Below, one piece after another: positions 1 through 64,000 of a stretch of DNA of 64,000 bases. The notes beneath the pieces were generated by a model that saw nothing but the letters and a program-made list of their open reading frames with translations, had not been told where the DNA came from and searched no databases. The DNA comes from Winogradskyella tangerina (GTDB lineage Bacteria; Bacteroidota; Bacteroidia; Flavobacteriales; Flavobacteriaceae), in assembly GCF_003260205.1 (NCBI RefSeq), contig NZ_QERF01000002.1:372001-436000 (forward strand). Reading direction: 5' to 3'. Each line of letters opens with the position of its first letter. Within the stretch, counting starts at the first letter, position 1. Both the position numbers and the translations under genes were made by a program.

Positions 1-628
1 ATTCATTCAATAGAATTTCAATTTCTTTAAGCTCAGTTGACTTGTTTTTTTTTAAGTCTTCAATTTTTTGTGTCAAATAATCGACCTCGCCAGTTTCACC
101 TGAAAGTCGTTGATCTTCAATATTTTGCTGAAGCTCCGCCAATTCATCTTCCAAATATTTAATTTCATTATTAAAATAAAGTTCCGATGACTTTAAGGTG
201 CTATTTATTTTCTCTGCCTTAATACTCGCTATTTCTGTAGTTACTTGCTCATTAAGAAGAATAAGCTCTAATGGTTTTATTACCGTTAGGCTGATTAAGA
301 TTATAAAAAATATCCTGATCCCTAGAGAGGAAAAATACCCAAGACTATATTTTAATTTATTTGCATTTAAAGTGATAATATTAAGACGATAAATATTAAT
401 AATCATCATTGTAAAGGCAATTGATATCAACCACGACAATGTGGGTAAATTGAACAGTTTATTGAATGAATAATGATATGAATATAAACTTATCCAAAAT
501 AGTAGAAAAACAGTAATACCACTAGTAAAGAATCTAACTTTCAAACGATACCTAGCTTTATTTACTATTTGAGGATCCTCACCAGAAACTCTCCAGAAAA
601 AAACGTATATGGATCTGCGTATACGCAT
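1..628 (-). CDS. DUF4407-like membrane/coiled-coil protein (partial, cut by window edge)
   Basis: The minus strand is open from an ATG at 628 to the left edge, giving about 209 residues without a stop, so the C-terminus lies outside the window. The protein starts MRIRRSIYVFFWRVSGED and has about three hydrophobic segments (roughly residues 33-50, 64-80 and 98-118). A charged heptad-like coiled coil rich in E, K and Q follows (from about residue 125). The ATG directly follows the TAA of the upstream gene (TAAATG), so the two are co-translated. The segment VIKPLELILL followed by an acidic helix matches ISKPMEIRMF at the same place in the upstream DUF4407 protein, so I infer tandem paralogs. Function is unknown; I do not recognise a catalytic motif. 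Confidence 0.7.
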   Translation of the reverse strand, partial: MRIRRSIYVFFWRVSGEDPQIVNKARYRLKVRFFTSGITVFLLFWISLYSYHYSFNKLFNLPTLSWLISIAFTMMIINIYRLNIITLNANKLKYSLGYFSSLGIRIFFIILISLTVIKPLELILLNEQVTTEIASIKAEKINSTLKSSELYFNNEIKYLEDELAELQQNIEDQRLSGETGEVDYLTQKIEDLKKNKSTELKEIEILLNE

Positions 629-1834
629 TTAAACCTCATCAATATATTTATCTAAATCCTTGTCAATATTCTCTTTTTCTTTCTCCTTCCATTTCTGAAT
701 AATGTAGTCACTTAACTCTGTCTGAGCCCTAATCAAACTCATTTTTTCTTCAATCTTCTTATTGGCCTGATGATTTATAATGAGATTCCTTTCTTGCCCC
801 TGTTTATCCTTATAGTAATCGTATTTGATTTGAATACCATTGTCGGCTTTAAGCAATTCACTTATGTTATCCGACATATAATCATATGGACTTTTTATAA
901 GCATCATTTTAAAAAATATTGGAGTTAACTCAATTACAACAAATAATAGTGTAATGAATAAGGTAATCCAAAATCCAGCTACTTCGTGCGCTAAGAGTAT
1001 ACGTTCCAACAAACCATCCAATCCTCCTGCTACTTCTTCATTTTTTGCCAATTCGATGTCCAATTCATTCTGTAGTTTTAGTCTGTTATCATGTAATCTA
1101 TCTAATTCATTTTTATTGTCTGCATCGAAAGAACTCAATTTGGCTGCCAAAGATTCCATCAAACTTTTCAAAGCTGCAGCTTTGGGACCAGGCCTAACAA
1201 TTCTCACTTCATCCGCATATTGACTTTCAATATCTGTAAGCCTATCAAGGAGTTTGTTCCTTTCCTTTTCAATTTTTTCTATATCTGTATCTATAAGCAC
1301 AAATCGTTCATCATAATTCGCTTTTGTAGCAGCTTCATATTCTTTACGCTTTTCTAATTGGGCTTGGTGCAATTCGGCATCAATTTCAGATTTAAACATC
1401 CTTATTTCCATGGGTTTAGAAATCGTAATTGCAATTACTAAACCCATAATTATTCTAGGTATAGATCCTGTAAACTCCTGCCAAGTAATTGCTTCAGTTC
1501 CATCTCCTTTTCCTGTTGCAGCAACAATAAATCTATCAATATTAAAAATGATTAATCCCCAAATAATTCCAAATAACGTAGAAAATATTGCAGTTGGGAC
1601 ATGAACATCATTCTGCAACGCAGAGCCTTTTGGTTCAAAAATCGTATAAATAGCATATCCACCTGCTAAGGCCGCCATAAATCCTGTTGCAACCACAATT
1701 CCACCTAAACAAGCATATTTAACTTGGTCATTATAAGTGCTTCTCTTTAGAATATATGAATCTGACCCAGCGGCTTTCCACAACCACTTCATGATCTTAC
1801 TAGGGTTTGGGCTTTGGTAATAGTCTCTGTTCAT
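629..1834 (-). CDS. DUF4407 domain membrane protein
   Basis: A 401-residue protein. The N-terminus (IMKWLWKAAGSDSYILKRS, then an Ala/Gly-rich segment ending LAGGYAIY) is typical of DUF4407. Hydrophobic segments lie near residues 40-65, 80-100 and 125-143. A long soluble coiled coil (about 145-270) is followed by another membrane segment (about 283-310, FWITLFITLLFVVIEL) and a charged C-terminal helix. No enzyme motif is visible. DUF4407 proteins are widespread in Bacteroidota and their role is not established. The ATG at 1834 lies inside the end of the upstream gene (35-base overlap); residue 15 (Met) is an alternative start that still overlaps by only a few codons less. The gene ends flush with the next paralog. 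Confidence 0.85.
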   Translation of the reverse strand: MNRDYYQSPNPSKIMKWLWKAAGSDSYILKRSTYNDQVKYACLGGIVVATGFMAALAGGYAIYTIFEPKGSALQNDVHVPTAIFSTLFGIIWGLIIFNIDRFIVAATGKGDGTEAITWQEFTGSIPRIIMGLVIAITISKPMEIRMFKSEIDAELHQAQLEKRKEYEAATKANYDERFVLIDTDIEKIEKERNKLLDRLTDIESQYADEVRIVRPGPKAAALKSLMESLAAKLSSFDADNKNELDRLHDNRLKLQNELDIELAKNEEVAGGLDGLLERILLAHEVAGFWITLFITLLFVVIELTPIFFKMMLIKSPYDYMSDNISELLKADNGIQIKYDYYKDKQGQERNLIINHQANKKIEEKMSLIRAQTELSDYIIQKWKEKEKENIDKDLDKYIDEV

Positions 1835-2441
1835 TTTTATAAAGCATTAATTGATTAGTAGTTTTAATTTGGTCTATTTGTTTTAATTCCTCATAAGGTG
1901 GGCTACTGTAAATTGGTCTTTTATTTGTTAAAAGATTTGAGAAACCAATATTTATGAATTTTGAATTAATCAAATTACCTCTAACTTGGATATTCTTATG
2001 GTTAATGACATTTGCAACCCTTTCATCAGATCTCGCAAAATCTAGATCATTAATATTTAAATTATCAAGGCTTGGAATACGCTGTTTTAGTTTTATAATA
2101 TTTACTTCTGAAACTAAAGTTTTTCTGGTATTTAATCCGTAACAATTTAAGTAAAAACGGGATTCAGCACAGTCGATTTTGAAAATCGTACTTCCTGAGC
2201 CTAAGTAAACTTTAGAAGAGTTATCAAGTAGAACAAAAAGACAGTTTTCCACCTTCCAAATCAATTGATTTAATGAACCATGGATACAATAAAGATTATT
2301 AGGGCGAAACTCTTTGGAAATAAGTTTTCTACCTAGTAAGAGAAACTTAAAATATCGAAATATAATAATTGGAGAATACCTCAATAATCCAATAAATATT
2401 AGAATTCTTCTTCTCATATAGGGTTTTGATATATTTTCCAA
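1800..2441 (-). CDS. hypothetical protein upstream of DUF4407 pair
   Basis: A 213-residue basic protein that I do not recognise. It begins with Arg-rich residues and a hydrophobic stretch (about 13-37, ILIFIGLLRYSPIIIF), suggesting a membrane-anchored N-terminus. The remainder is a mixed region rich in N, K and I, including NINDLDFARSDERVANVINHKN, which hints at repeat-like beta structure, and it ends in a Pro/Lys tail. It overlaps the start of the DUF4407 gene by 35 bases, suggesting one transcriptional unit of three genes running off the left edge. No frame competitor is convincing. Function unknown. Confidence 0.55.
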   Translation of the reverse strand: MENISKPYMRRRILIFIGLLRYSPIIIFRYFKFLLLGRKLISKEFRPNNLYCIHGSLNQLIWKVENCLFVLLDNSSKVYLGSGSTIFKIDCAESRFYLNCYGLNTRKTLVSEVNIIKLKQRIPSLDNLNINDLDFARSDERVANVINHKNIQVRGNLINSKFINIGFSNLLTNKRPIYSSPPYEELKQIDQIKTTNQLMLYKNEQRLLPKPKP

Positions 2442-2605
2442 TTGTTATTCAATCCAAAAATTACAAAAAGTAATGGAAATAATTAAGATTATTCACACAA
2501 TGATTTACTTATAATGAGAAACTCTATTTACCTATACCTAAAATACTTAGATATTAATTTCTAAAAAAATAATAATTATATGGTAACAAATATTAATCTG
2601 CATAT

Positions 2606-3256
2606 TTATTCTAATGTAGAACCATCTGAAAATATTATTTTTTGGGGTATCCATACAACCTTTAAATCAGCTATATCTTTATTCTTCAATCTCACGTCTT
2701 CATCTCGAAACTGATTGTAATCTGTTGTATAAGTCCCCTTAAAAGTGGATCCTGCTTTTATAGGATCGTCTATAGTAAGATTTATTGATTTTATCTCTGA
2801 ATCAAATAAGTCCTGTATTGAAATTGAACCCTTAAAGGCTCTAATATCCTTTTCAGTTTTATTTTCAAACGCCAAACTATAAGTGAGATAATCTTGGTAA
2901 TTATATTCCTCATATCCTTTATCATACATTGCAACAATTAATGCTTGCCCCAATCGATGCCTTTTATCCTCTTCCTCTAGCTTTACTTTTTCAGCTAATA
3001 CTTCTTGTTCTTTTTTATAATCCTTTGCTTCTTTAAGAATCTCGCCATAGGTCATACCTTCCAAATTTCCGCCATTAAGTTTTGACTTCATTATCCAACC
3101 TGCCATAATTAGGGCGTCCTGTTCAGACAAATTTCCACTTTCCTTAATTTCTTTAGCATCATTCTCAAAAGTTTCCTCATTATATTTTCTGTCAAGTGGT
3201 GATGAACAGGAAAATATGAAGAAGAATATTGTTATACCGTAAAATAGTTTTTTCAT
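2606..3256 (-). CDS. putative lipoprotein, hypothetical
   Basis: A 216-residue protein with a lipoprotein signal: MKK start, hydrophobic core and lipobox IFSCSS, placing the acylated Cys at about residue 17. The mature protein has a charged helical N-terminal half (many E/K, about residues 20-100). The C-terminal half contains LAFENKTEKDIRAFKGSISIQDLF and a GTYTTDYNQF segment. This resembles small Bacteroidota lipoproteins whose beta-sandwich describes how an internally compared quantity changes (FxLE-type immunoglobulin-like folds). I do not know its function. It is flanked by a 164-base gap on the left with no gene and by the GIY-YIG-like gene on the right. Confidence 0.65.
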   Translation of the reverse strand: MKKLFYGITIFFFIFSCSSPLDRKYNEETFENDAKEIKESGNLSEQDALIMAGWIMKSKLNGGNLEGMTYGEILKEAKDYKKEQEVLAEKVKLEEEDKRHRLGQALIVAMYDKGYEEYNYQDYLTYSLAFENKTEKDIRAFKGSISIQDLFDSEIKSINLTIDDPIKAGSTFKGTYTTDYNQFRDEDVRLKNKDIADLKVVWIPQKIIFSDGSTLE

Positions 3257-3299
3257 TTATCCATTTATTTATTAATCAGGAACTTAATTCAGTTTCTAT

Positions 3300-3536
3300 C
3301 TAGTTCCAATTTCTGTTGCAATTATTCTGTCTTTCCCACTCCATGGCGGCTTCTCTAGTAGTAATATTGCCAACTTGTACAATATGGCCATTACTCCAGT
3401 AATATCTCTGACCTTTATAATTTGTATACCTTCCAGAATTTCTATGTTGCGCTTCTCTAATCCTTAAATCATTCGTTATACCACAATGAACAATTAAATT
3501 CCTCACTTTGAAAATGTATTTGTATGTATCTCTCAT
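3300..3536 (-). CDS. small GIY-YIG-like domain protein
   Basis: A 78-residue protein reading YKYIFKVRNLIVHCGITNDLRIREAQH in its first third. The pattern Tyr-x-Tyr-x-x-Lys-Val, then His-x-Gly-Ile-Thr-x-Asp-Leu-x-x-Arg-Glu-x-x-His, matches the small GIY-YIG-like proteins found in phages and bacteria. In these the GIY and YIG strands are replaced and the Arg and Glu/His of the helix are retained. The C-terminus (HIVQVGNITTREAAMEWERQ) is also typical of that family. Whether it is a nuclease is not known; the canonical catalytic set is not complete. It ends 43 bases upstream of the lipoprotein gene and could share its transcript. Confidence 0.6.
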   Translation of the reverse strand: MRDTYKYIFKVRNLIVHCGITNDLRIREAQHRNSGRYTNYKGQRYYWSNGHIVQVGNITTREAAMEWERQNNCNRNWN

Positions 3537-3783
3537 TTAGTTCATGTTTTAAATATTAATACAAACATAACACCGATAGGTACCCTATCTATACGGTTTA
3601 CCGTAAAAGCAAAAAGACAACCAAATTATTGTCTTTGTAGCATCTAAACCTTTTGAGTTTTTAGTCAATAGTTTAAAATTATTACAGTTTCAATCGCTCT
3701 ATTTGGTGTATATATATTCACTTTTTGTATTTTACATTTTTTAATATATGCAGCCACCGCCTCAGATTTCATTTTTGATTGCA
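3537..3783. other. intergenic region, no gene seen
   Basis: A 247-base AT-rich gap between the GIY-YIG-like gene and the response regulator gene. Both neighbours are on the minus strand, so it would hold the promoter of the former and the 3' end of the latter. I see no open frame of note and no clear rho-independent terminator. Confidence 0.4.
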
Positions 3784-4452
3784 CTAAATCAATCCTAAAT
3801 CTTTGGTAATAGATACTAAATGTGTCGTATTATTCGCTTTGAATTGAATCTTTAGCCTATTAAGTCGCTTTTCAATACTGCTTAGGCTACTGGGCTTTAA
3901 GTTTTTAGACTTTAGGTCTTCACTTATTTCCTCTTGTGACATTCCTTTAGAAAGTAAATTGATAAGTCGGATATCAAAATCATCGATTTCCATATTGGAT
4001 TTTGGCTGTAATGCCTTGCAAACTTGAGGTGATAAATATGCCTTGCCAGAAGCCACAACATTCAAGGATTCCCCTAATTCTTTTGAGCCCTTTCGGTCTT
4101 TACACACATATCCATTAACGCCTCTATTCTTAATCAAAAATCTAACTTTTTGAAGTTGGTCTTTCATAGAATACACTATGATTGCTAAATCAGGATAGTC
4201 CTGCGTCAGTTTAGTAATAAGTTCTTCACCGGAAGATAAGTTGTCGTTTCTATAATCACTTTTAAAGGATAGATCAGTAATTAATAAATCAAATGGGTCT
4301 TGATCGAGTTCTGCCTTTTTAATTTTGAGATAGGCCTCATCACAATATTGGGTTTTTTCAATATTGGTAATTCCATTTGACATTAAGACCTGAGCTACAC
4401 TTTCACCAATAGCATCATGATCATCGTTAATTAGAACTCGGTTAAACTTCAT
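3784..4452 (-). CDS. response regulator, receiver plus LuxR-like HTH
   Basis: A 222-residue two-component response regulator. The receiver domain (about 1-130) shows the acidic pair in VLINDDHDAIGESV, the phospho-acceptor Asp in LLITDLSFKSD (about residue 61), the Ser/Thr in IIVYSMKDQ and the Lys in GYVCKDRKG. A C-terminal helix-turn-helix (about 155-222) reads LLSKGMSQEEISEDLKSK and has the LuxR/NarL arrangement, though it is somewhat divergent at its end. It is the probable output of the histidine kinase immediately upstream; its start codon overlaps the kinase stop (shared base at 4452). Targets are unknown. Confidence 0.88.
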   Translation of the reverse strand: MKFNRVLINDDHDAIGESVAQVLMSNGITNIEKTQYCDEAYLKIKKAELDQDPFDLLITDLSFKSDYRNDNLSSGEELITKLTQDYPDLAIIVYSMKDQLQKVRFLIKNRGVNGYVCKDRKGSKELGESLNVVASGKAYLSPQVCKALQPKSNMEIDDFDIRLINLLSKGMSQEEISEDLKSKNLKPSSLSSIEKRLNRLKIQFKANNTTHLVSITKDLGLI

Positions 4453-6113
4453 TATATGACAATTTTTGCTTTAAATCCATGTTTTGGTTTTGATTCAAAA
4501 GTAATTGTCCCTCCAATAGAATAAATACGGTTTTCCGTATTTAGAAGTCCAGTATGTTTTACGAGATCAGTACCTTCTCCATTATCCGAATATATAATTT
4601 TTAGTTTCTTACCGTCCATTTCAAATACAAATAATACAAGAGTTGCCTTACTATACTTTTTCATATTGATTAACAGTTCTTGTAGAACTTTATAAATTGT
4701 GGTTTTATAAATATCTGAATAAACTTTCCATTTAACATCAGTTAGACCCTTTACTACAATATTGGTCCTATCTGTTTCATAACTTTCCATTAGTTCTTCA
4801 AGACTTTCTAATATTGGCTTACTAGAATCTACCAAGCCATGTTGATTTGAAATATCTCTGGCTTTATAATAAAGATCATTTAATTCTTCAACTAAATCTT
4901 TTTGTTCATTACTGTCATTTTCAAACTTGGTCATTATCTGAAATACATTATTTGCAACCTCATCATGGACCTGCTTGGAAATTCTCGATTCCGTATTAAT
5001 AACTTGTTGTAATTTCTCTTTGCGATGTCTCGCTCTTAGCAAATAAAAAGTCACAATTGATATCAAACCAATACTTAATGCTATCAAGCCAGAAATTACA
5101 GCCCTTGATCGCTGCCTTTCCTCTTCCAGCTGACTTTCTAATGCCTCCCTTTGAAATTCGGAGTAATCATATTTCAATAAGGCAAAATCATTCTCACGGT
5201 CTTGATCCGTTTTTAGCAAACTATCATTCAATACCTTAAATTCCCTAGCATAATTATCATCACTTAGGTCAACCAAAAGTCCCAATGCTCGATTTCTATA
5301 AGATGGAGACTTTATTTTATTTGAAAAATCTAAAGCTTTGTTTGCATATAGCTTTGCATTAGTAATATCACCTTTCTCTTGATAATATTCTGAAAGATGA
5401 CTGTAACTTGTAAAAGTTTTAGATGCGTCACCTACCTTTTCTCTTATATCAAGCGCCTTAAACATTAATGGCAAGCCATCATCACCATCAGTGGACATTA
5501 AAAAGCCCAGATTATCTAAAATCAATGCAGTCGTTAATGAATCTTTCACCTTTGGCAATATGCTATAGGCCTTTTCTAATTCTTCTCTAGCATGAGTCAA
5601 TTCATTAGCATTTCTGTAGACAATGGATATATTATTATAGACGATAGCACTATCTGTGGCATTCTCAGCTAACTCCAGAACCCTTTCATAAATTTCATTC
5701 GCCTTATCCCTATTTTGTTGTTCTTTGTAGTTATTGCCTAAAAGGTTGAGTATACTTTTACGCAGTTCTTTTTTATATGCAGATGGATTGGTTTTATTCG
5801 AAAATTCCAAAGCCTCAACCAAATACTGCTCACTTTCGTAATAATCCCCCGTTTTATAAGCAAGACTACCTAAAAAGTAAAGGTGATACATTGCTAGATT
5901 GTATTCGTTCATTTCTTGCGCAATGTTATATTGTTTATTGAAATACGATTTTGCTTTTAATAATTGGGGGGCATTTTGTGGTTGCAATGCTACTTTTCTG
6001 TAATAATCGAGACTATCAGAAGGTTGTTGAGCACACACTGGTTGGAAAAATGAACAGCAAAATAATCCAAAAGCTAAACAAAAAAAGAGGAATGATTTTT
6101 TTAAATATTTCAT
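4452..6113 (-). CDS. TPR-containing sensor histidine kinase
   Basis: A 553-residue membrane kinase. A signal peptide (1-28) is followed by a periplasmic stretch of TPR-like helical repeats (about 30-310), a short coiled coil, one membrane segment (about 338-357, GLIALSIGLISIVTFYLL), and a cytoplasmic kinase core. The H-box is KQVHDEVANN (His near residue 386), as in HisKA_3/NreB-type kinases. The ATPase domain has an N-box (LLINMKKYSK), the G1 box (DNGEGTD) and a C-terminal GLLNTENRI. This architecture (TPRs, TM, HisKA_3, HATPase) is common in Bacteroidota and pairs with NarL-type regulators, matching the next gene. It forms an operon with the upstream mini-lipoprotein and the downstream regulator. 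Confidence 0.9.
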   Translation of the reverse strand: MKYLKKSFLFFCLAFGLFCCSFFQPVCAQQPSDSLDYYRKVALQPQNAPQLLKAKSYFNKQYNIAQEMNEYNLAMYHLYFLGSLAYKTGDYYESEQYLVEALEFSNKTNPSAYKKELRKSILNLLGNNYKEQQNRDKANEIYERVLELAENATDSAIVYNNISIVYRNANELTHAREELEKAYSILPKVKDSLTTALILDNLGFLMSTDGDDGLPLMFKALDIREKVGDASKTFTSYSHLSEYYQEKGDITNAKLYANKALDFSNKIKSPSYRNRALGLLVDLSDDNYAREFKVLNDSLLKTDQDRENDFALLKYDYSEFQREALESQLEEERQRSRAVISGLIALSIGLISIVTFYLLRARHRKEKLQQVINTESRISKQVHDEVANNVFQIMTKFENDSNEQKDLVEELNDLYYKARDISNQHGLVDSSKPILESLEELMESYETDRTNIVVKGLTDVKWKVYSDIYKTTIYKVLQELLINMKKYSKATLVLFVFEMDGKKLKIIYSDNGEGTDLVKHTGLLNTENRIYSIGGTITFESKPKHGFKAKIVI

Positions 6114-6140
6114 TCCTCTAATGTAATAACAATTTAATTA

Positions 6141-6308
6141 CTAATCTCCACTTTTTGTTGGTGGTGGCGGTGGCGGAGGCGGTGGTATTTCACCGCTTTC
6201 TCCACAACATGCTTGGGTCTTTGGTTCATCTGCGATTGGTTCTGGATCACAAGACATCATCACAGAACTAATGATTATTAACGAAAGTATATATGCAATT
6301 TTCTTCAT
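6141..6308 (-). CDS. tiny proline-rich lipoprotein
   Basis: A 55-residue frame on the minus strand. ATG at 6308 begins MKKIAYILSLIIISSVMMSC, a clear lipoprotein signal with lipobox VMMSC (Cys20). The mature part is only 35 residues: an acidic linker, a Cys-Cys pair (ACCGES) and nine consecutive prolines before TKSGD and TAG. It ends 27 bases before the histidine kinase start, so the two are probably co-transcribed. A surface-exposed lipoprotein of this size could act as an accessory or ligand for the periplasmic TPR sensor, but that is inference from position only. Confidence 0.7.
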   Translation of the reverse strand: MKKIAYILSLIIISSVMMSCDPEPIADEPKTQACCGESGEIPPPPPPPPPTKSGD

Positions 6309-6672
6309 TATATTTTGAGTTAAAATTTGACATAGGTGTGGCTGTCCGAGATTTTCTCAGATTTGAATACAGATCAACACCTGCGATATTTTTGAGGTGA
6401 AATCCTCAATCGGGAAGTATGGAGTGCAGATGTAATAGAAGACATTACCTTCCCAAATAGTGTATCTGATTACACCCTTGCTCCATTCATGAATTGATAC
6501 TCGGAAGCCTTATTCCGATTAAGACAGAAATCAATTCTATAGCAAATGAATGAAGATTTTAATGTTTATATTGGAAAACCTTAAGAAAAGAATTTGAAAA
6601 GAATTGGAAACGATTTTCCATTAAATTTCTTTTTGAAATTTTTAATTTTAAGCTGTTAACACATAATTAATA
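6309..6672. other. divergent intergenic region rich in inverted repeats
   Basis: A 364-base region between divergent genes. It contains several paired arms: CACCT 6378-6382 with AGGTG 6395-6399; GGGAAG 6412-6417 with CTTCCC 6449-6454; ATGGAG 6419-6424 with CTCCAT 6481-6486; TGTAAT 6431-6436 with ATTACA 6469-6474. A nested set also occurs: CATTCAT 6484-6490 with ATGAATG 6546-6552, GAATTGAT 6491-6498 with ATCAATTC 6530-6537, and TCGGAA 6501-6506 with TTCCGA 6513-6518. Some pairs are mutually exclusive. It may be a structured RNA, a regulatory region or a palindromic mobile remnant. Confidence 0.5.
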
Positions 6673-7341
6673 ATGCATAGAAAATTAATAGTTGCTGCTT
6701 TTGATAAAGGTAAAAAGGATTTAATAGAAAAAGGATCAAAGAATCCTTCGGATAATGCTATTTCTGAATTGATAGCTAATCATATTAATGAAGTACAAAA
6801 CATTCAGGTTAACTCAAGAACATTAAGGAATTATTACAAGGAAGTAAATGTTAATATATCTCGCAATGACATTGTTCAAGCACTATGTTTGTATCTGGGG
6901 TTTGACTCATATGCTGCTTTCATAAGCAATACCGGATTGACCAATAGCAAGTCCTTTCTTAACAAGTTCAACAAAAGTAAGTATATCATTATGATAATAA
7001 TCGTTGTTGGTTTATTAAGCGCATTAATCTATTTTAAAATCAATGAACCAAGGTTTATGATTTGGAAGGGAGATCATTATGAAGAAGTAGACCTTGATTT
7101 AGATAAATATTCTTTAAGTGAACTCAAAAAATATAATCAAGATCGTATTGATAACTTGAGAAAAATTGATCCACAATGTGGATTTGATTTTTTTAATGCT
7201 GATAATAGTCCAAGGGTTTGGTATGGCAAAAATTCTAATAAGGAATATGAGTATTTCACATCATTGGGGCTTCATCCAGAAACCAGTAAGACATTGAAAC
7301 CAATAACTGATTTTATAATAAAAAATCATATATGTAAATAA
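6673..7341 (+). CDS. hypothetical membrane-anchored protein (flavobacterial family)
   Basis: A 222-residue protein and one of very few plus-strand genes in the left half. The N-terminal cytoplasmic part (1-95) is helical and includes SRTLRNYYKEVN and ALCLYLGFDSYAAF, resembling the small helical module found at the start of many Bacteroidota proteins that carry one membrane span. The membrane segment is about 103-122 (KYIIMIIIVVGLLSALIYF). The outside domain reads RFMIWKGDHYEEVDLD, then CGFDFF and VWYGKN, then EYFTSLGLHPETSKTLKPIT; I recognise this ending as a recurrent flavobacterial family of unknown function. It is transcribed from the palindromic region just upstream. Confidence 0.7.
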   Translation: MHRKLIVAAFDKGKKDLIEKGSKNPSDNAISELIANHINEVQNIQVNSRTLRNYYKEVNVNISRNDIVQALCLYLGFDSYAAFISNTGLTNSKSFLNKFNKSKYIIMIIIVVGLLSALIYFKINEPRFMIWKGDHYEEVDLDLDKYSLSELKKYNQDRIDNLRKIDPQCGFDFFNADNSPRVWYGKNSNKEYEYFTSLGLHPETSKTLKPITDFIIKNHICK

Positions 7342-7398
7342 GAAAGATGTTTTAAATGAATCATCGAATTCCAAAAATCTTACTCCCAAAATTATCTA

Positions 7399-7899
7399 CT
7401 ATGACAAAGTTACCTTATAATGAAATATGTATTTAGCACTATGGCCGGCATACTTACCATTATTTTCGTATAGATTAAGTTCAACTAAAAACCTATTGAC
7501 ACCTATTTTTAAATTACTCACATCGACAATTTTTAGTTTTTCATCTATGTCTACAAGTTTTTCATTACAATCACACGAAATTGAAATTATTTTTATTTTA
7601 TCATCTTTTGATAATGTTAAATTTGCCTTTTGCGTAGTATAATATGATTCAGTATCTATTTTATAGCGATGAATCACATAATCCCCAACCTTTCCATAGA
7701 CATGTTCAACCTTCTCTATTTCGATAGTAAGGTTATATTTCTGTTTGGAATTAAAACTGTTATTATAATTAACTAATGAATCCTTAACGAGCAAATCCAG
7801 ATGTAGACCCTTCATGTTTTGATATGTAATGCATCCCAGTCCATGTATATGATTTAAAGAGAAACTCACTAAAAATAAGTATAGTAAAGAATATTTCAT
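7399..7899 (-). CDS. secreted hypothetical protein
   Basis: A 166-residue protein with a signal peptide (about 1-20, YSLLYLFLVSFSLNHIHG). The mature part starts GCITYQN and contains beta-rich segments and a CDCNEK motif near residue 110. I do not recognise the family. The domain looks like an immunoglobulin-like or lipocalin-like secreted beta protein, but this is only an impression from alternating hydrophobic residues. It converges with the plus-strand gene ending at 7341; no clear terminator is visible between them. Confidence 0.5.
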   Translation of the reverse strand: MKYSLLYLFLVSFSLNHIHGLGCITYQNMKGLHLDLLVKDSLVNYNNSFNSKQKYNLTIEIEKVEHVYGKVGDYVIHRYKIDTESYYTTQKANLTLSKDDKIKIISISCDCNEKLVDIDEKLKIVDVSNLKIGVNRFLVELNLYENNGKYAGHSAKYIFHYKVTLS

Positions 7900-8142
7900 T
7901 TCTTCTAGAATATCAAACTAAATATTAAATCAAATATAATCTTTGTTTACGATCAAACCTATTTCCTTCTAATGGAAAATTAGTTCGCTGTAATCTTGAG
8001 TGTTTTACTCAATTGACCAAGGTTAGAGGATGCAAATTATTAATAGAATTCACCATTGATTCACCTTTTGACTTTATCAAACCTGAATCATTTAAAAATC
8101 AGTCATTAAATTTTTGGGTTTAGATACTATCTCGGTCATTAC
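7900..8142. other. intergenic region, no gene seen
   Basis: Together with the terminator that follows it, this is a stretch of about 320 bases without a gene. I see a small perfect hairpin, TTGAGT 7996-8001 with ACTCAA 8007-8012, and otherwise nothing I can assign. Confidence 0.4.
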
Positions 8143-8176
8143 AAAACAAAAAAAGCAAACATTTTATGCTTGCTTT
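8143..8176 (-). terminator. rho-independent terminator
   Basis: On the minus strand the stem AAAGCAA (8170-8176) pairs with TTGCTTT (8152-8158), followed by a T-rich run down to about 8143. It sits 44 bases after the stop of the 145-residue secreted protein gene and would end the transcript of 8220-9065. Confidence 0.7.
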
Positions 8177-8219
8177 AATTATTGATAGATTATTCTTGTT
8201 TAGAAAATCGTGATGAAGG

Positions 8220-8657
8220 TTATTTTAATTTCCAGTCAAAATCACTTAAGAATTTATTTATAGCATAACGCCCAGTAATTTTCTTAACAGATGTCTCTGC
8301 CACAACACCATCGTCATCAACATTTGTAATGGAATAATTGCCATATTCGTCTTTATTGATATAAAAGTTATCTGCGTTATATGTACTATGTCTTATGCTA
8401 GTTCCAGGATAAACCGGATTGTAGCCTGCAAGCCTGATTCCATACTTGGTGTCTTCTAAATAGATTTTCTGTTCTACCATTTTAGTACCATTATTGTAAT
8501 AACGAACCCGCATTACGCCAGATTTAAAATCATCGTTCATTACTAATGCGGCACGATGTACTGTTGTACCTGCTGTAAATTTGAGTTCATAAATTTCTTG
8601 TGCAGAAATAGTTAATATTGAAAAGAATACGAATGCGAGTGTGATTATAGATTTCAT
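8220..8657 (-). CDS. secreted hypothetical protein
   Basis: A 145-residue protein with a clear signal peptide (MKSIITLAFVFFSILTISAQ, cleavage about residue 19). The mature part is beta-rich with many Tyr (RVRYYNNGTKMVEQKIYLED, YNADNFYINKDEYGNY) and ends in LSDFDWKLK. I do not recognise a named family. It is 24 bases downstream of another small secreted protein gene and the two form a unit bounded by terminators at both ends. Confidence 0.6.
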   Translation of the reverse strand: MKSIITLAFVFFSILTISAQEIYELKFTAGTTVHRAALVMNDDFKSGVMRVRYYNNGTKMVEQKIYLEDTKYGIRLAGYNPVYPGTSIRHSTYNADNFYINKDEYGNYSITNVDDDGVVAETSVKKITGRYAINKFLSDFDWKLK

Positions 8658-8681
8658 GATATGTGTTTTAATATTTATTTA

Positions 8682-9065
8682 TTATTTTTTTGAAGCTTCA
8701 TCTAGAAGATAAACAGCACCTACTAATAGTAACCAATCATATAAGGCTTCATTCCCCTTAACGAAATCCCAATTAGCAGAATTCTTTCCAACGGTTAGTA
8801 TTCCAATGGCTTCATATTTTGTGCCAGATAGCACCCCGTAAAAGCTAATGTAGTGTTCTATTACCCAAACTTTTTCTGCATAACGGTATTGGCAATTAAT
8901 AACTTTTGAATACACATTGGTGTCTCCTTTACTATGTAAAAGTTCTAAAATTCCTTGCTCATATTTTTGAACAAGCTCTGTTGCTCGACTGCAACTTTGT
9001 GCGTTTGTTACTTGTGGTAGGCTGAGTAGTGAGGCAAAAACGAAAATAAAAAAGAAAGTTCTCAT
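8682..9065 (-). CDS. secreted hypothetical protein
   Basis: A 127-residue protein with a signal peptide (about 1-22, ending TNAQSCS). Two Cys in the mature part (CSRATEL and NCQYRYAEKVW) may form a disulfide. The rest is a compact alpha/beta domain ending in a hydrophobic helix (LYDWLLLVGAVYLLDEA). Family not recognised. It lies at the downstream end of the kinase/phosphatase locus but is separated from the preceding gene by a terminator, so it likely has its own promoter. Confidence 0.6.
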   Translation of the reverse strand: MRTFFFIFVFASLLSLPQVTNAQSCSRATELVQKYEQGILELLHSKGDTNVYSKVINCQYRYAEKVWVIEHYISFYGVLSGTKYEAIGILTVGKNSANWDFVKGNEALYDWLLLVGAVYLLDEASKK

Positions 9066-9172
9066 AATACATTTATTTTTTGGTTATACTTTTTTGTTAC
9101 TCCAAATTTAGATGTGAGGCTAAGGATTTCGGATAGATAGTATACGAAACAACCTTTTTGATATATGAAAAC

Positions 9173-9197
9173 AAAAAAGAGCCCTTAAAAAGGACTC
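9173..9197 (-). terminator. rho-independent terminator
   Basis: On the minus strand GAGTCCTT (9190-9197) pairs with AAGGGCTC (9179-9186), eight pairs with one G-T, loop TTT, followed by six T. It is 25 bases after the stop at 9222 and ends the long kinase/FHA locus transcript. Confidence 0.75.
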
Positions 9198-9221
9198 CTT
9201 AAAAAAAGTATAAATCAAATG

Positions 9222-10163
9222 TTAATTACAATTCTCATTGTAATTAGCGCACATAAACGCGGCTTCTTCTTCCTGTAATACTTCTTTAGCAACTTTTTCA
9301 AGTGCTTGGACCTTTCGCTTATTTGCTTTAGAAGTTGCTATTTGGCTCTTTTTAGGTTTGTCATTGGAACTCTTTATTTCTTCCAATAGTTTTTTTGCGT
9401 TTGAATAACAACTAGAATTAGTACTTATGAGATTTAAAAGCTCTATGGCATAATCAGGATTTTTATTATTAATTGCTTTTTTAGCTTCGTCTATGGTTTT
9501 CTCACAAATAATATCATTATAAATTAAATAGGCCTTTGTTTGTAAAGCTTGAATTTGTTCATAGCAACTTCCACCTAAATTACGAGGTACGGTTTGTAGG
9601 AGCCCAATGGCTTTTTCTAACTGACCGTTATTAAGTAATATTTTGGCATCAGCGTATATTTGATTGCAATTGTCCTGGTAATGACTTATGATTTTCATTT
9701 TAACTGAAGTCAAAAACTTTTCAACGGCATCACTCTTTGTCTTTATTCTGCTAATACTTTTTGTGATTGCCTTATCCTTACTTCCACGATCTTCTCCTTT
9801 AAGTTCTATAGTCATTGTATCGAATAAAGTCATCGTTTTTATATCAATCACCTTCAAAGTGAGTAATGCCTCTATCGAATGAACTTTTCCAAGTCCTGTT
9901 TGAATCTCACTATGATCGTAAATCTCGTATTCTGGATAGATCATAAAATCATTAATATAATCAACGCTCGATATACCGTAACTAGTAATCATACTCTGAA
10001 TTTTAGTAACAAGCTTAGATACATGAACTGGTTTTAAATCTTCTACATGTATTAAAGGTGCTTTAACCGCCAATTTCACCTGAGTTTCTAAATTATTTGT
10101 CTGAGCATATGATACACTAGTTATTGAAAATGCAATAAATAGAACTGTTATAATAAGTCTCAT
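9222..10163 (-). CDS. secreted protein with LpoB/CsgG-like N-terminus and helical repeats
   Basis: A 313-residue protein. A signal peptide (1-20, ending SYAQ) is followed by an alpha/beta region about 25-160 that includes YEIYDHSEIQTGLGKVHSIEALLTLKVIDI. This resembles the fold of CsgG/LpoB-like secreted proteins, where a sensor-like strand precedes a description of a summed quantity. From about 160 come TPR-like helix pairs, each with a Cys (CNQIYADAKILLNNGQLEKAIGLLQ, CEKTIDEAKKAINNKNPDYAIELLNLI, CYSNAKKLLEEI), then a Lys-rich tail. It is 10 bases downstream of the DUF6175-like gene, in an operon with the CsgG-like gene and the Ser/Thr kinase. Specific role unknown. Confidence 0.65.
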   Translation of the reverse strand: MRLIITVLFIAFSITSVSYAQTNNLETQVKLAVKAPLIHVEDLKPVHVSKLVTKIQSMITSYGISSVDYINDFMIYPEYEIYDHSEIQTGLGKVHSIEALLTLKVIDIKTMTLFDTMTIELKGEDRGSKDKAITKSISRIKTKSDAVEKFLTSVKMKIISHYQDNCNQIYADAKILLNNGQLEKAIGLLQTVPRNLGGSCYEQIQALQTKAYLIYNDIICEKTIDEAKKAINNKNPDYAIELLNLISTNSSCYSNAKKLLEEIKSSNDKPKKSQIATSKANKRKVQALEKVAKEVLQEEEAAFMCANYNENCN

Positions 10164-10173
10164 AGTTTCTGTT

Positions 10174-11058
10174 TTAAAGTATTTTAATATAAATCGAAGC
10201 TCGATTTCTCTTTATCTCAATTTTCATATCTAAACCATCAAAGAATCTAACAAGCTTACGCTCCACTCTACTGGGCTTAGAATCACACTCGTATCGAAAT
10301 TCGTCTACCATTAATTGATTAATTGTCTGATTTGAAATACTATACCTTCCATTTTTTGAATTTGCTTCAATCCAATCTTCAATAACATATTTTAGACGCT
10401 GATCGCCTGCTTGAGATATCTTAGAATCCATAGTTAGATTGGATCCCTCACCAATTATAAATTGCATTTCGGCACGTGCGCCATCTACCATACACCTTTC
10501 CAGATAATCAATTATTTCTAACATAAAATGGTCTATATAAGACAATTCATTTCCTTTCTCGTCCTCATTATTAATTTGATTGATAGCAGATTTAGTTAAT
10601 GCGCTTACGTCAGTTGTTCTAAAATAATTTGATTCGCATACTTCACTTGCTAATGAGGTGGCTGTTGAGAAGTGATTGGCTTTAACAATTACAGTAACTT
10701 TATTACCATGTTCTGTTTCGATGTATTCTAAGTCTAACTCTACAATGACATCTGCCGCCGAACTATTAAAAAGTAGCTCCGTCAATTCGCATTGATCACA
10801 AGGATTAATTTGAAGGTCTGCCCTTACTTTGTCATAGGCGGCTTCAAAATCCTTGGTGTCAAAACCATAATTTTTAAAGGCATCATTTACAGTGGCCATT
10901 CCAACCTTAAGATTGAATGGGAGTTTGTCGAGATCATCCAGATTTTGATATTGGTTTAAACCTGGGATAATCATAATACTGGGTAATGTAATCTTATCAT
11001 TCTGGGCATTATTAGCCATAAAAAACCCTAAGCATAATATGATGAATATCCGTTTCAT
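10174..11058 (-). CDS. secreted protein, DUF6175-like
   Basis: A 294-residue protein with a signal peptide (1-18, ending NNAQ). The start of the mature part (ITLPSIMIIPGLNQYQ) and the following alpha/beta pattern, including DAFKNYGFDTKDFEAAYDKV and CDQCEL, resemble the DUF6175 family of secreted Bacteroidota proteins; this is from memory and not certain. Two Cys at CDQC and further Cys at VCES and ERC may form disulfides. It lies between the CsgG-like and TPR/LpoB-like genes with short gaps (24 and 10 bases). This is consistent with three secreted proteins working together, probably at the periplasmic or outer-membrane side. Confidence 0.65.
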   Translation of the reverse strand: MKRIFIILCLGFFMANNAQNDKITLPSIMIIPGLNQYQNLDDLDKLPFNLKVGMATVNDAFKNYGFDTKDFEAAYDKVRADLQINPCDQCELTELLFNSSAADVIVELDLEYIETEHGNKVTVIVKANHFSTATSLASEVCESNYFRTTDVSALTKSAINQINNEDEKGNELSYIDHFMLEIIDYLERCMVDGARAEMQFIIGEGSNLTMDSKISQAGDQRLKYVIEDWIEANSKNGRYSISNQTINQLMVDEFRYECDSKPSRVERKLVRFFDGLDMKIEIKRNRASIYIKIL

Positions 11059-11082
11059 TGATCTGTGATTTGGTTTAGATTA

Positions 11083-11916
11083 TTAAATGATAGATTTACT
11101 AGGAATTGATTCGCAACTTAAATTCACGTCAGGATCCTCAAATAAGTCTATGAGATTATCAATATCTTTTCGCTTTATTTTACCCGATGAAAAATCGCCT
11201 TTAAGTTCATTTATATTGAATTGTGTAATTTCTTCCTTAAGTAATTTACCATTGACGTCAGTGACTTCATATATTGCAAATCTGTTACCTTTTGCAATGC
11301 CCTCTTCTTTACCTGCTATAATAATTATTTCTCCATTTCGCCCAACTTTTTTGATTTTATGAATCTCAACTTCGTAGGGTGAATAGTTAATTATAAAGTT
11401 TTGTATTTTCTTTCGAAAAGTTTTTATTTCATTGGCCATAGCCGAAGTTTTATCTAAACCATCAGGTGTAATATCTGCCATCTTAGAAAATGTCTTCGTG
11501 TCCATTGTCTCTCCGGTTTCAATGTCTATTATGCTAATGCTAAAATTGATAGTGCAATTATATTCACCGTTTCCTCCTTGCTTATAACCTACAGATGTTA
11601 ATTTACCACCTACCAGAAACTTTGCTCCATCAAGTTTACCCTGTTTTACAATATGGCCATTAATAAAGTTGATATTTTTTTGTACCTCAATCTCGGTGAA
11701 AATTGAGGTTTCTGCATAGAGTGATCGATCGAGTGGCTTAAATCTTTTCGATGCTACAAAAATCTCTTTAACTGTTTCTGTAAGAAATTCGGCCTCAGCA
11801 TAATTATCAATATTTAATGATTCAAACGATAGTAAACCGAGGGTTGGTTTCTTCTTATTTTGTCCGTAGGAAATCATTGCTATTAACAAGATGATTATTG
11901 TTAGTGATTTATTCAT
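11083..11916 (-). CDS. CsgG/LpoB-like secreted protein
   Basis: A 277-residue protein. A signal peptide (1-18, ending ISYGQ) precedes a domain of about 160 residues in the CsgG/LpoB/FlgT-N style: PTLGLLSFESL, then an ETVKEIF helix, FKPLDRSLY, GAKFLVGGKLTSVGY and FSISIIDIETGETMDTKTFS. The last is the typical strand where such proteins say a property is changed by type. A second domain (about 185-277) reads IKKVGRNGEIIIIAGKEEGIAKGNRFAIYE, like the beta-barrel seen after CsgG-like modules. CsgG proteins build outer-membrane secretion pores, while LpoB-like ones bind envelope enzymes; this one lacks a lipobox, so pore formation is not supported. It directly follows the kinase gene (38 bases). Confidence 0.7.
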   Translation of the reverse strand: MNKSLTIIILLIAMISYGQNKKKPTLGLLSFESLNIDNYAEAEFLTETVKEIFVASKRFKPLDRSLYAETSIFTEIEVQKNINFINGHIVKQGKLDGAKFLVGGKLTSVGYKQGGNGEYNCTINFSISIIDIETGETMDTKTFSKMADITPDGLDKTSAMANEIKTFRKKIQNFIINYSPYEVEIHKIKKVGRNGEIIIIAGKEEGIAKGNRFAIYEVTDVNGKLLKEEITQFNINELKGDFSSGKIKRKDIDNLIDLFEDPDVNLSCESIPSKSII

Positions 11917-11954
11917 GTTGACTTGTTTTTATGGATTAATTTTTAATTTAATTT

Positions 11955-13934
11955 TTATTTCTCTGATTCTTTGAAATTATCTGCATAATCATATTTAAAA
12001 TCGATTACTGTATCGCCGTTTCTATCGATAAATCCCCATTTATCATTTTTCTTCACTGCAATTAGACCATTTACGTAATAGCCCATACCGTCATAAATAG
12101 GTCCGATAACCTCATTGCCTTTATAATCGATCATAAGCCATTTATTGTCCTTTTTAACCGCAATGAACTCGGTACTTGATACTTTTATATCATCAAATGA
12201 ATCCTCAATAAGTTGTTCATTTTTCATATTGATGAGAACCCACTTATTATTGTTCAATTGAACTGATAAAATGCCATCAGAAACATCTCTGATATTTTTA
12301 TATTGAAAAGGAATGATAATTTTTCCTTGACGATCAATATAGCCCCAATGGTCTCCTTGCTTGACACCGGCTAAACCTTCAGAAAAAGGTCTCGCCATGT
12401 CATACATGTTACTAATTAGCCAATGGCCTGTCTTATTAATATATCCCCATTTGCCATTTAATCTAAATGATGAGAGACCTTCTTTAAATCCACCAATTAA
12501 TTCATAGCTTGAATCTATTGTCTTTTTGCCTGATTTATCAATATAGAACCACTTGTTTTCTTTTTTAACAGCGGCCAATCCCTCAGAAAAAGGAGCGGCA
12601 AGTTGAAACTCATTTAATACAACTTCATTGCTTGTATTTATATAAGCCCAATATGCTCCATTTTGAATAGGTGCTAATCCGTTAGAAAAGCCAAAGCTAT
12701 TGGTGTATTGAGGTTTTATAATTTCATTACCGCTGATATCAATATATCCATATTGCCCATTCAATTTTACTTTGGCCAAATATTGTTCGGATGAAGCAGT
12801 TCCCATAAATTTAAACAGAACAAAGGCAGATACTATCAGAATTGAAATAGCAGAAATAATAATAGCTTTTATACCCTTACCCTTATTAGATTTGGCATTC
12901 GATGTCTCTTCGCTATTTTTAGAAGTTTCAATATCATTTTCTAAACTTGCTTCATCTATCAGTACGGTAGGACTATCGTCTAAAATCTCCGTAGCGTCTT
13001 GTATATCTGAACTCACCATGGTTTTAGAGATACTTAAAGCCTTGGTCAAAAAATGATCGTCATCTATATTATAATATTTTGGCTTTAATTGTTCTAATAA
13101 GGATTTACCCGTTATAGGTCTTAGGCTAATATCTCTGGTTAAGCATTGTTTGGTTATTTCTCTCCAATCTTCAGGAATCTTCTCAAGTTCTTCGTCAATA
13201 TCTTTATTTAATATTTGGGACATAATCTCACTTTGCCATTCGACACTTGCCAAATTACCACCATCATTATCAAATAAAGATCGGCCTTCAAAAACTTCAT
13301 AAATAATAATTCCGAAACTCCAGAGATCAGCATTTAGTTTCAATGGTAATCCACGCAGTTGCTCAGGTGCACTGTATTGTAAAGTACCTCCCTTAAAGCT
13401 ATTTTTAAAGCTCGAATCTATATTTTCAATCTCAGCAAGCTTACTCATACCAAAATCAGTGATTTTTGGAATAATACCCTCATTAGGTCGATCAACAACT
13501 AAAATATTACTTGGTTTAATATCTCTATGCACTATACCATTGTGATGCAAGAAAGCAATGCCCTGTAATATTTGAACTAGCAATCTACTTTTCTCATCAT
13601 AAGACAAGGAATTATTTTTTAGATAATTCGATAAATTTCCTAAACCGTAATATTGCATGATTGCATAATCGAATACACCAGGTCCTTCTTCAAACCGATG
13701 TACCGTTTCATAATTAGCAATATTTGGATGATCGTCGAGAGATTTTATGGCGTCATATTCAATTTGCAAGGAGAATTCTTTTCCTTGAAGATGTTGAACC
13801 TCTTGCACCTTAATGGCTACTTCAATATCTTTTCTGAGATCATAAGCCTTATAAACAGTACCAAAGCTACCGCCACCGATTTTGTCAGTTCTGTTACTGT
13901 ATTGGTATCTTTTATAAAATTCCTCTCTTGTCAT
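11955..13934 (-). CDS. Ser/Thr protein kinase with WG-repeat sensor domain
   Basis: A 659-residue PknB-type kinase. The kinase domain (about 14-290) has the Gly-rich loop GGGSFGTV (20-27), Lys42 in VAIK, HRDIKPSN with Asp138, the DFG motif (160-162) and SAPEQLRG. All catalytic residues are present. An acidic linker precedes one membrane segment (about 355-376, AIIISAISILIVSAFVLF). The outside part (about 385-655) holds eight WG-type repeats, each of the form W-x-x-I-D-x-x-G followed by an aromatic strand (for example GYIDISGNEII, WGYIDRQGKII, WGFIDRNGDTVI). WG repeats are likely a ligand or wall-binding solenoid. The neighbouring PP2C, FHA and protease genes suggest it is the writer of a phospho-relay in this locus. 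Confidence 0.93.
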   Translation of the reverse strand: MTREEFYKRYQYSNRTDKIGGGSFGTVYKAYDLRKDIEVAIKVQEVQHLQGKEFSLQIEYDAIKSLDDHPNIANYETVHRFEEGPGVFDYAIMQYYGLGNLSNYLKNNSLSYDEKSRLLVQILQGIAFLHHNGIVHRDIKPSNILVVDRPNEGIIPKITDFGMSKLAEIENIDSSFKNSFKGGTLQYSAPEQLRGLPLKLNADLWSFGIIIYEVFEGRSLFDNDGGNLASVEWQSEIMSQILNKDIDEELEKIPEDWREITKQCLTRDISLRPITGKSLLEQLKPKYYNIDDDHFLTKALSISKTMVSSDIQDATEILDDSPTVLIDEASLENDIETSKNSEETSNAKSNKGKGIKAIIISAISILIVSAFVLFKFMGTASSEQYLAKVKLNGQYGYIDISGNEIIKPQYTNSFGFSNGLAPIQNGAYWAYINTSNEVVLNEFQLAAPFSEGLAAVKKENKWFYIDKSGKKTIDSSYELIGGFKEGLSSFRLNGKWGYINKTGHWLISNMYDMARPFSEGLAGVKQGDHWGYIDRQGKIIIPFQYKNIRDVSDGILSVQLNNNKWVLINMKNEQLIEDSFDDIKVSSTEFIAVKKDNKWLMIDYKGNEVIGPIYDGMGYYVNGLIAVKKNDKWGFIDRNGDTVIDFKYDYADNFKESEK

Positions 13935-14011
13935 TTCTATGATCTCTTAATTGTAATTAGGACAATAATTCTAGCTTCTGGTTGAATGACTTCACAAGCC
14001 ACTTATATGTA

Positions 14012-15241
14012 TTAGTTTTTGTTCTTGTTCAATTTAATGTCATCTGGTCTTAGCACTATTTCAAAAATGTTTGGATCCTTTATTCGCTTCGTATAAACCA
14101 GCTTATAACTCTGATTTTCTGTTGCATCAATTTGAAAATCTCCCTTTCCAAACAACATGGATTTCTTACCTTTTTTACTTACAATAGATTTGGTAATTAT
14201 ATTCAGCGAGTGTTTGCCTTTGGGCAAGTAAATTTTATTATTATACTTCGTGTTTTTTTTGTTCATACCGAAGCGTTTGGTCACTGAACCATTTATGGTT
14301 ACAATTAGCTCTTGATGGTCTTCAATAGAACCCAATACATGAGTGAGATTAATGGTAATTAAATCCTTGTCATTAATTTCGGGCTCGTCACTGTCACTAT
14401 CTAATCTGGCAACATCTAACCAGTTAAAGTCTTTCATAGCTTCTTTGCCATATCCAACCCATCCAAATCCCATATCTCCCCAGGATGTGCCCCAAGAATT
14501 TTTAATTAACCAGGCTTGTTTAGTGTCGTCCCAACCAACAACCGAAATAGCATGATTAGGTTTCTTTGTTGTATATCTGTTCAGAATCTGTCCAGATTTA
14601 TAATTTTGCCATCTTTTATCAGCATAAACACCAGAAGTTAGTGCGCCATGTTTTACTATAGCATTCTTTATCTCTTGAATACTTGGATTTCTTAATTCAC
14701 CCCAATTTGATACTCTAATATTATTACCGTTTTGTGTAAGGCAATTTTGTCTTGGTCCAACATATGGTTGCTGGTTTTCGGTGTTTAATTCGATGTCATT
14801 CTTGGTCATCCAATCAAGTACTAAATAGGGATGACTCCCTTTACAATTATTACCATATTCTTGATATGGAGGATCTAGTCTGGCACAGTCCACAAGTTGT
14901 TGCTCTGATAGGTCATTTGTAGCATTATTGATAATTAAATGACTCGATTCTATTGCTGAAATTACCGAGAAAGCCCAGCACGTACCACAAGTGCCTTGGT
15001 TTTTTGCCGGAGTGACCCCATTTACATCTCTTAAATCGAAGCGTTTAGCTTGTGCATTACCTAATGGTTGGAAGGTACTTTCGTAAATTTCACTACCAGC
15101 TCCTATATATTCCAATTGGGATCTTAATAAAGCTTCTTTCTTTTCATCTGTAATTTGAAGAAGACCCGTCCCTTTATCTTCTTGCACAACCACTAGAGAT
15201 AAGCAAAATGTTATGAGAAATACGATTATATTAGTTTTCAT
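14012..15241 (-). CDS. papain-family (C1A) cysteine protease, secreted
   Basis: A 409-residue protease with a signal peptide (about 1-18) and a short propeptide-like segment to about residue 66. The C1A domain has the oxyanion Gln82, catalytic Cys88 in NQGTCGTCWAFS, His230 in PNHAISVVGWDD and Asn248 in IKNSWGTSWG, so it should be active. After the protease (from about 275) comes a Ser/Asp/Glu linker (DSDSDEPEIND) and a beta-rich C-terminal domain of about 120 residues (ITINLTHVLGSIEDHQELIVTINGS), perhaps an adhesion or substrate-recognition module. It sits between the kinase gene and the acidic 213-residue protein gene (14-base gap), so these may be functionally coupled. Confidence 0.92.
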   Translation of the reverse strand: MKTNIIVFLITFCLSLVVVQEDKGTGLLQITDEKKEALLRSQLEYIGAGSEIYESTFQPLGNAQAKRFDLRDVNGVTPAKNQGTCGTCWAFSVISAIESSHLIINNATNDLSEQQLVDCARLDPPYQEYGNNCKGSHPYLVLDWMTKNDIELNTENQQPYVGPRQNCLTQNGNNIRVSNWGELRNPSIQEIKNAIVKHGALTSGVYADKRWQNYKSGQILNRYTTKKPNHAISVVGWDDTKQAWLIKNSWGTSWGDMGFGWVGYGKEAMKDFNWLDVARLDSDSDEPEINDKDLITINLTHVLGSIEDHQELIVTINGSVTKRFGMNKKNTKYNNKIYLPKGKHSLNIITKSIVSKKGKKSMLFGKGDFQIDATENQSYKLVYTKRIKDPNIFEIVLRPDDIKLNKNKN

Positions 15242-15255
15242 ATGTTTTCAGTTTA

Positions 15256-15897
15256 TTATAGGTCTTCTCCTAAATTATCTTCTTCGTAATAGGCTTCACC
15301 ATCATTAAGTCCCTCAATAATTTCTTCGTCAGTACCAATCTCTTCGATATCTGAAAATTCTTCGTCTACCGTATCAATTTCAATATCAGGTTCAACTTCG
15401 TCAATAATGCCATCATCAAAATTGGTATTTTCACTAAAAAGTTTAAAAAAAGCTTCTTTGTCTTCTTCTGAAAAGGCTTCCCATTCTTCTTTGGTGTATG
15501 TATTGAAGGCATTGCCTTTCCAAACAAAAAAACCGCCTTGTCCCAATTGTGCTCTGGCCGCTTGAAAGGCTTCATTAAAGTTCATATCTTCAGTTATATT
15601 GTCGGCAAATTCTACAGAAGTTGGTACTTCATAATTGTAAATATGCGCATCGCCATCACTGATATCTGCTTTTTTAATTGGCTCATCGCTATCTGTATCT
15701 AAATCTTCTTCGGCAATGTTGTCGTTGACAGGTTTTGTTATACCAGAAATTGAATAGCCACCTAATAAACCGGCTAAGGCAACTACAGGCAATTTGCCTT
15801 TCTTCAAAAGAACTATCTGTTGTTCTGTTAGTCCTCTAAGTTTAAACTTAGATACTTTAGACTTGTTTATTCTTAAAAGATTTTTATTGTTTTCCAT
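15256..15897 (-). CDS. acidic protein with GGxFxWxG-x-x-Y-x-T motif
   Basis: A 213-residue protein. The N-terminus is basic (about 1-33), followed by a hydrophobic stretch KLPVVALAGLLGGYSISGI (about 35-53). The central motif FNEAFQAARAQLGQGGFFVWKGNAFNTYTKEEW (about 105-140, quoted in parts: FQAARAQLG, GGFFVWKGN, TYTKEEW) is a recurrent Bacteroidota segment of unknown role, usually preceded by Asp/Glu-rich regions. The C-terminal 60 residues are almost all acidic (for example DEVEPDIEIDT, IGTDEEIIEG). It carries DTDSDEP, similar to DSDSDEP in the adjacent protease. A Thr followed by Asp at +3 would suit an FHA ligand, but that is inference. Confidence 0.75.
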   Translation of the reverse strand: MENNKNLLRINKSKVSKFKLRGLTEQQIVLLKKGKLPVVALAGLLGGYSISGITKPVNDNIAEEDLDTDSDEPIKKADISDGDAHIYNYEVPTSVEFADNITEDMNFNEAFQAARAQLGQGGFFVWKGNAFNTYTKEEWEAFSEEDKEAFFKLFSENTNFDDGIIDEVEPDIEIDTVDEEFSDIEEIGTDEEIIEGLNDGEAYYEEDNLGEDL

Positions 15898-15970
15898 TGA
15901 TCAAATTTTTGATACTTAATTAGGCTATTCCGTATTTAGATCATCTTTGATTAGCTATTATTTTGTTTTA

Positions 15971-16429
15971 TTAACTAAAATTCTCCAATACATTGCTTCC
16001 AGATATTCTAGAAAATGGAATAATAATAATGGCAGCAAATAAGTCAATCACAAATAGGATTAATGCCAAGCATAAAATTGACACGACCGTATTCCCAGTA
16101 CTTTCAAATCCTGAATCCCAAGTTTGAACTAATTCTATAAAATCATTTAGAAAAACCCAAGACAATGACACAAATACTACATTAAAAAATAATAATAAAG
16201 CGACTATAACTTCAACTATTATTTTAAATAGGCTATCCATTAAAGCGATGGCTAATCCAAAAATTACTGCACCACAGCAACAACTAATGAGTATTACTTT
16301 GGTTACTGGCCAAAACCCGTCTTCAAAAAGTGAAGACATATTTAAAAATGCAATAAATACTATAAATAGTAATACAACTGTAATTTCAAAGGCTATGGTA
16401 GACTTATTTGATTCTAATTTATCATTCAT
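15971..16429 (-). CDS. small integral membrane protein, four TM helices
   Basis: A 152-residue hydrophobic protein with four predicted helices: about 12-32 (AFEITVVLLFIVFIAFLN), 43-65 (VILISCCCGAVIFGLAIAL), 70-95 and 110-140. I do not recognise a family. It begins after the FHA genes (116-base gap) and ends 73 bases before the acidic protein gene, in the same orientation, so it is probably part of the signalling locus. It could be the membrane partner of the soluble FHA proteins. Confidence 0.7.
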   Translation of the reverse strand: MNDKLESNKSTIAFEITVVLLFIVFIAFLNMSSLFEDGFWPVTKVILISCCCGAVIFGLAIALMDSLFKIIVEVIVALLLFFNVVFVSLSWVFLNDFIELVQTWDSGFESTGNTVVSILCLALILFVIDLFAAIIIIPFSRISGSNVLENFS

Positions 16430-16545
16430 GATTTAAGTGTTTTAATTTATTATCTGTTTCTAAATCAAAACTACTTTACAATGAGCGTCACAATTCAAAT
16501 TAATTTATCAAATGATGGTTTTGTCTTATGAAATTAAATTAGCAT

Positions 16546-17100
16546 CTATTCTATCGATATTATTGTTTGTTTTCCTATTTTAATTTTATCATCCATTTTT
16601 AGAATTACCCTATCGTTTTCTTTCAATTTCTCAGTCGTGTGATTATTTATGATATAAGTACCATTAAGACTCTTTAAATCTTCAATAATGATCCCTTTAT
16701 CAATAGTTAACATAGCATGTATGCGAGAAACCGCTGAATCCATCGCAGCATTAATTATAATTGGATCGGCTTGGCTATTATAGCTGCGTATTCTAGCTGC
16801 GTCTCTTCCTATGATATATATCTTTCCTGGATAGAGGTTTTTCATGCCTAACATTTTATCATCAGTTTCATTGCTAATTTTAATTTTGAATGAATGCTGA
16901 GCAAAGTCGTTATCTTCTATAAGTACTGTACCGCTTTTCTTACTTCGTTTGGTATCTTTCTGAGAGCTTAAATTGCGCTCTAGGTTAAAAAAATATCTGG
17001 TCTTACAAACTTTGCATTTAATTCTTTTGTTTATGCCAAGTATTACCCATTCTTCGGGAATTAAAACTCTTGTGCCGCAATTTTCGCAAGTATGATGCAT
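16546..17100 (-). CDS. zinc-ribbon plus FHA domain protein
   Basis: A 184-residue soluble protein. The N-terminal zinc ribbon has Cys5/Cys8 (CENC) and Cys29/Cys32 (CKVC). A basic linker follows, then an FHA domain (about 92-184) with IGRDAAR, the SRIHAML core and LKSLNGTYI, the standard phosphothreonine-binding features (Gly-Arg, Ser-x-x-His, Asn-Gly). FHA domains recognise pThr proteins, so this is a likely reader for the locus kinase. A basic Lys/Arg stretch links the two domains. It is nine bases downstream of the small acidic protein gene. Confidence 0.9.
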   Translation of the reverse strand: MHHTCENCGTRVLIPEEWVILGINKRIKCKVCKTRYFFNLERNLSSQKDTKRSKKSGTVLIEDNDFAQHSFKIKISNETDDKMLGMKNLYPGKIYIIGRDAARIRSYNSQADPIIINAAMDSAVSRIHAMLTIDKGIIIEDLKSLNGTYIINNHTTEKLKENDRVILKMDDKIKIGKQTIISIE

Positions 17101-17109
17101 TTACAATCT

Positions 17110-17328
17110 TTAAATATCTATATCGTTAAACGCATCCTCATTATCATCATTCGGGTCTTCATCCTCATAAGATTGATGGTCATTATGATCAAGAATATTC
17201 TGATCTTCAATAGAGATTTCATCATCTAGATAGGTAAAATCCATTTCGATGATGCCATTGGCTGAAATGGGTAGGTCTACTATTATTGAGCTTTCTGTGA
17301 CTTCATAGTCGATAATTATTTCTTTCAT
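17110..17328 (-). CDS. small acidic protein
   Basis: A 72-residue protein. The first half is beta-like (MKEIIIDYEVTESSIIVDLP, then GIIEMDFTYLDDEISIED) and the second half is an Asp/Glu/Asn-rich tail ending NDIDI. I do not recognise it. The position between two FHA genes, with gaps of 7 and 9 bases, supports that it is a real translated gene. Its acidic tail recalls those in the 213-residue protein two genes further on. Confidence 0.65.
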   Translation of the reverse strand: MKEIIIDYEVTESSIIVDLPISANGIIEMDFTYLDDEISIEDQNILDHNDHQSYEDEDPNDDNEDAFNDIDI

Positions 17329-17335
17329 AATTCAA

Positions 17336-18010
17336 TTATTTGGTCCAATTGCATTTACAATTAGGGCATGTTTTCTTTTCTTTCCAATATCTCCACTTAT
17401 TATTAGATAATTCTTTATTGCACTTCGGGCAAACAAAACTCAGTTGAAACTCAATCCTTAAATCTTCTAAAAGTGATAGTTTCCTTTTCTCCGATACTGA
17501 TATTGTAGTTAATATTGTGCCTAGAAATCCTGTAACAATAATAATAATGTACCTAATATCGTTATCAATATCTAAAAATGAAATCACCAATATAACCAGC
17601 AGAGTAAGCAGAATTTTTGGTAATGACGTTTTTATTTTATAATACTTATTGAGTCGATTTCGTTTATCTAAATAAGTCTCTTCTATCAATTTTAATTCTT
17701 GAAATTCTTTATGAAAATCTTTTCTAGATTCTTTGACATAATGATTTACATTATTTATTAATTCAATGCTATCGACTTCTATATTTCCGAAAATGATCTG
17801 ATCGGAATTTGATATTTCCTTCGCTAGAATTGATCTCCCATTCACCCTTGTACCGTTAGAGGAGTCTAAATCTTTTAATGTAAGCCTCTGGTAATCATCA
17901 GAGATTTCAATTTCTGCATGTTTACCACTAACTGAAGGATTTTCAATCACAAAATTATTGCTGCTATGTCTACCAATACTAAATGATTTCATTCTAATAC
18001 CAATACACAA
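17336..18010 (-). CDS. FHA domain, two TM helices, C-terminal zinc ribbon
   Basis: A 224-residue protein. The N-terminal FHA domain (about 5-85) has FSIGRHSSNNFVI, SVSGKHAEI and LDSSNGTRVNG, all the ligand-binding signature residues. A helical linker is followed by two hydrophobic segments (about 130-147 and 149-167) and a zinc ribbon at the C-terminus (CPKC near 198 and CPNC near 217). The start overlaps the end of the LytTR gene by 17 bases. It pairs with the zinc ribbon/FHA gene two frames downstream, with the domain order reversed. It probably recruits phosphorylated partners to the inner membrane. Confidence 0.9.
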   Translation of the reverse strand: MCIGIRMKSFSIGRHSSNNFVIENPSVSGKHAEIEISDDYQRLTLKDLDSSNGTRVNGRSILAKEISNSDQIIFGNIEVDSIELINNVNHYVKESRKDFHKEFQELKLIEETYLDKRNRLNKYYKIKTSLPKILLTLLVILVISFLDIDNDIRYIIIIVTGFLGTILTTISVSEKRKLSLLEDLRIEFQLSFVCPKCNKELSNNKWRYWKEKKTCPNCKCNWTK

Positions 18011-18758
18011 ATTTTCTTAATCGCTTTATGTAAGAATTCCCAAAATAAGCCTTATGCTTTGGCGTATTAGGATTTGTTACAAACCAAACATCATTACCGT
18101 CAATTTTTAGAACTCTATTTCTATTAATAATATGCGATTTACCCAATCGCTGAATAGAATTAATCCCAGCAAGACGTTGTTCAGTATCACTTAAAGGTTT
18201 GCTTTCTATCCGTTTTTTACCATCACTGAGATAGATTTCAGTAAAAGCTCCACTCCCGGTACAATAAAGAATATCTTGCGTGTCGACAAGATCAAAATAT
18301 CCCTTAGATCTTATTTTTAACTTCTTCAATATAGCATCCTTATACATTGGAAATTTCATAAGACGATCTATTAAGCAGTTCATAGCACTGAGATCTCCGC
18401 TATCGTTTATATGATAAAAACACACAATTTCCTCCTCCCATCCTACAAAGCCCAAATTCTTGTCTTCAGAGACCAATACAGTATGTGATGGTTTATTATT
18501 TAACTTACTAAGGCTTAGATAACCTCTTAACTGTTCTCTACTTGTTTGTGATCCATCTGGGATATAAAAGAAGTTTATGTTTTCGATATCTTCGAGATAG
18601 GCATTTTTTAAATTGTGCCATTGGGACTCAATTTGTTCAATATAGGCTTCATTTGAGAAATTGATAAAGTCTAGTTCGGTCTGTATATTCAACATGGGTG
18701 GTGTTAGAAAATCGAATGTTGAATTTAAGCAAAAAAAAGTACATAAGACCATAATCAA
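17994..18758 (-). CDS. LytTR-type DNA-binding protein without receiver domain
   Basis: A 254-residue protein. The C-terminal 110 residues match LytTR: FDLVDTQDILYCTGSGAFTEIYLSDGKKR, then RLGKSHIINRNRVLKI, and a final YIKRLRKF. The N-terminal about 140 residues are not a receiver; they contain NISFNEAYIEQIE-like helical segments and a block reading HTVLVSEDKNLGFVGWEEEIVCFYH that I do not recognise, perhaps a ligand sensor. A hydrophobic start (MIMVLCTFFCLN) may be an over-long prediction; Met at residue 23 (MLNIQTELDF) is an alternative. It lies between PP2C and FHA genes, so it may regulate the locus. Confidence 0.8.
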   Translation of the reverse strand: MIMVLCTFFCLNSTFDFLTPPMLNIQTELDFINFSNEAYIEQIESQWHNLKNAYLEDIENINFFYIPDGSQTSREQLRGYLSLSKLNNKPSHTVLVSEDKNLGFVGWEEEIVCFYHINDSGDLSAMNCLIDRLMKFPMYKDAILKKLKIRSKGYFDLVDTQDILYCTGSGAFTEIYLSDGKKRIESKPLSDTEQRLAGINSIQRLGKSHIINRNRVLKIDGNDVWFVTNPNTPKHKAYFGNSYIKRLRKFVYWY

Positions 18759-18779
18759 CTAAATTTAAATGGGTTAGGT

Positions 18780-19547
18780 CTAAATTGTTGAAATATTTAT
18801 CCAATCAGATCTAAACCCTGAATGTTGATTTACATCCTGAGGTTCAAATTCGCAAATGATTGCAGAGTGATTGTCGTTACTTTTAACTGCACAATCTTGT
18901 TTAATGATTTCTAATTTCTGTTCTATAGAAATTACTTGATTTGAAAGTACCTCAAGAAGTGAGCGATCCGAAAAAGACTCGGCTACGCCATCAGAACAAA
19001 TAAAACAAAGGTCTCCAGATTTTAAATCTGATATAAAATTAATCTCTGGAACAACAACATTTCCATCGACATTTCCTCTTATGGCATTAAAAATCTGATT
19101 ATTCATAGGATGCGATCGGGCTTCTTCTCTTGTAATTTCATTTTTCTGTACAAGCTTCCCGACTATTGAATGATCCCAGCTTTGCCAAAATAAATTTTGA
19201 TCTGGCTTTATAAAGTAGATGCGACTATCACCGGCATGAGCAGTTAATACTCCTTGTTCAATAATAAAAATTGACGCTATTGTTGTTGCCATTCCTTCTA
19301 ACAATGGGTTTTCTAAGACCAATTGATTAAGCTCCTTATGCGCACTCTCAATTAAACCGACGATTTTTTTATCGGTCGGTATTGCAGCTACATTTTTTAA
19401 GATTGTGTCTACTATTAATTTACTTGCAACGTCTCCCTTTGACGCTCCACCTACACCATCACAAACAATCAAACAATGACTGTTATATCCTATGCAATCT
19501 TGATTTACGTCTTTTTTACCTTTATGACTATAGGATTTTATTTTCAT
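18780..19547 (-). CDS. PP2C-family Ser/Thr phosphatase
   Basis: A 255-residue protein phosphatase. PP2C motifs are in order: NQDCIGYN, CDGVGGASKGDVAS (metal-binding Asp), MATTIASIFI, AHAGDSRIYFI, the WDHSIVGKLV stretch, and ICSDGVAESF; metal-binding Asp residues are present throughout. The length matches the single-domain PP2C type found beside PknB kinases. It is the first gene of the signalling locus (213 bases of upstream DNA), 22 bases before the LytTR gene. It should reverse phosphorylation by the WG-repeat kinase. Confidence 0.92.
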   Translation of the reverse strand: MKIKSYSHKGKKDVNQDCIGYNSHCLIVCDGVGGASKGDVASKLIVDTILKNVAAIPTDKKIVGLIESAHKELNQLVLENPLLEGMATTIASIFIIEQGVLTAHAGDSRIYFIKPDQNLFWQSWDHSIVGKLVQKNEITREEARSHPMNNQIFNAIRGNVDGNVVVPEINFISDLKSGDLCFICSDGVAESFSDRSLLEVLSNQVISIEQKLEIIKQDCAVKSNDNHSAIICEFEPQDVNQHSGFRSDWINISTI

Positions 19548-19760
19548 AGTAAGCTCGAATTATCAAATCAACCAAATGTCCTTTATTGATCTTTAGCTAT
19601 TGCATTTAAATGTATGAAATAAACTTTTTAGTATATGAAATTGATTCTGAGCGAGTAAAAGTTAAGCACAATCGCTTGCAATAAAAATTACCATTATAAC
19701 ATGATTATAGGAAGTATGAAAAAGCTAATATTCGCGCATAAAATAATTTTTCACTTATGA

Positions 19761-21047
19761 TTATTTACAGTAAAAATTAACAGCATTTTCAGACCACTTT
19801 ACAATACTAATCACTAACTCGTTTAGCTTAGATTCCGGGATTACCAATCCATCAGAAAAATTACTACACTTTAGAAACGGATTCTGCAACATATATTTAG
19901 CCAAATTATCAGGATCTACTCTGCCCGATAAATTATTGATTACTCTTCCTTTTGAATATGACCCGTCAAAAGGCTTTGGACATGCTCTAACCACGCATGG
20001 AGATACATCAACTTCACCTGGTCTTACTATCACCATCATGCGCAAATCCCATAAATGTTTCTTACCTTCAATATTTAATCCTTTTGCTTTTGCAAATTCG
20101 AAAAAGCGAATTGGAAACATAGTATGAACACTTTCTGGGCCATACTTCCTGATTACTGCATTTTCAAGTTGATCTAGGGTCTCGTTTATATTTTCATCTG
20201 ACATTTGGGGTGTAAAAAACTCAATTCCAGTACCTCCGGACCCTGCGTTCATTTTCCCTACCAATACTTGCTCCATTACTCTGGCCTTACTCAATATATC
20301 TACACATTCCTCTCTGCTTTTAGCTTCAACGCATTTTAAAGGTGCTATTCCAGTACCCAAACACATGGTTTGTTGCAACGACTTGTCATGAATTAATGCT
20401 ACGCAGCTTTGTTCGTGCACTATTTCTTTACCGATGGTCTCCAATAATTCATGTGCTACACCCATTCTTTTAAGCTCTGGTAGCAAATTAGGGTTAGAAA
20501 TCAATCTTACTGTAATGCCTTTATATAAAAGTTGATGTCCATTACAGGTAATATGAGCGGCCACTTCCTTTATTTCTCCAGCTACAACTGTCACCTGTTC
20601 ATTGCCTATTTTTTCATCACAACTTCTTAATATCGCATCCTTATCTTGGGATAAATAGTCTGTAAACTTTGCCGCTCTACAAAAGAATTCTCCAAGATGA
20701 ATAAAGCGAAATTGATGAGTAAAAATCACAGCACATTTTTCTGAATTGTCCTTGGTGTTGAATACGTCAACTAAATGTTGTGCTCTTTTTTCATCACCTA
20801 AATGTGCTGTAGATGATAGCGCAGCATTACTTCCGTTTGCTTCAATTAATCGCCACTTGTTATCATCACACAGCGTAACATCTAGCATAAAAAAAGCATG
20901 GGATTTGGTTTTTACTTTCAGATTAAAAACCAAAGGTTCGTCACCACAGAACTGGTTTAAGTCCACTATTTTTTGTGATATTTCATTGTCATTCCTACCA
21001 ACTCTTAAAGCGAGTTGAATAGCCTTTGTGTAAACATCTTGTTTCAT
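19761..21047 (-). CDS. possible ATP-grasp-like ligase
   Basis: A 428-residue protein I do not recognise by name. Three segments look ATP-grasp-like: WRLIEANGSNAALS near residue 65 (E-x-N type metal-binding motif), VLVGKMNAGSGGTGIEFF near 265 (Lys followed by Gly-rich loop) and WDLRMMVIVRPGEVDVSPCVVRA near 345 (Arg-containing strand) followed by GRVINNLSGRV. In ordinary ATP-grasp enzymes the E-x-N motif comes last, so the N-terminal position would mean permutation or a chance likeness. It is the last gene of a compact operon (one-base gap from the HAD gene). With its operon mates it would fit a ligation or amidation step, by inference. Confidence 0.5.
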   Translation of the reverse strand: MKQDVYTKAIQLALRVGRNDNEISQKIVDLNQFCGDEPLVFNLKVKTKSHAFFMLDVTLCDDNKWRLIEANGSNAALSSTAHLGDEKRAQHLVDVFNTKDNSEKCAVIFTHQFRFIHLGEFFCRAAKFTDYLSQDKDAILRSCDEKIGNEQVTVVAGEIKEVAAHITCNGHQLLYKGITVRLISNPNLLPELKRMGVAHELLETIGKEIVHEQSCVALIHDKSLQQTMCLGTGIAPLKCVEAKSREECVDILSKARVMEQVLVGKMNAGSGGTGIEFFTPQMSDENINETLDQLENAVIRKYGPESVHTMFPIRFFEFAKAKGLNIEGKKHLWDLRMMVIVRPGEVDVSPCVVRACPKPFDGSYSKGRVINNLSGRVDPDNLAKYMLQNPFLKCSNFSDGLVIPESKLNELVISIVKWSENAVNFYCK

Positions 21048-21048
21048 G

Positions 21049-21639
21049 TTATATTAAGTTTAGATTGCGTAATACGTTTTTTAATTCCATTGGAGTATCG
21101 ATTAAAAAGTCTGGTTTTGCGTTTTGAAGCAGCTCTTTCCCATCATAACCCCAAGTCACTGCAATTACAGGAACATCAATAGATTTGCATCTAGCAATAT
21201 CTACAATTGTATCCGTTATATAAATAAATCTAAGGTCTTGCTTTAGTCTGTTTAAAAGGACTTCTTTCGGTCCTTCCTCAAAGCCATAAATGGCTTCAAA
21301 TATGCTTACATTATCTGACAGTACCTTTTCTATTGTTCCGATATATGATGAAGACAAGACATATGGTTTGCGTTTAAGAGCTGAGTACATTTGTAATACA
21401 TCAGTAAAAGGCTTAATACTTGCGCCATGATGTTCCATGAGCAAACGATGCATCTCTCTTAGCTTTTCCCTATGTGGTAGAGTGCCGTGCTTTCCTATTA
21501 ATCTTCGATAATCATCAAATTGTTCTACCACTTCATTTTCATCAAATAAGTTAACAATGCCTTTCGCTACTTCGATGGCCGTTCGCAGGGAATTCCCTAC
21601 GACGCCATCGAAATCTGTTATTACGACCTCTGGGTTCAT
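21049..21639 (-). CDS. HAD-superfamily phosphatase
   Basis: A 196-residue HAD hydrolase. Motif I is ITDFDGVVGNSLR (nucleophile Asp about residue 8), with Ser/Thr in YVLSSSY (motif II), Lys in the EEGPKEVL segment (motif III) and IYITDTIVDI as motif IV. A small cap domain (about 20-85) makes it a subfamily I phosphatase, like phosphoglycolate or nucleotide phosphatases. It overlaps the MBL-fold gene by four bases (ATGA), so translational coupling is likely. Substrate is unknown; a phosphorylated sugar or nucleotide made by the operon is a fair guess. Confidence 0.85.
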   Translation of the reverse strand: MNPEVVITDFDGVVGNSLRTAIEVAKGIVNLFDENEVVEQFDDYRRLIGKHGTLPHREKLREMHRLLMEHHGASIKPFTDVLQMYSALKRKPYVLSSSYIGTIEKVLSDNVSIFEAIYGFEEGPKEVLLNRLKQDLRFIYITDTIVDIARCKSIDVPVIAVTWGYDGKELLQNAKPDFLIDTPMELKNVLRNLNLI

Positions 21640-22286
21640 GTCAGATGTAATTTATCATTTACATCTAGCACTTTAACATCGAACTTATGAGATGCATAAT
21701 CATAAAACTTAGCTCCGCTTTGAGGGTCTGCTTGACCATGATAGTGCAGTGGTACCACAACGCCTGGGTGTCTGAGTGAGCTAAGAAAAGATAATGCCTC
21801 ATCGGCGTTCATAATGACCTCTCCTCCACAAACTGGTATTAACGTAAGATCGTAATGAATATCTGGTACCACACCTGGCACTTTCATGTCGCCGCAGAAC
21901 AAAATATTTTTGTCCCCAATTTTAATGTAAAACCCAAGATTGCTAATTGGTTTTGAAATGGGGCCGTGGTCTACCTCGAATGCTGTGACTTCTATAGCAC
22001 CATAACCTACCACATCATTGTCCTTAATCTTTTCGGCTTCGACTCCCTTGCTCGTCAAGTCCTGATGTGGCTCATCAGCTGAAAAGATTTTTTCAGACTT
22101 CATGGCTATTACATTATCATATAAGTAGTGATCTCCATGCTCGTGTGAGATAAATACTGCCTTTAGTTTTGGAAGTACAGGTATCTGTGCTTGGGAAAAA
22201 ACCCCAAAATCGAAAGCGAAATTCTGACCTGTCTTGCTGTCGGTGAGCAATATGGCTGATTGCTCAAATTTTCTAATTGTTACCAT
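21636..22286 (-). CDS. metallo-beta-lactamase-fold hydrolase
   Basis: A 216-residue MBL-fold enzyme. The metal motif FISHEHGDHYLYDN (HxHxDH) is near residue 48, with further ligands in VDHGPIS, ILFCGDMKVPG and VPLHYHGQAD. It resembles the UlaG/UPF0173-type family of small metal-dependent hydrolases (lactonases or phosphodiesterases). It sits 18 bases after the phosphoribosyltransferase gene and four bases overlap the HAD gene. In a nucleotide-like pathway it could open a cyclic phosphate or a ring, but the substrate cannot be read from the sequence. Confidence 0.85.
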   Translation of the reverse strand: MVTIRKFEQSAILLTDSKTGQNFAFDFGVFSQAQIPVLPKLKAVFISHEHGDHYLYDNVIAMKSEKIFSADEPHQDLTSKGVEAEKIKDNDVVGYGAIEVTAFEVDHGPISKPISNLGFYIKIGDKNILFCGDMKVPGVVPDIHYDLTLIPVCGGEVIMNADEALSFLSSLRHPGVVVPLHYHGQADPQSGAKFYDYASHKFDVKVLDVNDKLHLT

Positions 22287-22304
22287 TGTTTTATTGATTT
22301 AAGA

Positions 22305-22874
22305 TTAAACATTAACGATTTCGTGTTTGGGCTTGAGCCCTAGGTCCTCAGCGGATTCCATTAACAGCTGAACAGAAAAGGCATAGGCGTATTCAACTCC
22401 AAAGTTGAACTCGGCATCATCATTCCCAGAAATGAGAAGTACTCCAACTGGGATGCCTCCATGTGCCTTTACAACTTCTATTGCATTCAACATTGATATT
22501 CCGGACTCCGCACAATTATCAACTAGAATAACGCGTTTTCCCTCTAGGACACCTTCAACCTGACGCTTCATCCCTGATTCTCTCGGTTCTTTAAGAATGT
22601 TAGCGAATTCCAGGTTGGTTCTGTCTGATAATATTGCTGCCCACTGAGTTCCAGAGTTGGCCACTCCAGCAATGACATCACAATCTGGAAGTGTTGTACA
22701 ACACTTCATAAGCTCTTTTATTATTAAGTGCCTTAATGGTGGGTTGGTGCCACTGCCTCGACTGTCAATCAAGTAGTCTTTGCCGCCGGGCTTCTTTCGA
22801 TTAGCAAATACTTGGTTTTTAGAGAACTTGATTAAACCAAGCTTAGCTGCATTTTTGTGTTTTACTTTTGTCAT
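22305..22874 (-). CDS. phosphoribosyltransferase-family protein
   Basis: A 189-residue type I phosphoribosyltransferase fold, closest in look to orotate PRTases: DCDVIAGVANSGTQWAAIL, then RVILVDNCAESGISMLNAIEV as the PRPP-binding loop, followed by GVLLISGND. The loop has VDN instead of the usual acidic pair (DD or ED), and the catalytic Lys region is KEPRESG. Either the base is unusual or catalysis has been altered. The basic N-terminus (KHKNAAKLGLIKFSKNQVF) is an extension. Its stop shares one base with the DapF-like gene upstream, so the operon is tightly coupled. Confidence 0.8.
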   Translation of the reverse strand: MTKVKHKNAAKLGLIKFSKNQVFANRKKPGGKDYLIDSRGSGTNPPLRHLIIKELMKCCTTLPDCDVIAGVANSGTQWAAILSDRTNLEFANILKEPRESGMKRQVEGVLEGKRVILVDNCAESGISMLNAIEVVKAHGGIPVGVLLISGNDDAEFNFGVEYAYAFSVQLLMESAEDLGLKPKHEIVNV

Positions 22875-23716
22875 TACGCTTTTTTTAAGTTTACCTGAAT
22901 AGGGTTAACATTGATTTTTATTGTATTATCAGTAAGTTGCACCTTAGGCAGTGTCAACTCGCCTCTAGATGTAACCACTGTATTAGTTTTCATTCTTTTC
23001 GCCAGCCACGGAAGACGTTGTTGTAAAAACGCAAGAGTGCATAGCCCAGTAATAGGTGCTGACTTGTGTACATAAGAGGAAGTAATATATTTCACTCTAC
23101 CTGACGGTGGATGCAGTACGCAGACTTTTTGATTAGGACCCAAATCAGACTGATGTTTAATCTCCCATTGGCAGCTGTTCTCAAAACTCGAAACTGTGTC
23201 GCTAATATTGATACGATAATCATTAAGGAAATTTAGAGTTATCTCCGATCCACCATTTATTTTACACTTCTCATTAAGCTTAAATTGCTTTTCAAGTTCC
23301 CAATTTTGACTAACCATAAACTCCCCATTTTCAATTGGATTGACATTGGCGTCTACTTGCATGGTTGCACCATTAGACACTTCAAACAGCGTGTTACTAT
23401 CTGTTGAATTAAGATATGCTGCTGTTGCCGCAGATGCGTTTCCACACCAAGCAGCCTTAACTAAAGAGCCGTTGGCCTGAAAGCATATGCTTTTTGGCTT
23501 AGACTCTGTGCGATCAATTAGGATAACCTTTCCTTTGGCTGCAGCTCTAAGCTCAGTGCTTGTATCCTTGTATAACTTATAGAAGGCTGAGATTTCTTTG
23601 TCGACCCAAGCTGCTGTTGATTTAAATTCTGTGCGCTCCAAGTCAACAATTATCCCAACCGTTCCTGGCACAGCTTCGGTGCCAGTTCTAAATTCAGTGA
23701 TTGGTGAAATACACAT
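22874..23716 (-). CDS. DapF/PrpF-fold isomerase-like protein
   Basis: A 280-residue protein resembling diaminopimelate epimerase or PrpF-type isomerases. The first half reads VILIDRTES, CFQANGSLVKAAWCGNASAATAAYL, which matches the D-x-D/E...F-x-A-D-G-S...C-G-N-G motif (Cys about residue 90 as base). In the second half HPPSGRVKYIT and SAPITGLCTLAF supply the second Cys (about 229) in the position of DapF T-x-x-C-G-T-G. Length matches the family. It is far from lysine genes and heads an operon with PRTase, MBL, HAD and ATP-grasp-like genes, so I infer a non-housekeeping substrate. Confidence 0.65.
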   Translation of the reverse strand: MCISPITEFRTGTEAVPGTVGIIVDLERTEFKSTAAWVDKEISAFYKLYKDTSTELRAAAKGKVILIDRTESKPKSICFQANGSLVKAAWCGNASAATAAYLNSTDSNTLFEVSNGATMQVDANVNPIENGEFMVSQNWELEKQFKLNEKCKINGGSEITLNFLNDYRINISDTVSSFENSCQWEIKHQSDLGPNQKVCVLHPPSGRVKYITSSYVHKSAPITGLCTLAFLQQRLPWLAKRMKTNTVVTSRGELTLPKVQLTDNTIKINVNPIQVNLKKA

Positions 23717-24241
23717 ATTATCCGTTGGTTTTAATTACTATTTACTTCGTCTTCGCAAAGATTAAGTCTGGTAATTATTAGGGCTGAAATTTGGGGCCCA
23801 AACGAAAACAGTAAATATGCTGTCCTTATAGTGTTTGGCTCAGATGGTCGTTTTTGAGAGCTGATTTAATCGCTAAGGCATAATCCTGTTTTCGACTTTT
23901 ACTTACACCATGACTGCGGTGTGTTAATCAGACCTCATTATACTATGCGCCTTAGGCGTACGGTATGTTGATTTGAAAATTGTAGGGTGTGGTTTTTAGC
24001 ATTCATTAATAATTGGTTTGTTAGTTATGATAAACCACATCTGTTTATCGATTGCAAACTACAACCAACATGCTACGTGAAGGTTCTTCGGAGTCATTTG
24101 GGGTTAATACAAGTTTCGGGAAGTTATTTCGAGTTATTTAAGTACCAATAGCATTGTGCTAAACCTTATCAAAACCTTCAATATCGGTGTGTTGAACAGA
24201 TATGCACAATTAGAAAATTATGGCTCAATAATTTGCTTAGG
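23717..24241. promoter_or_regulatory. 525-base upstream region with hairpins, no ORF
   Basis: The region between the RR-like gene and the DapF-like gene; both are on the minus strand. It contains paired arms: TTTGGG 23790-23795 with CCCAAA 23797-23802; ACACC and GGTGT around 23910-23928; an 11-base pair of arms at 23941-23951 and 23955-23965 with loop TTA (TACTATGCGCC/GGCGTACGGTA, one mismatch if G-U pairs are allowed on the plus strand); TTGTAG 23980-23985 with CTACAA 24059-24064 enclosing TGTGGTTT 23988-23995 with AAACCACA 24032-24039. These suggest a structured RNA or a regulatory leader, without a T-run. No protein frame is credible. Confidence 0.45.
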
Positions 24242-25720
24242 TTAAAACGCTAAAAACGAATCTGAAAAAGAGTAGTCGGACTTAGCGCGTTTTAAATATT
24301 TTAATAATCTCTGAAATTCTGCCGGATTTATATTGCTTTTTACATCTCGAACACTTTGCTCAAAATGTGAATAGTCTGTCCATTCTTCTTCTGAGTCTAG
24401 ATGATCTGTATTTTTAAGATATGGAATGTCATTGATTAAATCATCCTTAATGACCAGTTTATCCAAGAATCGCCTTAAATCTTTTAATCTTTTTTTATTT
24501 GATTTATACCACTCCCTTTCTTCATTCAAAATATAACCTTCATTGCCTGAATAGCGTCTTATGCAGTTATCTGATAAGCCTAAACCTGTACTAGATACAG
24601 GTTTCTTTAGTGTTTTGCTTTTATCAGGAAAGTATTTTTTAAGATGCCCGTCTCTAAGTATAAAATACAACTGAATCTCATCAAAGTTTTTTGTATCTTC
24701 TAACTCAAGCTCAACATGACATAAGAGGAGTACTCTTCTTAGAATTAATTTATCGATAAAATTTTGCCAAAGCTCTCTTGTGGATATATTTTCAGAGTTG
24801 CACTTTTTAGTTGCACTCAAAAGCCTATTTCTTTTATTTAAAATAATTTTTGAGAGGTTTAAATCTTGGATTTTATTTGAACTTTCTATCTTATTATAAA
24901 TCAATAAAAGGTTAAGATAGTAGTCTGTTGCAGCATCACTAATTTTTAATTCCAACTCAGCTTTTTTAACTGAGCTTAGAGAAAAGTACTGTTCGAGTTG
25001 GACTTTACATTCAGTTCTGAATGCTTTAGTAAACAAATTCAGTTCTTGTGACCTATTAAAAATAGCACTGATCATTTCACTTATTTTGAGATTTGCGTCA
25101 TCTCCCCATTCAGGATTATAAAGTAAGTCACTCACCTTGTATACACCGTTATCTATTTCTAGTTTTAAATCTTGTCTTGACCAATCGGCCATCCCTAATT
25201 CAAGTGCTTCTTCTTGAAACTTATACAAATCTTCATGTTTTGAAGTCAAAAAATAGTCTTCAATCTTTTCTCTTAAAACCAACTGCTTTATTTTCACTAA
25301 ACGTTTAAAACCAGGTAGCTTTGTGAGCTTCAAAATATTCTTTTCAATGTCTCGCTTAAACTCGGTTTTTTCAAAAAAATAGCATATTCCGTAATCACCA
25401 AGTACTTCTTTAATTTTATCAGCCGAATTTGATATTCCTGTATGCAAAATCAAGGGTGTTGTGTAATCTAATTCACATAAGTGCCTACACAAATCTGCGC
25501 CATTTGTGATATTCTTTTTTTGGTAAATAAATTTGCCATTAAAATTTTCATCTACTAAAACAAAATCATATTTAAATCTGTTGGACTCATCCGTTAAATG
25601 ATGATATGCTTTTTGCAAAGAGGTTTCAATAAATATGCTATGGCCTAAATCTTCCAAATCTTCAAGAAGGGCTTTGTTAAAATCTAAATCAATCTCATCA
25701 TCTACTATATAAATATTCAT
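24242..25720 (-). CDS. receiver-domain protein with unknown C-terminal region
   Basis: A 492-residue protein. The N-terminal 135 residues are a receiver-like domain: MNIYIVDDEIDLDF, then FVLVDENFNG (acceptor Asp near residue 56), PLILHTGIS and CYFFEKTEF (Lys), all features of a CheY-type fold. The rest (about 140-492) is helical, Lys/Leu rich and unrecognised, with no HTH or GGDEF motif. It is the last gene of the ABC/decarboxylase operon, two bases after the histidine-kinase-like gene, so the two are likely a non-canonical two-component pair. What the output domain does cannot be read here. Confidence 0.7.
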   Translation of the reverse strand: MNIYIVDDEIDLDFNKALLEDLEDLGHSIFIETSLQKAYHHLTDESNRFKYDFVLVDENFNGKFIYQKKNITNGADLCRHLCELDYTTPLILHTGISNSADKIKEVLGDYGICYFFEKTEFKRDIEKNILKLTKLPGFKRLVKIKQLVLREKIEDYFLTSKHEDLYKFQEEALELGMADWSRQDLKLEIDNGVYKVSDLLYNPEWGDDANLKISEMISAIFNRSQELNLFTKAFRTECKVQLEQYFSLSSVKKAELELKISDAATDYYLNLLLIYNKIESSNKIQDLNLSKIILNKRNRLLSATKKCNSENISTRELWQNFIDKLILRRVLLLCHVELELEDTKNFDEIQLYFILRDGHLKKYFPDKSKTLKKPVSSTGLGLSDNCIRRYSGNEGYILNEEREWYKSNKKRLKDLRRFLDKLVIKDDLINDIPYLKNTDHLDSEEEWTDYSHFEQSVRDVKSNINPAEFQRLLKYLKRAKSDYSFSDSFLAF

Positions 25721-25722
25721 GT

Positions 25723-27132
25723 TCAGACTTTTAAAATTTTTAATATAATTTTTGTTTCATTTATTACCTCATCAGCAATAACCTCCAAGGATATTTTGGG
25801 ATTACTTTTTATCAAATCTTTAATAATTATCAACCCTGGATAAGGGTTTTTCCATGAAGTGTCTCTGGGATAGTTCGGAATTTTGCCTTTTAAATAATCA
25901 GCAAGATCATTGTCAAGTGCAGGCTCATTAATGAATTCAACATAATATTCCTTGCCTTTATTATAACCATTTATATGTAAATCATCTTTAGTGTTATGTA
26001 CTATTCCATTTCTCCACAGGTTCCATAATATTAATATGAAATCAAATAATTCATAATTATTTTTATCCGGTGTTATCTTTGGATAATAATGTTCCTGCTT
26101 ATCAAAACAAAAATTGGTTAAAACTTTTCTATCATTATAATTTTCTTCAAAGTCTTTTAAGATTTGGAAGATGCTTTTTCCTTCATACTTAATATCATAG
26201 TCCGTATATCCTGCGCTGACTAATTCGTAGTCAAACATTAAATGATGTGTAAGCTCATAAACAAGAAAAATCTGTTCTATTTCATTTAGTGCCCTATTTA
26301 TTTTATCGGCATCTTTAGTTGTAATCCCTCTCTTCAAATTGCGTATTGCACTTAATGGATTTAATTGCTGTAAATTATGTTTATACCCTAACACATATGA
26401 CTTTCTGCGGCCAGAAAGTAGCTTAGTCAATACTGGACTGTGAAAATAAATATCCAAAAAATAGAATACTTCTTTGTAAAGCAGTTTTGAAATCTCATGT
26501 AAAATTGTATCTTCAGGGTGTTGTATATTTATTCTAAATGTGCAAACTAGTGTATTATCGTCATAGGCATCCTCAGTTTCTAACCCTAACTTTTCACTTA
26601 AGACTAGTATCTGTTGACTAGATTTTATATTGTCTTTTGAGCTTTCTACATTGAACAAATAGTTTTTTTTATTTGTTATCGCGCAATCTATAACTGGTAA
26701 AAAAAGTAAAAGATCTTCAGCGTCATTTTCATAATCTAAGTTATTCTTTGTGTTCTTTAAGACGTATGTTTTAGATTCTTCGTCTATATAATAGTCGTAA
26801 AACAAATAGCCATTAATACCTTTACTCACTCTTAAGTCTTCAAATCGCCTATTAACTCTTACATCAACCTGTTTGAGTATCTCATTTTGGGCTAAGTCAA
26901 TATTCAAGCTATCTACAGCCTCACTATCAGTAAAAGGAAAATCAAAATAGTGATACGAATCTAAAAGTACACCATAAGCGATCTGTTCTAGTTTTATCTG
27001 ATAGGCCTCCTTTAAAGATATTTTTGAACCTTTTAGGAAAATCGAACTCAAAATGTACTTATTTATTTTTTCTACATACTTGTCAATTTTATGGTGATGT
27101 TCCTTTTTTTCTTTGTGACTGAGTGGAATCAT
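25723..27132 (-). CDS. degenerate histidine-kinase-like protein
   Basis: A 469-residue protein without a membrane segment. The region about 245-270 (YKHNLQQLNPLSAIRNLKR) looks like a DHp helix with His252. The C-terminal part looks like a HATPase core: WNLWRNGIVHNTK (371-382, N-box style Asn), INEPALDND (402-410, G1-like without the usual D-x-G-x-G), and NPYPGLIIIKDLIK (430-442, G2-like). Several ATP-binding glycines are missing, so it may be a divergent or non-catalytic kinase. It has a 4-base overlap with the decarboxylase stop and is two bases before the receiver-domain gene. Confidence 0.5.
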   Translation of the reverse strand: MIPLSHKEKKEHHHKIDKYVEKINKYILSSIFLKGSKISLKEAYQIKLEQIAYGVLLDSYHYFDFPFTDSEAVDSLNIDLAQNEILKQVDVRVNRRFEDLRVSKGINGYLFYDYYIDEESKTYVLKNTKNNLDYENDAEDLLLFLPVIDCAITNKKNYLFNVESSKDNIKSSQQILVLSEKLGLETEDAYDDNTLVCTFRINIQHPEDTILHEISKLLYKEVFYFLDIYFHSPVLTKLLSGRRKSYVLGYKHNLQQLNPLSAIRNLKRGITTKDADKINRALNEIEQIFLVYELTHHLMFDYELVSAGYTDYDIKYEGKSIFQILKDFEENYNDRKVLTNFCFDKQEHYYPKITPDKNNYELFDFILILWNLWRNGIVHNTKDDLHINGYNKGKEYYVEFINEPALDNDLADYLKGKIPNYPRDTSWKNPYPGLIIIKDLIKSNPKISLEVIADEVINETKIILKILKV

Positions 27133-28619
27133 TTAAATATATTTTTGGTTGTATTACCTATTCTAATCACATCTTTTACTAAGTCTTCGAAATCCTCTTT
27201 TACTGTTCTGTGGTTGACATTCGCAATTCTAATACAATACTTGTTTTCAATATATACATGAGACGTTACGGCACAGCCAAATTCTTGAAGTTCAACCACA
27301 ATCTCTCTATTTAATTTATTCAACCCCTCTTCAGACATTTTTTCTTGAGGTACAAATCGAAAGCATACAATATTCATTGTAACTGGGGTTACCAATTCCA
27401 ACAGCTCCTCATCATCTACTAATTCCCCTAAATAATATGACTGAGCAATATTTTGCTGTACTATTTCACCAATTTTGTTAAGACCCTGTTCCTTTAACAT
27501 CATCCATATTTTTAATGCCCTAAAACCACGGGTCATTTCAATGCTATAGTTGAAAATTGGATCTGGTCCGGACGCGAGGCCTCTGGCGTGTACTTGCAAA
27601 TAATCTGGCTGTATTGCAAATGCATTTCTGTGATGGTGCTTATTTTTTACCAACAGACAGCCTGTCCCGAAAGGCAATGACATCCATTTATGAGTATCAA
27701 ATGCAAGACTGTCGGCTGCATTCATTGATTTAAGCATTTTTTTATGCGAAGGTGCAAACTTCGCAAACGCTCCAAATGCACCATCTACATGCATCCAAAG
27801 CCCCTCGCGCTTACAAATTTTACTTATCTCATCTAAAGGGTCTATTGCTCCCGTATTTACAGTACCAACATTTGCAACAATACAAAACGGAACGTTACCC
27901 TTTTTTCGATCTTCAATTATAGCTTGCTCTAATTTTTGAACATCAATTTGAAATTCTGACGTGGTGTCAACTAAAGTTACAGAATTTATACCTAGGCCCA
28001 TGATATCTGCAGCTTTAATTACACAACTATGAGCTTCAGTAGAAGTATATATAATCAATCTAGAGTTGTATTCTAACATTCCCTGTTTGCGCACAACTTG
28101 ATTGGTCGCTTTGTCTCTTGCTATAAGAAGCGCTGTTAAATTTGCTGTGGATGTACCACTTACAAGTATACCGCTGGCATTATTCGGAAATCCCATCATT
28201 TTTTTTAGCCAATCTATAACCTGCTTCTCAATATACATGGCACCATGGTCTCCAGTGCAAACATCTGGGTTTAAGCCTGCAACTAATATCTCCGAAAGAA
28301 TGGACGAAACTGTACCTGTCCCCTGTACCCAAGACCAGAATTTGGGGTGAATATTACCTTTGTAATAAGGGGTTAAATTTTCTTTAATATCTTGATATAC
28401 TTTGTTTAAATTTTTAGGTTCTATCGGAAGGGCTTCACCTAATATTGCGCCTTTACTATCATCCGTTGGTTGCGTCCATACAGGTTGATTACGAATATCC
28501 TTAAGTAAAGCAAACATATCTTTGACCATTTTATGAGCCAAGTCTTCCATTTCATCCCAATCCTTAGGGTCAAAAGATTTTTCGTACTTGAGTAACTCTT
28601 TATAATTCATAATTAACAA
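27129..28619 (-). CDS. PLP-dependent group II amino acid decarboxylase
   Basis: A 496-residue enzyme of the aromatic-amino-acid/glutamate decarboxylase family (group II). It shows GILVSGTSTANLTAL, EAHSCVIKAADIMG, NVGTVNTGAIDPLDEI, WMHVDGAFGAFAKF (Asp-x-Ala motif holding the pyridine ring) and FDTHKWMSLPFGTGCLLV with the PLP lysine in DTHK. The length is normal for the family. It would release an amine and CO2 from an amino acid; which one is not certain. Initiation may be at the second Met (28610), and the frame overlaps the ABC ATPase stop by 20 bases. In an operon with an importer, the amine precursor or product may be the transported ligand. Confidence 0.88.
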   Translation of the reverse strand: MLIMNYKELLKYEKSFDPKDWDEMEDLAHKMVKDMFALLKDIRNQPVWTQPTDDSKGAILGEALPIEPKNLNKVYQDIKENLTPYYKGNIHPKFWSWVQGTGTVSSILSEILVAGLNPDVCTGDHGAMYIEKQVIDWLKKMMGFPNNASGILVSGTSTANLTALLIARDKATNQVVRKQGMLEYNSRLIIYTSTEAHSCVIKAADIMGLGINSVTLVDTTSEFQIDVQKLEQAIIEDRKKGNVPFCIVANVGTVNTGAIDPLDEISKICKREGLWMHVDGAFGAFAKFAPSHKKMLKSMNAADSLAFDTHKWMSLPFGTGCLLVKNKHHHRNAFAIQPDYLQVHARGLASGPDPIFNYSIEMTRGFRALKIWMMLKEQGLNKIGEIVQQNIAQSYYLGELVDDEELLELVTPVTMNIVCFRFVPQEKMSEEGLNKLNREIVVELQEFGCAVTSHVYIENKYCIRIANVNHRTVKEDFEDLVKDVIRIGNTTKNIFK

Positions 28620-29631
28620 CTTCGATTATATCTTCAAATTTTCCATTTTTATTAAATCTCAAAACTTTTCCCTTTAAAAACAATTTACACCCGGAAATTG
28701 ATTTCGTCATGAGATTTATCCTTTGTCCATCTAGCAGTTCTATCTGAGCATATTTATCATTTTTATATAAAATATTAAAATCAAATCCCAAGGTATCTGA
28801 ATAGCCAATATTGTTTTCATCTAAACTTATGAAAAAAAAGTCTTCTCCTTTTGCAAGTTGAATTTGATTATCTCTATCAAAAGTACATTTCATGATTTTT
28901 GCATTTGGGTATTTTACAGCCTCCAAAGCCTCTAATAATTTAGGTTTTTCTAAAAAGTTATTCAGTGAATCTATATAAATGGAGCTATCTTTAGAAAGTT
29001 CATCTCGGTAAATATATGCAATATCGTCTGCAACCAATTGTGCTTCATCTAAATGGTGAGTAACATAAATACCCAAGGTATTTGTCCCGAGTATAATTTC
29101 CCTGAGTTGATTGAGAAATTGTGCCCTAGTTCGTGCATCAAGTCCCTTTGCTGGCTCATCCATCATGATGGTGTCCGGATTTATACTTAAGGCTCTTAAT
29201 AAAGCTATTCTTTGTCTTTGACCTCCACTTAAATTATTAACCGAAGTTTTACTCTTTAGAACTTCTTCGAGCCCTAAACTCTTTTTAAACGTTTCGAATG
29301 TTTTATTATCAAATAAGTATTTGTAGGCCTTAACACTCTTGAAATAAATGGCGTTATCTAGAGGCGACAAAAATTCCATCAAAACAGGTTCTTGGGGCAA
29401 GTAAGAGACCACATTTTTTTTACTGACAATATCAACAGAGCCAGCACTAGGTGAAAGGTTACCAAGCATAAGTTTCAGCAATGTTGATTTACCGACACCG
29501 CTTTCCCCAAGCAGTGCAATTATGTGGCCTTTGTCTTCATGCCTTTTATTGAAACTAAGCGAAAGATTCTTAAAAATGAGTTGGTCTTTGGTATATCCAA
29601 AACTTGTATTATGAAGTTCTATTTTACTCAT
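28600..29631 (-). CDS. ABC transporter ATP-binding protein
   Basis: An ABC ATPase. I place the start at 29631 (MSKIELHNTSFGY), residue 21 of the longest frame, because the extension would overlap the permease gene by 68 bases. It has Walker A LLGESGVGKST, Q-loop YLPQEPV, signature NLSGGQRQRIALLRAL, Walker B IMMDEPAKGLD and the switch His in YVTHHLDEA. A C-terminal segment from about 230 (KCTFDRDNQIQL, ELLDGQRINLM, KGKVLRFNKNGK) is a TOBE-like regulatory domain as in MalK/PotA-type ATPases. The complete transporter is encoded with the next two genes upstream. Confidence 0.9.
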   Translation of the reverse strand: MSKIELHNTSFGYTKDQLIFKNLSLSFNKRHEDKGHIIALLGESGVGKSTLLKLMLGNLSPSAGSVDIVSKKNVVSYLPQEPVLMEFLSPLDNAIYFKSVKAYKYLFDNKTFETFKKSLGLEEVLKSKTSVNNLSGGQRQRIALLRALSINPDTIMMDEPAKGLDARTRAQFLNQLREIILGTNTLGIYVTHHLDEAQLVADDIAYIYRDELSKDSSIYIDSLNNFLEKPKLLEALEAVKYPNAKIMKCTFDRDNQIQLAKGEDFFFISLDENNIGYSDTLGFDFNILYKNDKYAQIELLDGQRINLMTKSISGCKLFLKGKVLRFNKNGKFEDIIEVVNYEL

Positions 29632-31231
29632 TGTGACTATAAATTTTAGAGTTTTTAAATACCAAATAATTCCAAACCATAACACAAACAACTGCTAGAC
29701 CTATTGAAAAATACAAAAAGATCATTCCTTTAGAATAATCTGCCGATCTTCCTGAAATGGTCATGTTCAATTCAGTGACAAAGGATTTTATTTGATCTGA
29801 TAACACATTATTAATTATGGATTCATTCCAAATTAGGGCGCAAGAAATAAGTCCTAAAAGAAGATAATCTGCCTTGAAAGGTTTAAAGAATAAGTCTCTT
29901 GTTTTTTCTAACAAACTAATCTTATGAATTTGTAAATAATTAATATGATCGGTCTTTACCCTGAAGTGTGTTGCCATAGAAAATGAGGTGATTAATGGAA
30001 ATGCCATAATTACATGACCAATTACCCATGAGATGCGAATGCCAAAAGATGCTCTATAACCTACTATGTCCATCCATTTAAACCCAAGTATTAAAAATAC
30101 AATTGGCGGAATCATAACCAGCATAAAAAGAGCTAAAAAAAAGCGTAAGGACTTGGAATTAAAATTTGCCAATATTTGCTTCCACATCAAACGACATAGC
30201 ACACTGAAAATAAATGCTAATGCGGTTAGTATTAAAGCTGAAATAAAAGTCATCAATAAGGTTGGTCCAAGTTTTTCTAATCCAAGCTGAAAATTCACTT
30301 TGTTGGTTAAAAGAACATAGAGCATGGGTAGAATTATCCACATTACAAGTATAGGTAAGCTTAATTTACTGGTGAATTCAGCGTTAATACTCTTATAGTT
30401 TCGGGCAGTTTTACTTTTAATTCTTTGCTCGAATACTTTAATGAATATTATTATTAAAATAACCAATGACACTAAAGAAACTATAAAAACAAAAACAGAA
30501 GATGTCGCTAGTTGTTCAAAAGCAAAGTCTGAATTAATCAATGAATTTGTTTTAAAAGTTCTATGAAGCCAATGACTTGCTAATTCTGTATTTGTACCGC
30601 GAGATGCTTTAAATATGAAATACATTTTTGCTTCCTCAAAAAATGAAAAAACAAAAACAACCATAAATAATAATACTGACAAATTTCTTTGTTTAGGTAG
30701 TACGATATCACGAACTTTTTCGTATTGGTTTAGACCTATCGCATTTGCATACTCCCAAACTTTCGGGGAAATTGTCTGTTGATTTAACCAAAAAAGATAA
30801 ATAACTAAGCTTCCAAATTGCCAAAACTGTATGGCAGATAGAGTCAAGAATTTTGTGCTCGGATTTATATAAACGAACTCATTATTTATAAGTACAACTT
30901 TAAATATGAAAGCTATGGAGGCACCACCTATAAGAGTTGGGATAAGTAAAATACTTAGGTATTTGCCTCTATTTTCACTGAGCTTAATTTTAACAAGTAA
31001 TAAGGAAAAAATTAATCCGATTATGACACACAATGCAGCAACAAAAGCTGCAAAAAACAAGGATCTTATTACAGGATTAATAAAGTTGTCATTTGAGGTG
31101 AAAAAATCCTTTATATCCGCTGAAACAAAATTTACATTAGAAATAAAAGGAAGATTATACCCTAAGTAAATAGCAATTAAAGCCAATAACAAAAATTTTA
31201 TCAGGAAATGCTCCTTTATTCTATATCCCAT
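29624..31231 (-). CDS. ABC transporter permease, fused double domain
   Basis: A 535-residue membrane protein with about 12 TM helices in two halves (about 60-265 and 315-525). Each half carries an EAA-like loop: YANAIGLNQYEKVRDIVLPKQ near residue 195 and a degenerate one near 435 (LQIHKISLLEKTRDLFFKP). Fused binding-protein-dependent permeases of this kind are known from Fe(III)/thiamine/spermidine-type importers. Between the halves are two hydrophobic helices and a short basic stretch. It overlaps the ATPase start by eight bases and lies 11 bases after the solute-binding protein gene. Confidence 0.85.
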   Translation of the reverse strand: MGYRIKEHFLIKFLLLALIAIYLGYNLPFISNVNFVSADIKDFFTSNDNFINPVIRSLFFAAFVAALCVIIGLIFSLLLVKIKLSENRGKYLSILLIPTLIGGASIAFIFKVVLINNEFVYINPSTKFLTLSAIQFWQFGSLVIYLFWLNQQTISPKVWEYANAIGLNQYEKVRDIVLPKQRNLSVLLFMVVFVFSFFEEAKMYFIFKASRGTNTELASHWLHRTFKTNSLINSDFAFEQLATSSVFVFIVSLVSLVILIIIFIKVFEQRIKSKTARNYKSINAEFTSKLSLPILVMWIILPMLYVLLTNKVNFQLGLEKLGPTLLMTFISALILTALAFIFSVLCRLMWKQILANFNSKSLRFFLALFMLVMIPPIVFLILGFKWMDIVGYRASFGIRISWVIGHVIMAFPLITSFSMATHFRVKTDHINYLQIHKISLLEKTRDLFFKPFKADYLLLGLISCALIWNESIINNVLSDQIKSFVTELNMTISGRSADYSKGMIFLYFSIGLAVVCVMVWNYLVFKNSKIYSHNE

Positions 31232-31242
31232 GTCATTTCTCC

Positions 31243-32601
31243 CTAATTAGACTTTTGATTAACTGAGAACAATTTTTTGCGCCCAATTGTTATTTCAGAC
31301 TGTATTTGCTCTAAAGCTTCCTCTTCGGTTAATTCATCATTCCAGCATCTTTGAATATAAGTAGTAATAATTTCATTAATCATATTAGAATCAATTCCAG
31401 CGACTAGGGCGATATCCGCCCTATCTAAAGACTTTGCCAATGCCTCTGAATAAGGCAATTTAGCTACTTCTGGATTTAAATAGGTTGTTTTCAAGGGAGA
31501 GCAAAAACCATTCAAAGCCATTTGAACTTGGGTTGATTCTTGCATCAAATAATTAATGAACTTAGAAACTTCGCCTAAATTTTTTGTTTGTTTATTTACA
31601 AAGTAAGCTCCTCCTCCTAAAATTGAGCTATTTCCAGGTACTTCTGCAAAACCAAATCGATTATCTGATTCTGCAGCAAATAAGGACGGATATATCATAT
31701 CACTCCAAACAAATGCCATAGCAGTTTTTCCTTTTTTCATTATCCTCATTTGTTCGAACTGCTCTACATTAGAATATTGACCGCTATTAAAATTCTTCAT
31801 TTTATTATAAAGCTTGAGCGCTTCAAGATTTTCAGGAGAATTAACAATAACATTGGTGTCCGGTTTACTGTCCCAACCTCGCTTAGAATCTAGGACTTTA
31901 CCTCCCTTTAATCCACCTAAAAAGTTCATTAGTTCGAAATATAAGAAGCCTCCTGGACCACCCTCAATACATACACCTTTTTCTCCTTTGTCTTCATTGG
32001 TGAAAAACTCAGCTACGGTATAATAATCTTCCCAATTAGATGGAATCTTCAACTCTTTGTTATAAATAGAAAAGTACTCTTCTTTGTTAATGGAATCTTC
32101 AAACATGGATTTATTGTACATTAATAGCATTGTTAATGCAGCTGAAGGATAGCCAACCTTAATCACGTCCTTATCACTATCTGAGTTTATGTTATAATAA
32201 TACCCTAATTCTTCCCAATAGTTTTGAAATAGATCAGATTCAAAAGCCAACATTTTACTATCAACACTTGAATTGACCTCATCTAGAAGATGAATGTAGT
32301 CGTTCTCAACAAAGGAAGACAATGAAAAGTTATATTGAATAACTATGTCATAAAGACCTGTTTTATTTGCAAAGTCTTGATTTGATTTGTTGAATGCGTC
32401 ATCGAAGGTATTGGGATGAAACTTTAAATCTACATTTGGGTTTTCTCGTTCATAATCCTCTTCAATGCTCATCATTGCCTGCATTGTAGATGTATTCTCC
32501 CCTATTATACTAATTTCAATTTTATCAGTTTTTTCATCACAACTTAGTGTGATAAGCAGCGGTATTATTACTAAGAATAATATGAATCTTGGTTTTCTCA
32601 T
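31243..32601 (-). CDS. ABC transporter solute-binding lipoprotein
   Basis: A 452-residue substrate-binding protein with lipoprotein signal MRKPRFILFLVIIPLLITLSC (Cys21). The mature part has family-1/8 SBP features: ISIIGENTSTMQAMMSIEEDYERENPNVDLKF, then YDIVIQYNFSLSSFVENDYIHLLD, GYPSAALTMLLMYNKSMF, and GKTAMAFVWSDMIYP. The length and the two alternating lobes fit cluster B sugar/Fe-type SBPs. Substrate cannot be read from sequence. It is the first gene of a six-gene operon; tandem repeats at 32644-32675 lie about 45 bases upstream. Confidence 0.85.
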   Translation of the reverse strand: MRKPRFILFLVIIPLLITLSCDEKTDKIEISIIGENTSTMQAMMSIEEDYERENPNVDLKFHPNTFDDAFNKSNQDFANKTGLYDIVIQYNFSLSSFVENDYIHLLDEVNSSVDSKMLAFESDLFQNYWEELGYYYNINSDSDKDVIKVGYPSAALTMLLMYNKSMFEDSINKEEYFSIYNKELKIPSNWEDYYTVAEFFTNEDKGEKGVCIEGGPGGFLYFELMNFLGGLKGGKVLDSKRGWDSKPDTNVIVNSPENLEALKLYNKMKNFNSGQYSNVEQFEQMRIMKKGKTAMAFVWSDMIYPSLFAAESDNRFGFAEVPGNSSILGGGAYFVNKQTKNLGEVSKFINYLMQESTQVQMALNGFCSPLKTTYLNPEVAKLPYSEALAKSLDRADIALVAGIDSNMINEIITTYIQRCWNDELTEEEALEQIQSEITIGRKKLFSVNQKSN

Positions 32602-33046
32602 CTTTATAAATTTCTCTAAATGTAGATTAGGTTTAAAAAATGAGGGTTATTTAGGGTTATTTAGGAATATTTAGGTTTGTTTTTTAGTAAAAAAAATGAA
32701 ATTGAATAACTAAAAGCATTAATAATAAGTTTAAACTTTCATCCTATTTATTTTTTTAGCATTTTTTCAACTTTAAAAGTCCTGAAGCTTTCAAAGTCTT
32801 CAGTGTTATAATTATTATCAATTTCACCATTTATTCACTAAAATAACAAACGAACTGAAAAGTATATATACAAAAAGAAAAAAATAATGCGTTTAAATAC
32901 CTGTCGAATCCAATCCTTAAAGTGCCTATATCATAAATAATAGAAATCCTATTTAAATGGATTAGACAACGAGTAAAGGAATAAACATTTTAGTTATCCA
33001 CTCTAATTAAAATTTATCAAATTCAATAGAACCCAGAGATTACCTT
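32602..33046. promoter_or_regulatory. 445-base intergenic region with promoter repeats
   Basis: The region lies between the SBP gene start and the stop of the radical SAM gene. No ORF is visible. It contains the tandem repeat described separately. Otherwise it is very AT-rich DNA without a convincing terminator for the RiPP operon, so read-through into the ABC operon cannot be excluded. Confidence 0.4.
32644..32675. repeat. 10-bp tandem direct repeat (possible operator)
   Basis: Three head-to-tail copies of a 10-base unit: GGGTTATTTA (32644-32653), the same (32654-32663), then GGAATATTTA (32664-32673) followed by GG. On the minus strand, the operon's direction, this reads CCTAAATA at 10-base spacing, one DNA turn apart. 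It lies 43-72 bases upstream of the SBP start codon, where an activator or repressor would bind. Confidence 0.6.
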
Positions 33047-34186
33047 TTAAGAAATCATTAACGAAGTTTCATGTGGGAATAGATGTTTTGAAACCTCAAG
33101 TCTAATAAAATCAATTAATTTATATAAATCATCACACCATACAGATTCATTTTTAAAATTGTTTTTATCAGAATATCTGTGTGGTAAATATCCTCCTTTA
33201 CACACTTCAAAATTTCTGCATTGTAAACATTTGGCACTATAATCTTTTTGCCATAAAGTAAATCCATTTTCATTATACACATTATTCATAAATTCTAACA
33301 AGGTACCATTTCCCTTATGATGTTTTGTAGATCCATCGTAACACACCTTAAGTGCATCTAATAATTCATAATTACCATTTGATTCTACAATAACATAACC
33401 TAGCCCATTTCCTCCAAATAAATCTGTCTTTGGGACACCTCCCAAAATTGCGCTGATAATATCTTCAAATAGTCTTATTCTAATACCCGAATGATCCTTT
33501 TGCCATTCGATAAACAATGAAATCAAATAATTTGCTAATGCATATTTAGGAAGTAAGTGATAGTACTTCTCTCTGCTATCATGCGTTACATCTGGAATTA
33601 GGAAACTCATTCTTTTAACACCAATTTTCTTGATCGCATTATAAGTGGAATCTCCCCTCGTATAAGGATCAATTACACATAAGATATTTACATCTATTCC
33701 TGACGAAATTAATTTATGGATACCCTTTATTGTACTTTCATAACTACCTTCTCCCTTATGGTCAAGTCTAAATTTATCATGACTTTCCTTAGTCCCATCT
33801 AAGCTTACACTAACTCCAATCTGATATTGTTTGATTAACTTTATAAAAGTTGAATTGATAAGTGTAGCATTAGTTTGAATTGAAAGTGAAGTTAAATTAT
33901 TGCCAAGTCTTTCTTTAAGTTTTTTGATAAATGCTTCAAATGCTTCCTCCTTCATTAACATTGGTTCTCCACCATGTAGTGTTATTTCAATAGGATGTTT
34001 TTTTATTAATAATATTTCATTCAAATCGTCGCAGATTTTATCTAGGACTTTTAAACTCATGAATTTGGGTTGTTCCAGATACGAGTTATCTAGATGATTG
34101 TACAAATAACAGTAAGAACAATTTAGGTTGCATCTAGAGGCAACTTTTAATATTAACGAAGGTATATATGTCTTTAGGAACTTCAT
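33047..34186 (-). CDS. radical SAM/SPASM peptide maturase (FxsB/cyclophane-forming type)
   Basis: A 379-residue radical SAM enzyme. The cluster motif is ASRCNLNCSYCY (Cys19, 23, 26). HGGEPMLM and VSVSLDGTKESHDKFR are typical of anSME/SPASM enzymes. The C-terminal auxiliary-cluster region contains Cys282, Cys320, Cys323, Cys329 and Cys351 in KCLQCRNFEVCKGGYLPHRYS and ESVWCDDL. The pair GGYLPHRYS...WC-D-D-L is the mark of the FxsB/GrrM/XyeB-like maturases, several of which form three-residue cyclophanes on aromatic-X-X motifs. The ATG overlaps the upstream stop by four bases (ATGA). The neighbouring precursor repeats such motifs, so cyclophane formation on it is inferred, not shown. Confidence 0.9.
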   Translation of the reverse strand: MKFLKTYIPSLILKVASRCNLNCSYCYLYNHLDNSYLEQPKFMSLKVLDKICDDLNEILLIKKHPIEITLHGGEPMLMKEEAFEAFIKKLKERLGNNLTSLSIQTNATLINSTFIKLIKQYQIGVSVSLDGTKESHDKFRLDHKGEGSYESTIKGIHKLISSGIDVNILCVIDPYTRGDSTYNAIKKIGVKRMSFLIPDVTHDSREKYYHLLPKYALANYLISLFIEWQKDHSGIRIRLFEDIISAILGGVPKTDLFGGNGLGYVIVESNGNYELLDALKVCYDGSTKHHKGNGTLLEFMNNVYNENGFTLWQKDYSAKCLQCRNFEVCKGGYLPHRYSDKNNFKNESVWCDDLYKLIDFIRLEVSKHLFPHETSLMIS

Positions 34187-34989
34187 TTATCAAATTCTAA
34201 TTTTTTGAGAAGTTCTTTAAACAAGAAATCGCCATCAGGTGTGAGATGTGTACGGTTTTGGATTAGAGACTCTGTTAAACTAATTACGTCCTTCTTTGTC
34301 TGATTATAAATTGCATTTGCCTGTTCTAATAATTTTTTATCATTAATTTTTAAAAAGAATTTATTATAAAAAATAAGTACATTTGAAAAGGCATGAAATG
34401 CTAGTAAAACTAAAATTAGTGGTCTTTTTGTATTTTTTACACTTGAATAAGCATCAGGAGCATTTTCTCTTACAAGCTTTGCTTTAGCTAAAAATTTATA
34501 AAAATGTTGATGGGAAGATTCATGAATAAGCATCTCACATAATGCTACTTTTGAAACTAGTAATGAAATATGTACTTCACCAGGTTTAATAGAAAGGCTT
34601 GAACTCTCCATTATTGAGGGAGGTTTAAGAAGGATGACCAGTTTATGAATGGCGCTGCTTATCCAGAACGCGAAGTCCGGTTCTACTTCTCTAATTAGCG
34701 CAGTTGAATCTAAAATTTTATTCTTAGCAATTTCAATTATATCAAAACGATATTCGTCCCTTAAAGCTTCGAATGACAGTACATCAAGCTCTATTTTAGG
34801 ATGCCAATTTGATAAATGATTTTTATCTCTTTGACATATTTGAATTATTCGAAATAAATGTTCTTTGAATATATTATTTTCTGGAAGTTCATTTAAAAAA
34901 AATACTTCTTTCTCTAACTGATTATGGAATTTTTTAATTGATTTTTCGAATTCTATACCAGGAGTAGCAAAATAGTTTTGCATTAACAA
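34183..34989 (-). CDS. HExxH-motif putative peptide beta-hydroxylase
   Basis: A 268-residue protein of the HExxH family (TIGR04267-like, now annotated as aKG-HExxH-type peptide beta-hydroxylase). The motif is CEMLIHESSHQHFY (His156-Glu157-x-x-His160). The downstream pattern NTKRPLILVLLAFHAFSNVLIFY has the conserved Arg-Pro then hydrophobic helix of that family, and HLSNW is another family segment. Members are encoded beside FxsB-type radical SAM enzymes and are thought to hydroxylate peptide side chains with Fe(II) and 2-oxoglutarate. It lies six bases after the precursor gene and overlaps the radical SAM gene by four. Confidence 0.85.
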   Translation of the reverse strand: MLMQNYFATPGIEFEKSIKKFHNQLEKEVFFLNELPENNIFKEHLFRIIQICQRDKNHLSNWHPKIELDVLSFEALRDEYRFDIIEIAKNKILDSTALIREVEPDFAFWISSAIHKLVILLKPPSIMESSSLSIKPGEVHISLLVSKVALCEMLIHESSHQHFYKFLAKAKLVRENAPDAYSSVKNTKRPLILVLLAFHAFSNVLIFYNKFFLKINDKKLLEQANAIYNQTKKDVISLTESLIQNRTHLTPDGDFLFKELLKKLEFDK

Positions 34990-34995
34990 TTAAAA

Positions 34996-35349
34996 TTAGT
35001 TGTTCGCAGAATTACTTTTATTTACCTTAAGTTGATCTCTTAATGAATCTAGTAAATTCTCCTTTAAATCATCAGGGATTCTAGGATCGTTATTCCAAAT
35101 TGAAATAAGTTCCGCTATTCTTTTGTCATCCTTTTCGTAGACATCCTTTTTTTCATAAGAACCGCCTTTAGTGTACGTACTTGGAGATCCAGATTTTGTG
35201 TATGTACCACCTTTGGTATATTTAGTGAATGGATTATTAATAGGATCAAAAGGATTTGTTGAAGGATCTACTGATAACATATCCTTTGGGTTTAATTCTA
35301 GAAGAGCACGCATTAAGGCTTTTGCTAGAGAATCATTTAAATCTGACAT
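34996..35349 (-). CDS. RiPP precursor peptide with repeated aromatic-x-Lys motifs
   Basis: A 117-residue protein I infer to be the precursor. The N-terminus (about 1-25) is an amphipathic helix (LAKALMRALLELNPKDML), suitable as a leader. The core (about 41-73) contains six aromatic-x-Lys tripeptides: F41-T-K, Y44-T-K, Y50-T-K, Y59-T-K, Y65-E-K and Y71-E-K, spaced by Gly/Ser-rich linkers. The C-terminus (about 76-117) is another charged helix (LISIWNNDPRIPDDLKENLLDSL), an unusual follower. No signal peptide. The gene is six bases upstream of the HExxH gene and transcribed first. Other explanations, such as a structural protein with low-complexity repeats, cannot be excluded. Confidence 0.8.
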   Translation of the reverse strand: MSDLNDSLAKALMRALLELNPKDMLSVDPSTNPFDPINNPFTKYTKGGTYTKSGSPSTYTKGGSYEKKDVYEKDDKRIAELISIWNNDPRIPDDLKENLLDSLRDQLKVNKSNSANN

Positions 35350-35371
35350 AACTTTATATTAATATGTAACT

Positions 35372-35402
35372 CAAAATAACAAATTTTTAAATTATGGACA
35401 AA
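35372..35402 (-). promoter_or_regulatory. possible Bacteroidota-type promoter of RiPP operon
   Basis: On the minus strand TTTG (35399-35402) is followed after 20 bases by TATTTTG (35372-35378), one base short of the Bacteroidota consensus TTTG-N19/20-TAnnTTTG. The ATG follows at 35349, giving a short leader. Position is good but the match is imperfect. Confidence 0.35.
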
Positions 35403-35561
35403 AAAATGTTACACAATGGAATGTATAAAATGCGTTTTAAAACTTTTTATTTATTACAATTATTGTTTATTTAGATTCAAATAGTTTATTTGAGGTTATG
35501 TAATTAAAACGGAAAGTAGCTCCATGAAAAAAGTTAGTATTTTATCCATATGATACTTCGG

Positions 35562-35605
35562 ACTTAAGTTGACTGTTTATTAAATTTATAGACAACTTAA
35601 AAGTC
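35562..35605. repeat. inverted repeat at IS left end
   Basis: GACTTAAGTTG (from 35561) pairs with CAACTTAAAAGTC (ending at 35605), with a two-base bulge. It lies between the left terminal repeat and the transposase ATG at 35612, where it could regulate transposase expression. Confidence 0.5.
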
Positions 35606-35611
35606 TGACTT

Positions 35612-36532
35612 ATGACCAGAGAACAAAGGCATGATATTAAGAGAAAACTAGATGTTTTTGATTATGCTAAAAAGGTGGGCAACATTAACAAAGCTTGTAG
35701 GCATTACGGGATCTCTAAGACGACTTATTTTAATTGGTTAAAGCGTTATCAAAAAGACGGAGAAAAAGGATTGATTAACAATAAGCCTTGTCCAGAAAAT
35801 ATAAGATTACGCACACCCATTGAGGTAGAAGAGAAAGTCCTTTACCTAAGAAAGAAATATCATTTTGGTCCAGAGAGAATCTATATGTATTTGAAACGTT
35901 ATCTCGATATTGAAACCTCTGAAAGTAGTGTGTATCGTATCTTAAAGAGAAATGGAATCAGTAGACTCCCAAGAAATGCTAAAAGACGCTCTCCAGGACC
36001 AAAATTTAAGCGATATGAGAAACAAACCCCTGGCCATCACATTCAAATGGACGTAAAGTTCCTTACCTTCACTGATAAGCAAGGAAAAAGCATAAAACGC
36101 TATCAGTACACAGCTATCGATGATGCAACCAGAATACGCGCCTTAAAAGTCTATAATAGACATAACCAGAACAATGCTATTGATTTTTTAAATTATGTGA
36201 TCAAAAAGTTTCCTTTTCGGATTAAAATGGTAAGAACCGATAATGGTCATGAGTTCCAGGCAAGATTTCATTGGCATTGTCAAGACCAGGGGATAGAACA
36301 TGTTTATATAAAGCCAGGAACTCCAAGGCTGAACGGGAAAGTAGAAAGATCACATCTCACCGATAAGCTGGAATTCTATCAATTAATCGAGTACACATCA
36401 GATGTTGATTTAGGAAAGAAAATGAACGAATGGGAGAATTTTTATAACTTTAACAGACCCCATAAATCTCATGGAGGATTGACACCTTATGAAGTATTCA
36501 GAGCAAAAATGAATATCAATATTCAAAGTTAA
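35612..36532 (+). CDS. IS481-family DDE transposase
   Basis: A 306-residue single-frame transposase. The N-terminal helix-turn-helix (KACRHYGISKTTYFNWLKRY) is followed by a second one and by an integrase core (about 135-300) with the DDE residues in GHHIQMDVKFLTF (first Asp), MVRTDNGHEF (second Asp, about 211) and LNGKVERSH (Glu, about 248). The end YNFNRPHKSHGGLTPYEVF is typical of IS481 and IS3-type transposases. The frame is complete with no frameshift, so the element may be active. Confidence 0.93.
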   Translation: MTREQRHDIKRKLDVFDYAKKVGNINKACRHYGISKTTYFNWLKRYQKDGEKGLINNKPCPENIRLRTPIEVEEKVLYLRKKYHFGPERIYMYLKRYLDIETSESSVYRILKRNGISRLPRNAKRRSPGPKFKRYEKQTPGHHIQMDVKFLTFTDKQGKSIKRYQYTAIDDATRIRALKVYNRHNQNNAIDFLNYVIKKFPFRIKMVRTDNGHEFQARFHWHCQDQGIEHVYIKPGTPRLNGKVERSHLTDKLEFYQLIEYTSDVDLGKKMNEWENFYNFNRPHKSHGGLTPYEVFRAKMNINIQS

Positions 36533-36547
36533 CCCTAGTTTGAAGTA

Positions 36548-36697
36548 TCACAACTCTACCCAACTGCTGTCAGCAATAACACCACTTTCATTTGATAAAC
36601 CAAAATACAACTCTGTTCTTTTACCATTGGCTTTATCTGTACATTTACATGATGTAATTAAAAACAGACCAAATATGGATAAAACCATATACCTCAT
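36548..36697 (-). pseudogene. DUF3574-type lipoprotein, 3' end lost to IS481 insertion
   Basis: The minus-strand frame from ATG at 36697 begins with a lipoprotein signal (MRYMVLSIFGLFLITSC, Cys17) and continues GKRTELYFGLSNESGVIADSSW, which matches the start of DUF3574 proteins (R-T-E-L-Y-F-G-L-S...W). Then it runs into the right inverted repeat of the IS, whose first bases give a TGA stop (36548-36550) after 49 residues. The remaining part of the domain is not found on the other side of the element. I therefore call it a disrupted gene. Confidence 0.75.
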
Positions 36698-36858
36698 TAA
36701 TAAAAACTTAAAAATTTTAATTTCGTTTTAGAATTCTAATTTAACTTTAAATAATTAATTTTAAAGCGAAATTAAAAATAACAAACTAATTTCACTCTCG
36801 CTTCACCAAGCTTTTAGGGAAGTTGTAAAATATTGAAAATAAGAGGATTGTAATTTAA

Positions 36859-36880
36859 GTTCAATTCCTGTCGCAACTAC
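36859..36880 (+). other. tRNA gene 3' fragment, possible island attachment site
   Basis: The bases GTTCAATTCCTGTCGCAACTAC have the form of a T-loop (TTCAATT), a T-stem 3' half (CCTGT), an acceptor 3' strand (CGCAACT) and a discriminator A. The 5' T-stem partner is absent (TTAAG precedes it), so this is a remnant and not a whole tRNA gene. A plus-strand terminator follows at once, as expected for the original end of a tRNA transcript. It marks the border between accessory and core DNA. The tRNA identity cannot be read from this fragment. Confidence 0.45.
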
Positions 36881-36884
36881 AAAA

Positions 36885-36922
36885 AGCCATTTCTTAACAG
36901 AGGTGGCTTATTTGTTATCTTT
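36885..36922 (+). terminator. rho-independent terminator after tRNA fragment
   Basis: AGCCATTTCT (36885-36894) pairs with AGAGGTGGCT (36899-36908) over ten pairs with two G-T wobbles and a four-base loop TAAC, followed by a T-rich tail on the plus strand to about 36930. It ends transcripts coming from the left. Confidence 0.7.
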
Positions 36923-36939
36923 TTTTGTTTCTGTAAACC

Positions 36940-37671
36940 TCATTTCGCCAGCAATGCGGCACCAACAATTCCTGCATTGTTTTGATAAGCTGCCGGAATT
37001 ACCGGTGTGGAAATTGTTATTTGATCTTTGAATTTATCAAATTTTTTACTTGCACCTCCGCCAATAATAATATAATCTGGAGAGAATAATTTTTCGACTA
37101 ATCTTAAAAATTTATGCACACGACCTCCCCACTCAGGATAAGACAGTTTGTAACGTTTGCGAGCAGCATCAGAAGCGTAATATTCAATCCGTTTATGATT
37201 CTTATATGGCATAGAACCTAACTCAAAATTTGGAATAAGATCTCCATTATAGAAGGCTCCCGAACCAATTCCTGTACCAAGTGTTATCATAAACACCAAA
37301 CCATCCTTACCTTTTCCAGAACCGAAAGTCATTGTTGCCAATCCGGCCGCATCTGCATCGTTGGCCACTGAAAATTCAAGCCCAGTTCTTTTTTCAAAGA
37401 GTTCTTCAACATTTACGCCTTTCCAACTTTTATGAATATTAACACTAGTATGTGCTACTCCATGAGTAACCAGGGCCGGAAATCCACAACCTACTTTACC
37501 CTTCCAATTGAAATGCTCTACTAGTTCTGCTACCTCGTCAGCAACATCTGCAGGCTTTGCTCCTGTAGGTGTTGCAACACGATGTCGTTCAGTGACAAGC
37601 TCACCAGTTTCTATATTAACAACAGCGCCCTTAATACCTGAGCCTCCAATATCAATTCCGAGTAATTCCAT
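36940..37671 (-). CDS. ppgK: ROK-family polyphosphate glucokinase
   Basis: A 243-residue sugar kinase of the ROK/polyphosphate glucokinase type. The phosphate-1 motif is [22 protein letters not shown] and [10 protein letters not shown] (catalytic Asp) follow, then [13 protein letters not shown], and [11 protein letters not shown]. The short length without a zinc-binding ROK motif and the FELGSMPYK segment match PpgK more than ordinary ROK glucokinases. It would phosphorylate glucose, using polyphosphate and perhaps ATP, in the cytoplasm. It is the first core gene right of the island border and stands alone with its own promoter before 37671. Confidence 0.85.
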
Positions 37672-37810
37672 AGGTTGAGAAAAGTTAATTATGTATTGTC
37701 AAAATACTTTGCAAAGTCCTAAATATAATCAAAAGAGAACGCTTAGCAATAAATTAATAATTCAGACTAAAATTGAAATCCGAAATTACTTATTTTAGCG
37801 CAATCATTTT

Positions 37811-37884
37811 CGGGATGTAGCGCAGCCTGGTAGCGTACTAGCATGGGGTGCTAGGGGTCGCTGGTTCAAATCCAGTCATCCCGA
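37811..37884 (+). tRNA. tRNA-Pro (anticodon GGG)
   Basis: The acceptor stem CGGGATG pairs with CATCCCG. The anticodon arm is CTAGC-ATGGGGT-GCTAG, giving anticodon GGG (codon CCC). The T-arm CTGG-TTCAAATC-CAG is canonical, and GCGC...GCGT forms the D-stem. CCA is not encoded; the discriminator is A at 37884. Complete, 74 bases. Confidence 0.92.
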
Positions 37885-37887
37885 CTA

Positions 37888-37946
37888 AATAATAGCTTTG
37901 GTTTTCGTTGAAAGTTTACTTTCTTAAGGAAACCGGGGCTATTATT
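37888..37946 (+). terminator. large hairpin after tRNA-Pro, possible terminator
   Basis: AATAATAGC (37888-37896) pairs with GCTATTATT (37938-37946), with an inner stem GGTTT/AAACC and an inner GAAAGT/ACTTTC. A TTTT tail follows. It begins three bases after the tRNA, so it can end the transcript or take part in 3' processing. Confidence 0.55.
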
Positions 37947-38019
37947 TTCAAATAAAGCCAAGCTTTATTTGCAACATTTGCGATGTAAATGGATTCTGAA
38001 AATCCTAAGAACATCCATC

Positions 38020-40056
38020 CTACTCCGGATACTCTATTCTAAGGTGATAGATATTTGCAAGCTTATGTTTTAATACCTTTTTAATGGATTGAATTTCTTT
38101 AAACGTGATATTAGCGTTTAAAAACTGACCATTATCCATTTGCTTATTGATGATATTTTCAACGAAATCATTGATTTTCGTAGTGGTTGGTTCTTTTAAA
38201 CTTTTTGAGGCCGCTTCTACGCTATCACACATCATTAAAATAGCAGTTTCCTTACTGAAAGGTTTTGGCCCTGGATACGAGAAGTCTTTTATATCTGCTC
38301 CGTCTTCATTAGATTTTTCCTTCATATAAAAATAATAAACCGAGCTTGTGCCGTGATGTGTTCTAATAAAATCGATAACACGATCAGGTAAATTATTCTT
38401 TTTGGCTAATTCAATACCATTTAATACATGATCAATAATAATTTTTGCACTTTCTTTGTTTGAAAGCTCCTTATGCGGATCAATCCCGTTACTCTGATTC
38501 TCTGTAAAATAGGTCGGATTGACCATTTTACCAATATCGTGGTATAACGCTCCTACCCTTACTAGCATTGCGTTTGCGCCAATTTCGTTTGCCGAAGCTT
38601 CAGCTAAATTGGCTACGTTCAATGAATGATGAAAAGTCCCTGGTGCCTCATTAGAAAGCTGCTTTAATAACTTGGTATTGGTATCTGATAATTCGAGTAA
38701 GGAAACATCTGAAACTAAACCAAATATCTTCTCGTAGATATAAATTAATGGTTGAACAAATAGGGTCGCTAATCCGCAGAGCACAAAGAGTCCGAAGGTC
38801 TCCCACTTAAGGCTAGTAATTTGTCCTTCATGAATAACGAAAAACGCAAAATAGGCGATTATATAAATCAGTGTGATTTGCCCAACAGATATAAAAAGAT
38901 TTGCACGTTTATACAGTTCAGAAACCGTAAGAATAGTTACAATACCAGCAATGATTTGAAGAAACATATATTCATAACTATTCGGAACAATAAAGCCGAG
39001 TAACAACACGGTTAGCACATGAGCAAAAAGCCCGAGTCTGGCATCAAAAAATGCTTTTAAAACCAGTGGTAGTACACAAAGTGGAACGACATATATGTAT
39101 TGTGAATTATAATTGATAACCAAAGTGGTTAACAAAATCATTAAGGCAATATTGAAAAATATGAAAGTAACTTTAGTATTGTTCAAAAATACTTCAGGTC
39201 TGTATTTGTCTAGAAAAAACAACAACATCAGTAGTGCAAGTGCAACGAGTAATGTATATGCAAATAGAACCCAATTGTAGTTGGCCGTATTCCATACTTG
39301 CGACTCGTATTCGGACTTCAATGAATTTAAAATTTTGTATTCTTCATCCTCTACGACCTGTCCTTTAGATATGATAAGCTGGTCCTTATCGACGCTTCCT
39401 CGAGTAAGTGAGATTTGAGATAATTTTTCTTCAAGCGAATTCCGTGTTAAGTTTTCATTTAAAGAAACATTGGGTTTAACAATATCAAAAAACAAAGAAA
39501 TCATTCGATTTCTATTTTCGAATGAAATCGATGAGCCAAAATAATTCTCCATAAACGGCCTCAACTGATCTATTTCAATTAAGTTCCCATATTCCAACCG
39601 TTTTTCAACAGTATTTGAAGCCATTAAGGTTATTGATTTATCATCAGTATAGGGATAATCTGTGTCAAGAATACCATTTTCGTATAACCTATCGATTAAA
39701 GTTTCACCAGATTTGTATAAATTCACATTTAACGAATCACCAAAAACCTCATTGAATTTCTTAGGATAATCAGATTTAATTTTCGCAGGTATTTCCGAAT
39801 CTACATCAAAATAATCTGAAGCACTATTTTCAATATCGACGCGTTCTTTTTCAATTTCATCTTGAGATTTTTTTATCGCAAAATTGAAGGGGGCATATAG
39901 ATTCTCTGATTGCCACGGTTTTCCTTTTTCAAATGAATATCTAAACTTCCCAGTTTTTGGAAAAAGGTAAACTATAAAGAGTGTGGTAACTAAGAACAAC
40001 AAAATCTTATAGACTAATGCATGATTCTTATACCATTTGTTCAGAAGTTCTTTCAT
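38020..40056 (-). CDS. 7TM-HD family c-di-AMP phosphodiesterase (PgpH-like)
   Basis: A 678-residue membrane protein. A first membrane helix (about 15-32) is followed by a large extracytoplasmic domain (about 35-280, the 7TMR-HDED region), seven hydrophobic helices (about 285-465) and a C-terminal HD domain (about 480-670). In the HD domain HHSLNVANLAE, ALYHDIGKMVNP (His-Asp pair, metal-binding) and FIRTHHGTS are visible. PgpH enzymes hydrolyse the second messenger c-di-AMP to pApA. The length and order are the family's. The gene is next to thiolase and has 112 bases of divergent upstream DNA. Confidence 0.9.
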   Translation of the reverse strand: MKELLNKWYKNHALVYKILLFLVTTLFIVYLFPKTGKFRYSFEKGKPWQSENLYAPFNFAIKKSQDEIEKERVDIENSASDYFDVDSEIPAKIKSDYPKKFNEVFGDSLNVNLYKSGETLIDRLYENGILDTDYPYTDDKSITLMASNTVEKRLEYGNLIEIDQLRPFMENYFGSSISFENRNRMISLFFDIVKPNVSLNENLTRNSLEEKLSQISLTRGSVDKDQLIISKGQVVEDEEYKILNSLKSEYESQVWNTANYNWVLFAYTLLVALALLMLLFFLDKYRPEVFLNNTKVTFIFFNIALMILLTTLVINYNSQYIYVVPLCVLPLVLKAFFDARLGLFAHVLTVLLLGFIVPNSYEYMFLQIIAGIVTILTVSELYKRANLFISVGQITLIYIIAYFAFFVIHEGQITSLKWETFGLFVLCGLATLFVQPLIYIYEKIFGLVSDVSLLELSDTNTKLLKQLSNEAPGTFHHSLNVANLAEASANEIGANAMLVRVGALYHDIGKMVNPTYFTENQSNGIDPHKELSNKESAKIIIDHVLNGIELAKKNNLPDRVIDFIRTHHGTSSVYYFYMKEKSNEDGADIKDFSYPGPKPFSKETAILMMCDSVEAASKSLKEPTTTKINDFVENIINKQMDNGQFLNANITFKEIQSIKKVLKHKLANIYHLRIEYPE

Positions 40057-40168
40057 ATGAAATCAAATGTAACAAATATTAAAATCTTTGATGCCTATAA
40101 TCTTTAATACATTGAGAAATATCTCAAAATTGATTAATTTCGCAGCAAATAATTTAAACATAGATATA

Positions 40169-41347
40169 ATGAACAAGGAGGTCGTAATCGTATCTGCTGT
40201 TAGAACGCCAATAGGAAGCTTTTTAGGCAGTTTAAGCAGTGTTCCAGCACCTAGACTTGGTGCCGCGGCTATTAAAGGCGCCATGAATAAAATACACTTA
40301 AAACCAGAATTGGTTGATGAAGTATTATTGGGAAATGTTGTTCAGGCCGGAACAGGACAAGCGCCAGCCAGACAAGCTGCCATTTATGCAGGAATACCAG
40401 ATACTGTTCCTTGTACTACTGTAAACAAAGTTTGTTCTTCTGGAATGAAAGCTATCATGCAAGCTGCCCAAGCTATACAGTTAGGCGATGCTGAAATTGT
40501 TGTTGCCGGTGGTATGGAAAACATGAGTGCTATTCCGCACTATTATCATGCAAGAAGCACCACCAAATTCGGACCAGCGACGATGGAAGACGGTATGCAA
40601 AAAGATGGACTTGTAGATGCTTATGATAAAAATGCTATGGGTGTTTGTGCCGATGCTTGTGCTGTAGAATACAATTTTAGCAGAGAAGATCAGGATGCTT
40701 TTGCTGTTCAATCTTATGAACGTTCTAAAGCAGCGTGGGATTCGGGAAAATTTGACGACGAAGTTGTTTCTGTGGAAGTTCCGCAACGCCGAGGCGATGC
40801 CATTGTAGTTGATAGAGACCAGGAGTATACTAACGTTAAAATGGAGAAAATTCCAGCATTACGCCCAGCCTTTACAAAAGATGGTACAGTAACTGCTGCT
40901 AATGCTTCGACCATAAACGATGGTGCTGCTGCAATGGTATTAATGAGTAAAGATAAAGCCGAAGAATTGGGCTTAACACCGTTAGCAACTGTAAAAAGTT
41001 ACGCTGATGCAGCTCAGGAACCAAAATGGTTTACTACCGCTCCTGCTAAAGCTTTACCAAAAGCGCTTGCTAAGGCTAATGTTTCGCTAGATGATATCGA
41101 CTATTTTGAATTTAATGAAGCGTTTTCTGTGGTTGGATTGGCCAATATGAAAATTCTAGGATTATCTGATAAGAACGTAAATGTTAATGGTGGTGCAGTT
41201 TCATTGGGGCATCCACTAGGTTGTTCTGGAGCTCGAATTTTAGTAACATTAATAAGTGTGTTACATCAAAATAATGCCAAATTAGGTGCAGCCGCAATTT
41301 GTAATGGTGGCGGTGGTGCATCAGCAATGGTATTAGAACGCGCTTAA
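40169..41347 (+). CDS. acetyl-CoA C-acetyltransferase (thiolase)
   Basis: A 392-residue thiolase when started at the ATG at 40169 (MNKEVVIVSAVRTPIG); a start 81 bases upstream would add a non-conserved tail. The nucleophile Cys is in VNKVCSSGMKAI; NEAFSVV carries an active-site Asn; GGAVSLGHPLGCSGAR has the His and second Cys; and the C-terminal GGGGASAMVLE is typical. It condenses two acetyl-CoA to acetoacetyl-CoA, or the reverse. The next gene begins nine bases after its stop. Confidence 0.93.
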   Translation: MNKEVVIVSAVRTPIGSFLGSLSSVPAPRLGAAAIKGAMNKIHLKPELVDEVLLGNVVQAGTGQAPARQAAIYAGIPDTVPCTTVNKVCSSGMKAIMQAAQAIQLGDAEIVVAGGMENMSAIPHYYHARSTTKFGPATMEDGMQKDGLVDAYDKNAMGVCADACAVEYNFSREDQDAFAVQSYERSKAAWDSGKFDDEVVSVEVPQRRGDAIVVDRDQEYTNVKMEKIPALRPAFTKDGTVTAANASTINDGAAAMVLMSKDKAEELGLTPLATVKSYADAAQEPKWFTTAPAKALPKALAKANVSLDDIDYFEFNEAFSVVGLANMKILGLSDKNVNVNGGAVSLGHPLGCSGARILVTLISVLHQNNAKLGAAAICNGGGGASAMVLERA

Positions 41348-41356
41348 ATTCTTTTT

Positions 41357-42106
41357 ATGCAATACGGCATTTGTAATCTGGGGATTGTTCCCATTAGACT
41401 TGAAGCCTCAGATAAAACTGAGATGGTTACACAAGCTCTATACGGTGATCTTTTCAAAGTATTAGAACAACGAAAGAAATGGAGTCGTATTCGTTTTGCA
41501 TATGATAATTACGAAGGTTGGATAGATAACAAGCAGTATCTTGAAATAGAAAAAGAGGACTACGACCAGCTTTCCAAAGCCGGCCTCAACCTTTCTAAAG
41601 ATTTAGTTGAATTTGTTACTGACGAAACTAGCAGCCTCTATCCTATTCCATTAGGGTCAGATCTAAACGGAATTGATCTTTTAAAGCATAAGTTTGAAGG
41701 GAATGCCTTAAAGGCGAAAAGTCCGAAAAGCAATCTTATTTCAACTGCGTTTTTATATTTAAATGCACCTTATCTCTGGGGAGGAAAAACGCCCTTTGGC
41801 ATTGATTGCTCAGGGTTTACACAAATGGTTTATAAACTGAACGGCTGCATGCTTAATCGAGATGCATCTGAACAGGCAACCCAAGGTTTGGCTTTAAGTT
41901 TTATAGAAGAAAGTGAACCTGGCGACCTTGCATTTTTTGACAATTCTGAAGGTGATATCATTCATGTTGGGATCATAATGGCAGACAATCATATTATTCA
42001 CGCCCATGGTAAAGTGCGAATAGATCGATTAGACCACAGTGGTATATATAATGCAGACACTCGATCTCATACACATAGACTACGCGTAATCAAAAAGATT
42101 ATATAA
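41357..42106 (+). CDS. NlpC/P60 peptidoglycan endopeptidase with SH3 domain
   Basis: A 249-residue protein. An SH3b-like domain (about 5-65) is followed by a linker and an NlpC/P60 domain (about 120-245). The catalytic Cys lies in FGIDCSGFTQMVYK, with His in DIIHVGIIM and further His in HAHGKVRID. No signal peptide is seen, so it may act in the cytoplasm on muropeptides, like YkfC-type gamma-D-glutamyl-diamino-acid endopeptidases. It may be co-transcribed with the thiolase gene nine bases upstream. Confidence 0.88.
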   Translation: MQYGICNLGIVPIRLEASDKTEMVTQALYGDLFKVLEQRKKWSRIRFAYDNYEGWIDNKQYLEIEKEDYDQLSKAGLNLSKDLVEFVTDETSSLYPIPLGSDLNGIDLLKHKFEGNALKAKSPKSNLISTAFLYLNAPYLWGGKTPFGIDCSGFTQMVYKLNGCMLNRDASEQATQGLALSFIEESEPGDLAFFDNSEGDIIHVGIIMADNHIIHAHGKVRIDRLDHSGIYNADTRSHTHRLRVIKKII

Positions 42107-42140
42107 AAAAAGCGGTTCAAATTATTTGAACCGCTTTTTT
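42105..42140. terminator. bidirectional terminator
   Basis: GCGGTTCAAA (42112-42121) pairs with TTTGAACCGC (42125-42134) with a three-base loop, flanked by A-run and T-run. It serves the plus-strand endopeptidase gene and the convergent minus-strand TPR gene. Confidence 0.9.
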
Positions 42141-42156
42141 ATTCAGATTATAAATT

Positions 42157-43443
42157 TTAGTTTCCTCCGGCTGCTGCCTCAATAGCTTCCTTTTTAGCTT
42201 TCATTTCTTGATACTTTTCAGTATCGTTGATAGCACTATAAAGGTTCATAAGGTTCTTTGCAGTACCTACTTCCTCTTGAAGTTTCAATGCTCTTTCCAA
42301 CCACGGAATCGCTTCTTTGTATAGATCTTGTAAACTTGCTTTAAGTTCGTCGTATTTATCATAATTTGGTGAAGATGAATCTAAAATAGCATTCATTTCA
42401 TTCACTACAGACTCTTCCTTAGCCAATATAGCGTATCCCATATTTAATACGGCATTGTAGTAATTAGGATCAATATCAAGCGCTTTTGCATAATACTTCT
42501 TAGCTTCTTCCTCTGCTCCTGAAGTTGAAAGTAAAGCACCTAAATTGTACAAAAACTCAACATTTCCTGCACCTTTATTTGAAGCTTCATCAATTAAGGA
42601 TTGGAATTTTTCTTTATTACCTAATTTTAAGTAAGTCTGAGCTTGAGCGACAATTAAACCTAAGTCCTCAGGGTTTTCTGCTCTAGCTTCTATTGTAGCT
42701 GCTAAAGCTTTTTCATTTTCACCTTGATCAGCATATATTAAGGCAATATTCTTAACAATCTCTGAGCGCTTCGAATCTGTTTTTTGATCTCTTGGACTTA
42801 TATGCGTTTTAATTTTCACAGAAAGATCTCTACCATTTTTATCGGCAAAAGCTTCTTCTTGGCCTGTTTCCTTATTAGTTGCATAATATACCATTCTGAC
42901 ACCTGTGTATTTTATGTCAGCTAGTTCTTCATAGTACTTAAGAGCGCTAGGATAATCATTTGCTCTAACTGATGAATAGGCTGCATTATAAAGATAAAGG
43001 GTATCGGCCGGTGAAATTCTATAAATCTTTTCAAATCGCTTTGCCGCACCAGTAAAATCATTTCGATTGAAGGCATCATTCGCCTTTTGAATGAAACTAT
43101 TAAACATTCCGTCTTTCATTTGGTTAGCCTCTTCTGTATACTTCAATTTACCCATTGAAGATTCTAAGGCCTTTAATTGATCGAGGGTATTAATGGCTTC
43201 ATCAATGTCAGCATCAGAACCTCCACCATTAGCATATAAGGCTTTTGCTTTTAAGAAATAAAACTTAGCTTTAGTTTTATCGTCCATGTTACCCATCAAA
43301 GCTTCAGCTGCAGATACAGCAGATTTAGCATCGGCAAAATTTGAATTTTTAAGTGCTTTATCTATTGCTTTAATTTCATTTTTTTGTGCAAAAGACATTG
43401 TTGCTACAGATAACATTAGCACTAACGTCATTAATTTTTTCAT
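42157..43443 (-). CDS. secreted TPR-repeat protein
   Basis: A 428-residue protein with a signal peptide (about 1-19, ending MSFAQ). The mature part has many TPR-like helix pairs (for example FVQKANDAFNRNDFTGAAKRFEKIYRI, AAYSSVRANDYPSALKYYEEL, IALIYADQGENEKALAATIEAR, AKKYYAKALDIDPNYYNAVL). Such proteins serve as envelope scaffolds in Bacteroidota. The sequence is unbroken and core-like. It is separated from gyrA by only 29 bases and probably follows it in the same transcript. Confidence 0.85.
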   Translation of the reverse strand: MKKLMTLVLMLSVATMSFAQKNEIKAIDKALKNSNFADAKSAVSAAEALMGNMDDKTKAKFYFLKAKALYANGGGSDADIDEAINTLDQLKALESSMGKLKYTEEANQMKDGMFNSFIQKANDAFNRNDFTGAAKRFEKIYRISPADTLYLYNAAYSSVRANDYPSALKYYEELADIKYTGVRMVYYATNKETGQEEAFADKNGRDLSVKIKTHISPRDQKTDSKRSEIVKNIALIYADQGENEKALAATIEARAENPEDLGLIVAQAQTYLKLGNKEKFQSLIDEASNKGAGNVEFLYNLGALLSTSGAEEEAKKYYAKALDIDPNYYNAVLNMGYAILAKEESVVNEMNAILDSSSPNYDKYDELKASLQDLYKEAIPWLERALKLQEEVGTAKNLMNLYSAINDTEKYQEMKAKKEAIEAAAGGN

Positions 43444-43472
43444 CTCGTAATAATTAGTTTTTATTGTTAATT

Positions 43473-46007
43473 TTAGTTCTCGGTTTCATTAGTATCAAGA
43501 GCCGTGCCATCTTCATTAGATGACTGAATATCAGTTGATTCTGCATCATTTTCATCCGCTTCATCGTCATCATCCTTCATCACTTTGGCAACCGCTGCTA
43601 TAGAATCATTACCCTTAAGGTTAATCAATTTCACGCCTTGAGTAGCTCTACCCATAACACGGAGATCAGCAACTTCCATACGGATAGCAATACCCGATTT
43701 ATTGATAATCATAAGATCATCGTCGTCAGTTACGTTCTTTATAGATACTAAATTACCAGTTTTTTCTGTAATAGAAATGGTTTTAACGCCTTTTCCTCCT
43801 CTATTGGTAATTCTATAGTCCTCTAAACTAGAACGTTTACCGTAGCCGTTTTCTGAAACCACAAGAATGTTACTTTCCATGTCATCGACTGCGATCATTC
43901 CTATAACCTCATCTTGATCATTGGCTAAAGTAATTCCTCTAACACCTGATGCATTTCTACCCATCGGTCTTGTCTTAGCCTCTTCAAAACGAATAGCTTT
44001 ACCAGATTTTAGTGCTAACATTACCTGACTTTCACCTGTTGTTAGTTTAGCTTCAAGTAAAGTATCGTCTTCTCTAATCGTAATAGCATTGATACCATTA
44101 GTTCTTGGTCTTGAATATTGCTCGAGCGATGTTTTCTTAACCTGACCTTTCTTAGTTGCCATAATGACATAATGACTGTTTATGTAATCTTCATCTTTAA
44201 GATCTTGAGTACAAATGAATGCCATTACCTTATCATCTTGTTCAATATTGATCAGATTTTGAATTGCTCTTCCTTTTGATGTCTTGGCACCTTCCGGAAT
44301 TTCGTAAACACGCATCCAGAAGCATTTTCCTTTTTGCGTAAAGAACAGCATATATTGATGATTTGTTCCAACGAATAAATGCTCTAAGAAATCTTCATTA
44401 CGTGTTGTTGATGCCTTCTGGCCAACACCACCTCTATTCTGTGTTTTATATTCTGTAAGTGAAGTTCTTTTGATATAACCTGCATGAGAAATAGTGATCA
44501 CTACCTTTTCATCAGGTATCATATCTTCAATACTTAGATCACCACCTGCATATTCAATGTTTGAACGACGCTCATCACCGTACTTCTCCTTGATCACTTC
44601 TAATTCAGACTTAATGATATCCATTCTACGATCTTTTTTATCGAGAATGTCTTTAAGATCTTCAATAGTTTTGATCAACTCATCATATTCAGCGCGTAAT
44701 TTGTCTTGCTCTAATCCTGTTAACTGACGTAGGCGCATTTCAACAATAGCCTTCGCCTGAATTTCGGTTAATTCAAAACGTTCAATTAATTTGTTTCTAG
44801 CCTCTTCAGCATTGGCTGAAGCTCTGATAAGCGCAATCACTTCATCAATATTATCAGATGCTATAATTAAACCTTCTAATATATGCGCGCGCTCTTCAGC
44901 TTTTCTTAATTCGTATTGCGTTCGTCTTACAACTACATCATGACGATGCTCAACGAAATAATGAATTAAATCTTTTAGGTTGAGTAACTGTGGACGTCCT
45001 TTTACCAGTGCAATGTTATTCACACTAAATGATGATTGTAAAGCGGTATACTTGTAAAGCTTGTTAAGAACAATATTTGGTATAGCATCACGCTTTAATA
45101 CGTAAACGATGCGCATACCTTTTCTGTCAGACTCGTCTCTTATCGTTGAAATACCTTCCAATTTCTTATCATTAACAAGATCGGCAGTTTTCTTAATCAT
45201 ATCTGCCTTATTGACTTGATAAGGTATTTCATTAACTATGATACATTCTCTGCCATTCACCTCTTCGATATTGGCTTTACCACGCATCACAATACGTCCT
45301 CGTCCTGTATGAAAGGCTTCTTTAACACCATCATAACCGTAGATAGTTCCACCTGTTGGGAAATCTGGCGCTTTAATATGTTGCATTAATTCATCCACAT
45401 CGATATTGTTGTTATCAATGTAAGCGATTGTACCATTTACAACTTCAGTTAGATTATGTGGTGGCATATTGGTAGCCATACCTACTGCGATACCAGACGC
45501 TCCATTTACTAAGAGACCAGGAATTCTTGTCGGTAAAACTGTTGGCTCCTCTAAGGTGTCGTCGAAATTAAGCTTATGATCAACCGTTTCCTTATCAATG
45601 TCAGCTAACATTTCTTCCGAGATCTTCTGCATTCTTGCCTCGGTATAACGCATTGCTGCCGGACTATCGCCATCTACTGAACCAAAATTTCCTTGTCCAT
45701 CGATCAATAAATATCTCAAACTCCATTCTTGAGCCATACGAACCATAGTATCGTATACAGAAGTGTCACCATGAGGGTGGTATTTACCTAAAACCTCACC
45801 GACAATTCTGGCTGATTTTTTATGTGCTGTATTTGCTCTAACACCAAGTTCGTGCATGCCGTAAAGTACTCTTCGGTGTACTGGTTTTAAACCATCTCTT
45901 ACATCTGGAAGTGCACGTGACACAATGACCGACATTGAATAATCAATGTAGGCTGATTTCATTTCATCTTCAATGTTAATCGGAATGAGTTTTTCTCCTT
46001 CTGCCAT
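43473..46007 (-). CDS. gyrA: DNA gyrase subunit A
   Basis: An 844-residue GyrA. The breakage-reunion domain has the QRDR as [13 protein letters not shown] (Thr at the position of E. coli Ser83, Ser at 84, Asp at 87), and the active-site Tyr in [10 protein letters not shown]. The beta-pinwheel CTD (about 500-815) holds repeated blades with RxxGGKG-type motifs, including the NRGGVGQKA GyrA-box-like sequence and a final acidic tail. Thr at position 83 occurs in wild-type flavobacteria, so no resistance is implied. It is transcribed away from clpC from a 260-base divergent spacer. Confidence 0.97.
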
Positions 46008-46252
46008 ATATAAAATTAATTAGTTTTTATAGGTTTTCAAAACGTGCTAATATAACCAATTTAGTAGTGTTTGCAGAAGTTTTAAGTGCTCTTTTTGGGA
46101 GTTTTTATTAACAATTTTTAATATCTTTTTCGTTAATAAGTATCCGAGAAAATACTTTGATTTAAAGTGCTTTTTTAGTCTATTCGTTCAGACCTTTAAT
46201 TTAAGGTATGATTTTTGACTAATAGATAATATGTTTTTACTATTTTTAATGC

Positions 46253-46261
46253 AGAAAGGAG
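46253..46261 (+). promoter_or_regulatory. strong Shine-Dalgarno of clpC
   Basis: AGAAAGGAG lies six bases before the ATG at 46268. Most genes in the window lack such a sequence, as expected in Bacteroidota, so this is a conspicuous exception that fixes the start. Confidence 0.7.
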
Positions 46262-46267
46262 TTTACT

Positions 46268-48823
46268 ATGGACGATAATTTTTCCCCAAGAGTTAAAGAT
46301 GTTATTGCTTATAGCAAGGAGGAAGCATTACGTTTAGGCCATGACTTTATTGGCACTGAACATCTAATGCTAGGGCTTTTGCGTGATGGTAACGGTAAGG
46401 CAATTGATATATTAAGTTCCCTGGATGTAGATCTTAACCACCTAAGAAGAAAAGTTGAGATTTTAAGTCCGGCAAATCCCAATATCACCACCACCTCAAA
46501 CGAAAAAAAGAATTTACATCTTACTAGACAAGCTGAGCGTGCTTTAAAAACAACATTCTTAGAAGCAAAATTGTTTCAAAGCACATCAATTAACACCGCA
46601 CATTTATTACTGTGTATTTTAAGAAACGAAAATGACCCAACTACTAAGTTATTAAACAAACTTAAAGTTGACTATGATAACGTAAAAGAAGAATTCAAAT
46701 CTATGATTACAAGTGAAGAAGACTATCTAGACGAACCAAAAGCAGAATCATTTTCTGATGATGATATCAATGAAGAAGAAGATGATGCAAAACAGAATCC
46801 TTTTGGAGGCGGTCAGTCTAGCAAATCAAATAAAAAATCTAAAACACCTGTTTTAGACAACTTCGGAAGAGACCTAACCGTACTTGCCGAAGAAGGAAAA
46901 TTAGATCCAGTTGTGGGTCGTGAGAAAGAAATTCAGCGTGTGTCTCAAATTTTGAGTCGCCGTAAGAAGAATAATCCCTTATTGATCGGTGAGCCAGGTG
47001 TTGGTAAATCTGCCATTGCTGAAGGCCTAGCATTACGTATTGTGAAGCGTAAAGTTTCCCGCACATTATTTAATAAGCGTGTTGTGACTTTAGACTTGGC
47101 AAGTTTGGTTGCGGGTACAAAATATAGAGGACAATTTGAAGAACGTATGAAAGCCGTAATGAACGAGCTTGAAAAAAATGACGACATCATTTTGTTTATT
47201 GATGAAATTCATACCATTGTTGGTGCTGGTGGAGCAACCGGAAGTTTAGATGCTTCAAACATGTTTAAACCTGCCCTGGCACGTGGAGAAATTCAATGTA
47301 TTGGTGCAACGACACTAGATGAATATAGACAATACATTGAAAAGGATGGTGCTTTAGAGCGTCGTTTTCAAAAGGTCATCGTAGAACCAACTACGGTTGA
47401 GGAAACTATTGAGATCTTAAACAACATCAAAGGAAAATACGAAGAACACCATAATGTAGACTATACCGATGAAGCCATCGAAGCTTGTGTGAAACTTACA
47501 AATCGCTACATGACTGAGCGCTTTTTACCAGACAAAGCTATTGATGCATTAGATGAAGCCGGCTCACGTGTTCATATTACCAATATTGATGTTCCTAAAC
47601 AGATTCTAGAGTTAGAAAAACGTCTGGAAGAAGTTAAAGAAACAAAGAATAGTGTTGTTAAAAAGCAGAAGTACGAAGAAGCTGCAAAGCTTCGTGATGA
47701 CGAAAAGCGACTTGAAAAAGAATTGGCATCAGCTCAGGAAAAATGGGAGGAAGAAACCAAGCAACACAGAGAGGTCGTAACCGAGGACAATGTTGCTGAC
47801 GTTATCTCTATGATGACTGGTATTCCTGTAAATAAAATTGCCCAGACCGAACTTAATAAGTTAGCACAATTGCCAGAACTTATCAAAGGAAGAGTCATCG
47901 GCCAAGACACAGCCGTTGCAAAGGTGGTGAAAGCCATTCAGCGTAACAGAGCAGGACTAAAAGATCCAAACAAACCAATTGGTTCATTTATCTTTTTAGG
48001 TCAAACTGGTGTTGGTAAAACGCAGTTAGCCAAAGTTTTAGCTCATGAACTATTTGACAGTAATGAAGCTCTGGTTCGAATTGACATGAGTGAATACATG
48101 GAGAAGTTTGCTGTATCTCGACTTATCGGTGCACCTCCAGGATATGTAGGTTATGAAGAAGGCGGACAGCTTACAGAAAAGATTAGACGTAAACCTTATG
48201 CGGTAGTACTTCTAGACGAGATTGAAAAAGCACATCCAGATGTATTTAATATGTTACTTCAAGTGCTAGATGATGGCTATTTAACTGATAGTTTAGGTCG
48301 AAAAATTGACTTTAGAAATACCATCATTATCATGACATCTAATATCGGTGCTCGAAAACTTAAAGATTTTGGAACCGGCGTTGGATTCGGAACTGCAGCT
48401 AAAGAAGCTCAAGAAACGGACTATGCTAAAGCAGTGATTGAAAATGCTCTTAAAAAAGCATTTGCACCTGAATTCTTAAATAGAATCGACGACGTAATCG
48501 TCTTCAATTCTCTAGAGAAAGAAGACATCGATAAGATCATTGATATTGAATTGGTGAAGTTAATTTCTAGAATTAAAGAATTAGGTTACAATCTTCAGTT
48601 AACGGATAAAGCGAAGGACTATATTGCAGAGAAAGGATTCGACAAGCAGTATGGTGCAAGACCTTTAAACAGAGCAATTCAGAAATATGTTGAAGATGCT
48701 TTAGCTGAAGAAATAATCAACGCTAAAATTCAGGAAGGTGATACCATTACAATGGATCTTGATACTAAAAACGATGCCTTAAAAATTAAGGTGAAAAGTT
48801 CTAGTAAAACTACTGAGTCCTAA
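46268..48823 (+). CDS. clpC: Clp protease ATP-binding subunit ClpC
   Basis: An 851-residue Hsp100 AAA+ unfoldase. The N-terminal Clp repeats (about 3-145) start FSPRVKDVIAYSKEEALRLGH. Walker A of the first module is GEPGVGKSA, Walker B IILFIDEIHT; a UVR-type middle coiled coil is at about 440-490 (KKQKYEEAAKLRDDEKRLE); the second module has GQTGVGKTQ, VVLLDEIEKAH and NRIDDVIVF. ClpC works with ClpP to degrade proteins and in stress control. The length and order fit. It is followed by a terminator. Confidence 0.96.
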   Translation: MDDNFSPRVKDVIAYSKEEALRLGHDFIGTEHLMLGLLRDGNGKAIDILSSLDVDLNHLRRKVEILSPANPNITTTSNEKKNLHLTRQAERALKTTFLEAKLFQSTSINTAHLLLCILRNENDPTTKLLNKLKVDYDNVKEEFKSMITSEEDYLDEPKAESFSDDDINEEEDDAKQNPFGGGQSSKSNKKSKTPVLDNFGRDLTVLAEEGKLDPVVGREKEIQRVSQILSRRKKNNPLLIGEPGVGKSAIAEGLALRIVKRKVSRTLFNKRVVTLDLASLVAGTKYRGQFEERMKAVMNELEKNDDIILFIDEIHTIVGAGGATGSLDASNMFKPALARGEIQCIGATTLDEYRQYIEKDGALERRFQKVIVEPTTVEETIEILNNIKGKYEEHHNVDYTDEAIEACVKLTNRYMTERFLPDKAIDALDEAGSRVHITNIDVPKQILELEKRLEEVKETKNSVVKKQKYEEAAKLRDDEKRLEKELASAQEKWEEETKQHREVVTEDNVADVISMMTGIPVNKIAQTELNKLAQLPELIKGRVIGQDTAVAKVVKAIQRNRAGLKDPNKPIGSFIFLGQTGVGKTQLAKVLAHELFDSNEALVRIDMSEYMEKFAVSRLIGAPPGYVGYEEGGQLTEKIRRKPYAVVLLDEIEKAHPDVFNMLLQVLDDGYLTDSLGRKIDFRNTIIIMTSNIGARKLKDFGTGVGFGTAAKEAQETDYAKAVIENALKKAFAPEFLNRIDDVIVFNSLEKEDIDKIIDIELVKLISRIKELGYNLQLTDKAKDYIAEKGFDKQYGARPLNRAIQKYVEDALAEEIINAKIQEGDTITMDLDTKNDALKIKVKSSSKTTES

Positions 48824-48846
48824 ACTAATTAGGCACATATATATTG

Positions 48847-48877
48847 AAACTCCTTCAAATTGAAGGAGTTTTTTTGT
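48847..48877 (+). terminator. rho-independent terminator
   Basis: AAACTCCTTCA (48847-48857) pairs with TGAAGGAGTTT (48861-48871) with a three-base loop AAT, then a T-run. It ends the clpC transcript. Confidence 0.9.
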
Positions 48878-48907
48878 ATCTTATATGTCAGTTAAAAACA
48901 ATTTGTC

Positions 48908-49291
48908 ATGAGAGATTCCCTAACTTTCGACTTTTGTGACATCACGATTTATGACAATTATATCATCGTGGTTATGAAAGAAGGTATGAATATCACACCA
49001 GATTATAATGATATTTTGGTGGGGATCACTAACAAGTATTTTCCAAAACAATCCTTCGTTTATATTACACATCGTATACACTCCTACTCTGTTGATCCAA
49101 AGATCTATTTTGAAACAGCTAAGATTAAAAATCTAAAGGGGTTTGCTGTGGTTTCAGGAAAGTATCAGGCCAAGGTGAACGCGCAAATTGAACAGATGTT
49201 TTTTGCAAAACCTTTTGAAATATTCACTAATCTCGATGATGCCATTAGCTGGGCCAATGAGCTCGTTGAAACTGATCTAACTAATCATTAG
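48908..49291 (+). CDS. hypothetical protein, STAS/SpoIIAA-like fold
   Basis: A 127-residue soluble protein. Alternating strand/helix segments such as ITIYDNYIIVVMKEGMNITPDYN, SFVYITHRIHSYSVDPKIY and KGFAVVSGKYQAK recall the STAS/SpoIIAA-like proteins found in flavobacteria. No enzyme motif. Its stop overlaps the end of convergent hutH by four bases. Function unknown. Confidence 0.65.
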   Translation: MRDSLTFDFCDITIYDNYIIVVMKEGMNITPDYNDILVGITNKYFPKQSFVYITHRIHSYSVDPKIYFETAKIKNLKGFAVVSGKYQAKVNAQIEQMFFAKPFEIFTNLDDAISWANELVETDLTNH

Positions 49292-50823
49292 TGTTTTTCT
49301 ACACCATAATTATTCAGGAATAATTCTTCAACTTCAATATCTACATCTTTCAAAAATTGAATTGAATTTTCAATATCGTTATGCAAAACTTTATCCTCTT
49401 TGATAAATGGAACAACTTTTCTGTAGTAATCTAGAAATGACTCAAGCAATGGTGAGGTCTTCAATGGACGTCTAAATTCTAAAGCTTGTGAAGCATTCAT
49501 CAATTCAATAGCAATAACACGTTCAACATTTCTAATTAACGTAAAGGCCTGTGTTGCAGCATTAGCGCCCATGCTTACATGGTCTTCTTGCCCGTTGCTC
49601 GATACAATACTATCTACACTAGCAGGCGTAGCCAACTGCTTATTCGCGCTAACGATACTAGCTGCCGTATACTGCGGAATCATAAAACCAGAGTTTAATC
49701 CAGGATTGTCAACCAAAAACGCCGGTAACCCTCTAAGACCAGAGACCAACTGAAAAATACGACGTTCAGAAATATTACCGATCTCAGCCATAGCAATTTT
49801 AAGATAGTCCAAGGCTAAGGCCAAAGGCTGACCGTGAAAATTTCCACCTGAAATGATCAGATCTTCTTCGCTGAAAATATTAGGGTTATCTGTAACTGAA
49901 TTGATCTCAGTTAAAATCACCTTTTCAACGAAATCTAAGGTGTCTTTTGTGGCACCATGAACCTGAGGAATACATCGGAATGAATACGGATCTTGAACGT
50001 GTTCCTTCTCCCTAGAAATCAACTCGCTGCCTTCCAATAGTTCATTAAATCGTCTGGCAACTTTGCGCTGACCCGGATGTGGCCTCACTTCGTGCACTAA
50101 ATCATGAAATGGATCTAATCGACCATCGAATGCATCTAGAGAAATAGCTGCAATAATGTCTGCCAAATATGATGTTTTATGAGACATCAATAATAAATAA
50201 ACACCATAAGCACTCATAAATTGTGTGCCATTTAAAAGTGCCAATCCTTCTTTTGCTTGTAAATTTATAGGTTCCCAATTAAACTTTTCAAGAAGCTCTG
50301 CAGCATGATAATTTTCGCCTTCGTGAACAACATTTCCTTTCCCTAAAAGTGGCAATGCCAAATGTGCTAAAGGAGCCAAATCGCCAGAAGCACCCAATGA
50401 GCCTTGTGTAAACACAAATGGGAAAATATCGTTATTAAAAAAGTCGATAAGGCGTTCTACCGTTTTTAACTGAACACCACTATGTCCATAACTTAAAGAT
50501 TGGATCTTTAGTAATAACATTACCTTTACTACGGACTCTGGTACGCGCTCTCCTGTTCCGCAAGCATGAGACATCACTAAATTTTCCTGAAGTTTAGAAA
50601 GATCACTCTCAGAAATTTTAGTGTTACACAAAGAACCAAATCCTGTGTTAATTCCATACATCGGCTTTTTTGAATTAGCCAGTTTACCATCTAAATAGGT
50701 CTTACAAGCCACTATTTTTTCAACTGATTCTGAAGAGAGCTTAAGTTTTTTCTTCTCTTTAAAAATGTTGTAGATAGTCACAATATCTAAGGCTTCCGAA
50801 GAAATGATGTGGTAATTATTCAT
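49288..50823 (-). CDS. hutH: histidine ammonia-lyase
   Basis: A 511-residue enzyme of the aromatic ammonia-lyase family. The MIO cofactor triad Ala-Ser-Gly is in GSLGASGDLAPLAHLALPL. YGINTGFGSL (catalytic Tyr), KEGLALLNGTQ, NPNIF and NGQEDHVSMG, SNGQEDHVS features (Gln/Glu-rich) are standard for HAL. It converts L-histidine to urocanate in histidine degradation. No other hut gene is in the window, so the pathway context must come from elsewhere. Confidence 0.92.
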   Translation of the reverse strand: MNNYHIISSEALDIVTIYNIFKEKKKLKLSSESVEKIVACKTYLDGKLANSKKPMYGINTGFGSLCNTKISESDLSKLQENLVMSHACGTGERVPESVVKVMLLLKIQSLSYGHSGVQLKTVERLIDFFNNDIFPFVFTQGSLGASGDLAPLAHLALPLLGKGNVVHEGENYHAAELLEKFNWEPINLQAKEGLALLNGTQFMSAYGVYLLLMSHKTSYLADIIAAISLDAFDGRLDPFHDLVHEVRPHPGQRKVARRFNELLEGSELISREKEHVQDPYSFRCIPQVHGATKDTLDFVEKVILTEINSVTDNPNIFSEEDLIISGGNFHGQPLALALDYLKIAMAEIGNISERRIFQLVSGLRGLPAFLVDNPGLNSGFMIPQYTAASIVSANKQLATPASVDSIVSSNGQEDHVSMGANAATQAFTLIRNVERVIAIELMNASQALEFRRPLKTSPLLESFLDYYRKVVPFIKEDKVLHNDIENSIQFLKDVDIEVEELFLNNYGVEKH

Positions 50824-50950
50824 GAATCATTAGTTATTACCCTCAAAATTGAGAATATTTTATTGTATTGACAACAAAATATTAATAATTCAATGTTTCT
50901 TTCATTTGTGGTCAATATCCTTATTTTTGAACTTGAATAAATTAAACTCG

Positions 50951-51586
50951 ATGAAAAAAATATTGCCAATCCTTGTATTGCTATGCCTATGGTCTTGCTC
51001 AAAAGACACAAAAATTGATTACGCCATACTTTCTGGGAAAATTGCAAATCCAACGAACGCAAATATTACAATACATCAACAAGATCGTAAGATCGATGAG
51101 ATTAATTTGTCTAATGAAGGCACATTTATAGACACTATTAAAGTTACAAGTGGGTATTATACGCTTAAGCACGGCCGACAGCAAGTTGATCTATTTTTGA
51201 ATCCTGGAGATGACATCAAAATGTCGATGAATTCTGAAGCACTTAACAAAACTCTCGAATTCAGTGGCGTTGGATCTGAAGACAATTTGTTTTTGGTAGC
51301 TAAAAATAGGTCTGAAGCTAAATTCAATTTAAACTATGATGAATTGTATGCAATGGATGAGAATGACTTCTTGGCAATGATGAATGAGGTTAAAAGCTCT
51401 AAAGTTGAATTCCTGAAAGCAGCAGAAAACATAAGTGAGGCCTTAAGACTTTCCGAAGAAAAGGCTATTGAAAATGAGTTTCTAACAGACTTGGAAAATT
51501 ATATTTCAAAACATGGACAATACGCTAAGCTTAAAGATTATCAACCTTCAAAAGATCTGTTGAGTCTCATTGAGTCCTTAAAATAA
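50951..51586 (+). CDS. lipoprotein resembling the N-terminal domain of TlpA-like proteins
   Basis: A 211-residue lipoprotein. I choose ATG at 50951 (MKKILPILVLLCLWSCSKD, Cys16), since 102 upstream bases of open frame lack a signal. The mature part begins with a beta-sandwich reading ILSGKIANPTNANITIHQQDRKIDEINL and LFLNPGDDIKMSM, like DUF4369-type N-terminal domains of Bacteroidota TlpA/thioredoxin proteins. The helical tail ends without any thioredoxin Cys pair. So it looks like a stand-alone version of the domain. Confidence 0.75.
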   Translation: MKKILPILVLLCLWSCSKDTKIDYAILSGKIANPTNANITIHQQDRKIDEINLSNEGTFIDTIKVTSGYYTLKHGRQQVDLFLNPGDDIKMSMNSEALNKTLEFSGVGSEDNLFLVAKNRSEAKFNLNYDELYAMDENDFLAMMNEVKSSKVEFLKAAENISEALRLSEEKAIENEFLTDLENYISKHGQYAKLKDYQPSKDLLSLIESLK

Positions 51587-51607
51587 GTACTATAATTCGA
51601 TCTTAAA

Positions 51608-53167
51608 CTATTCTTTTTGTGCTTCACCTTCTTCGGCTTCGGGCTGTTCGGGTTGTGAAAATAAGTCTATATAGGCTTCACCTAGAGTTTCAATAATGTG
51701 ACTTGCAATTAAACTTTGATAACCAAAATCCTCCAATGAAATATCCGCTGCTCTTCCATGAAGATACACACCAAAAATTGTAGCCGCAAGAGCATCGTAT
51801 CCTTGAGCAATCAATCCTGAAATTATGCCGGTTAAAACGTCGCCGCTACCTGCTGTTGCCATTCCAGGGTTCCCAGTGGAATTCACATATAATTTATCTC
51901 CAAAAACTGTGATGGTATTTGCGCCTTTTATCACCACGATGACTTTGTGTTTTTTGGAAAAGGCTTTTGTTTTTTCAAGTTTATCAAAATCATCAGACCA
52001 CTTCCCTATCAAGCGTTCTAACTCTCTCGGGTGAGGTGTCAATACTGACATTTCAGGTAATAACTTTAGTAAAGTTTTCTTTTTAGCTAACAAATTCAAC
52101 CCATCAGCATCAATTACTAATGGGACTTTATTCGATTTTAAAAAGGTTTCAAAAGCTTTTAAAGTATCATCTGCAGTTCCTAAGCCTACACCAATTCCTA
52201 TAACCGTTGGTTCAATATCAAAATTGATATTTGTGATGATCTCTTCATGAGTATCGGTAATTACCATAGCCTCTGGTAATGAAGCTTGCATACTGTGATA
52301 GCCACACTTCGGAATGAATGCTGTTACAAGTCCGGCACCAGCACCCAACGCTGCTCTGCTTGCCAAATTAACTGCACCTATTTTTCCATAACTGCCACCA
52401 ATTATGAGTACATGGCCAAAATCGCCTTTATGTGAAAATTTCTGTCTGGGCTTATAAAGTGGTAATACTTCAAATTTAGAAATGAGTTCAGCCAGGGTTT
52501 CAGTTTGCATCAGGTATTGTCGGTCTATACCAATATCCAAAACTTCCCATTGCTGAGTAAATTTGGCCGTTTCGGGTAAGAAAAATACCAGTTTTGGGGA
52601 CTGAAAACTTATGGTATAATTAGCGTGTACCACAGCATTTTCGTCTTCTACTGCCCTATCTGTGTAAACACCAGAAGGTATGTCAACAGCTAAAGTGAAT
52701 GCTTTAGAAGCTCTCCATTTCTGAAATAATTCTTGAGTCCAATCATTTGGTGGTCTATTCAAACCTATTCCAAAAACAGCATCAACAATAATATCGCGTT
52801 CTTCAATAACAATTTCTGAAAAATCACCACCACAACTAAGCATTTTTGGCCAGTCTTTAGTAACGGTTTTTATTCTATCGTAGTTTATAAGAAAGTCTTT
52901 TGAACGTTTATCACTACAATTTACGATATAGGTAATGACATTGTATCCATGTGTACTGAGGTGTCTTGCCAAAACCAGTCCGTCACCGCCATTGTTCCCT
53001 ATTCCACAAAAAACATGAATTGGCACTTGTGCACCTTGCATTCGCATGTGAATCCAATTGAAAATTTGAGTACCTGCGCGTTCCATCAGGTCTGTAGACG
53101 TTATATTTTGGCGCTCAGCAGTTAGTCGGTCACCTTCATATATTTGCTCTTTTGAGAAGATTTTCAT
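51608..53167 (-). CDS. nnr: bifunctional NAD(P)H-hydrate repair enzyme
   Basis: A 519-residue fusion. The N-terminal NAD(P)HX epimerase domain (about 1-215) has HVFCGIGNNGGDGLVLARHL and DAVFGIGLNR. The C-terminal dehydratase domain (about 225-505) has GGSYGKIGAVNLASRAALGAGAG, VIDADGLNLLA, LTPHPRELERL and GNPGMATAGSGDVLTGIISGL, a ribokinase-like fold. Together they repair hydrated NADH and NADPH, using ATP or ADP. A short acidic tail (EEGEAQKE) ends the protein. The reading frame is complete. Confidence 0.93.
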   Translation of the reverse strand: MKIFSKEQIYEGDRLTAERQNITSTDLMERAGTQIFNWIHMRMQGAQVPIHVFCGIGNNGGDGLVLARHLSTHGYNVITYIVNCSDKRSKDFLINYDRIKTVTKDWPKMLSCGGDFSEIVIEERDIIVDAVFGIGLNRPPNDWTQELFQKWRASKAFTLAVDIPSGVYTDRAVEDENAVVHANYTISFQSPKLVFFLPETAKFTQQWEVLDIGIDRQYLMQTETLAELISKFEVLPLYKPRQKFSHKGDFGHVLIIGGSYGKIGAVNLASRAALGAGAGLVTAFIPKCGYHSMQASLPEAMVITDTHEEIITNINFDIEPTVIGIGVGLGTADDTLKAFETFLKSNKVPLVIDADGLNLLAKKKTLLKLLPEMSVLTPHPRELERLIGKWSDDFDKLEKTKAFSKKHKVIVVIKGANTITVFGDKLYVNSTGNPGMATAGSGDVLTGIISGLIAQGYDALAATIFGVYLHGRAADISLEDFGYQSLIASHIIETLGEAYIDLFSQPEQPEAEEGEAQKE

Positions 53168-53240
53168 GAATTATATTCAGTATATTTTAGACCGTAAAAA
53201 TAACACATTAGTAATCAATTCATAAATACTTTACGAGTTC

Positions 53241-53765
53241 ATGTCTATTCCAAAATCATTTCAAACTGATAGACTCCTTGTAAGAGCCGTTGCGCTTGAA
53301 GATGCGCCATTTATATTAGAACTAATGAATACACCTGAATGGATTCGGTTTATTGGTGATCGAAATGTCAAAACCGTCGATGAAGCAAAAGACTATATAA
53401 AAGAAAAAGCCTTTTCTCAATTAGATAAATTGTGTTATACTAATAATGTTGTGATTAGAAAAAGTGATTCCATGAAATTAGGGACTTGTGGTATTTATCA
53501 TCGTGAGGGCAATGATATCCCCGATATTGGGTTTGCTTTCTTACCTGATTTTCATGGCAAGGGTTATGCCTTTGAATCGGCAAATAAACTTATGCTTCAA
53601 GCATTTGAATACTATGGCCTCAGTGAGCTTAGTGCTTATACCTTGGAAAATAACCAGGCATCTAGAAAATTGCTAGAACGACTAGGGTTCGATTTAATAG
53701 GTTTAGGCACCTTACCGATGAATGATGATGAATTACTTCACTATCACCGAAATCTGGATTTTTGA
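53241..53765 (+). CDS. GNAT-family N-acetyltransferase
   Basis: A 174-residue RimJ/RimL-type acetyltransferase. It starts SFQTDRLLVRAVALEDAPFILELMNTPEW. The acetyl-CoA motif is near 105-125 (IGFAFLPDFHGKGYAFESANKLM), with the GxGYA pyrophosphate loop, and LSAYTLENNQASRKLLERLGF near the end. Substrate unknown. It is alone between convergent and divergent genes. Confidence 0.88.
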   Translation: MSIPKSFQTDRLLVRAVALEDAPFILELMNTPEWIRFIGDRNVKTVDEAKDYIKEKAFSQLDKLCYTNNVVIRKSDSMKLGTCGIYHREGNDIPDIGFAFLPDFHGKGYAFESANKLMLQAFEYYGLSELSAYTLENNQASRKLLERLGFDLIGLGTLPMNDDELLHYHRNLDF

Positions 53766-53871
53766 CCAATATTTTGATAACTTTTACATTTCGTCTTAAA
53801 TAAAGGCGAATCATATAGTTTTTAATACTTGATCCCTTAGAATAATTACATTTATCCTTCAATTAAATGGT

Positions 53872-54963
53872 ATGAAAGCACGCATTCTTCTAAGTGCAAC
53901 TCTAATCTTTGGATTTTTGGTTTCGAGGGCACAACAACTTACCCTTGAAACTCCACTAGATGCTACTGTTAATGAAACTTCTGGTCTATTGTTTTTAAAC
54001 AGCACGCTCATTACGCATAATGATAGTGAAAACGCCAATGAATTATATGATATAGATTCTACGACTGGATTAGTAACTCGCACGGTAACAATATCTAATG
54101 CTACTAATGCAGACTGGGAAGATTTGGCAAATGATGATACTTACATATACATAGGTGATTTCGGGAATTTTAGAGGTGATAGAACAGATCTTAAGGTATA
54201 TCGAATTACCATTGCTGATTATTTTGCTAGCACATCAGTTACGGCCGACGTTATAAACTTTAGCTATAGCGACCAGACCGATTTTACACCCAATCCATTA
54301 GCCACAAATTTTGATGCAGAAGGCCTTATTCATTACAACAATAACCTTTATGTATTCACGAAGAATTGGCTCGATGGTAATACGAATATCTATGAGTTAC
54401 CAAAGACTCCAGGCACGCATAGTATTTCAAACATAGATAGCATAATGGCTCAAGGTTTGGTTTCTGGTGCAACTTATAACGCTTTAGATAACAGTATTTT
54501 TATTACCGGTTACGACCTCAGCGGTGCCTTTTTAATACAGCTTAGTGGATTTAACTCAGGGTTATTTTCTAACGGAACTGTCACAAGGACTTCGGTTAGC
54601 GTTCCTGCAAATTTCTCTGTTCAGGTTGAAGCGATAACGCCAATCAATGCAAATGAATACTACATTACTTCGGAAGAAAATTCACCTGACGCATCAGGTT
54701 TATTTAGTTTTAATGTTTCGACGCTTGAAGTTTCAGAAACACATATTGAAGAGTTTTCATTTTATCCCAATCCAGCAGACGAAAAAATTGTTTTAAGTAA
54801 TGACCAACTAATAACCCATATCTACACTGTGACTGGGCAGGTTGTGAGTTCTTCAAATCAAAGAGAAATAGATATTTCGGAATTAAAGTCTGGCATCTAT
54901 ATCATTAAAATGCAAGATGAAGTTACTGGGAATTCACAGATTAAGCGTTTACTTATAAACTAA
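53872..54963 (+). CDS. T9SS-exported protein with beta-propeller-like domain
   Basis: A 363-residue protein with a signal peptide (1-20, ending SRAQQ). The main domain has propeller-like repeats such as ETSGLLFLNSTLITHNDSENANELYDID, ADWEDLANDDTYIYIGDFGNFRG and LATNFDAEGLIHYNNNLYVFTKNW. The C-terminal about 75 residues (FSFYPNPADEKIVLS, then a YTVTGQVVSSSNQREIDISEL core, GIYIIKM and QIKRLLIN) are a type A sorting domain (por_Secre_tail). The protein is exported by the type IX system, marking the organism as Bacteroidota. It is cell-surface or secreted; function unknown. Confidence 0.88.
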   Translation: MKARILLSATLIFGFLVSRAQQLTLETPLDATVNETSGLLFLNSTLITHNDSENANELYDIDSTTGLVTRTVTISNATNADWEDLANDDTYIYIGDFGNFRGDRTDLKVYRITIADYFASTSVTADVINFSYSDQTDFTPNPLATNFDAEGLIHYNNNLYVFTKNWLDGNTNIYELPKTPGTHSISNIDSIMAQGLVSGATYNALDNSIFITGYDLSGAFLIQLSGFNSGLFSNGTVTRTSVSVPANFSVQVEAITPINANEYYITSEENSPDASGLFSFNVSTLEVSETHIEEFSFYPNPADEKIVLSNDQLITHIYTVTGQVVSSSNQREIDISELKSGIYIIKMQDEVTGNSQIKRLLIN

Positions 54964-54964
54964 A

Positions 54965-55972
54965 TCAGCCTAAAATTTTAACCAACAATTCTTTAAGAAG
55001 GTCTCCTTGCGGAACAGCATTAGCACCTACGCCTTTACTTTTTACATCAAATTCGCGCAATAACGCAATCACAGAACTTACTTTTTTCATAGGATAGTTC
55101 CGTGCCGCTGTTAAATACTCATTAACAAAGTACGGATTAACACGCAAGGCCGAGGCCACACTGCGCGGGTTTTTATCAGACATCCCATGAAGGTGTAAAA
55201 GCTGAGAAAAGAAATTAAACAGCAGTGCTACAGTTACAACCATTGGATTATCCTTAGGATTATCAGCAAAATATTTTGCAATCTGGTGTGCCTTCACCAC
55301 GTTGCGCTCACCGACTGCTTTTCGCAATTCGAAATTATTGAAGTCCTTACTTATTCCGATATTTTCTTCAATATGCTCTGGAGTAATCTGAGTGCCTTGT
55401 GGTAAAACAATTTTCAATTTATCGAGCTCATTATTAACCTTACTCAAATCGGTTCCCAGAAACTCAACAAGCATCTGCGCCGCCTTTGGTGAAATATCAT
55501 AACCCTGACCCTTCAAAACACGTCTGATCCAATCTGGTACCTGATTTTCATAGAGCTTTTTACTTTCAAATACCACACCTCCATTTTTATTGATGGCTTT
55601 GAATAACGCCTTGCGCTTATCTAATTTTTTGTATTTGTAGTTAAGAACTAAAACAGTTGTTGGCTGTGGATTTTCAGCATACGATGCAAGTTTCTCTATA
55701 GTTCTACTAAGGTCCTGAGCCTCTTTGACAATGACGACCTGGCGCTCTGCCATCATAGGATATCGCTTGGCGTTACTGACGATATCATCAATAGTTACAT
55801 CACGTCCATAAAGCACCATTTGATTGAATCCTTTTTCAGCTTCATCAAGAATGTTCTTTTCAATAAAATCTGAAATTTTATCAATGTAATAGGCCTCTTC
55901 ACCCATTAAAAAATAGATGGGTTTTATCTGACCGCTTTTTATATCTGCTACTAATTGTTTTACCTCTTCCAA
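54965..55972 (-). CDS. holA: DNA polymerase III subunit delta
   Basis: A 335-residue clamp-loader delta subunit. It begins with the AAA-like region: PIYFLMGEEAYYIDKISDFIE, VSNAKRYPMMAERQVVIVKEAQDL and TVLVLNYKYKKLDKRKALFK. The middle and C-terminal helical collar read GTDLSKVNNELDKLKI and SKDFNNFELRKAVGERN. The length is normal. It loads the sliding clamp during replication. It converges with the T9SS gene (one-base gap) and is divergent from the HsdR_N-type gene. Confidence 0.9.
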   Translation of the reverse strand: MEEVKQLVADIKSGQIKPIYFLMGEEAYYIDKISDFIEKNILDEAEKGFNQMVLYGRDVTIDDIVSNAKRYPMMAERQVVIVKEAQDLSRTIEKLASYAENPQPTTVLVLNYKYKKLDKRKALFKAINKNGGVVFESKKLYENQVPDWIRRVLKGQGYDISPKAAQMLVEFLGTDLSKVNNELDKLKIVLPQGTQITPEHIEENIGISKDFNNFELRKAVGERNVVKAHQIAKYFADNPKDNPMVVTVALLFNFFSQLLHLHGMSDKNPRSVASALRVNPYFVNEYLTAARNYPMKKVSSVIALLREFDVKSKGVGANAVPQGDLLKELLVKILG

Positions 55973-56020
55973 AGTCTTAAAGCGTTTGCTTGAATGGCAT
56001 TATAATTTTAATTTTGTGCA

Positions 56021-56470
56021 GTGCAAGAACTCAACTTTCCACAGTTTGAATACCGATTCAAAAGTACTGAAAATAAAGTTTCTATTTTTGATGTCATTCG
56101 GAAAAAATTCATCATTCTTCAGCCTGAAGAATGGGTGCGGCAACACTGTGTTCATTACTTACTTAACACTAAGAATTATCCGAAGTCGCTTATTAATGTT
56201 GAAAAAGAATTAAGCATCAACGGTTTAAAAAAACGCTACGATATTGTAATATTTAATTCGGATGGCAGTATCAAGTTAATCGTAGAATGTAAATCTTACG
56301 ACGTAAAGATCGATCAGGCTACTTTCGACCAGATAGCACGTTATAATCTTGCATTAAACGCTGAGTATTTAATGGTAACTAACGGGATAAATCATTATTA
56401 TTGTCAAATGGACAAAGACGCACAATGTTATAGTTTTTTAAAAGATATTCCAGAATACTCAAACGTGTAG
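56021..56470 (+). CDS. type I restriction R subunit N-terminal domain-like protein
   Basis: A 149-residue protein with a GTG start at 56021. It resembles the HsdR N-terminal nuclease-type domain, as in flavobacterial stand-alone versions: KKRYDIVIFNSDGSIKLIVECKSYDVKIDQATFDQIARY. The Asp and Glu-x-Lys form a PD-(D/E)xK nuclease core, with an N-terminal part reading LQPEEWVRQHCVHYL. No partner HsdM or HsdS is nearby, and this is a common core gene next to holA, so a restriction role is unlikely. Function is not known. Confidence 0.8.
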   Translation: MQELNFPQFEYRFKSTENKVSIFDVIRKKFIILQPEEWVRQHCVHYLLNTKNYPKSLINVEKELSINGLKKRYDIVIFNSDGSIKLIVECKSYDVKIDQATFDQIARYNLALNAEYLMVTNGINHYYCQMDKDAQCYSFLKDIPEYSNV

Positions 56471-57463
56471 ATGTACAGCATTAATGACATAGCGATTGTA
56501 ATTTTAAACTGGAATGGTCAGGCACTCCTAGAACAATTTTTACCCTCTGTTTTAGATTATTCAAAAGGTGCCAAGATCTATGTTGCCGACAATGCCTCCA
56601 CAGATCATTCTGTAGATTTTCTGTCGGAAAATTTTCCTAGTGTTAGCATTATTCAGAATGCTGAAAATGGTGGATATGCCAAAGGTTATAATGATGCACT
56701 TCAAGATGTAAATGAGCCATTACTCTGTTTATTAAATAGTGATATTGAAGTAACGGAAGGTTGGTTATTACCTATTCTCGAAGCCTTCAATAATGACGCA
56801 AATACGGCGATCATTCAACCCAAAATACTCGATTTTAAGCGGAAGTCTTATTTTGAATACGCCGGAGCAGCTGGTGGTTTTATTGATAAATATGGTTATC
56901 CGTATTGTCGCGGTCGAATTTTTGATACCATTGATAAAGACCACGGACAGTATAATGATACCACTTCTATTTTTTGGGCCTCGGGTGCCTGTTTTTTCAT
57001 AAAGAATGAGGTGTTTAAAAAGTTACAAGGTTTTGATGATACCTACTTTGCACACATGGAAGAAATTGATCTCTGCTGGCGTGCGTTCAATGCTAATTAC
57101 AATGCAAAATATGTCGGCAGTTCCACTGTGTATCATGTTGGCGGTGCTACACTTAGCAACACCAACCCTAAAAAAACGTATTTGAATTTCAGAAATAGTC
57201 TGTTCACACTTGTGAAGCATACCGATAAAAATGTCTTTATTAGAACCATATTCAGAATGAAACTCGACGGCATTGCCGCATTGCGGTTTTTAGTTCAAGG
57301 TAAACCCAAATATTTTCTTGCCGTTCTAAAAGCCCACGGTTCATTTTATAAAAATATCGGACGCATTTTGAAGCAACGAAAGCTACAAACCAAGCGTTCA
57401 AATTATTACGAAACCAATTCTATAGTTTGGTCTTATTTTATTAAAAAGCGTAAAATTTTCTGA
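56471..57463 (+). CDS. glycosyltransferase family 2
   Basis: A 330-residue GT-A glycosyltransferase. VILNWNGQALLEQFL, KIYVADNASTDHSVDF and LCLLNSDIEVTEGWL (D-x-E-type metal site) form the donor site. FWASGACFFIKNEVF and HMEEIDLCWRAFNANY (acceptor-side acidic pair) follow. One amphipathic helical region near the C-terminus may bind the membrane. It follows the HsdR_N-like gene directly (stop and start adjacent at 56470/56471), probably in one transcript. Confidence 0.9.
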   Translation: MYSINDIAIVILNWNGQALLEQFLPSVLDYSKGAKIYVADNASTDHSVDFLSENFPSVSIIQNAENGGYAKGYNDALQDVNEPLLCLLNSDIEVTEGWLLPILEAFNNDANTAIIQPKILDFKRKSYFEYAGAAGGFIDKYGYPYCRGRIFDTIDKDHGQYNDTTSIFWASGACFFIKNEVFKKLQGFDDTYFAHMEEIDLCWRAFNANYNAKYVGSSTVYHVGGATLSNTNPKKTYLNFRNSLFTLVKHTDKNVFIRTIFRMKLDGIAALRFLVQGKPKYFLAVLKAHGSFYKNIGRILKQRKLQTKRSNYYETNSIVWSYFIKKRKIF

Positions 57464-57567
57464 TTGTTTATAAAACTGTTAAAAGTTTTGTTAATCACTG
57501 CCTGCCCCTATTTTCTTTTATATAATTTTGAGCTGTTATTACGTATAATTTAAACTGAAAACTGATT

Positions 57568-58425
57568 ATGAAGAAATTAATGACACTTAGTGTTTGCACA
57601 ATGCTTTTATTAGCATCTTGTGTATCGAAGAAGGAGTATTTGGCGCTTGAGGAGAAACAAAAAGAAACGCAGGATTTATTAAACACCGCAACAGTAAAAC
57701 TGAACGCATGTTTATCTGATGCTGCGGCTGCAAATGCACGAGTTGAGGCGATGAAAGACCAGTTAGAAGACTTGCGTAAAAGTAATGAGGCTTTAATAAA
57801 AAGTTCTCAGGATTTAACGGAGTTGACCAGTAAAGGTGCAGAGAATTTAGAAAAATCATTAGAGAGTCTTAGAGAAAGCAATTTAAAGATCACACGTTTA
57901 CAAGATGCGCTATCTCGAAAAGACAGTGTGACACTTGCCATTGTAACTAGTCTTAAAAAGGAAGTTGGTATCAACGATCCAGACATTGAAGTTAATGTTG
58001 AAAAAGGAGTTGTATTTATTTCAATTGCCGACAAACTATTATTTAAAAGCGGAAGCTATAATGTTACGGACCGTGCAAAAGAAATATTAGGAAAAGTAGC
58101 AAAAGTAATTAACGGTAAACCTAATTTTGAAGCTATGGTTGAATCACATACTGATAATGTGCCTTATAGCAAACCACCGTTATTAGATAACTGGGACCTT
58201 AGTGTGAAACGTGCAACATCTGTAGTAAGAGTGCTTGAAGAGCTAGAGGTAAATCCACAGCAGTTAATTGCTGCCGGACGCAGCTATCATGTGCCATTAG
58301 TTGAAAATGACACGGCTGAAAACAAGGCTAAAAACAGACGTACACGAATTATAGTACTTCCAAAGATCGATCAGTTCTACGATATGATTGAGAAAGAAAT
58401 GAAAAATCTTTCTGCTGGAAATTAA
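57568..58425 (+). CDS. OmpA-family lipoprotein with coiled coil
   Basis: A 285-residue lipoprotein. The signal ends at LLASC (Cys17). A long coiled coil (about 25-125) is followed by an OmpA/MotB peptidoglycan-binding domain (about 145-275): FISIADKLLFKSGSYNVTDRAKEIL, MVESHTDNVPYS, NWDLSVKRATSVVRVLEE, AAGRSYHVPL and NRRTRIIVLP. The Asp and Arg in those motifs bind diaminopimelate. The lipoprotein tethers the outer membrane to the wall. Confidence 0.93.
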   Translation: MKKLMTLSVCTMLLLASCVSKKEYLALEEKQKETQDLLNTATVKLNACLSDAAAANARVEAMKDQLEDLRKSNEALIKSSQDLTELTSKGAENLEKSLESLRESNLKITRLQDALSRKDSVTLAIVTSLKKEVGINDPDIEVNVEKGVVFISIADKLLFKSGSYNVTDRAKEILGKVAKVINGKPNFEAMVESHTDNVPYSKPPLLDNWDLSVKRATSVVRVLEELEVNPQQLIAAGRSYHVPLVENDTAENKAKNRRTRIIVLPKIDQFYDMIEKEMKNLSAGN

Positions 58426-58443
58426 TAGCTGAACTTATAATAA

Positions 58444-58477
58444 AAAAAAGCCCAATGCAGATGCATTGGGCTTTTTT
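58444..58477. terminator. bidirectional terminator
   Basis: GCCCAATGCA (58450-58459) pairs with TGCATTGGGC (58462-58471) with a two-base loop, flanked by an A-run and T-run. It serves the OmpA lipoprotein gene and the convergent hypothetical gene. Confidence 0.92.
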
Positions 58478-58479
58478 AT

Positions 58480-59100
58480 TTAGTCTTTTATGACTTTTAT
58501 AATTTCGGGTAATAATGCGATGGCCGTTAATACCACTGCATTTCCTCGTGATGGTTTAGATTCTGATTGTTCAACGTTATTGGCAGCTAGAGGTTCAGAT
58601 TTTCTCGACTCAACTTTTACCTTAGGTGGAATTCTAATCATGACAACTGAATTCTCGGAGTCTTCGGTGAATTGTTCCTTTGCATTCTTGTAAGCAACTC
58701 CAATGCCATCCTCTTCAAGGAATTTAATACTGGTCTTCGGATTTTCGATGGCATATAATAGCTTTTTCGATTCTGTAGGATTTGTGAAGTTGAGCACTAC
58801 GCCATTATAATTTCCATAAGCTACAATGCTCACTGAATCTTGTTCGGTTAAACGATTCGAAATGAGTTTGAAGGCTTGTTTTAGTACGACCTTATCCTCA
58901 ATTTCGAAATCATTGCCATAAGATTGAAGTAAAAAAGTAACATTTCTTACAGGTGTAGAATCAGTTACAACGGGGTACTTTTCAATAACAAAATTTATTA
59001 ATTCATCTATTGAAACAGATAAGGTCTCTATGTTTTTTTCTTGGGACAAACTCGCATTAAACATCATAAGAGCGAGTACTGAGGTGATTAGTGTTTTCAT
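58480..59100 (-). CDS. secreted hypothetical protein, von Willebrand A-like fragment
   Basis: A 206-residue protein with a signal peptide (about 1-19, ending ASLSQ). The central region (QAFKLISNRLTEQDSVSIVAYGNYNGVVLNFTN, then SKKLLYAIENPKTSIKFLEEDGIGVAYKNAKEQF) looks like the second half of a von Willebrand A domain (VSIVtyg...). The metal-binding DxSxS start is not seen. A Ser/Glu-rich linker leads to a hydrophobic end (AVVLTAIALLPEIIKVI). It may be an envelope protein; function unknown. Confidence 0.6.
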   Translation of the reverse strand: MKTLITSVLALMMFNASLSQEKNIETLSVSIDELINFVIEKYPVVTDSTPVRNVTFLLQSYGNDFEIEDKVVLKQAFKLISNRLTEQDSVSIVAYGNYNGVVLNFTNPTESKKLLYAIENPKTSIKFLEEDGIGVAYKNAKEQFTEDSENSVVMIRIPPKVKVESRKSEPLAANNVEQSESKPSRGNAVVLTAIALLPEIIKVIKD

Positions 59101-59191
59101 GAGTACAGCATTTAAAGTTCTACATAAAACTATAAGCTTAATCTCTTAGAAAAAACTAACAATGAGTTAATTGGGTGTATTGGTGAGTTAA

Positions 59192-60274
59192 CTATCCAAG
59201 AACAGATTTTATGGTTTCATTCCGCTGAATTTTACCATTAACGGTTTCAACAAACTTATCAACGATATAGATATGTTTAGGAACCTCATATTTGGTGAGT
59301 CCTTTTATAAATCGAATTCTGTTCGAAATACTTTCAGCAGAGTCTCTCGGATTCTCAACTATTAGAACCAGTCTTTCACCAAGCGTATCATCCTCTTCTC
59401 CTGCAACAATAAAACGTTCGTCAATAACAGGCTGCAACTTATCTTCGATCTGCTCTGGAAATAATTTAATCCCACCAGAGTTGATCACATTATCTGCACG
59501 ACCTAGAAGTTCGAAACTAGTTTCAGATTTTAAGTCTACTATATCACTTGTCACTAAAGATTCCTCAACTAATTTAGGTGCATGAACAATTAAACATTGC
59601 TTATCATCCTGAGAGAAAGTAACATTTGGTAAGGCATTAAAAAGTGCTTCGCCCTTTGAAACTTTCGATGCTAGGCGCTTTACCGCAACGTGTGTCACCG
59701 TCTCAGTCATACCATACGTTTCATAGAATGTAGAATGACTAGATTTAATTCGTTCTAAAAGAGGTTGAGTCACCTTGGAACCACCAACTATTATCGTTTT
59801 AATATTTTGAGTATAATTAATGGTATGCTTAAGCTGTAGCGGAATCATTGCACAGAAGTCGTACTTTTTTTCATAATCAAAAAGCGGATGAGCACTTGGT
59901 TCTACATGGTCGATCTCAAGCCCAAGGATCATAGCTCTCACCAGCATCATCTTCCCAGCAATGTAATGACTTGGCAGACAATCGAGTGCTGTATCGCCAG
60001 GTTCTAATCCAAAATAATCACCCGTTGCTATGGCAGAATTCACCATGGCTTGCTTCTTAAGCTTGATACGTTTTGGCGTTCCGGTCGAACCCGAAGTGTT
60101 CACATATAAGTAATCATTATCATTTAACCAATCGATCAAAAAGTTACCAGTCACTTTTTCGAAAGCCTCACCTTCTTTAATAAGGCTGTAAGCGACTTCC
60201 TTTAGCTCTTCATGGTTATAATGTAAACCATTCAATTTAAATCGGTTATGAACTTTGTCGTATTTCGGTGTCAT
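59192..60274 (-). CDS. menE: o-succinylbenzoate-CoA ligase
   Basis: A 360-residue ANL-superfamily adenylate-forming enzyme. It has YVNTSGSTGTPKRIKLKK (P-loop), then FYETYGMTETVTHV (Tyr-Gly-Met-Thr-Glu motif), LLGRADNVINSGG and the C-terminal Lys in GKIQRNE. It is shorter than many MenE and lacks part of the N-terminal region. It activates o-succinylbenzoate in menaquinone synthesis. It is followed, on the same strand, by CPBP and preceded there by menC, so the cluster supports the name. Confidence 0.88.
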   Translation of the reverse strand: MTPKYDKVHNRFKLNGLHYNHEELKEVAYSLIKEGEAFEKVTGNFLIDWLNDNDYLYVNTSGSTGTPKRIKLKKQAMVNSAIATGDYFGLEPGDTALDCLPSHYIAGKMMLVRAMILGLEIDHVEPSAHPLFDYEKKYDFCAMIPLQLKHTINYTQNIKTIIVGGSKVTQPLLERIKSSHSTFYETYGMTETVTHVAVKRLASKVSKGEALFNALPNVTFSQDDKQCLIVHAPKLVEESLVTSDIVDLKSETSFELLGRADNVINSGGIKLFPEQIEDKLQPVIDERFIVAGEEDDTLGERLVLIVENPRDSAESISNRIRFIKGLTKYEVPKHIYIVDKFVETVNGKIQRNETIKSVLG

Positions 60275-61210
60275 CTATTCTAAAATTTTGTAGTCTTCTT
60301 TTAAGGGTTTTGTCACCTTTCCGAATAGTCGCTCTTGCCAGTTATTCCATCCATAACGCTTAGATAAAATCAGTAGCATAATCGGATAGATTACGAGAAC
60401 AGGCACTAAAATTTCGGTAACAATACTCATTGAAGGTTCTGCAGTACTTCTGAAAATTGCATCTGTTTGAAGCGCCGTCCAGTCTGCGGTTACTAGCAAC
60501 GAGGCCAAAAGATTGTTTCCTAAATGAAAACCTAATGCTAGTTCCAAACCATCGTCCATCAAGGTCATAATCCCTAAAAGAAGCCCTGTTCCGATATAAA
60601 AGATCATCATCTTCCAGAATCCAACTGCTCCAATTTCAGGGTTGGCACTATGCGCTATTCCAAATAAAACTGAGGTAAAAATTAGAGGAAACCATTTATT
60701 TTTCACTAGTACGCCCAAATGTTGCATCAGATACCCTCGGAATAAATATTCTTCTAATCCAATTTGAAATGGAAATAAAATAATACTAATCAAAAATAAA
60801 ATGGCGAATTTCTTCAGATCGAATTGGTAAATAATTTCAGAAGAATCAATTGAATAACCGATAATGAAGGTGCCAATTGTAAATACTGCAACCATCATAA
60901 AGGAAAAGAAGATTCTTCCGTAGTCCACTTTATGCCTCGCTGTAGTCAGCGATAAAATACTACGCTGATGCATAAATTTCACCAATAAAAAGAGAATTCC
61001 GAGCAAGGGCACGAAAAAGATCAAATTTAGGATCAGTGTGAGATTTTTTGGCCATTCTTTCATCATATCCATGGTCGCCTGCAAATCTGCAGGATCTGAA
61101 AAGAGATATAAAATGAAATTCGCTATAAAAACGCCTGCAACTATAAAGGTCGTTAATATGAACATCCATATTTCTAATTTTCCTTTATAGGCTTGTTGTA
61201 TATAATTCAT
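60275..61210 (-). CDS. CPBP-family intramembrane metalloprotease
   Basis: A 311-residue membrane protein with about eight TM helices. The active motif is LEEYLFRGYLMQHL (Glu-Glu-x-x-x-Arg) near 155, followed by FGIAHSANPEIG (His) and LALGFHLGNNLLASL (His). This is a CAAX-prenyl/bacteriocin-processing type peptidase (Abi/CPBP). It has one-base contact with the menE stop-start and a two-base gap from menC, so it is co-expressed with menaquinone genes. Its target is unknown. Confidence 0.88.
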   Translation of the reverse strand: MNYIQQAYKGKLEIWMFILTTFIVAGVFIANFILYLFSDPADLQATMDMMKEWPKNLTLILNLIFFVPLLGILFLLVKFMHQRSILSLTTARHKVDYGRIFFSFMMVAVFTIGTFIIGYSIDSSEIIYQFDLKKFAILFLISIILFPFQIGLEEYLFRGYLMQHLGVLVKNKWFPLIFTSVLFGIAHSANPEIGAVGFWKMMIFYIGTGLLLGIMTLMDDGLELALGFHLGNNLLASLLVTADWTALQTDAIFRSTAEPSMSIVTEILVPVLVIYPIMLLILSKRYGWNNWQERLFGKVTKPLKEDYKILE

Positions 61211-61212
61211 GC

Positions 61213-62247
61213 TTAGAGATTAAATTTCCAATCTTCTTTGGTATTGTAATGCAAATTACCATTTTTTACGGTTAATGGCGAATCAAAATTGTTTGTAAAT
61301 AAACTCCCAGTACCGAGGCCTTGTGGCATATTATTTTTTAGGGTGTAAGTCCATTGCGCAATGGCATTTAGACCAATATTACTTTCTAAAGCACTTGTAA
61401 TCCACCATTTCATATTTTGATCTTCTGCCAAACTTATCCATTCTTCACTACCGCTAAAACCACCCACCAGACTTGGTTTAAGGATAATGTATTGTGGATT
61501 TATAGTTTGAAGTGTTTTTAGTTTGTCTGCTTTTGAAAACACACCAATCAGCTCTTCATCTAAAGCAATAGATAAAGGTGTGGCTTCACAAAGTTTAGCC
61601 ATGGCTTCAAATTGCCTTGGTTTAATGGGTTGCTCAATGGAATGTAATTGAAATTCTGAAAGTCGTTTTAATTTTTCAAGAGCTTCTTCGACTGCAAATG
61701 CACCGTTAGCATCGACTCTTAATTCGATATCCGAAACTGAAAACTCTTTCCGAATAGATTTTAACAGATTTAATTCAGTTTGAAAATCTATTGCACCGAT
61801 CTTCATTTTGATACAATCGAAACCTGCTTCTAATTTTTCTTTGATCTGAGCTTTCATGAAAGCCTCGTCACCCATCCAAATGAGACCGTTAATTCGAATC
61901 GGATCAAAACCTTTAGTAAAAGCTGAAGGAAATAGTAAAAACTCGTTCGAAGATTTCAGAGATCTAAATGCCATCTCTACACCAAAAAGAATACTTGGAA
62001 ACTCAACGAGTTCTTTTGCCAAACTTTCTAATCCAATGCTGATATTTTCACAAGTCCATTTTAGTTTTTCTTCATAATCCGGACGATCATCCACAGATAG
62101 ACCTCGTAATATTCCGCATTCTCCAATACCTCGTTTTTGTTGTTCTTCAAGAACAATAAACCAGGTTTCCTTGATCGACATAACGCCTCTTGAAGTTCCG
62201 CTAGGCCGTTTAAAGTTTAAAGTGTATTTATGGTAGCTGGCTCTCAT
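61213..62247 (-). CDS. menC: o-succinylbenzoate synthase
   Basis: A 344-residue enolase-superfamily enzyme. The catalytic Lys is in CIKMKIGAIDF (about residue 147), metal ligands are in RVDANGAF (Asp), SIEQPI (Glu) and ALDEELIG (Asp), and a second Lys is in YIILKPSLVGG. It dehydrates SHCHC to o-succinylbenzoate. It heads menC-CPBP-menE. Its start region overlaps the ORF of the divergent sterol-desaturase gene, so I start that gene downstream. Confidence 0.9.
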   Translation of the reverse strand: MRASYHKYTLNFKRPSGTSRGVMSIKETWFIVLEEQQKRGIGECGILRGLSVDDRPDYEEKLKWTCENISIGLESLAKELVEFPSILFGVEMAFRSLKSSNEFLLFPSAFTKGFDPIRINGLIWMGDEAFMKAQIKEKLEAGFDCIKMKIGAIDFQTELNLLKSIRKEFSVSDIELRVDANGAFAVEEALEKLKRLSEFQLHSIEQPIKPRQFEAMAKLCEATPLSIALDEELIGVFSKADKLKTLQTINPQYIILKPSLVGGFSGSEEWISLAEDQNMKWWITSALESNIGLNAIAQWTYTLKNNMPQGLGTGSLFTNNFDSPLTVKNGNLHYNTKEDWKFNL

Positions 62248-62307
62248 TTTACGGATTCAAAAATACTCAATTATTTTCGTAATTTGCTGCTCATAAATGT
62301 TGTCTTT

Positions 62308-63210
62308 ATGCCAAATTTTCCCAACATAATCTTATATGCGATTCCATTTTTCATATTGGCAATGGCGATAGAATTATTTGTGACCACAAGAGAACAGTTG
62401 AAGCATGTAAAAGGCTACGAAACCAAAGATGCCTTGGCCTCAATTTCTATGGGATTAGGAAATGTCATTCTAGGTTTTGCGAGTAAAGCACTGGTATTAT
62501 TGGCTCTTTTTTGGGTTTATGACAACTTCAGAATTTTTGAGATCCCTATAGTTTGGTGGTCTTTTATTTTATTGTTTTTTGCTGATGATATATCCTACTA
62601 TTGGTTTCATCGTATTTCGCACGAATGTCGACTATTCTGGGCATCTCATGTTATCCATCATTCGTCTCAACATTATAACTTAAGTACTGCGCTCCGCCAA
62701 ACTTGGTCTGGTGGTTTTTATACATTCATTTTTTGGATTTGGTTGCCTTTACTTGGTTTTCATCCGGCGATGATTATGCTCCAGATGTCTATAAGTTTAT
62801 TATATCAATTTTGGATCCATACTGAAGCGATCGACAAAATGCCTCGATGGTTTGAAGCCGTTTTTAATACACCTTCACATCATAGAGTGCATCATGGTAG
62901 CAATCCTATTTACCTCGATAGAAATCACGCAGGAATACTGATCATTTGGGATAAAATCTTCGGAACATTTCAACCAGAACTCAAAGAAGAAAAGGTTAAT
63001 TACGGATTGGTTAAAAACATAAAAACCTTCAATCCTGTAAAAATTGCGTTTTTGGAATGGTGGTATATGTTTAAGGATGCCTTTTCAGGTCAGAAATCAT
63101 TTAAAGATCGACTTCTATATTTAATTAAGCCTCCCGGCTGGAAACATGACGGTACAGGCAAAATTAGTGACGATCTAAGGAAAGAGTGGTTAGATTCTAA
63201 AAACACATAA
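62308..63210 (+). CDS. sterol desaturase/fatty acid hydroxylase family protein
   Basis: A 300-residue membrane di-iron enzyme. I begin at ATG 62308 because the longer frame would overlap menC. The histidine clusters are WFHRISHECRLFWASHVIHHSS (HxxxH and HxxHH), HTEAI and HHRVHHGSN, the eight-His pattern of the family, with TM helices around. It could hydroxylate or desaturate a lipid. Substrate unknown. A C-terminal basic stretch is cytoplasmic. Confidence 0.9.
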   Translation: MPNFPNIILYAIPFFILAMAIELFVTTREQLKHVKGYETKDALASISMGLGNVILGFASKALVLLALFWVYDNFRIFEIPIVWWSFILLFFADDISYYWFHRISHECRLFWASHVIHHSSQHYNLSTALRQTWSGGFYTFIFWIWLPLLGFHPAMIMLQMSISLLYQFWIHTEAIDKMPRWFEAVFNTPSHHRVHHGSNPIYLDRNHAGILIIWDKIFGTFQPELKEEKVNYGLVKNIKTFNPVKIAFLEWWYMFKDAFSGQKSFKDRLLYLIKPPGWKHDGTGKISDDLRKEWLDSKNT

Positions 63211-63224
63211 CTGTCTTACAGAAT

Positions 63225-63902
63225 CTAAACATTAATACTTTCACCAATATCTAATAGAATTAATTTTTTAAGTCTCGCATCAAATTTGGCAACAGCCTTT
63301 GGTTTGTCGATTTCGATATAGCCAAACGTATCGTAATGATAACCTAAAACTCTATGGCAATCTATAAATCTGCAGGCTATAAGTGCATCATCAACACCCA
63401 TTGTGAAATTATCCCCAATTGGTAAAACGGCTAGATCTAGATCGAAGTGTTTTCCAATGAGTCGCATATCGTCCGTTAGTGCTGTGTCGCCTGCTATATA
63501 TATGGTTTTATCCGGACATTGAATTATAAATCCTCCTGGGTTACCGCCATACTTTCCATCTGGGAATGACGAGGTGTGAACGGCATTTACATACTTCACT
63601 TTACCAAAATCGAATTGCCATTGACCACCATGATTCATTGGATGCCCTTTTAAACCCATTTTTTGATAGTGCATAACGATCTCATAATTAGATACAATTA
63701 CTGCACCTGTTCTTCTTGCGATAGCCTCAACATCTAAAGTATGATCTTCGTGAGCGTGAGTTACCAGAATATAATCAGCCTTCAAGCTTTCAATATCTAT
63801 GCTTGAAGCCTTCTCATTTCCTGTAATAAATGGGTCTACAATGATGTGTGTGTTTCCAGTTTCAATACCCAAACAGGCATGTCCGTAAAAAGTGATTTTC
63901 AT
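63225..63902 (-). CDS. UPF0173-type metal-dependent hydrolase
   Basis: A 225-residue MBL-fold protein. It begins MKITFYGHACLGIE, with the metal motif VTHAHEDHTLDVEA (HxHxDH). Further ligands are in NAVHTSSFPDG, YIAGDTALTDD and LGYHYDTFG. This matches UPF0173, whose substrates are unknown. It is distinct from the MBL protein of the orphan operon at 21.6-22.3 kb, though both belong to the same broad family. Confidence 0.9.
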   Translation of the reverse strand: MKITFYGHACLGIETGNTHIIVDPFITGNEKASSIDIESLKADYILVTHAHEDHTLDVEAIARRTGAVIVSNYEIVMHYQKMGLKGHPMNHGGQWQFDFGKVKYVNAVHTSSFPDGKYGGNPGGFIIQCPDKTIYIAGDTALTDDMRLIGKHFDLDLAVLPIGDNFTMGVDDALIACRFIDCHRVLGYHYDTFGYIEIDKPKAVAKFDARLKKLILLDIGESINV

Positions 63903-64000
63903 ATTTAAAAGTATTAAGAACTAAACGTGTTCTAAAATTAATACAAAATATAGCCAACACCCAAGAGAATTGAGAAAAGAAATGTTGATAATGCCAAAAC

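Follow-up and report, generated by a model that had tools for sequence, protein, structure and literature searches.

In a 64,000-nucleotide stretch of the Winogradskyella tangerina genome (hereafter the window; the source assembly comprises 3.5 Mb in 16 contigs), we found three genes that probably form a minimal triceptide-type RiPP operon, whose product is predicted to carry Tyr/Phe-x-Lys cyclophanes together with beta-hydroxylation by an HExxH protein. The sequence or the structural model shows one tight run encoding a precursor that bears six aromatic-x-Lys triads, a radical SAM/SPASM relative of ChlB and YhhB, and a stand-alone protein that adopts the aKG-HExxH fold (Table 1).

The genes are all located on the minus strand, in the order precursor, HExxH protein and radical SAM enzyme. 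According to the ORF coordinates, the first two are separated by a gap of 6 bases and the last two share a 4-base ATGA overlap, so that the tight, co-directional arrangement described in the initial annotation is borne out, and its reading of the locus as a RiPP-like operon is supported at the sequence level. The gene of the HExxH protein contains an in-frame ATG two codons after its TTG start. No exporter or protease gene is present within the three-gene operon, which counts against our reading.

Table 1. Features of the operon and of its upstream neighbour (window coordinates).
Feature	Position	Strand	Basis
Precursor peptide gene	34996..35349	-	ORF, 117 aa, ATG start; leads the tight three-gene run
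Probable leader, residues 1-40	35230..35349	-	inferred from position ahead of repeats
Repeat (probable core) region, residues 41-73, FTKYTKGGTYTKSGSPSTYTKGGSYEKKDVYEK	35131..35229	-	sequence; core status inferred
Probable follower, residues 74-117, stop included	34996..35130	-	inferred from position past repeats
aKG-HExxH-type peptide beta-hydroxylase relative, stand-alone	34183..34989	-	ORF, 268 aa, TTG start
HESSH metal-binding motif, residues 156-160	34510..34524	-	H156, E157, H160 invariant in 20 aligned proteins
Radical SAM/SPASM maturase, ChlB/YhhB-like	33047..34186	-	379 aa, ATG; NF041707 325 bits (sub-cut-off); ChlB 9gm3
Radical SAM CxxxCxxC, residues 19-26	34109..34132	-	C19, C23, C26 invariant in 24 aligned sequences
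SPASM auxiliary-cluster cysteines C320, C323, C329, C351	33134..33229	-	invariant in 24 aligned sequences
IS481-family insertion element, neighbour outside pathway	35551..36550	+	transposase 35612-36532; NF033577 263.6 bits, cut-off 224

The radical SAM enzyme

The radical SAM and SPASM cysteines expected of a triceptide maturase are present, all seven being invariant over the 24 rows. When compared with the NCBIfam models, the enzyme scored 325.5 bits with YhhB (cut-off 445), 254 with FxsB (370), 166.4 with XyeB (450) and 113.5 with GrrM (310). It lies below the cut-off of each of these cyclophane subfamilies, which counts against our reading, and since both leading scores are sub-threshold it is a member of neither the YhhB nor the FxsB curated subfamily. 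The initial annotation had called it FxsB/GrrM/XyeB-like; its likeness to the cyclophane-forming group holds, whereas the best match is YhhB, with FxsB second. The sulfatase-maturase model (177 bits) falls between FxsB and XyeB, a further point against. By sequence, the nearest solved relative is ChlB (9gm3), with an E value of 4e-49 over a nearly full-length alignment.

At an E value of 1e-20, the only one of 68 genus genomes with a match was its own, and 15 of 395 phylum genomes had one, its own counted; the best identities among the matches listed are 37-39%. In a tree of 100 rows the enzyme forms a lone branch with a length of 1.57, which also counts against our reading, and falls outside the clade that contains all 14 named Bacteroidota rows (22 rows, SH-aLRT 99). 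The enzyme, this 22-row clade, a group made up of two enzymes from Rhizobium plasmids and an acidobacterial one, and the rest meet in an unresolved fork; its place is unsure because the tree method was quick, the branch is long and no AU test was made.

These results bear on the possibility that the enzyme performs another chemistry, such as ether linkage, epimerisation or dehydrogenation, with Tyr-x-Lys serving as a recognition or linker motif. The scores under all curated subfamily cut-offs, the lone branch and the third place overall of the sulfatase maturase, ahead of XyeB (177 vs. 166 bits), are in line with it, as is a match to the NCBIfam model of DarE (94 bits), which makes an ether link according to the available part of PMC9055067. 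However, YhhB, FxsB and XyeB, the peptide-maturase models with the three highest scores, all bear names that mark them as cyclophane-forming, and ChlB is the best PDB match by sequence, so that we consider this possibility unlikely.

The precursor and its repeats

As the initial annotation had proposed, the translated precursor contains six aromatic-x-Lys repeats, starting at F41 (FTK), at Y44, Y50 and Y59 (YTK) and at Y65 and Y71 (YEK). The two remaining aromatic residues are F34 (FDP) and W85 (WNN); hence Lys stands at +2 in 6 of 8 cases. The gene encoding these six triads lies close to that of the radical SAM enzyme, as expected for a triceptide maturase. When the whole precursor was shuffled with the first Met fixed, at least six triads appeared in 2 of 200,000 draws (mean 0.89), and when residues 33-73 alone were shuffled they appeared in none of 200,000 (mean 1.16), figures that are post hoc in that motif and region were picked after being seen. 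The Thr codons of the four xTK triads are ACT, ACC, ACA and ACT and the Tyr codons are TAT or TAC; since the repeats differ in synonymous codons, they do not derive from a fresh DNA duplication.

The same region might be read at the spacing of streptide, K-x3-Y, with Lys-to-Tyr cross-links in place of Tyr-x-Lys ones. This spacing occurs three times (K46-Y50, K61-Y65 and K67-Y71), but it suits 3 of the 5 tyrosines, as compared to 6 of 8 aromatic residues for aromatic-x-Lys, and the top peptide-maturase matches of the enzyme are formers of three-residue cyclophanes, in a comparison that did not directly include the streptide enzymes. Streptide-like cross-links are therefore decidedly unlikely, and the aromatic-x-Lys triads remain our preferred sites.

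The precursor matched no Pfam or NCBIfam model, and no homologue was detected in plasmids at an E value of 10 or in viral contigs. The search of its own genome returned the precursor and a single match at 0.29, and that of PHROGs nothing better than 0.24. In 214 genomes of the family there were three matches at an E value of 0.01, the precursor itself and two others (0.004 and 0.007), which were judged to be chance because one lies inside a gene of a different type (518 aa) and the other inside a gene that resembles RNase HII when its translation is read by eye. With no homologous precursor found, the motif is seen in the precursor of a single species, and this counts against our reading.

The HExxH protein

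The assignment of the HExxH protein to the aKG-HExxH peptide beta-hydroxylase family, made in the initial annotation, is supported by TIGR04267 (48.3 bits, curated cut-off 40), and the predicted structure shares the fold of the HExxH domain of ChlBH. The HExxH motif and R189-P190 are invariant in 20 of 20 aligned rows; for the two proteins from Rhizobium, conservation of the Arg varies between alignments, the column being kept in one and lost in another. Three observations count against our reading: residues 1-80 are modelled poorly, no third iron ligand was identified, and the protein has neither the SPW motif nor the FW pair, both of which are common among the aligned rows.

HExxH is also the classical motif of zincins, and the protein could be imagined as a zinc protease for precursor trimming. 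The accessible text of PMC12636437 describes an aKG-HExxH enzyme, PflC, that cuts the backbone, with proteolysis in the absence of a leader, but the predicted aKG-HExxH fold makes a protease role for our protein highly unlikely.

Homologues of the HExxH protein were confined to its own genome in 60 relatives (36 of the same genus) and, at 1e-5, in 388 genomes of the family; in 395 genomes of the phylum, the family model likewise found the own genome alone, and a homologue search added one match (E 9e-4) that was rejected for its three internal stops. These genome samples may overlap. None was detected in plasmids, at 1e-5, or in viral contigs.

Related loci in other genomes

A contig scan for relatives of the radical SAM enzyme yielded at least 501 (in at least 593 stretches), of which the best 80 were kept; a closer relative may exist. 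An HExxH domain accompanies at least 36 of these 80, namely at least 32 of 53 in Actinomycetota, at least 3 of 10 in Pseudomonadota and the single one in Planctomycetota, with none in the 14 from Bacteroidota or the 2 from Acidobacteriota. In about 14 of the at least 36 it is fused to the radical SAM enzyme. The counts are lower bounds, as contig ends truncate some loci (for instance the acidobacterial L027 and the Bacteroidota L037, which stops about 80 bases past its match), and the HMM behind them, built partly from the tested loci and the window, leans towards both. No HExxH was found within 1.5 kb per side in seven further Bacteroidota loci (L005-L011) or in the viral contigs L112 and L113, the best 2 of 80 such loci, and of the top 5 examined among 201 matching plasmid records, 2 carry one, both from Rhizobium.

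Several Bacteroidota relatives have beside them short ORFs that are candidate precursors and contain Tyr-x-Glu, Tyr-x-Arg, Trp-x-Lys or His-x-Gln triads; from some of the loci inspected a triad-bearing ORF is missing, which counts against our reading. Some genes for YhhB-like enzymes of Bacteroidota precede one or more genes for proteins of about 280 aa with an HID...H pattern (L006 505-1356, L008 2739-3569). The two tested had no Pfam or NCBIfam match, and similar-looking ORFs were recognised by eye, from their starts, in L026, L028, L029 and L034; they may represent a further oxygenase family that partners triceptide enzymes. In addition, a Nitrospirillum ORF ending in FDLSFDLTFDLTFDLTFDLSFS adjoins a related radical SAM enzyme (L100 4658-4894), and a Rhizobium etli plasmid carries in one run a small ORF, a different radical SAM/SPASM enzyme, a HEAVH protein and a JmjC protein (L192 3033-6958).

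Proposed pathway and comparison with named systems

By analogy with the systems below, the radical SAM enzyme would abstract a hydrogen from the beta carbon of Lys (i+2) and link this carbon to the aromatic ring at position i (Tyr or Phe), so that several of the six sites would become three-residue cyclophanes. With iron and 2-oxoglutarate, the HExxH enzyme may then beta-hydroxylate at least one residue within or next to the cyclised repeats, in the way that ChlH acts on a cyclised substrate.

The pairing of the two modifications, which the initial annotation counted among the features of a new RiPP, is already known: the ChlBH protein of Chlorogloeopsis makes cyclophanes and beta-hydroxylates Asp and His on the cyclised peptide, according to the accessible sections of PMC12636437, where the cited paper on ChlB names it in its title a multiple cyclophane synthase. 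Both enzyme folds are common to ChlBH and our operon. However, ChlBH is a fused radical SAM-HExxH polypeptide, whereas the window has two ORFs with a 4-base overlap, and ChlH targets Asp and His, whereas the window precursor has Tyr-x-Lys repeats in a Bacteroidota host. In L044 and L066, whose HExxH domains group with ChlH, the candidate precursors end in YDRMHHRHNRS.

In the parts of the papers available, YhhB bonds Tyr C3 and His C2 to Arg C-beta and YxdB bonds Tyr C3 to Asp C-beta (PMC11002830), and in darobactin Trp C6 is bonded to Lys C-beta (PMC9055067). YhhB (NF041707) is the top-scoring NCBIfam model for our enzyme, which differs in staying under the cut-off, in having triads with Lys where YhhB uses Arg, and in its HExxH partner, as compared to none at the 14 Bacteroidota loci among the best 80 of at least 501 (L037 being cut).

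The Rhizobium plasmids NZ_CP050304.1 and NZ_CP071682.1 resemble the window in carrying a repeat ORF, a radical SAM enzyme and a separate HExxH protein that passes TIGR04267 in both. They differ in their His-based HDQTH repeats, very long ORFs, larger HExxH proteins (375 and 360 aa) and an extra Nal1/S64-protease-like gene (one of the two over the NAL1_N cut-off); HExxH identity to the window protein was 27 and 24% when three rows were aligned and 19 and 14% when 22 were. At these loci (L019 3736-8537 and L021 2986-8496), ORFs of 380 and 632 residues with many MHDQTHSEGGG-like repeats precede the radical SAM and HExxH genes and then the protease-like gene, and each is likely a giant multi-core RiPP precursor.

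SjiH (PDB 22nu, 22ob), deposited under the molecule name 'Radical SAM core domain-containing protein', scores 344 bits with a mostly actinobacterial protein profile vs. 170 for ChlH, which suggests that it is of that kind; a literature search returned no relevant paper on it.

No Tyr-x-Lys cyclophane was seen in the literature listings searched or in the accessible portions of PMC12636437, PMC13060819, PMC11002830, PMC9055067 and PMC12257519, with subscription papers outside the scope. Relative to known chemistry, the Tyr-x-Lys target, the six sites, the separate enzymes and the Bacteroidota host thus look like a new variant. We advance only tentatively, as possible but doubtful, a more specific reading: the product would be a cationic, polycyclic RiPP in which a single chain carries as many as six cyclophanes, each joining Tyr(C3) or Phe to Lys(C-beta), and which a stand-alone HExxH enzyme also beta-hydroxylates. 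It would be the first Tyr-x-Lys triceptide, and the enzyme making it would belong to a ChlB-like lineage, deep and separate, that a flavobacterium has acquired. If true, Lys would join the known partners of Tyr in three-residue cyclophanes, and a compact three-gene system with a six-site substrate would allow the order of cyclase and aKG-HExxH enzyme, and their choice of sites, to be tested on separate proteins. The pairing would also be placed in Bacteroidota, where the sampled related cyclases show no HExxH gene.

Origin of the locus and its neighbourhood

The GC content of the operon genes is 0.29-0.33 as compared to 0.376 in gyrA, and is low also across much of the left half of the window. 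An IS481 element lies upstream of the precursor, probably ending 201 bases from it; its probable ends were taken from an inverted repeat of 24 nt (75%). Together with the lack of a radical SAM homologue in 67 other genomes of the genus and of an HExxH homologue in 36, the low GC and this element are suggestive of an acquired locus. Among 40 related genomes, a flanking gene for a solute-binding protein occurs only in the window's own, and a glucokinase gene in 5, the own genome and four of other families, hence in none of the 24 other same-genus genomes.

At 27129-32601, the window encodes a solute-binding protein, a permease-like protein just under the BPD_transp_1 cut-off, an ATPase and then a PLP decarboxylase. 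The ABC transporter, which lies downstream (28600-32601), was not adopted as the exporter of the operon, because its solute-binding protein suggests an importer and it begins 445 bases beyond the operon. At 11955-19547, a WG-repeat Ser/Thr kinase and a papain-family protease are encoded; ORFs that look FHA-like and phosphatase-like by eye lie nearby, and the group is possibly a signalling or conflict cluster.
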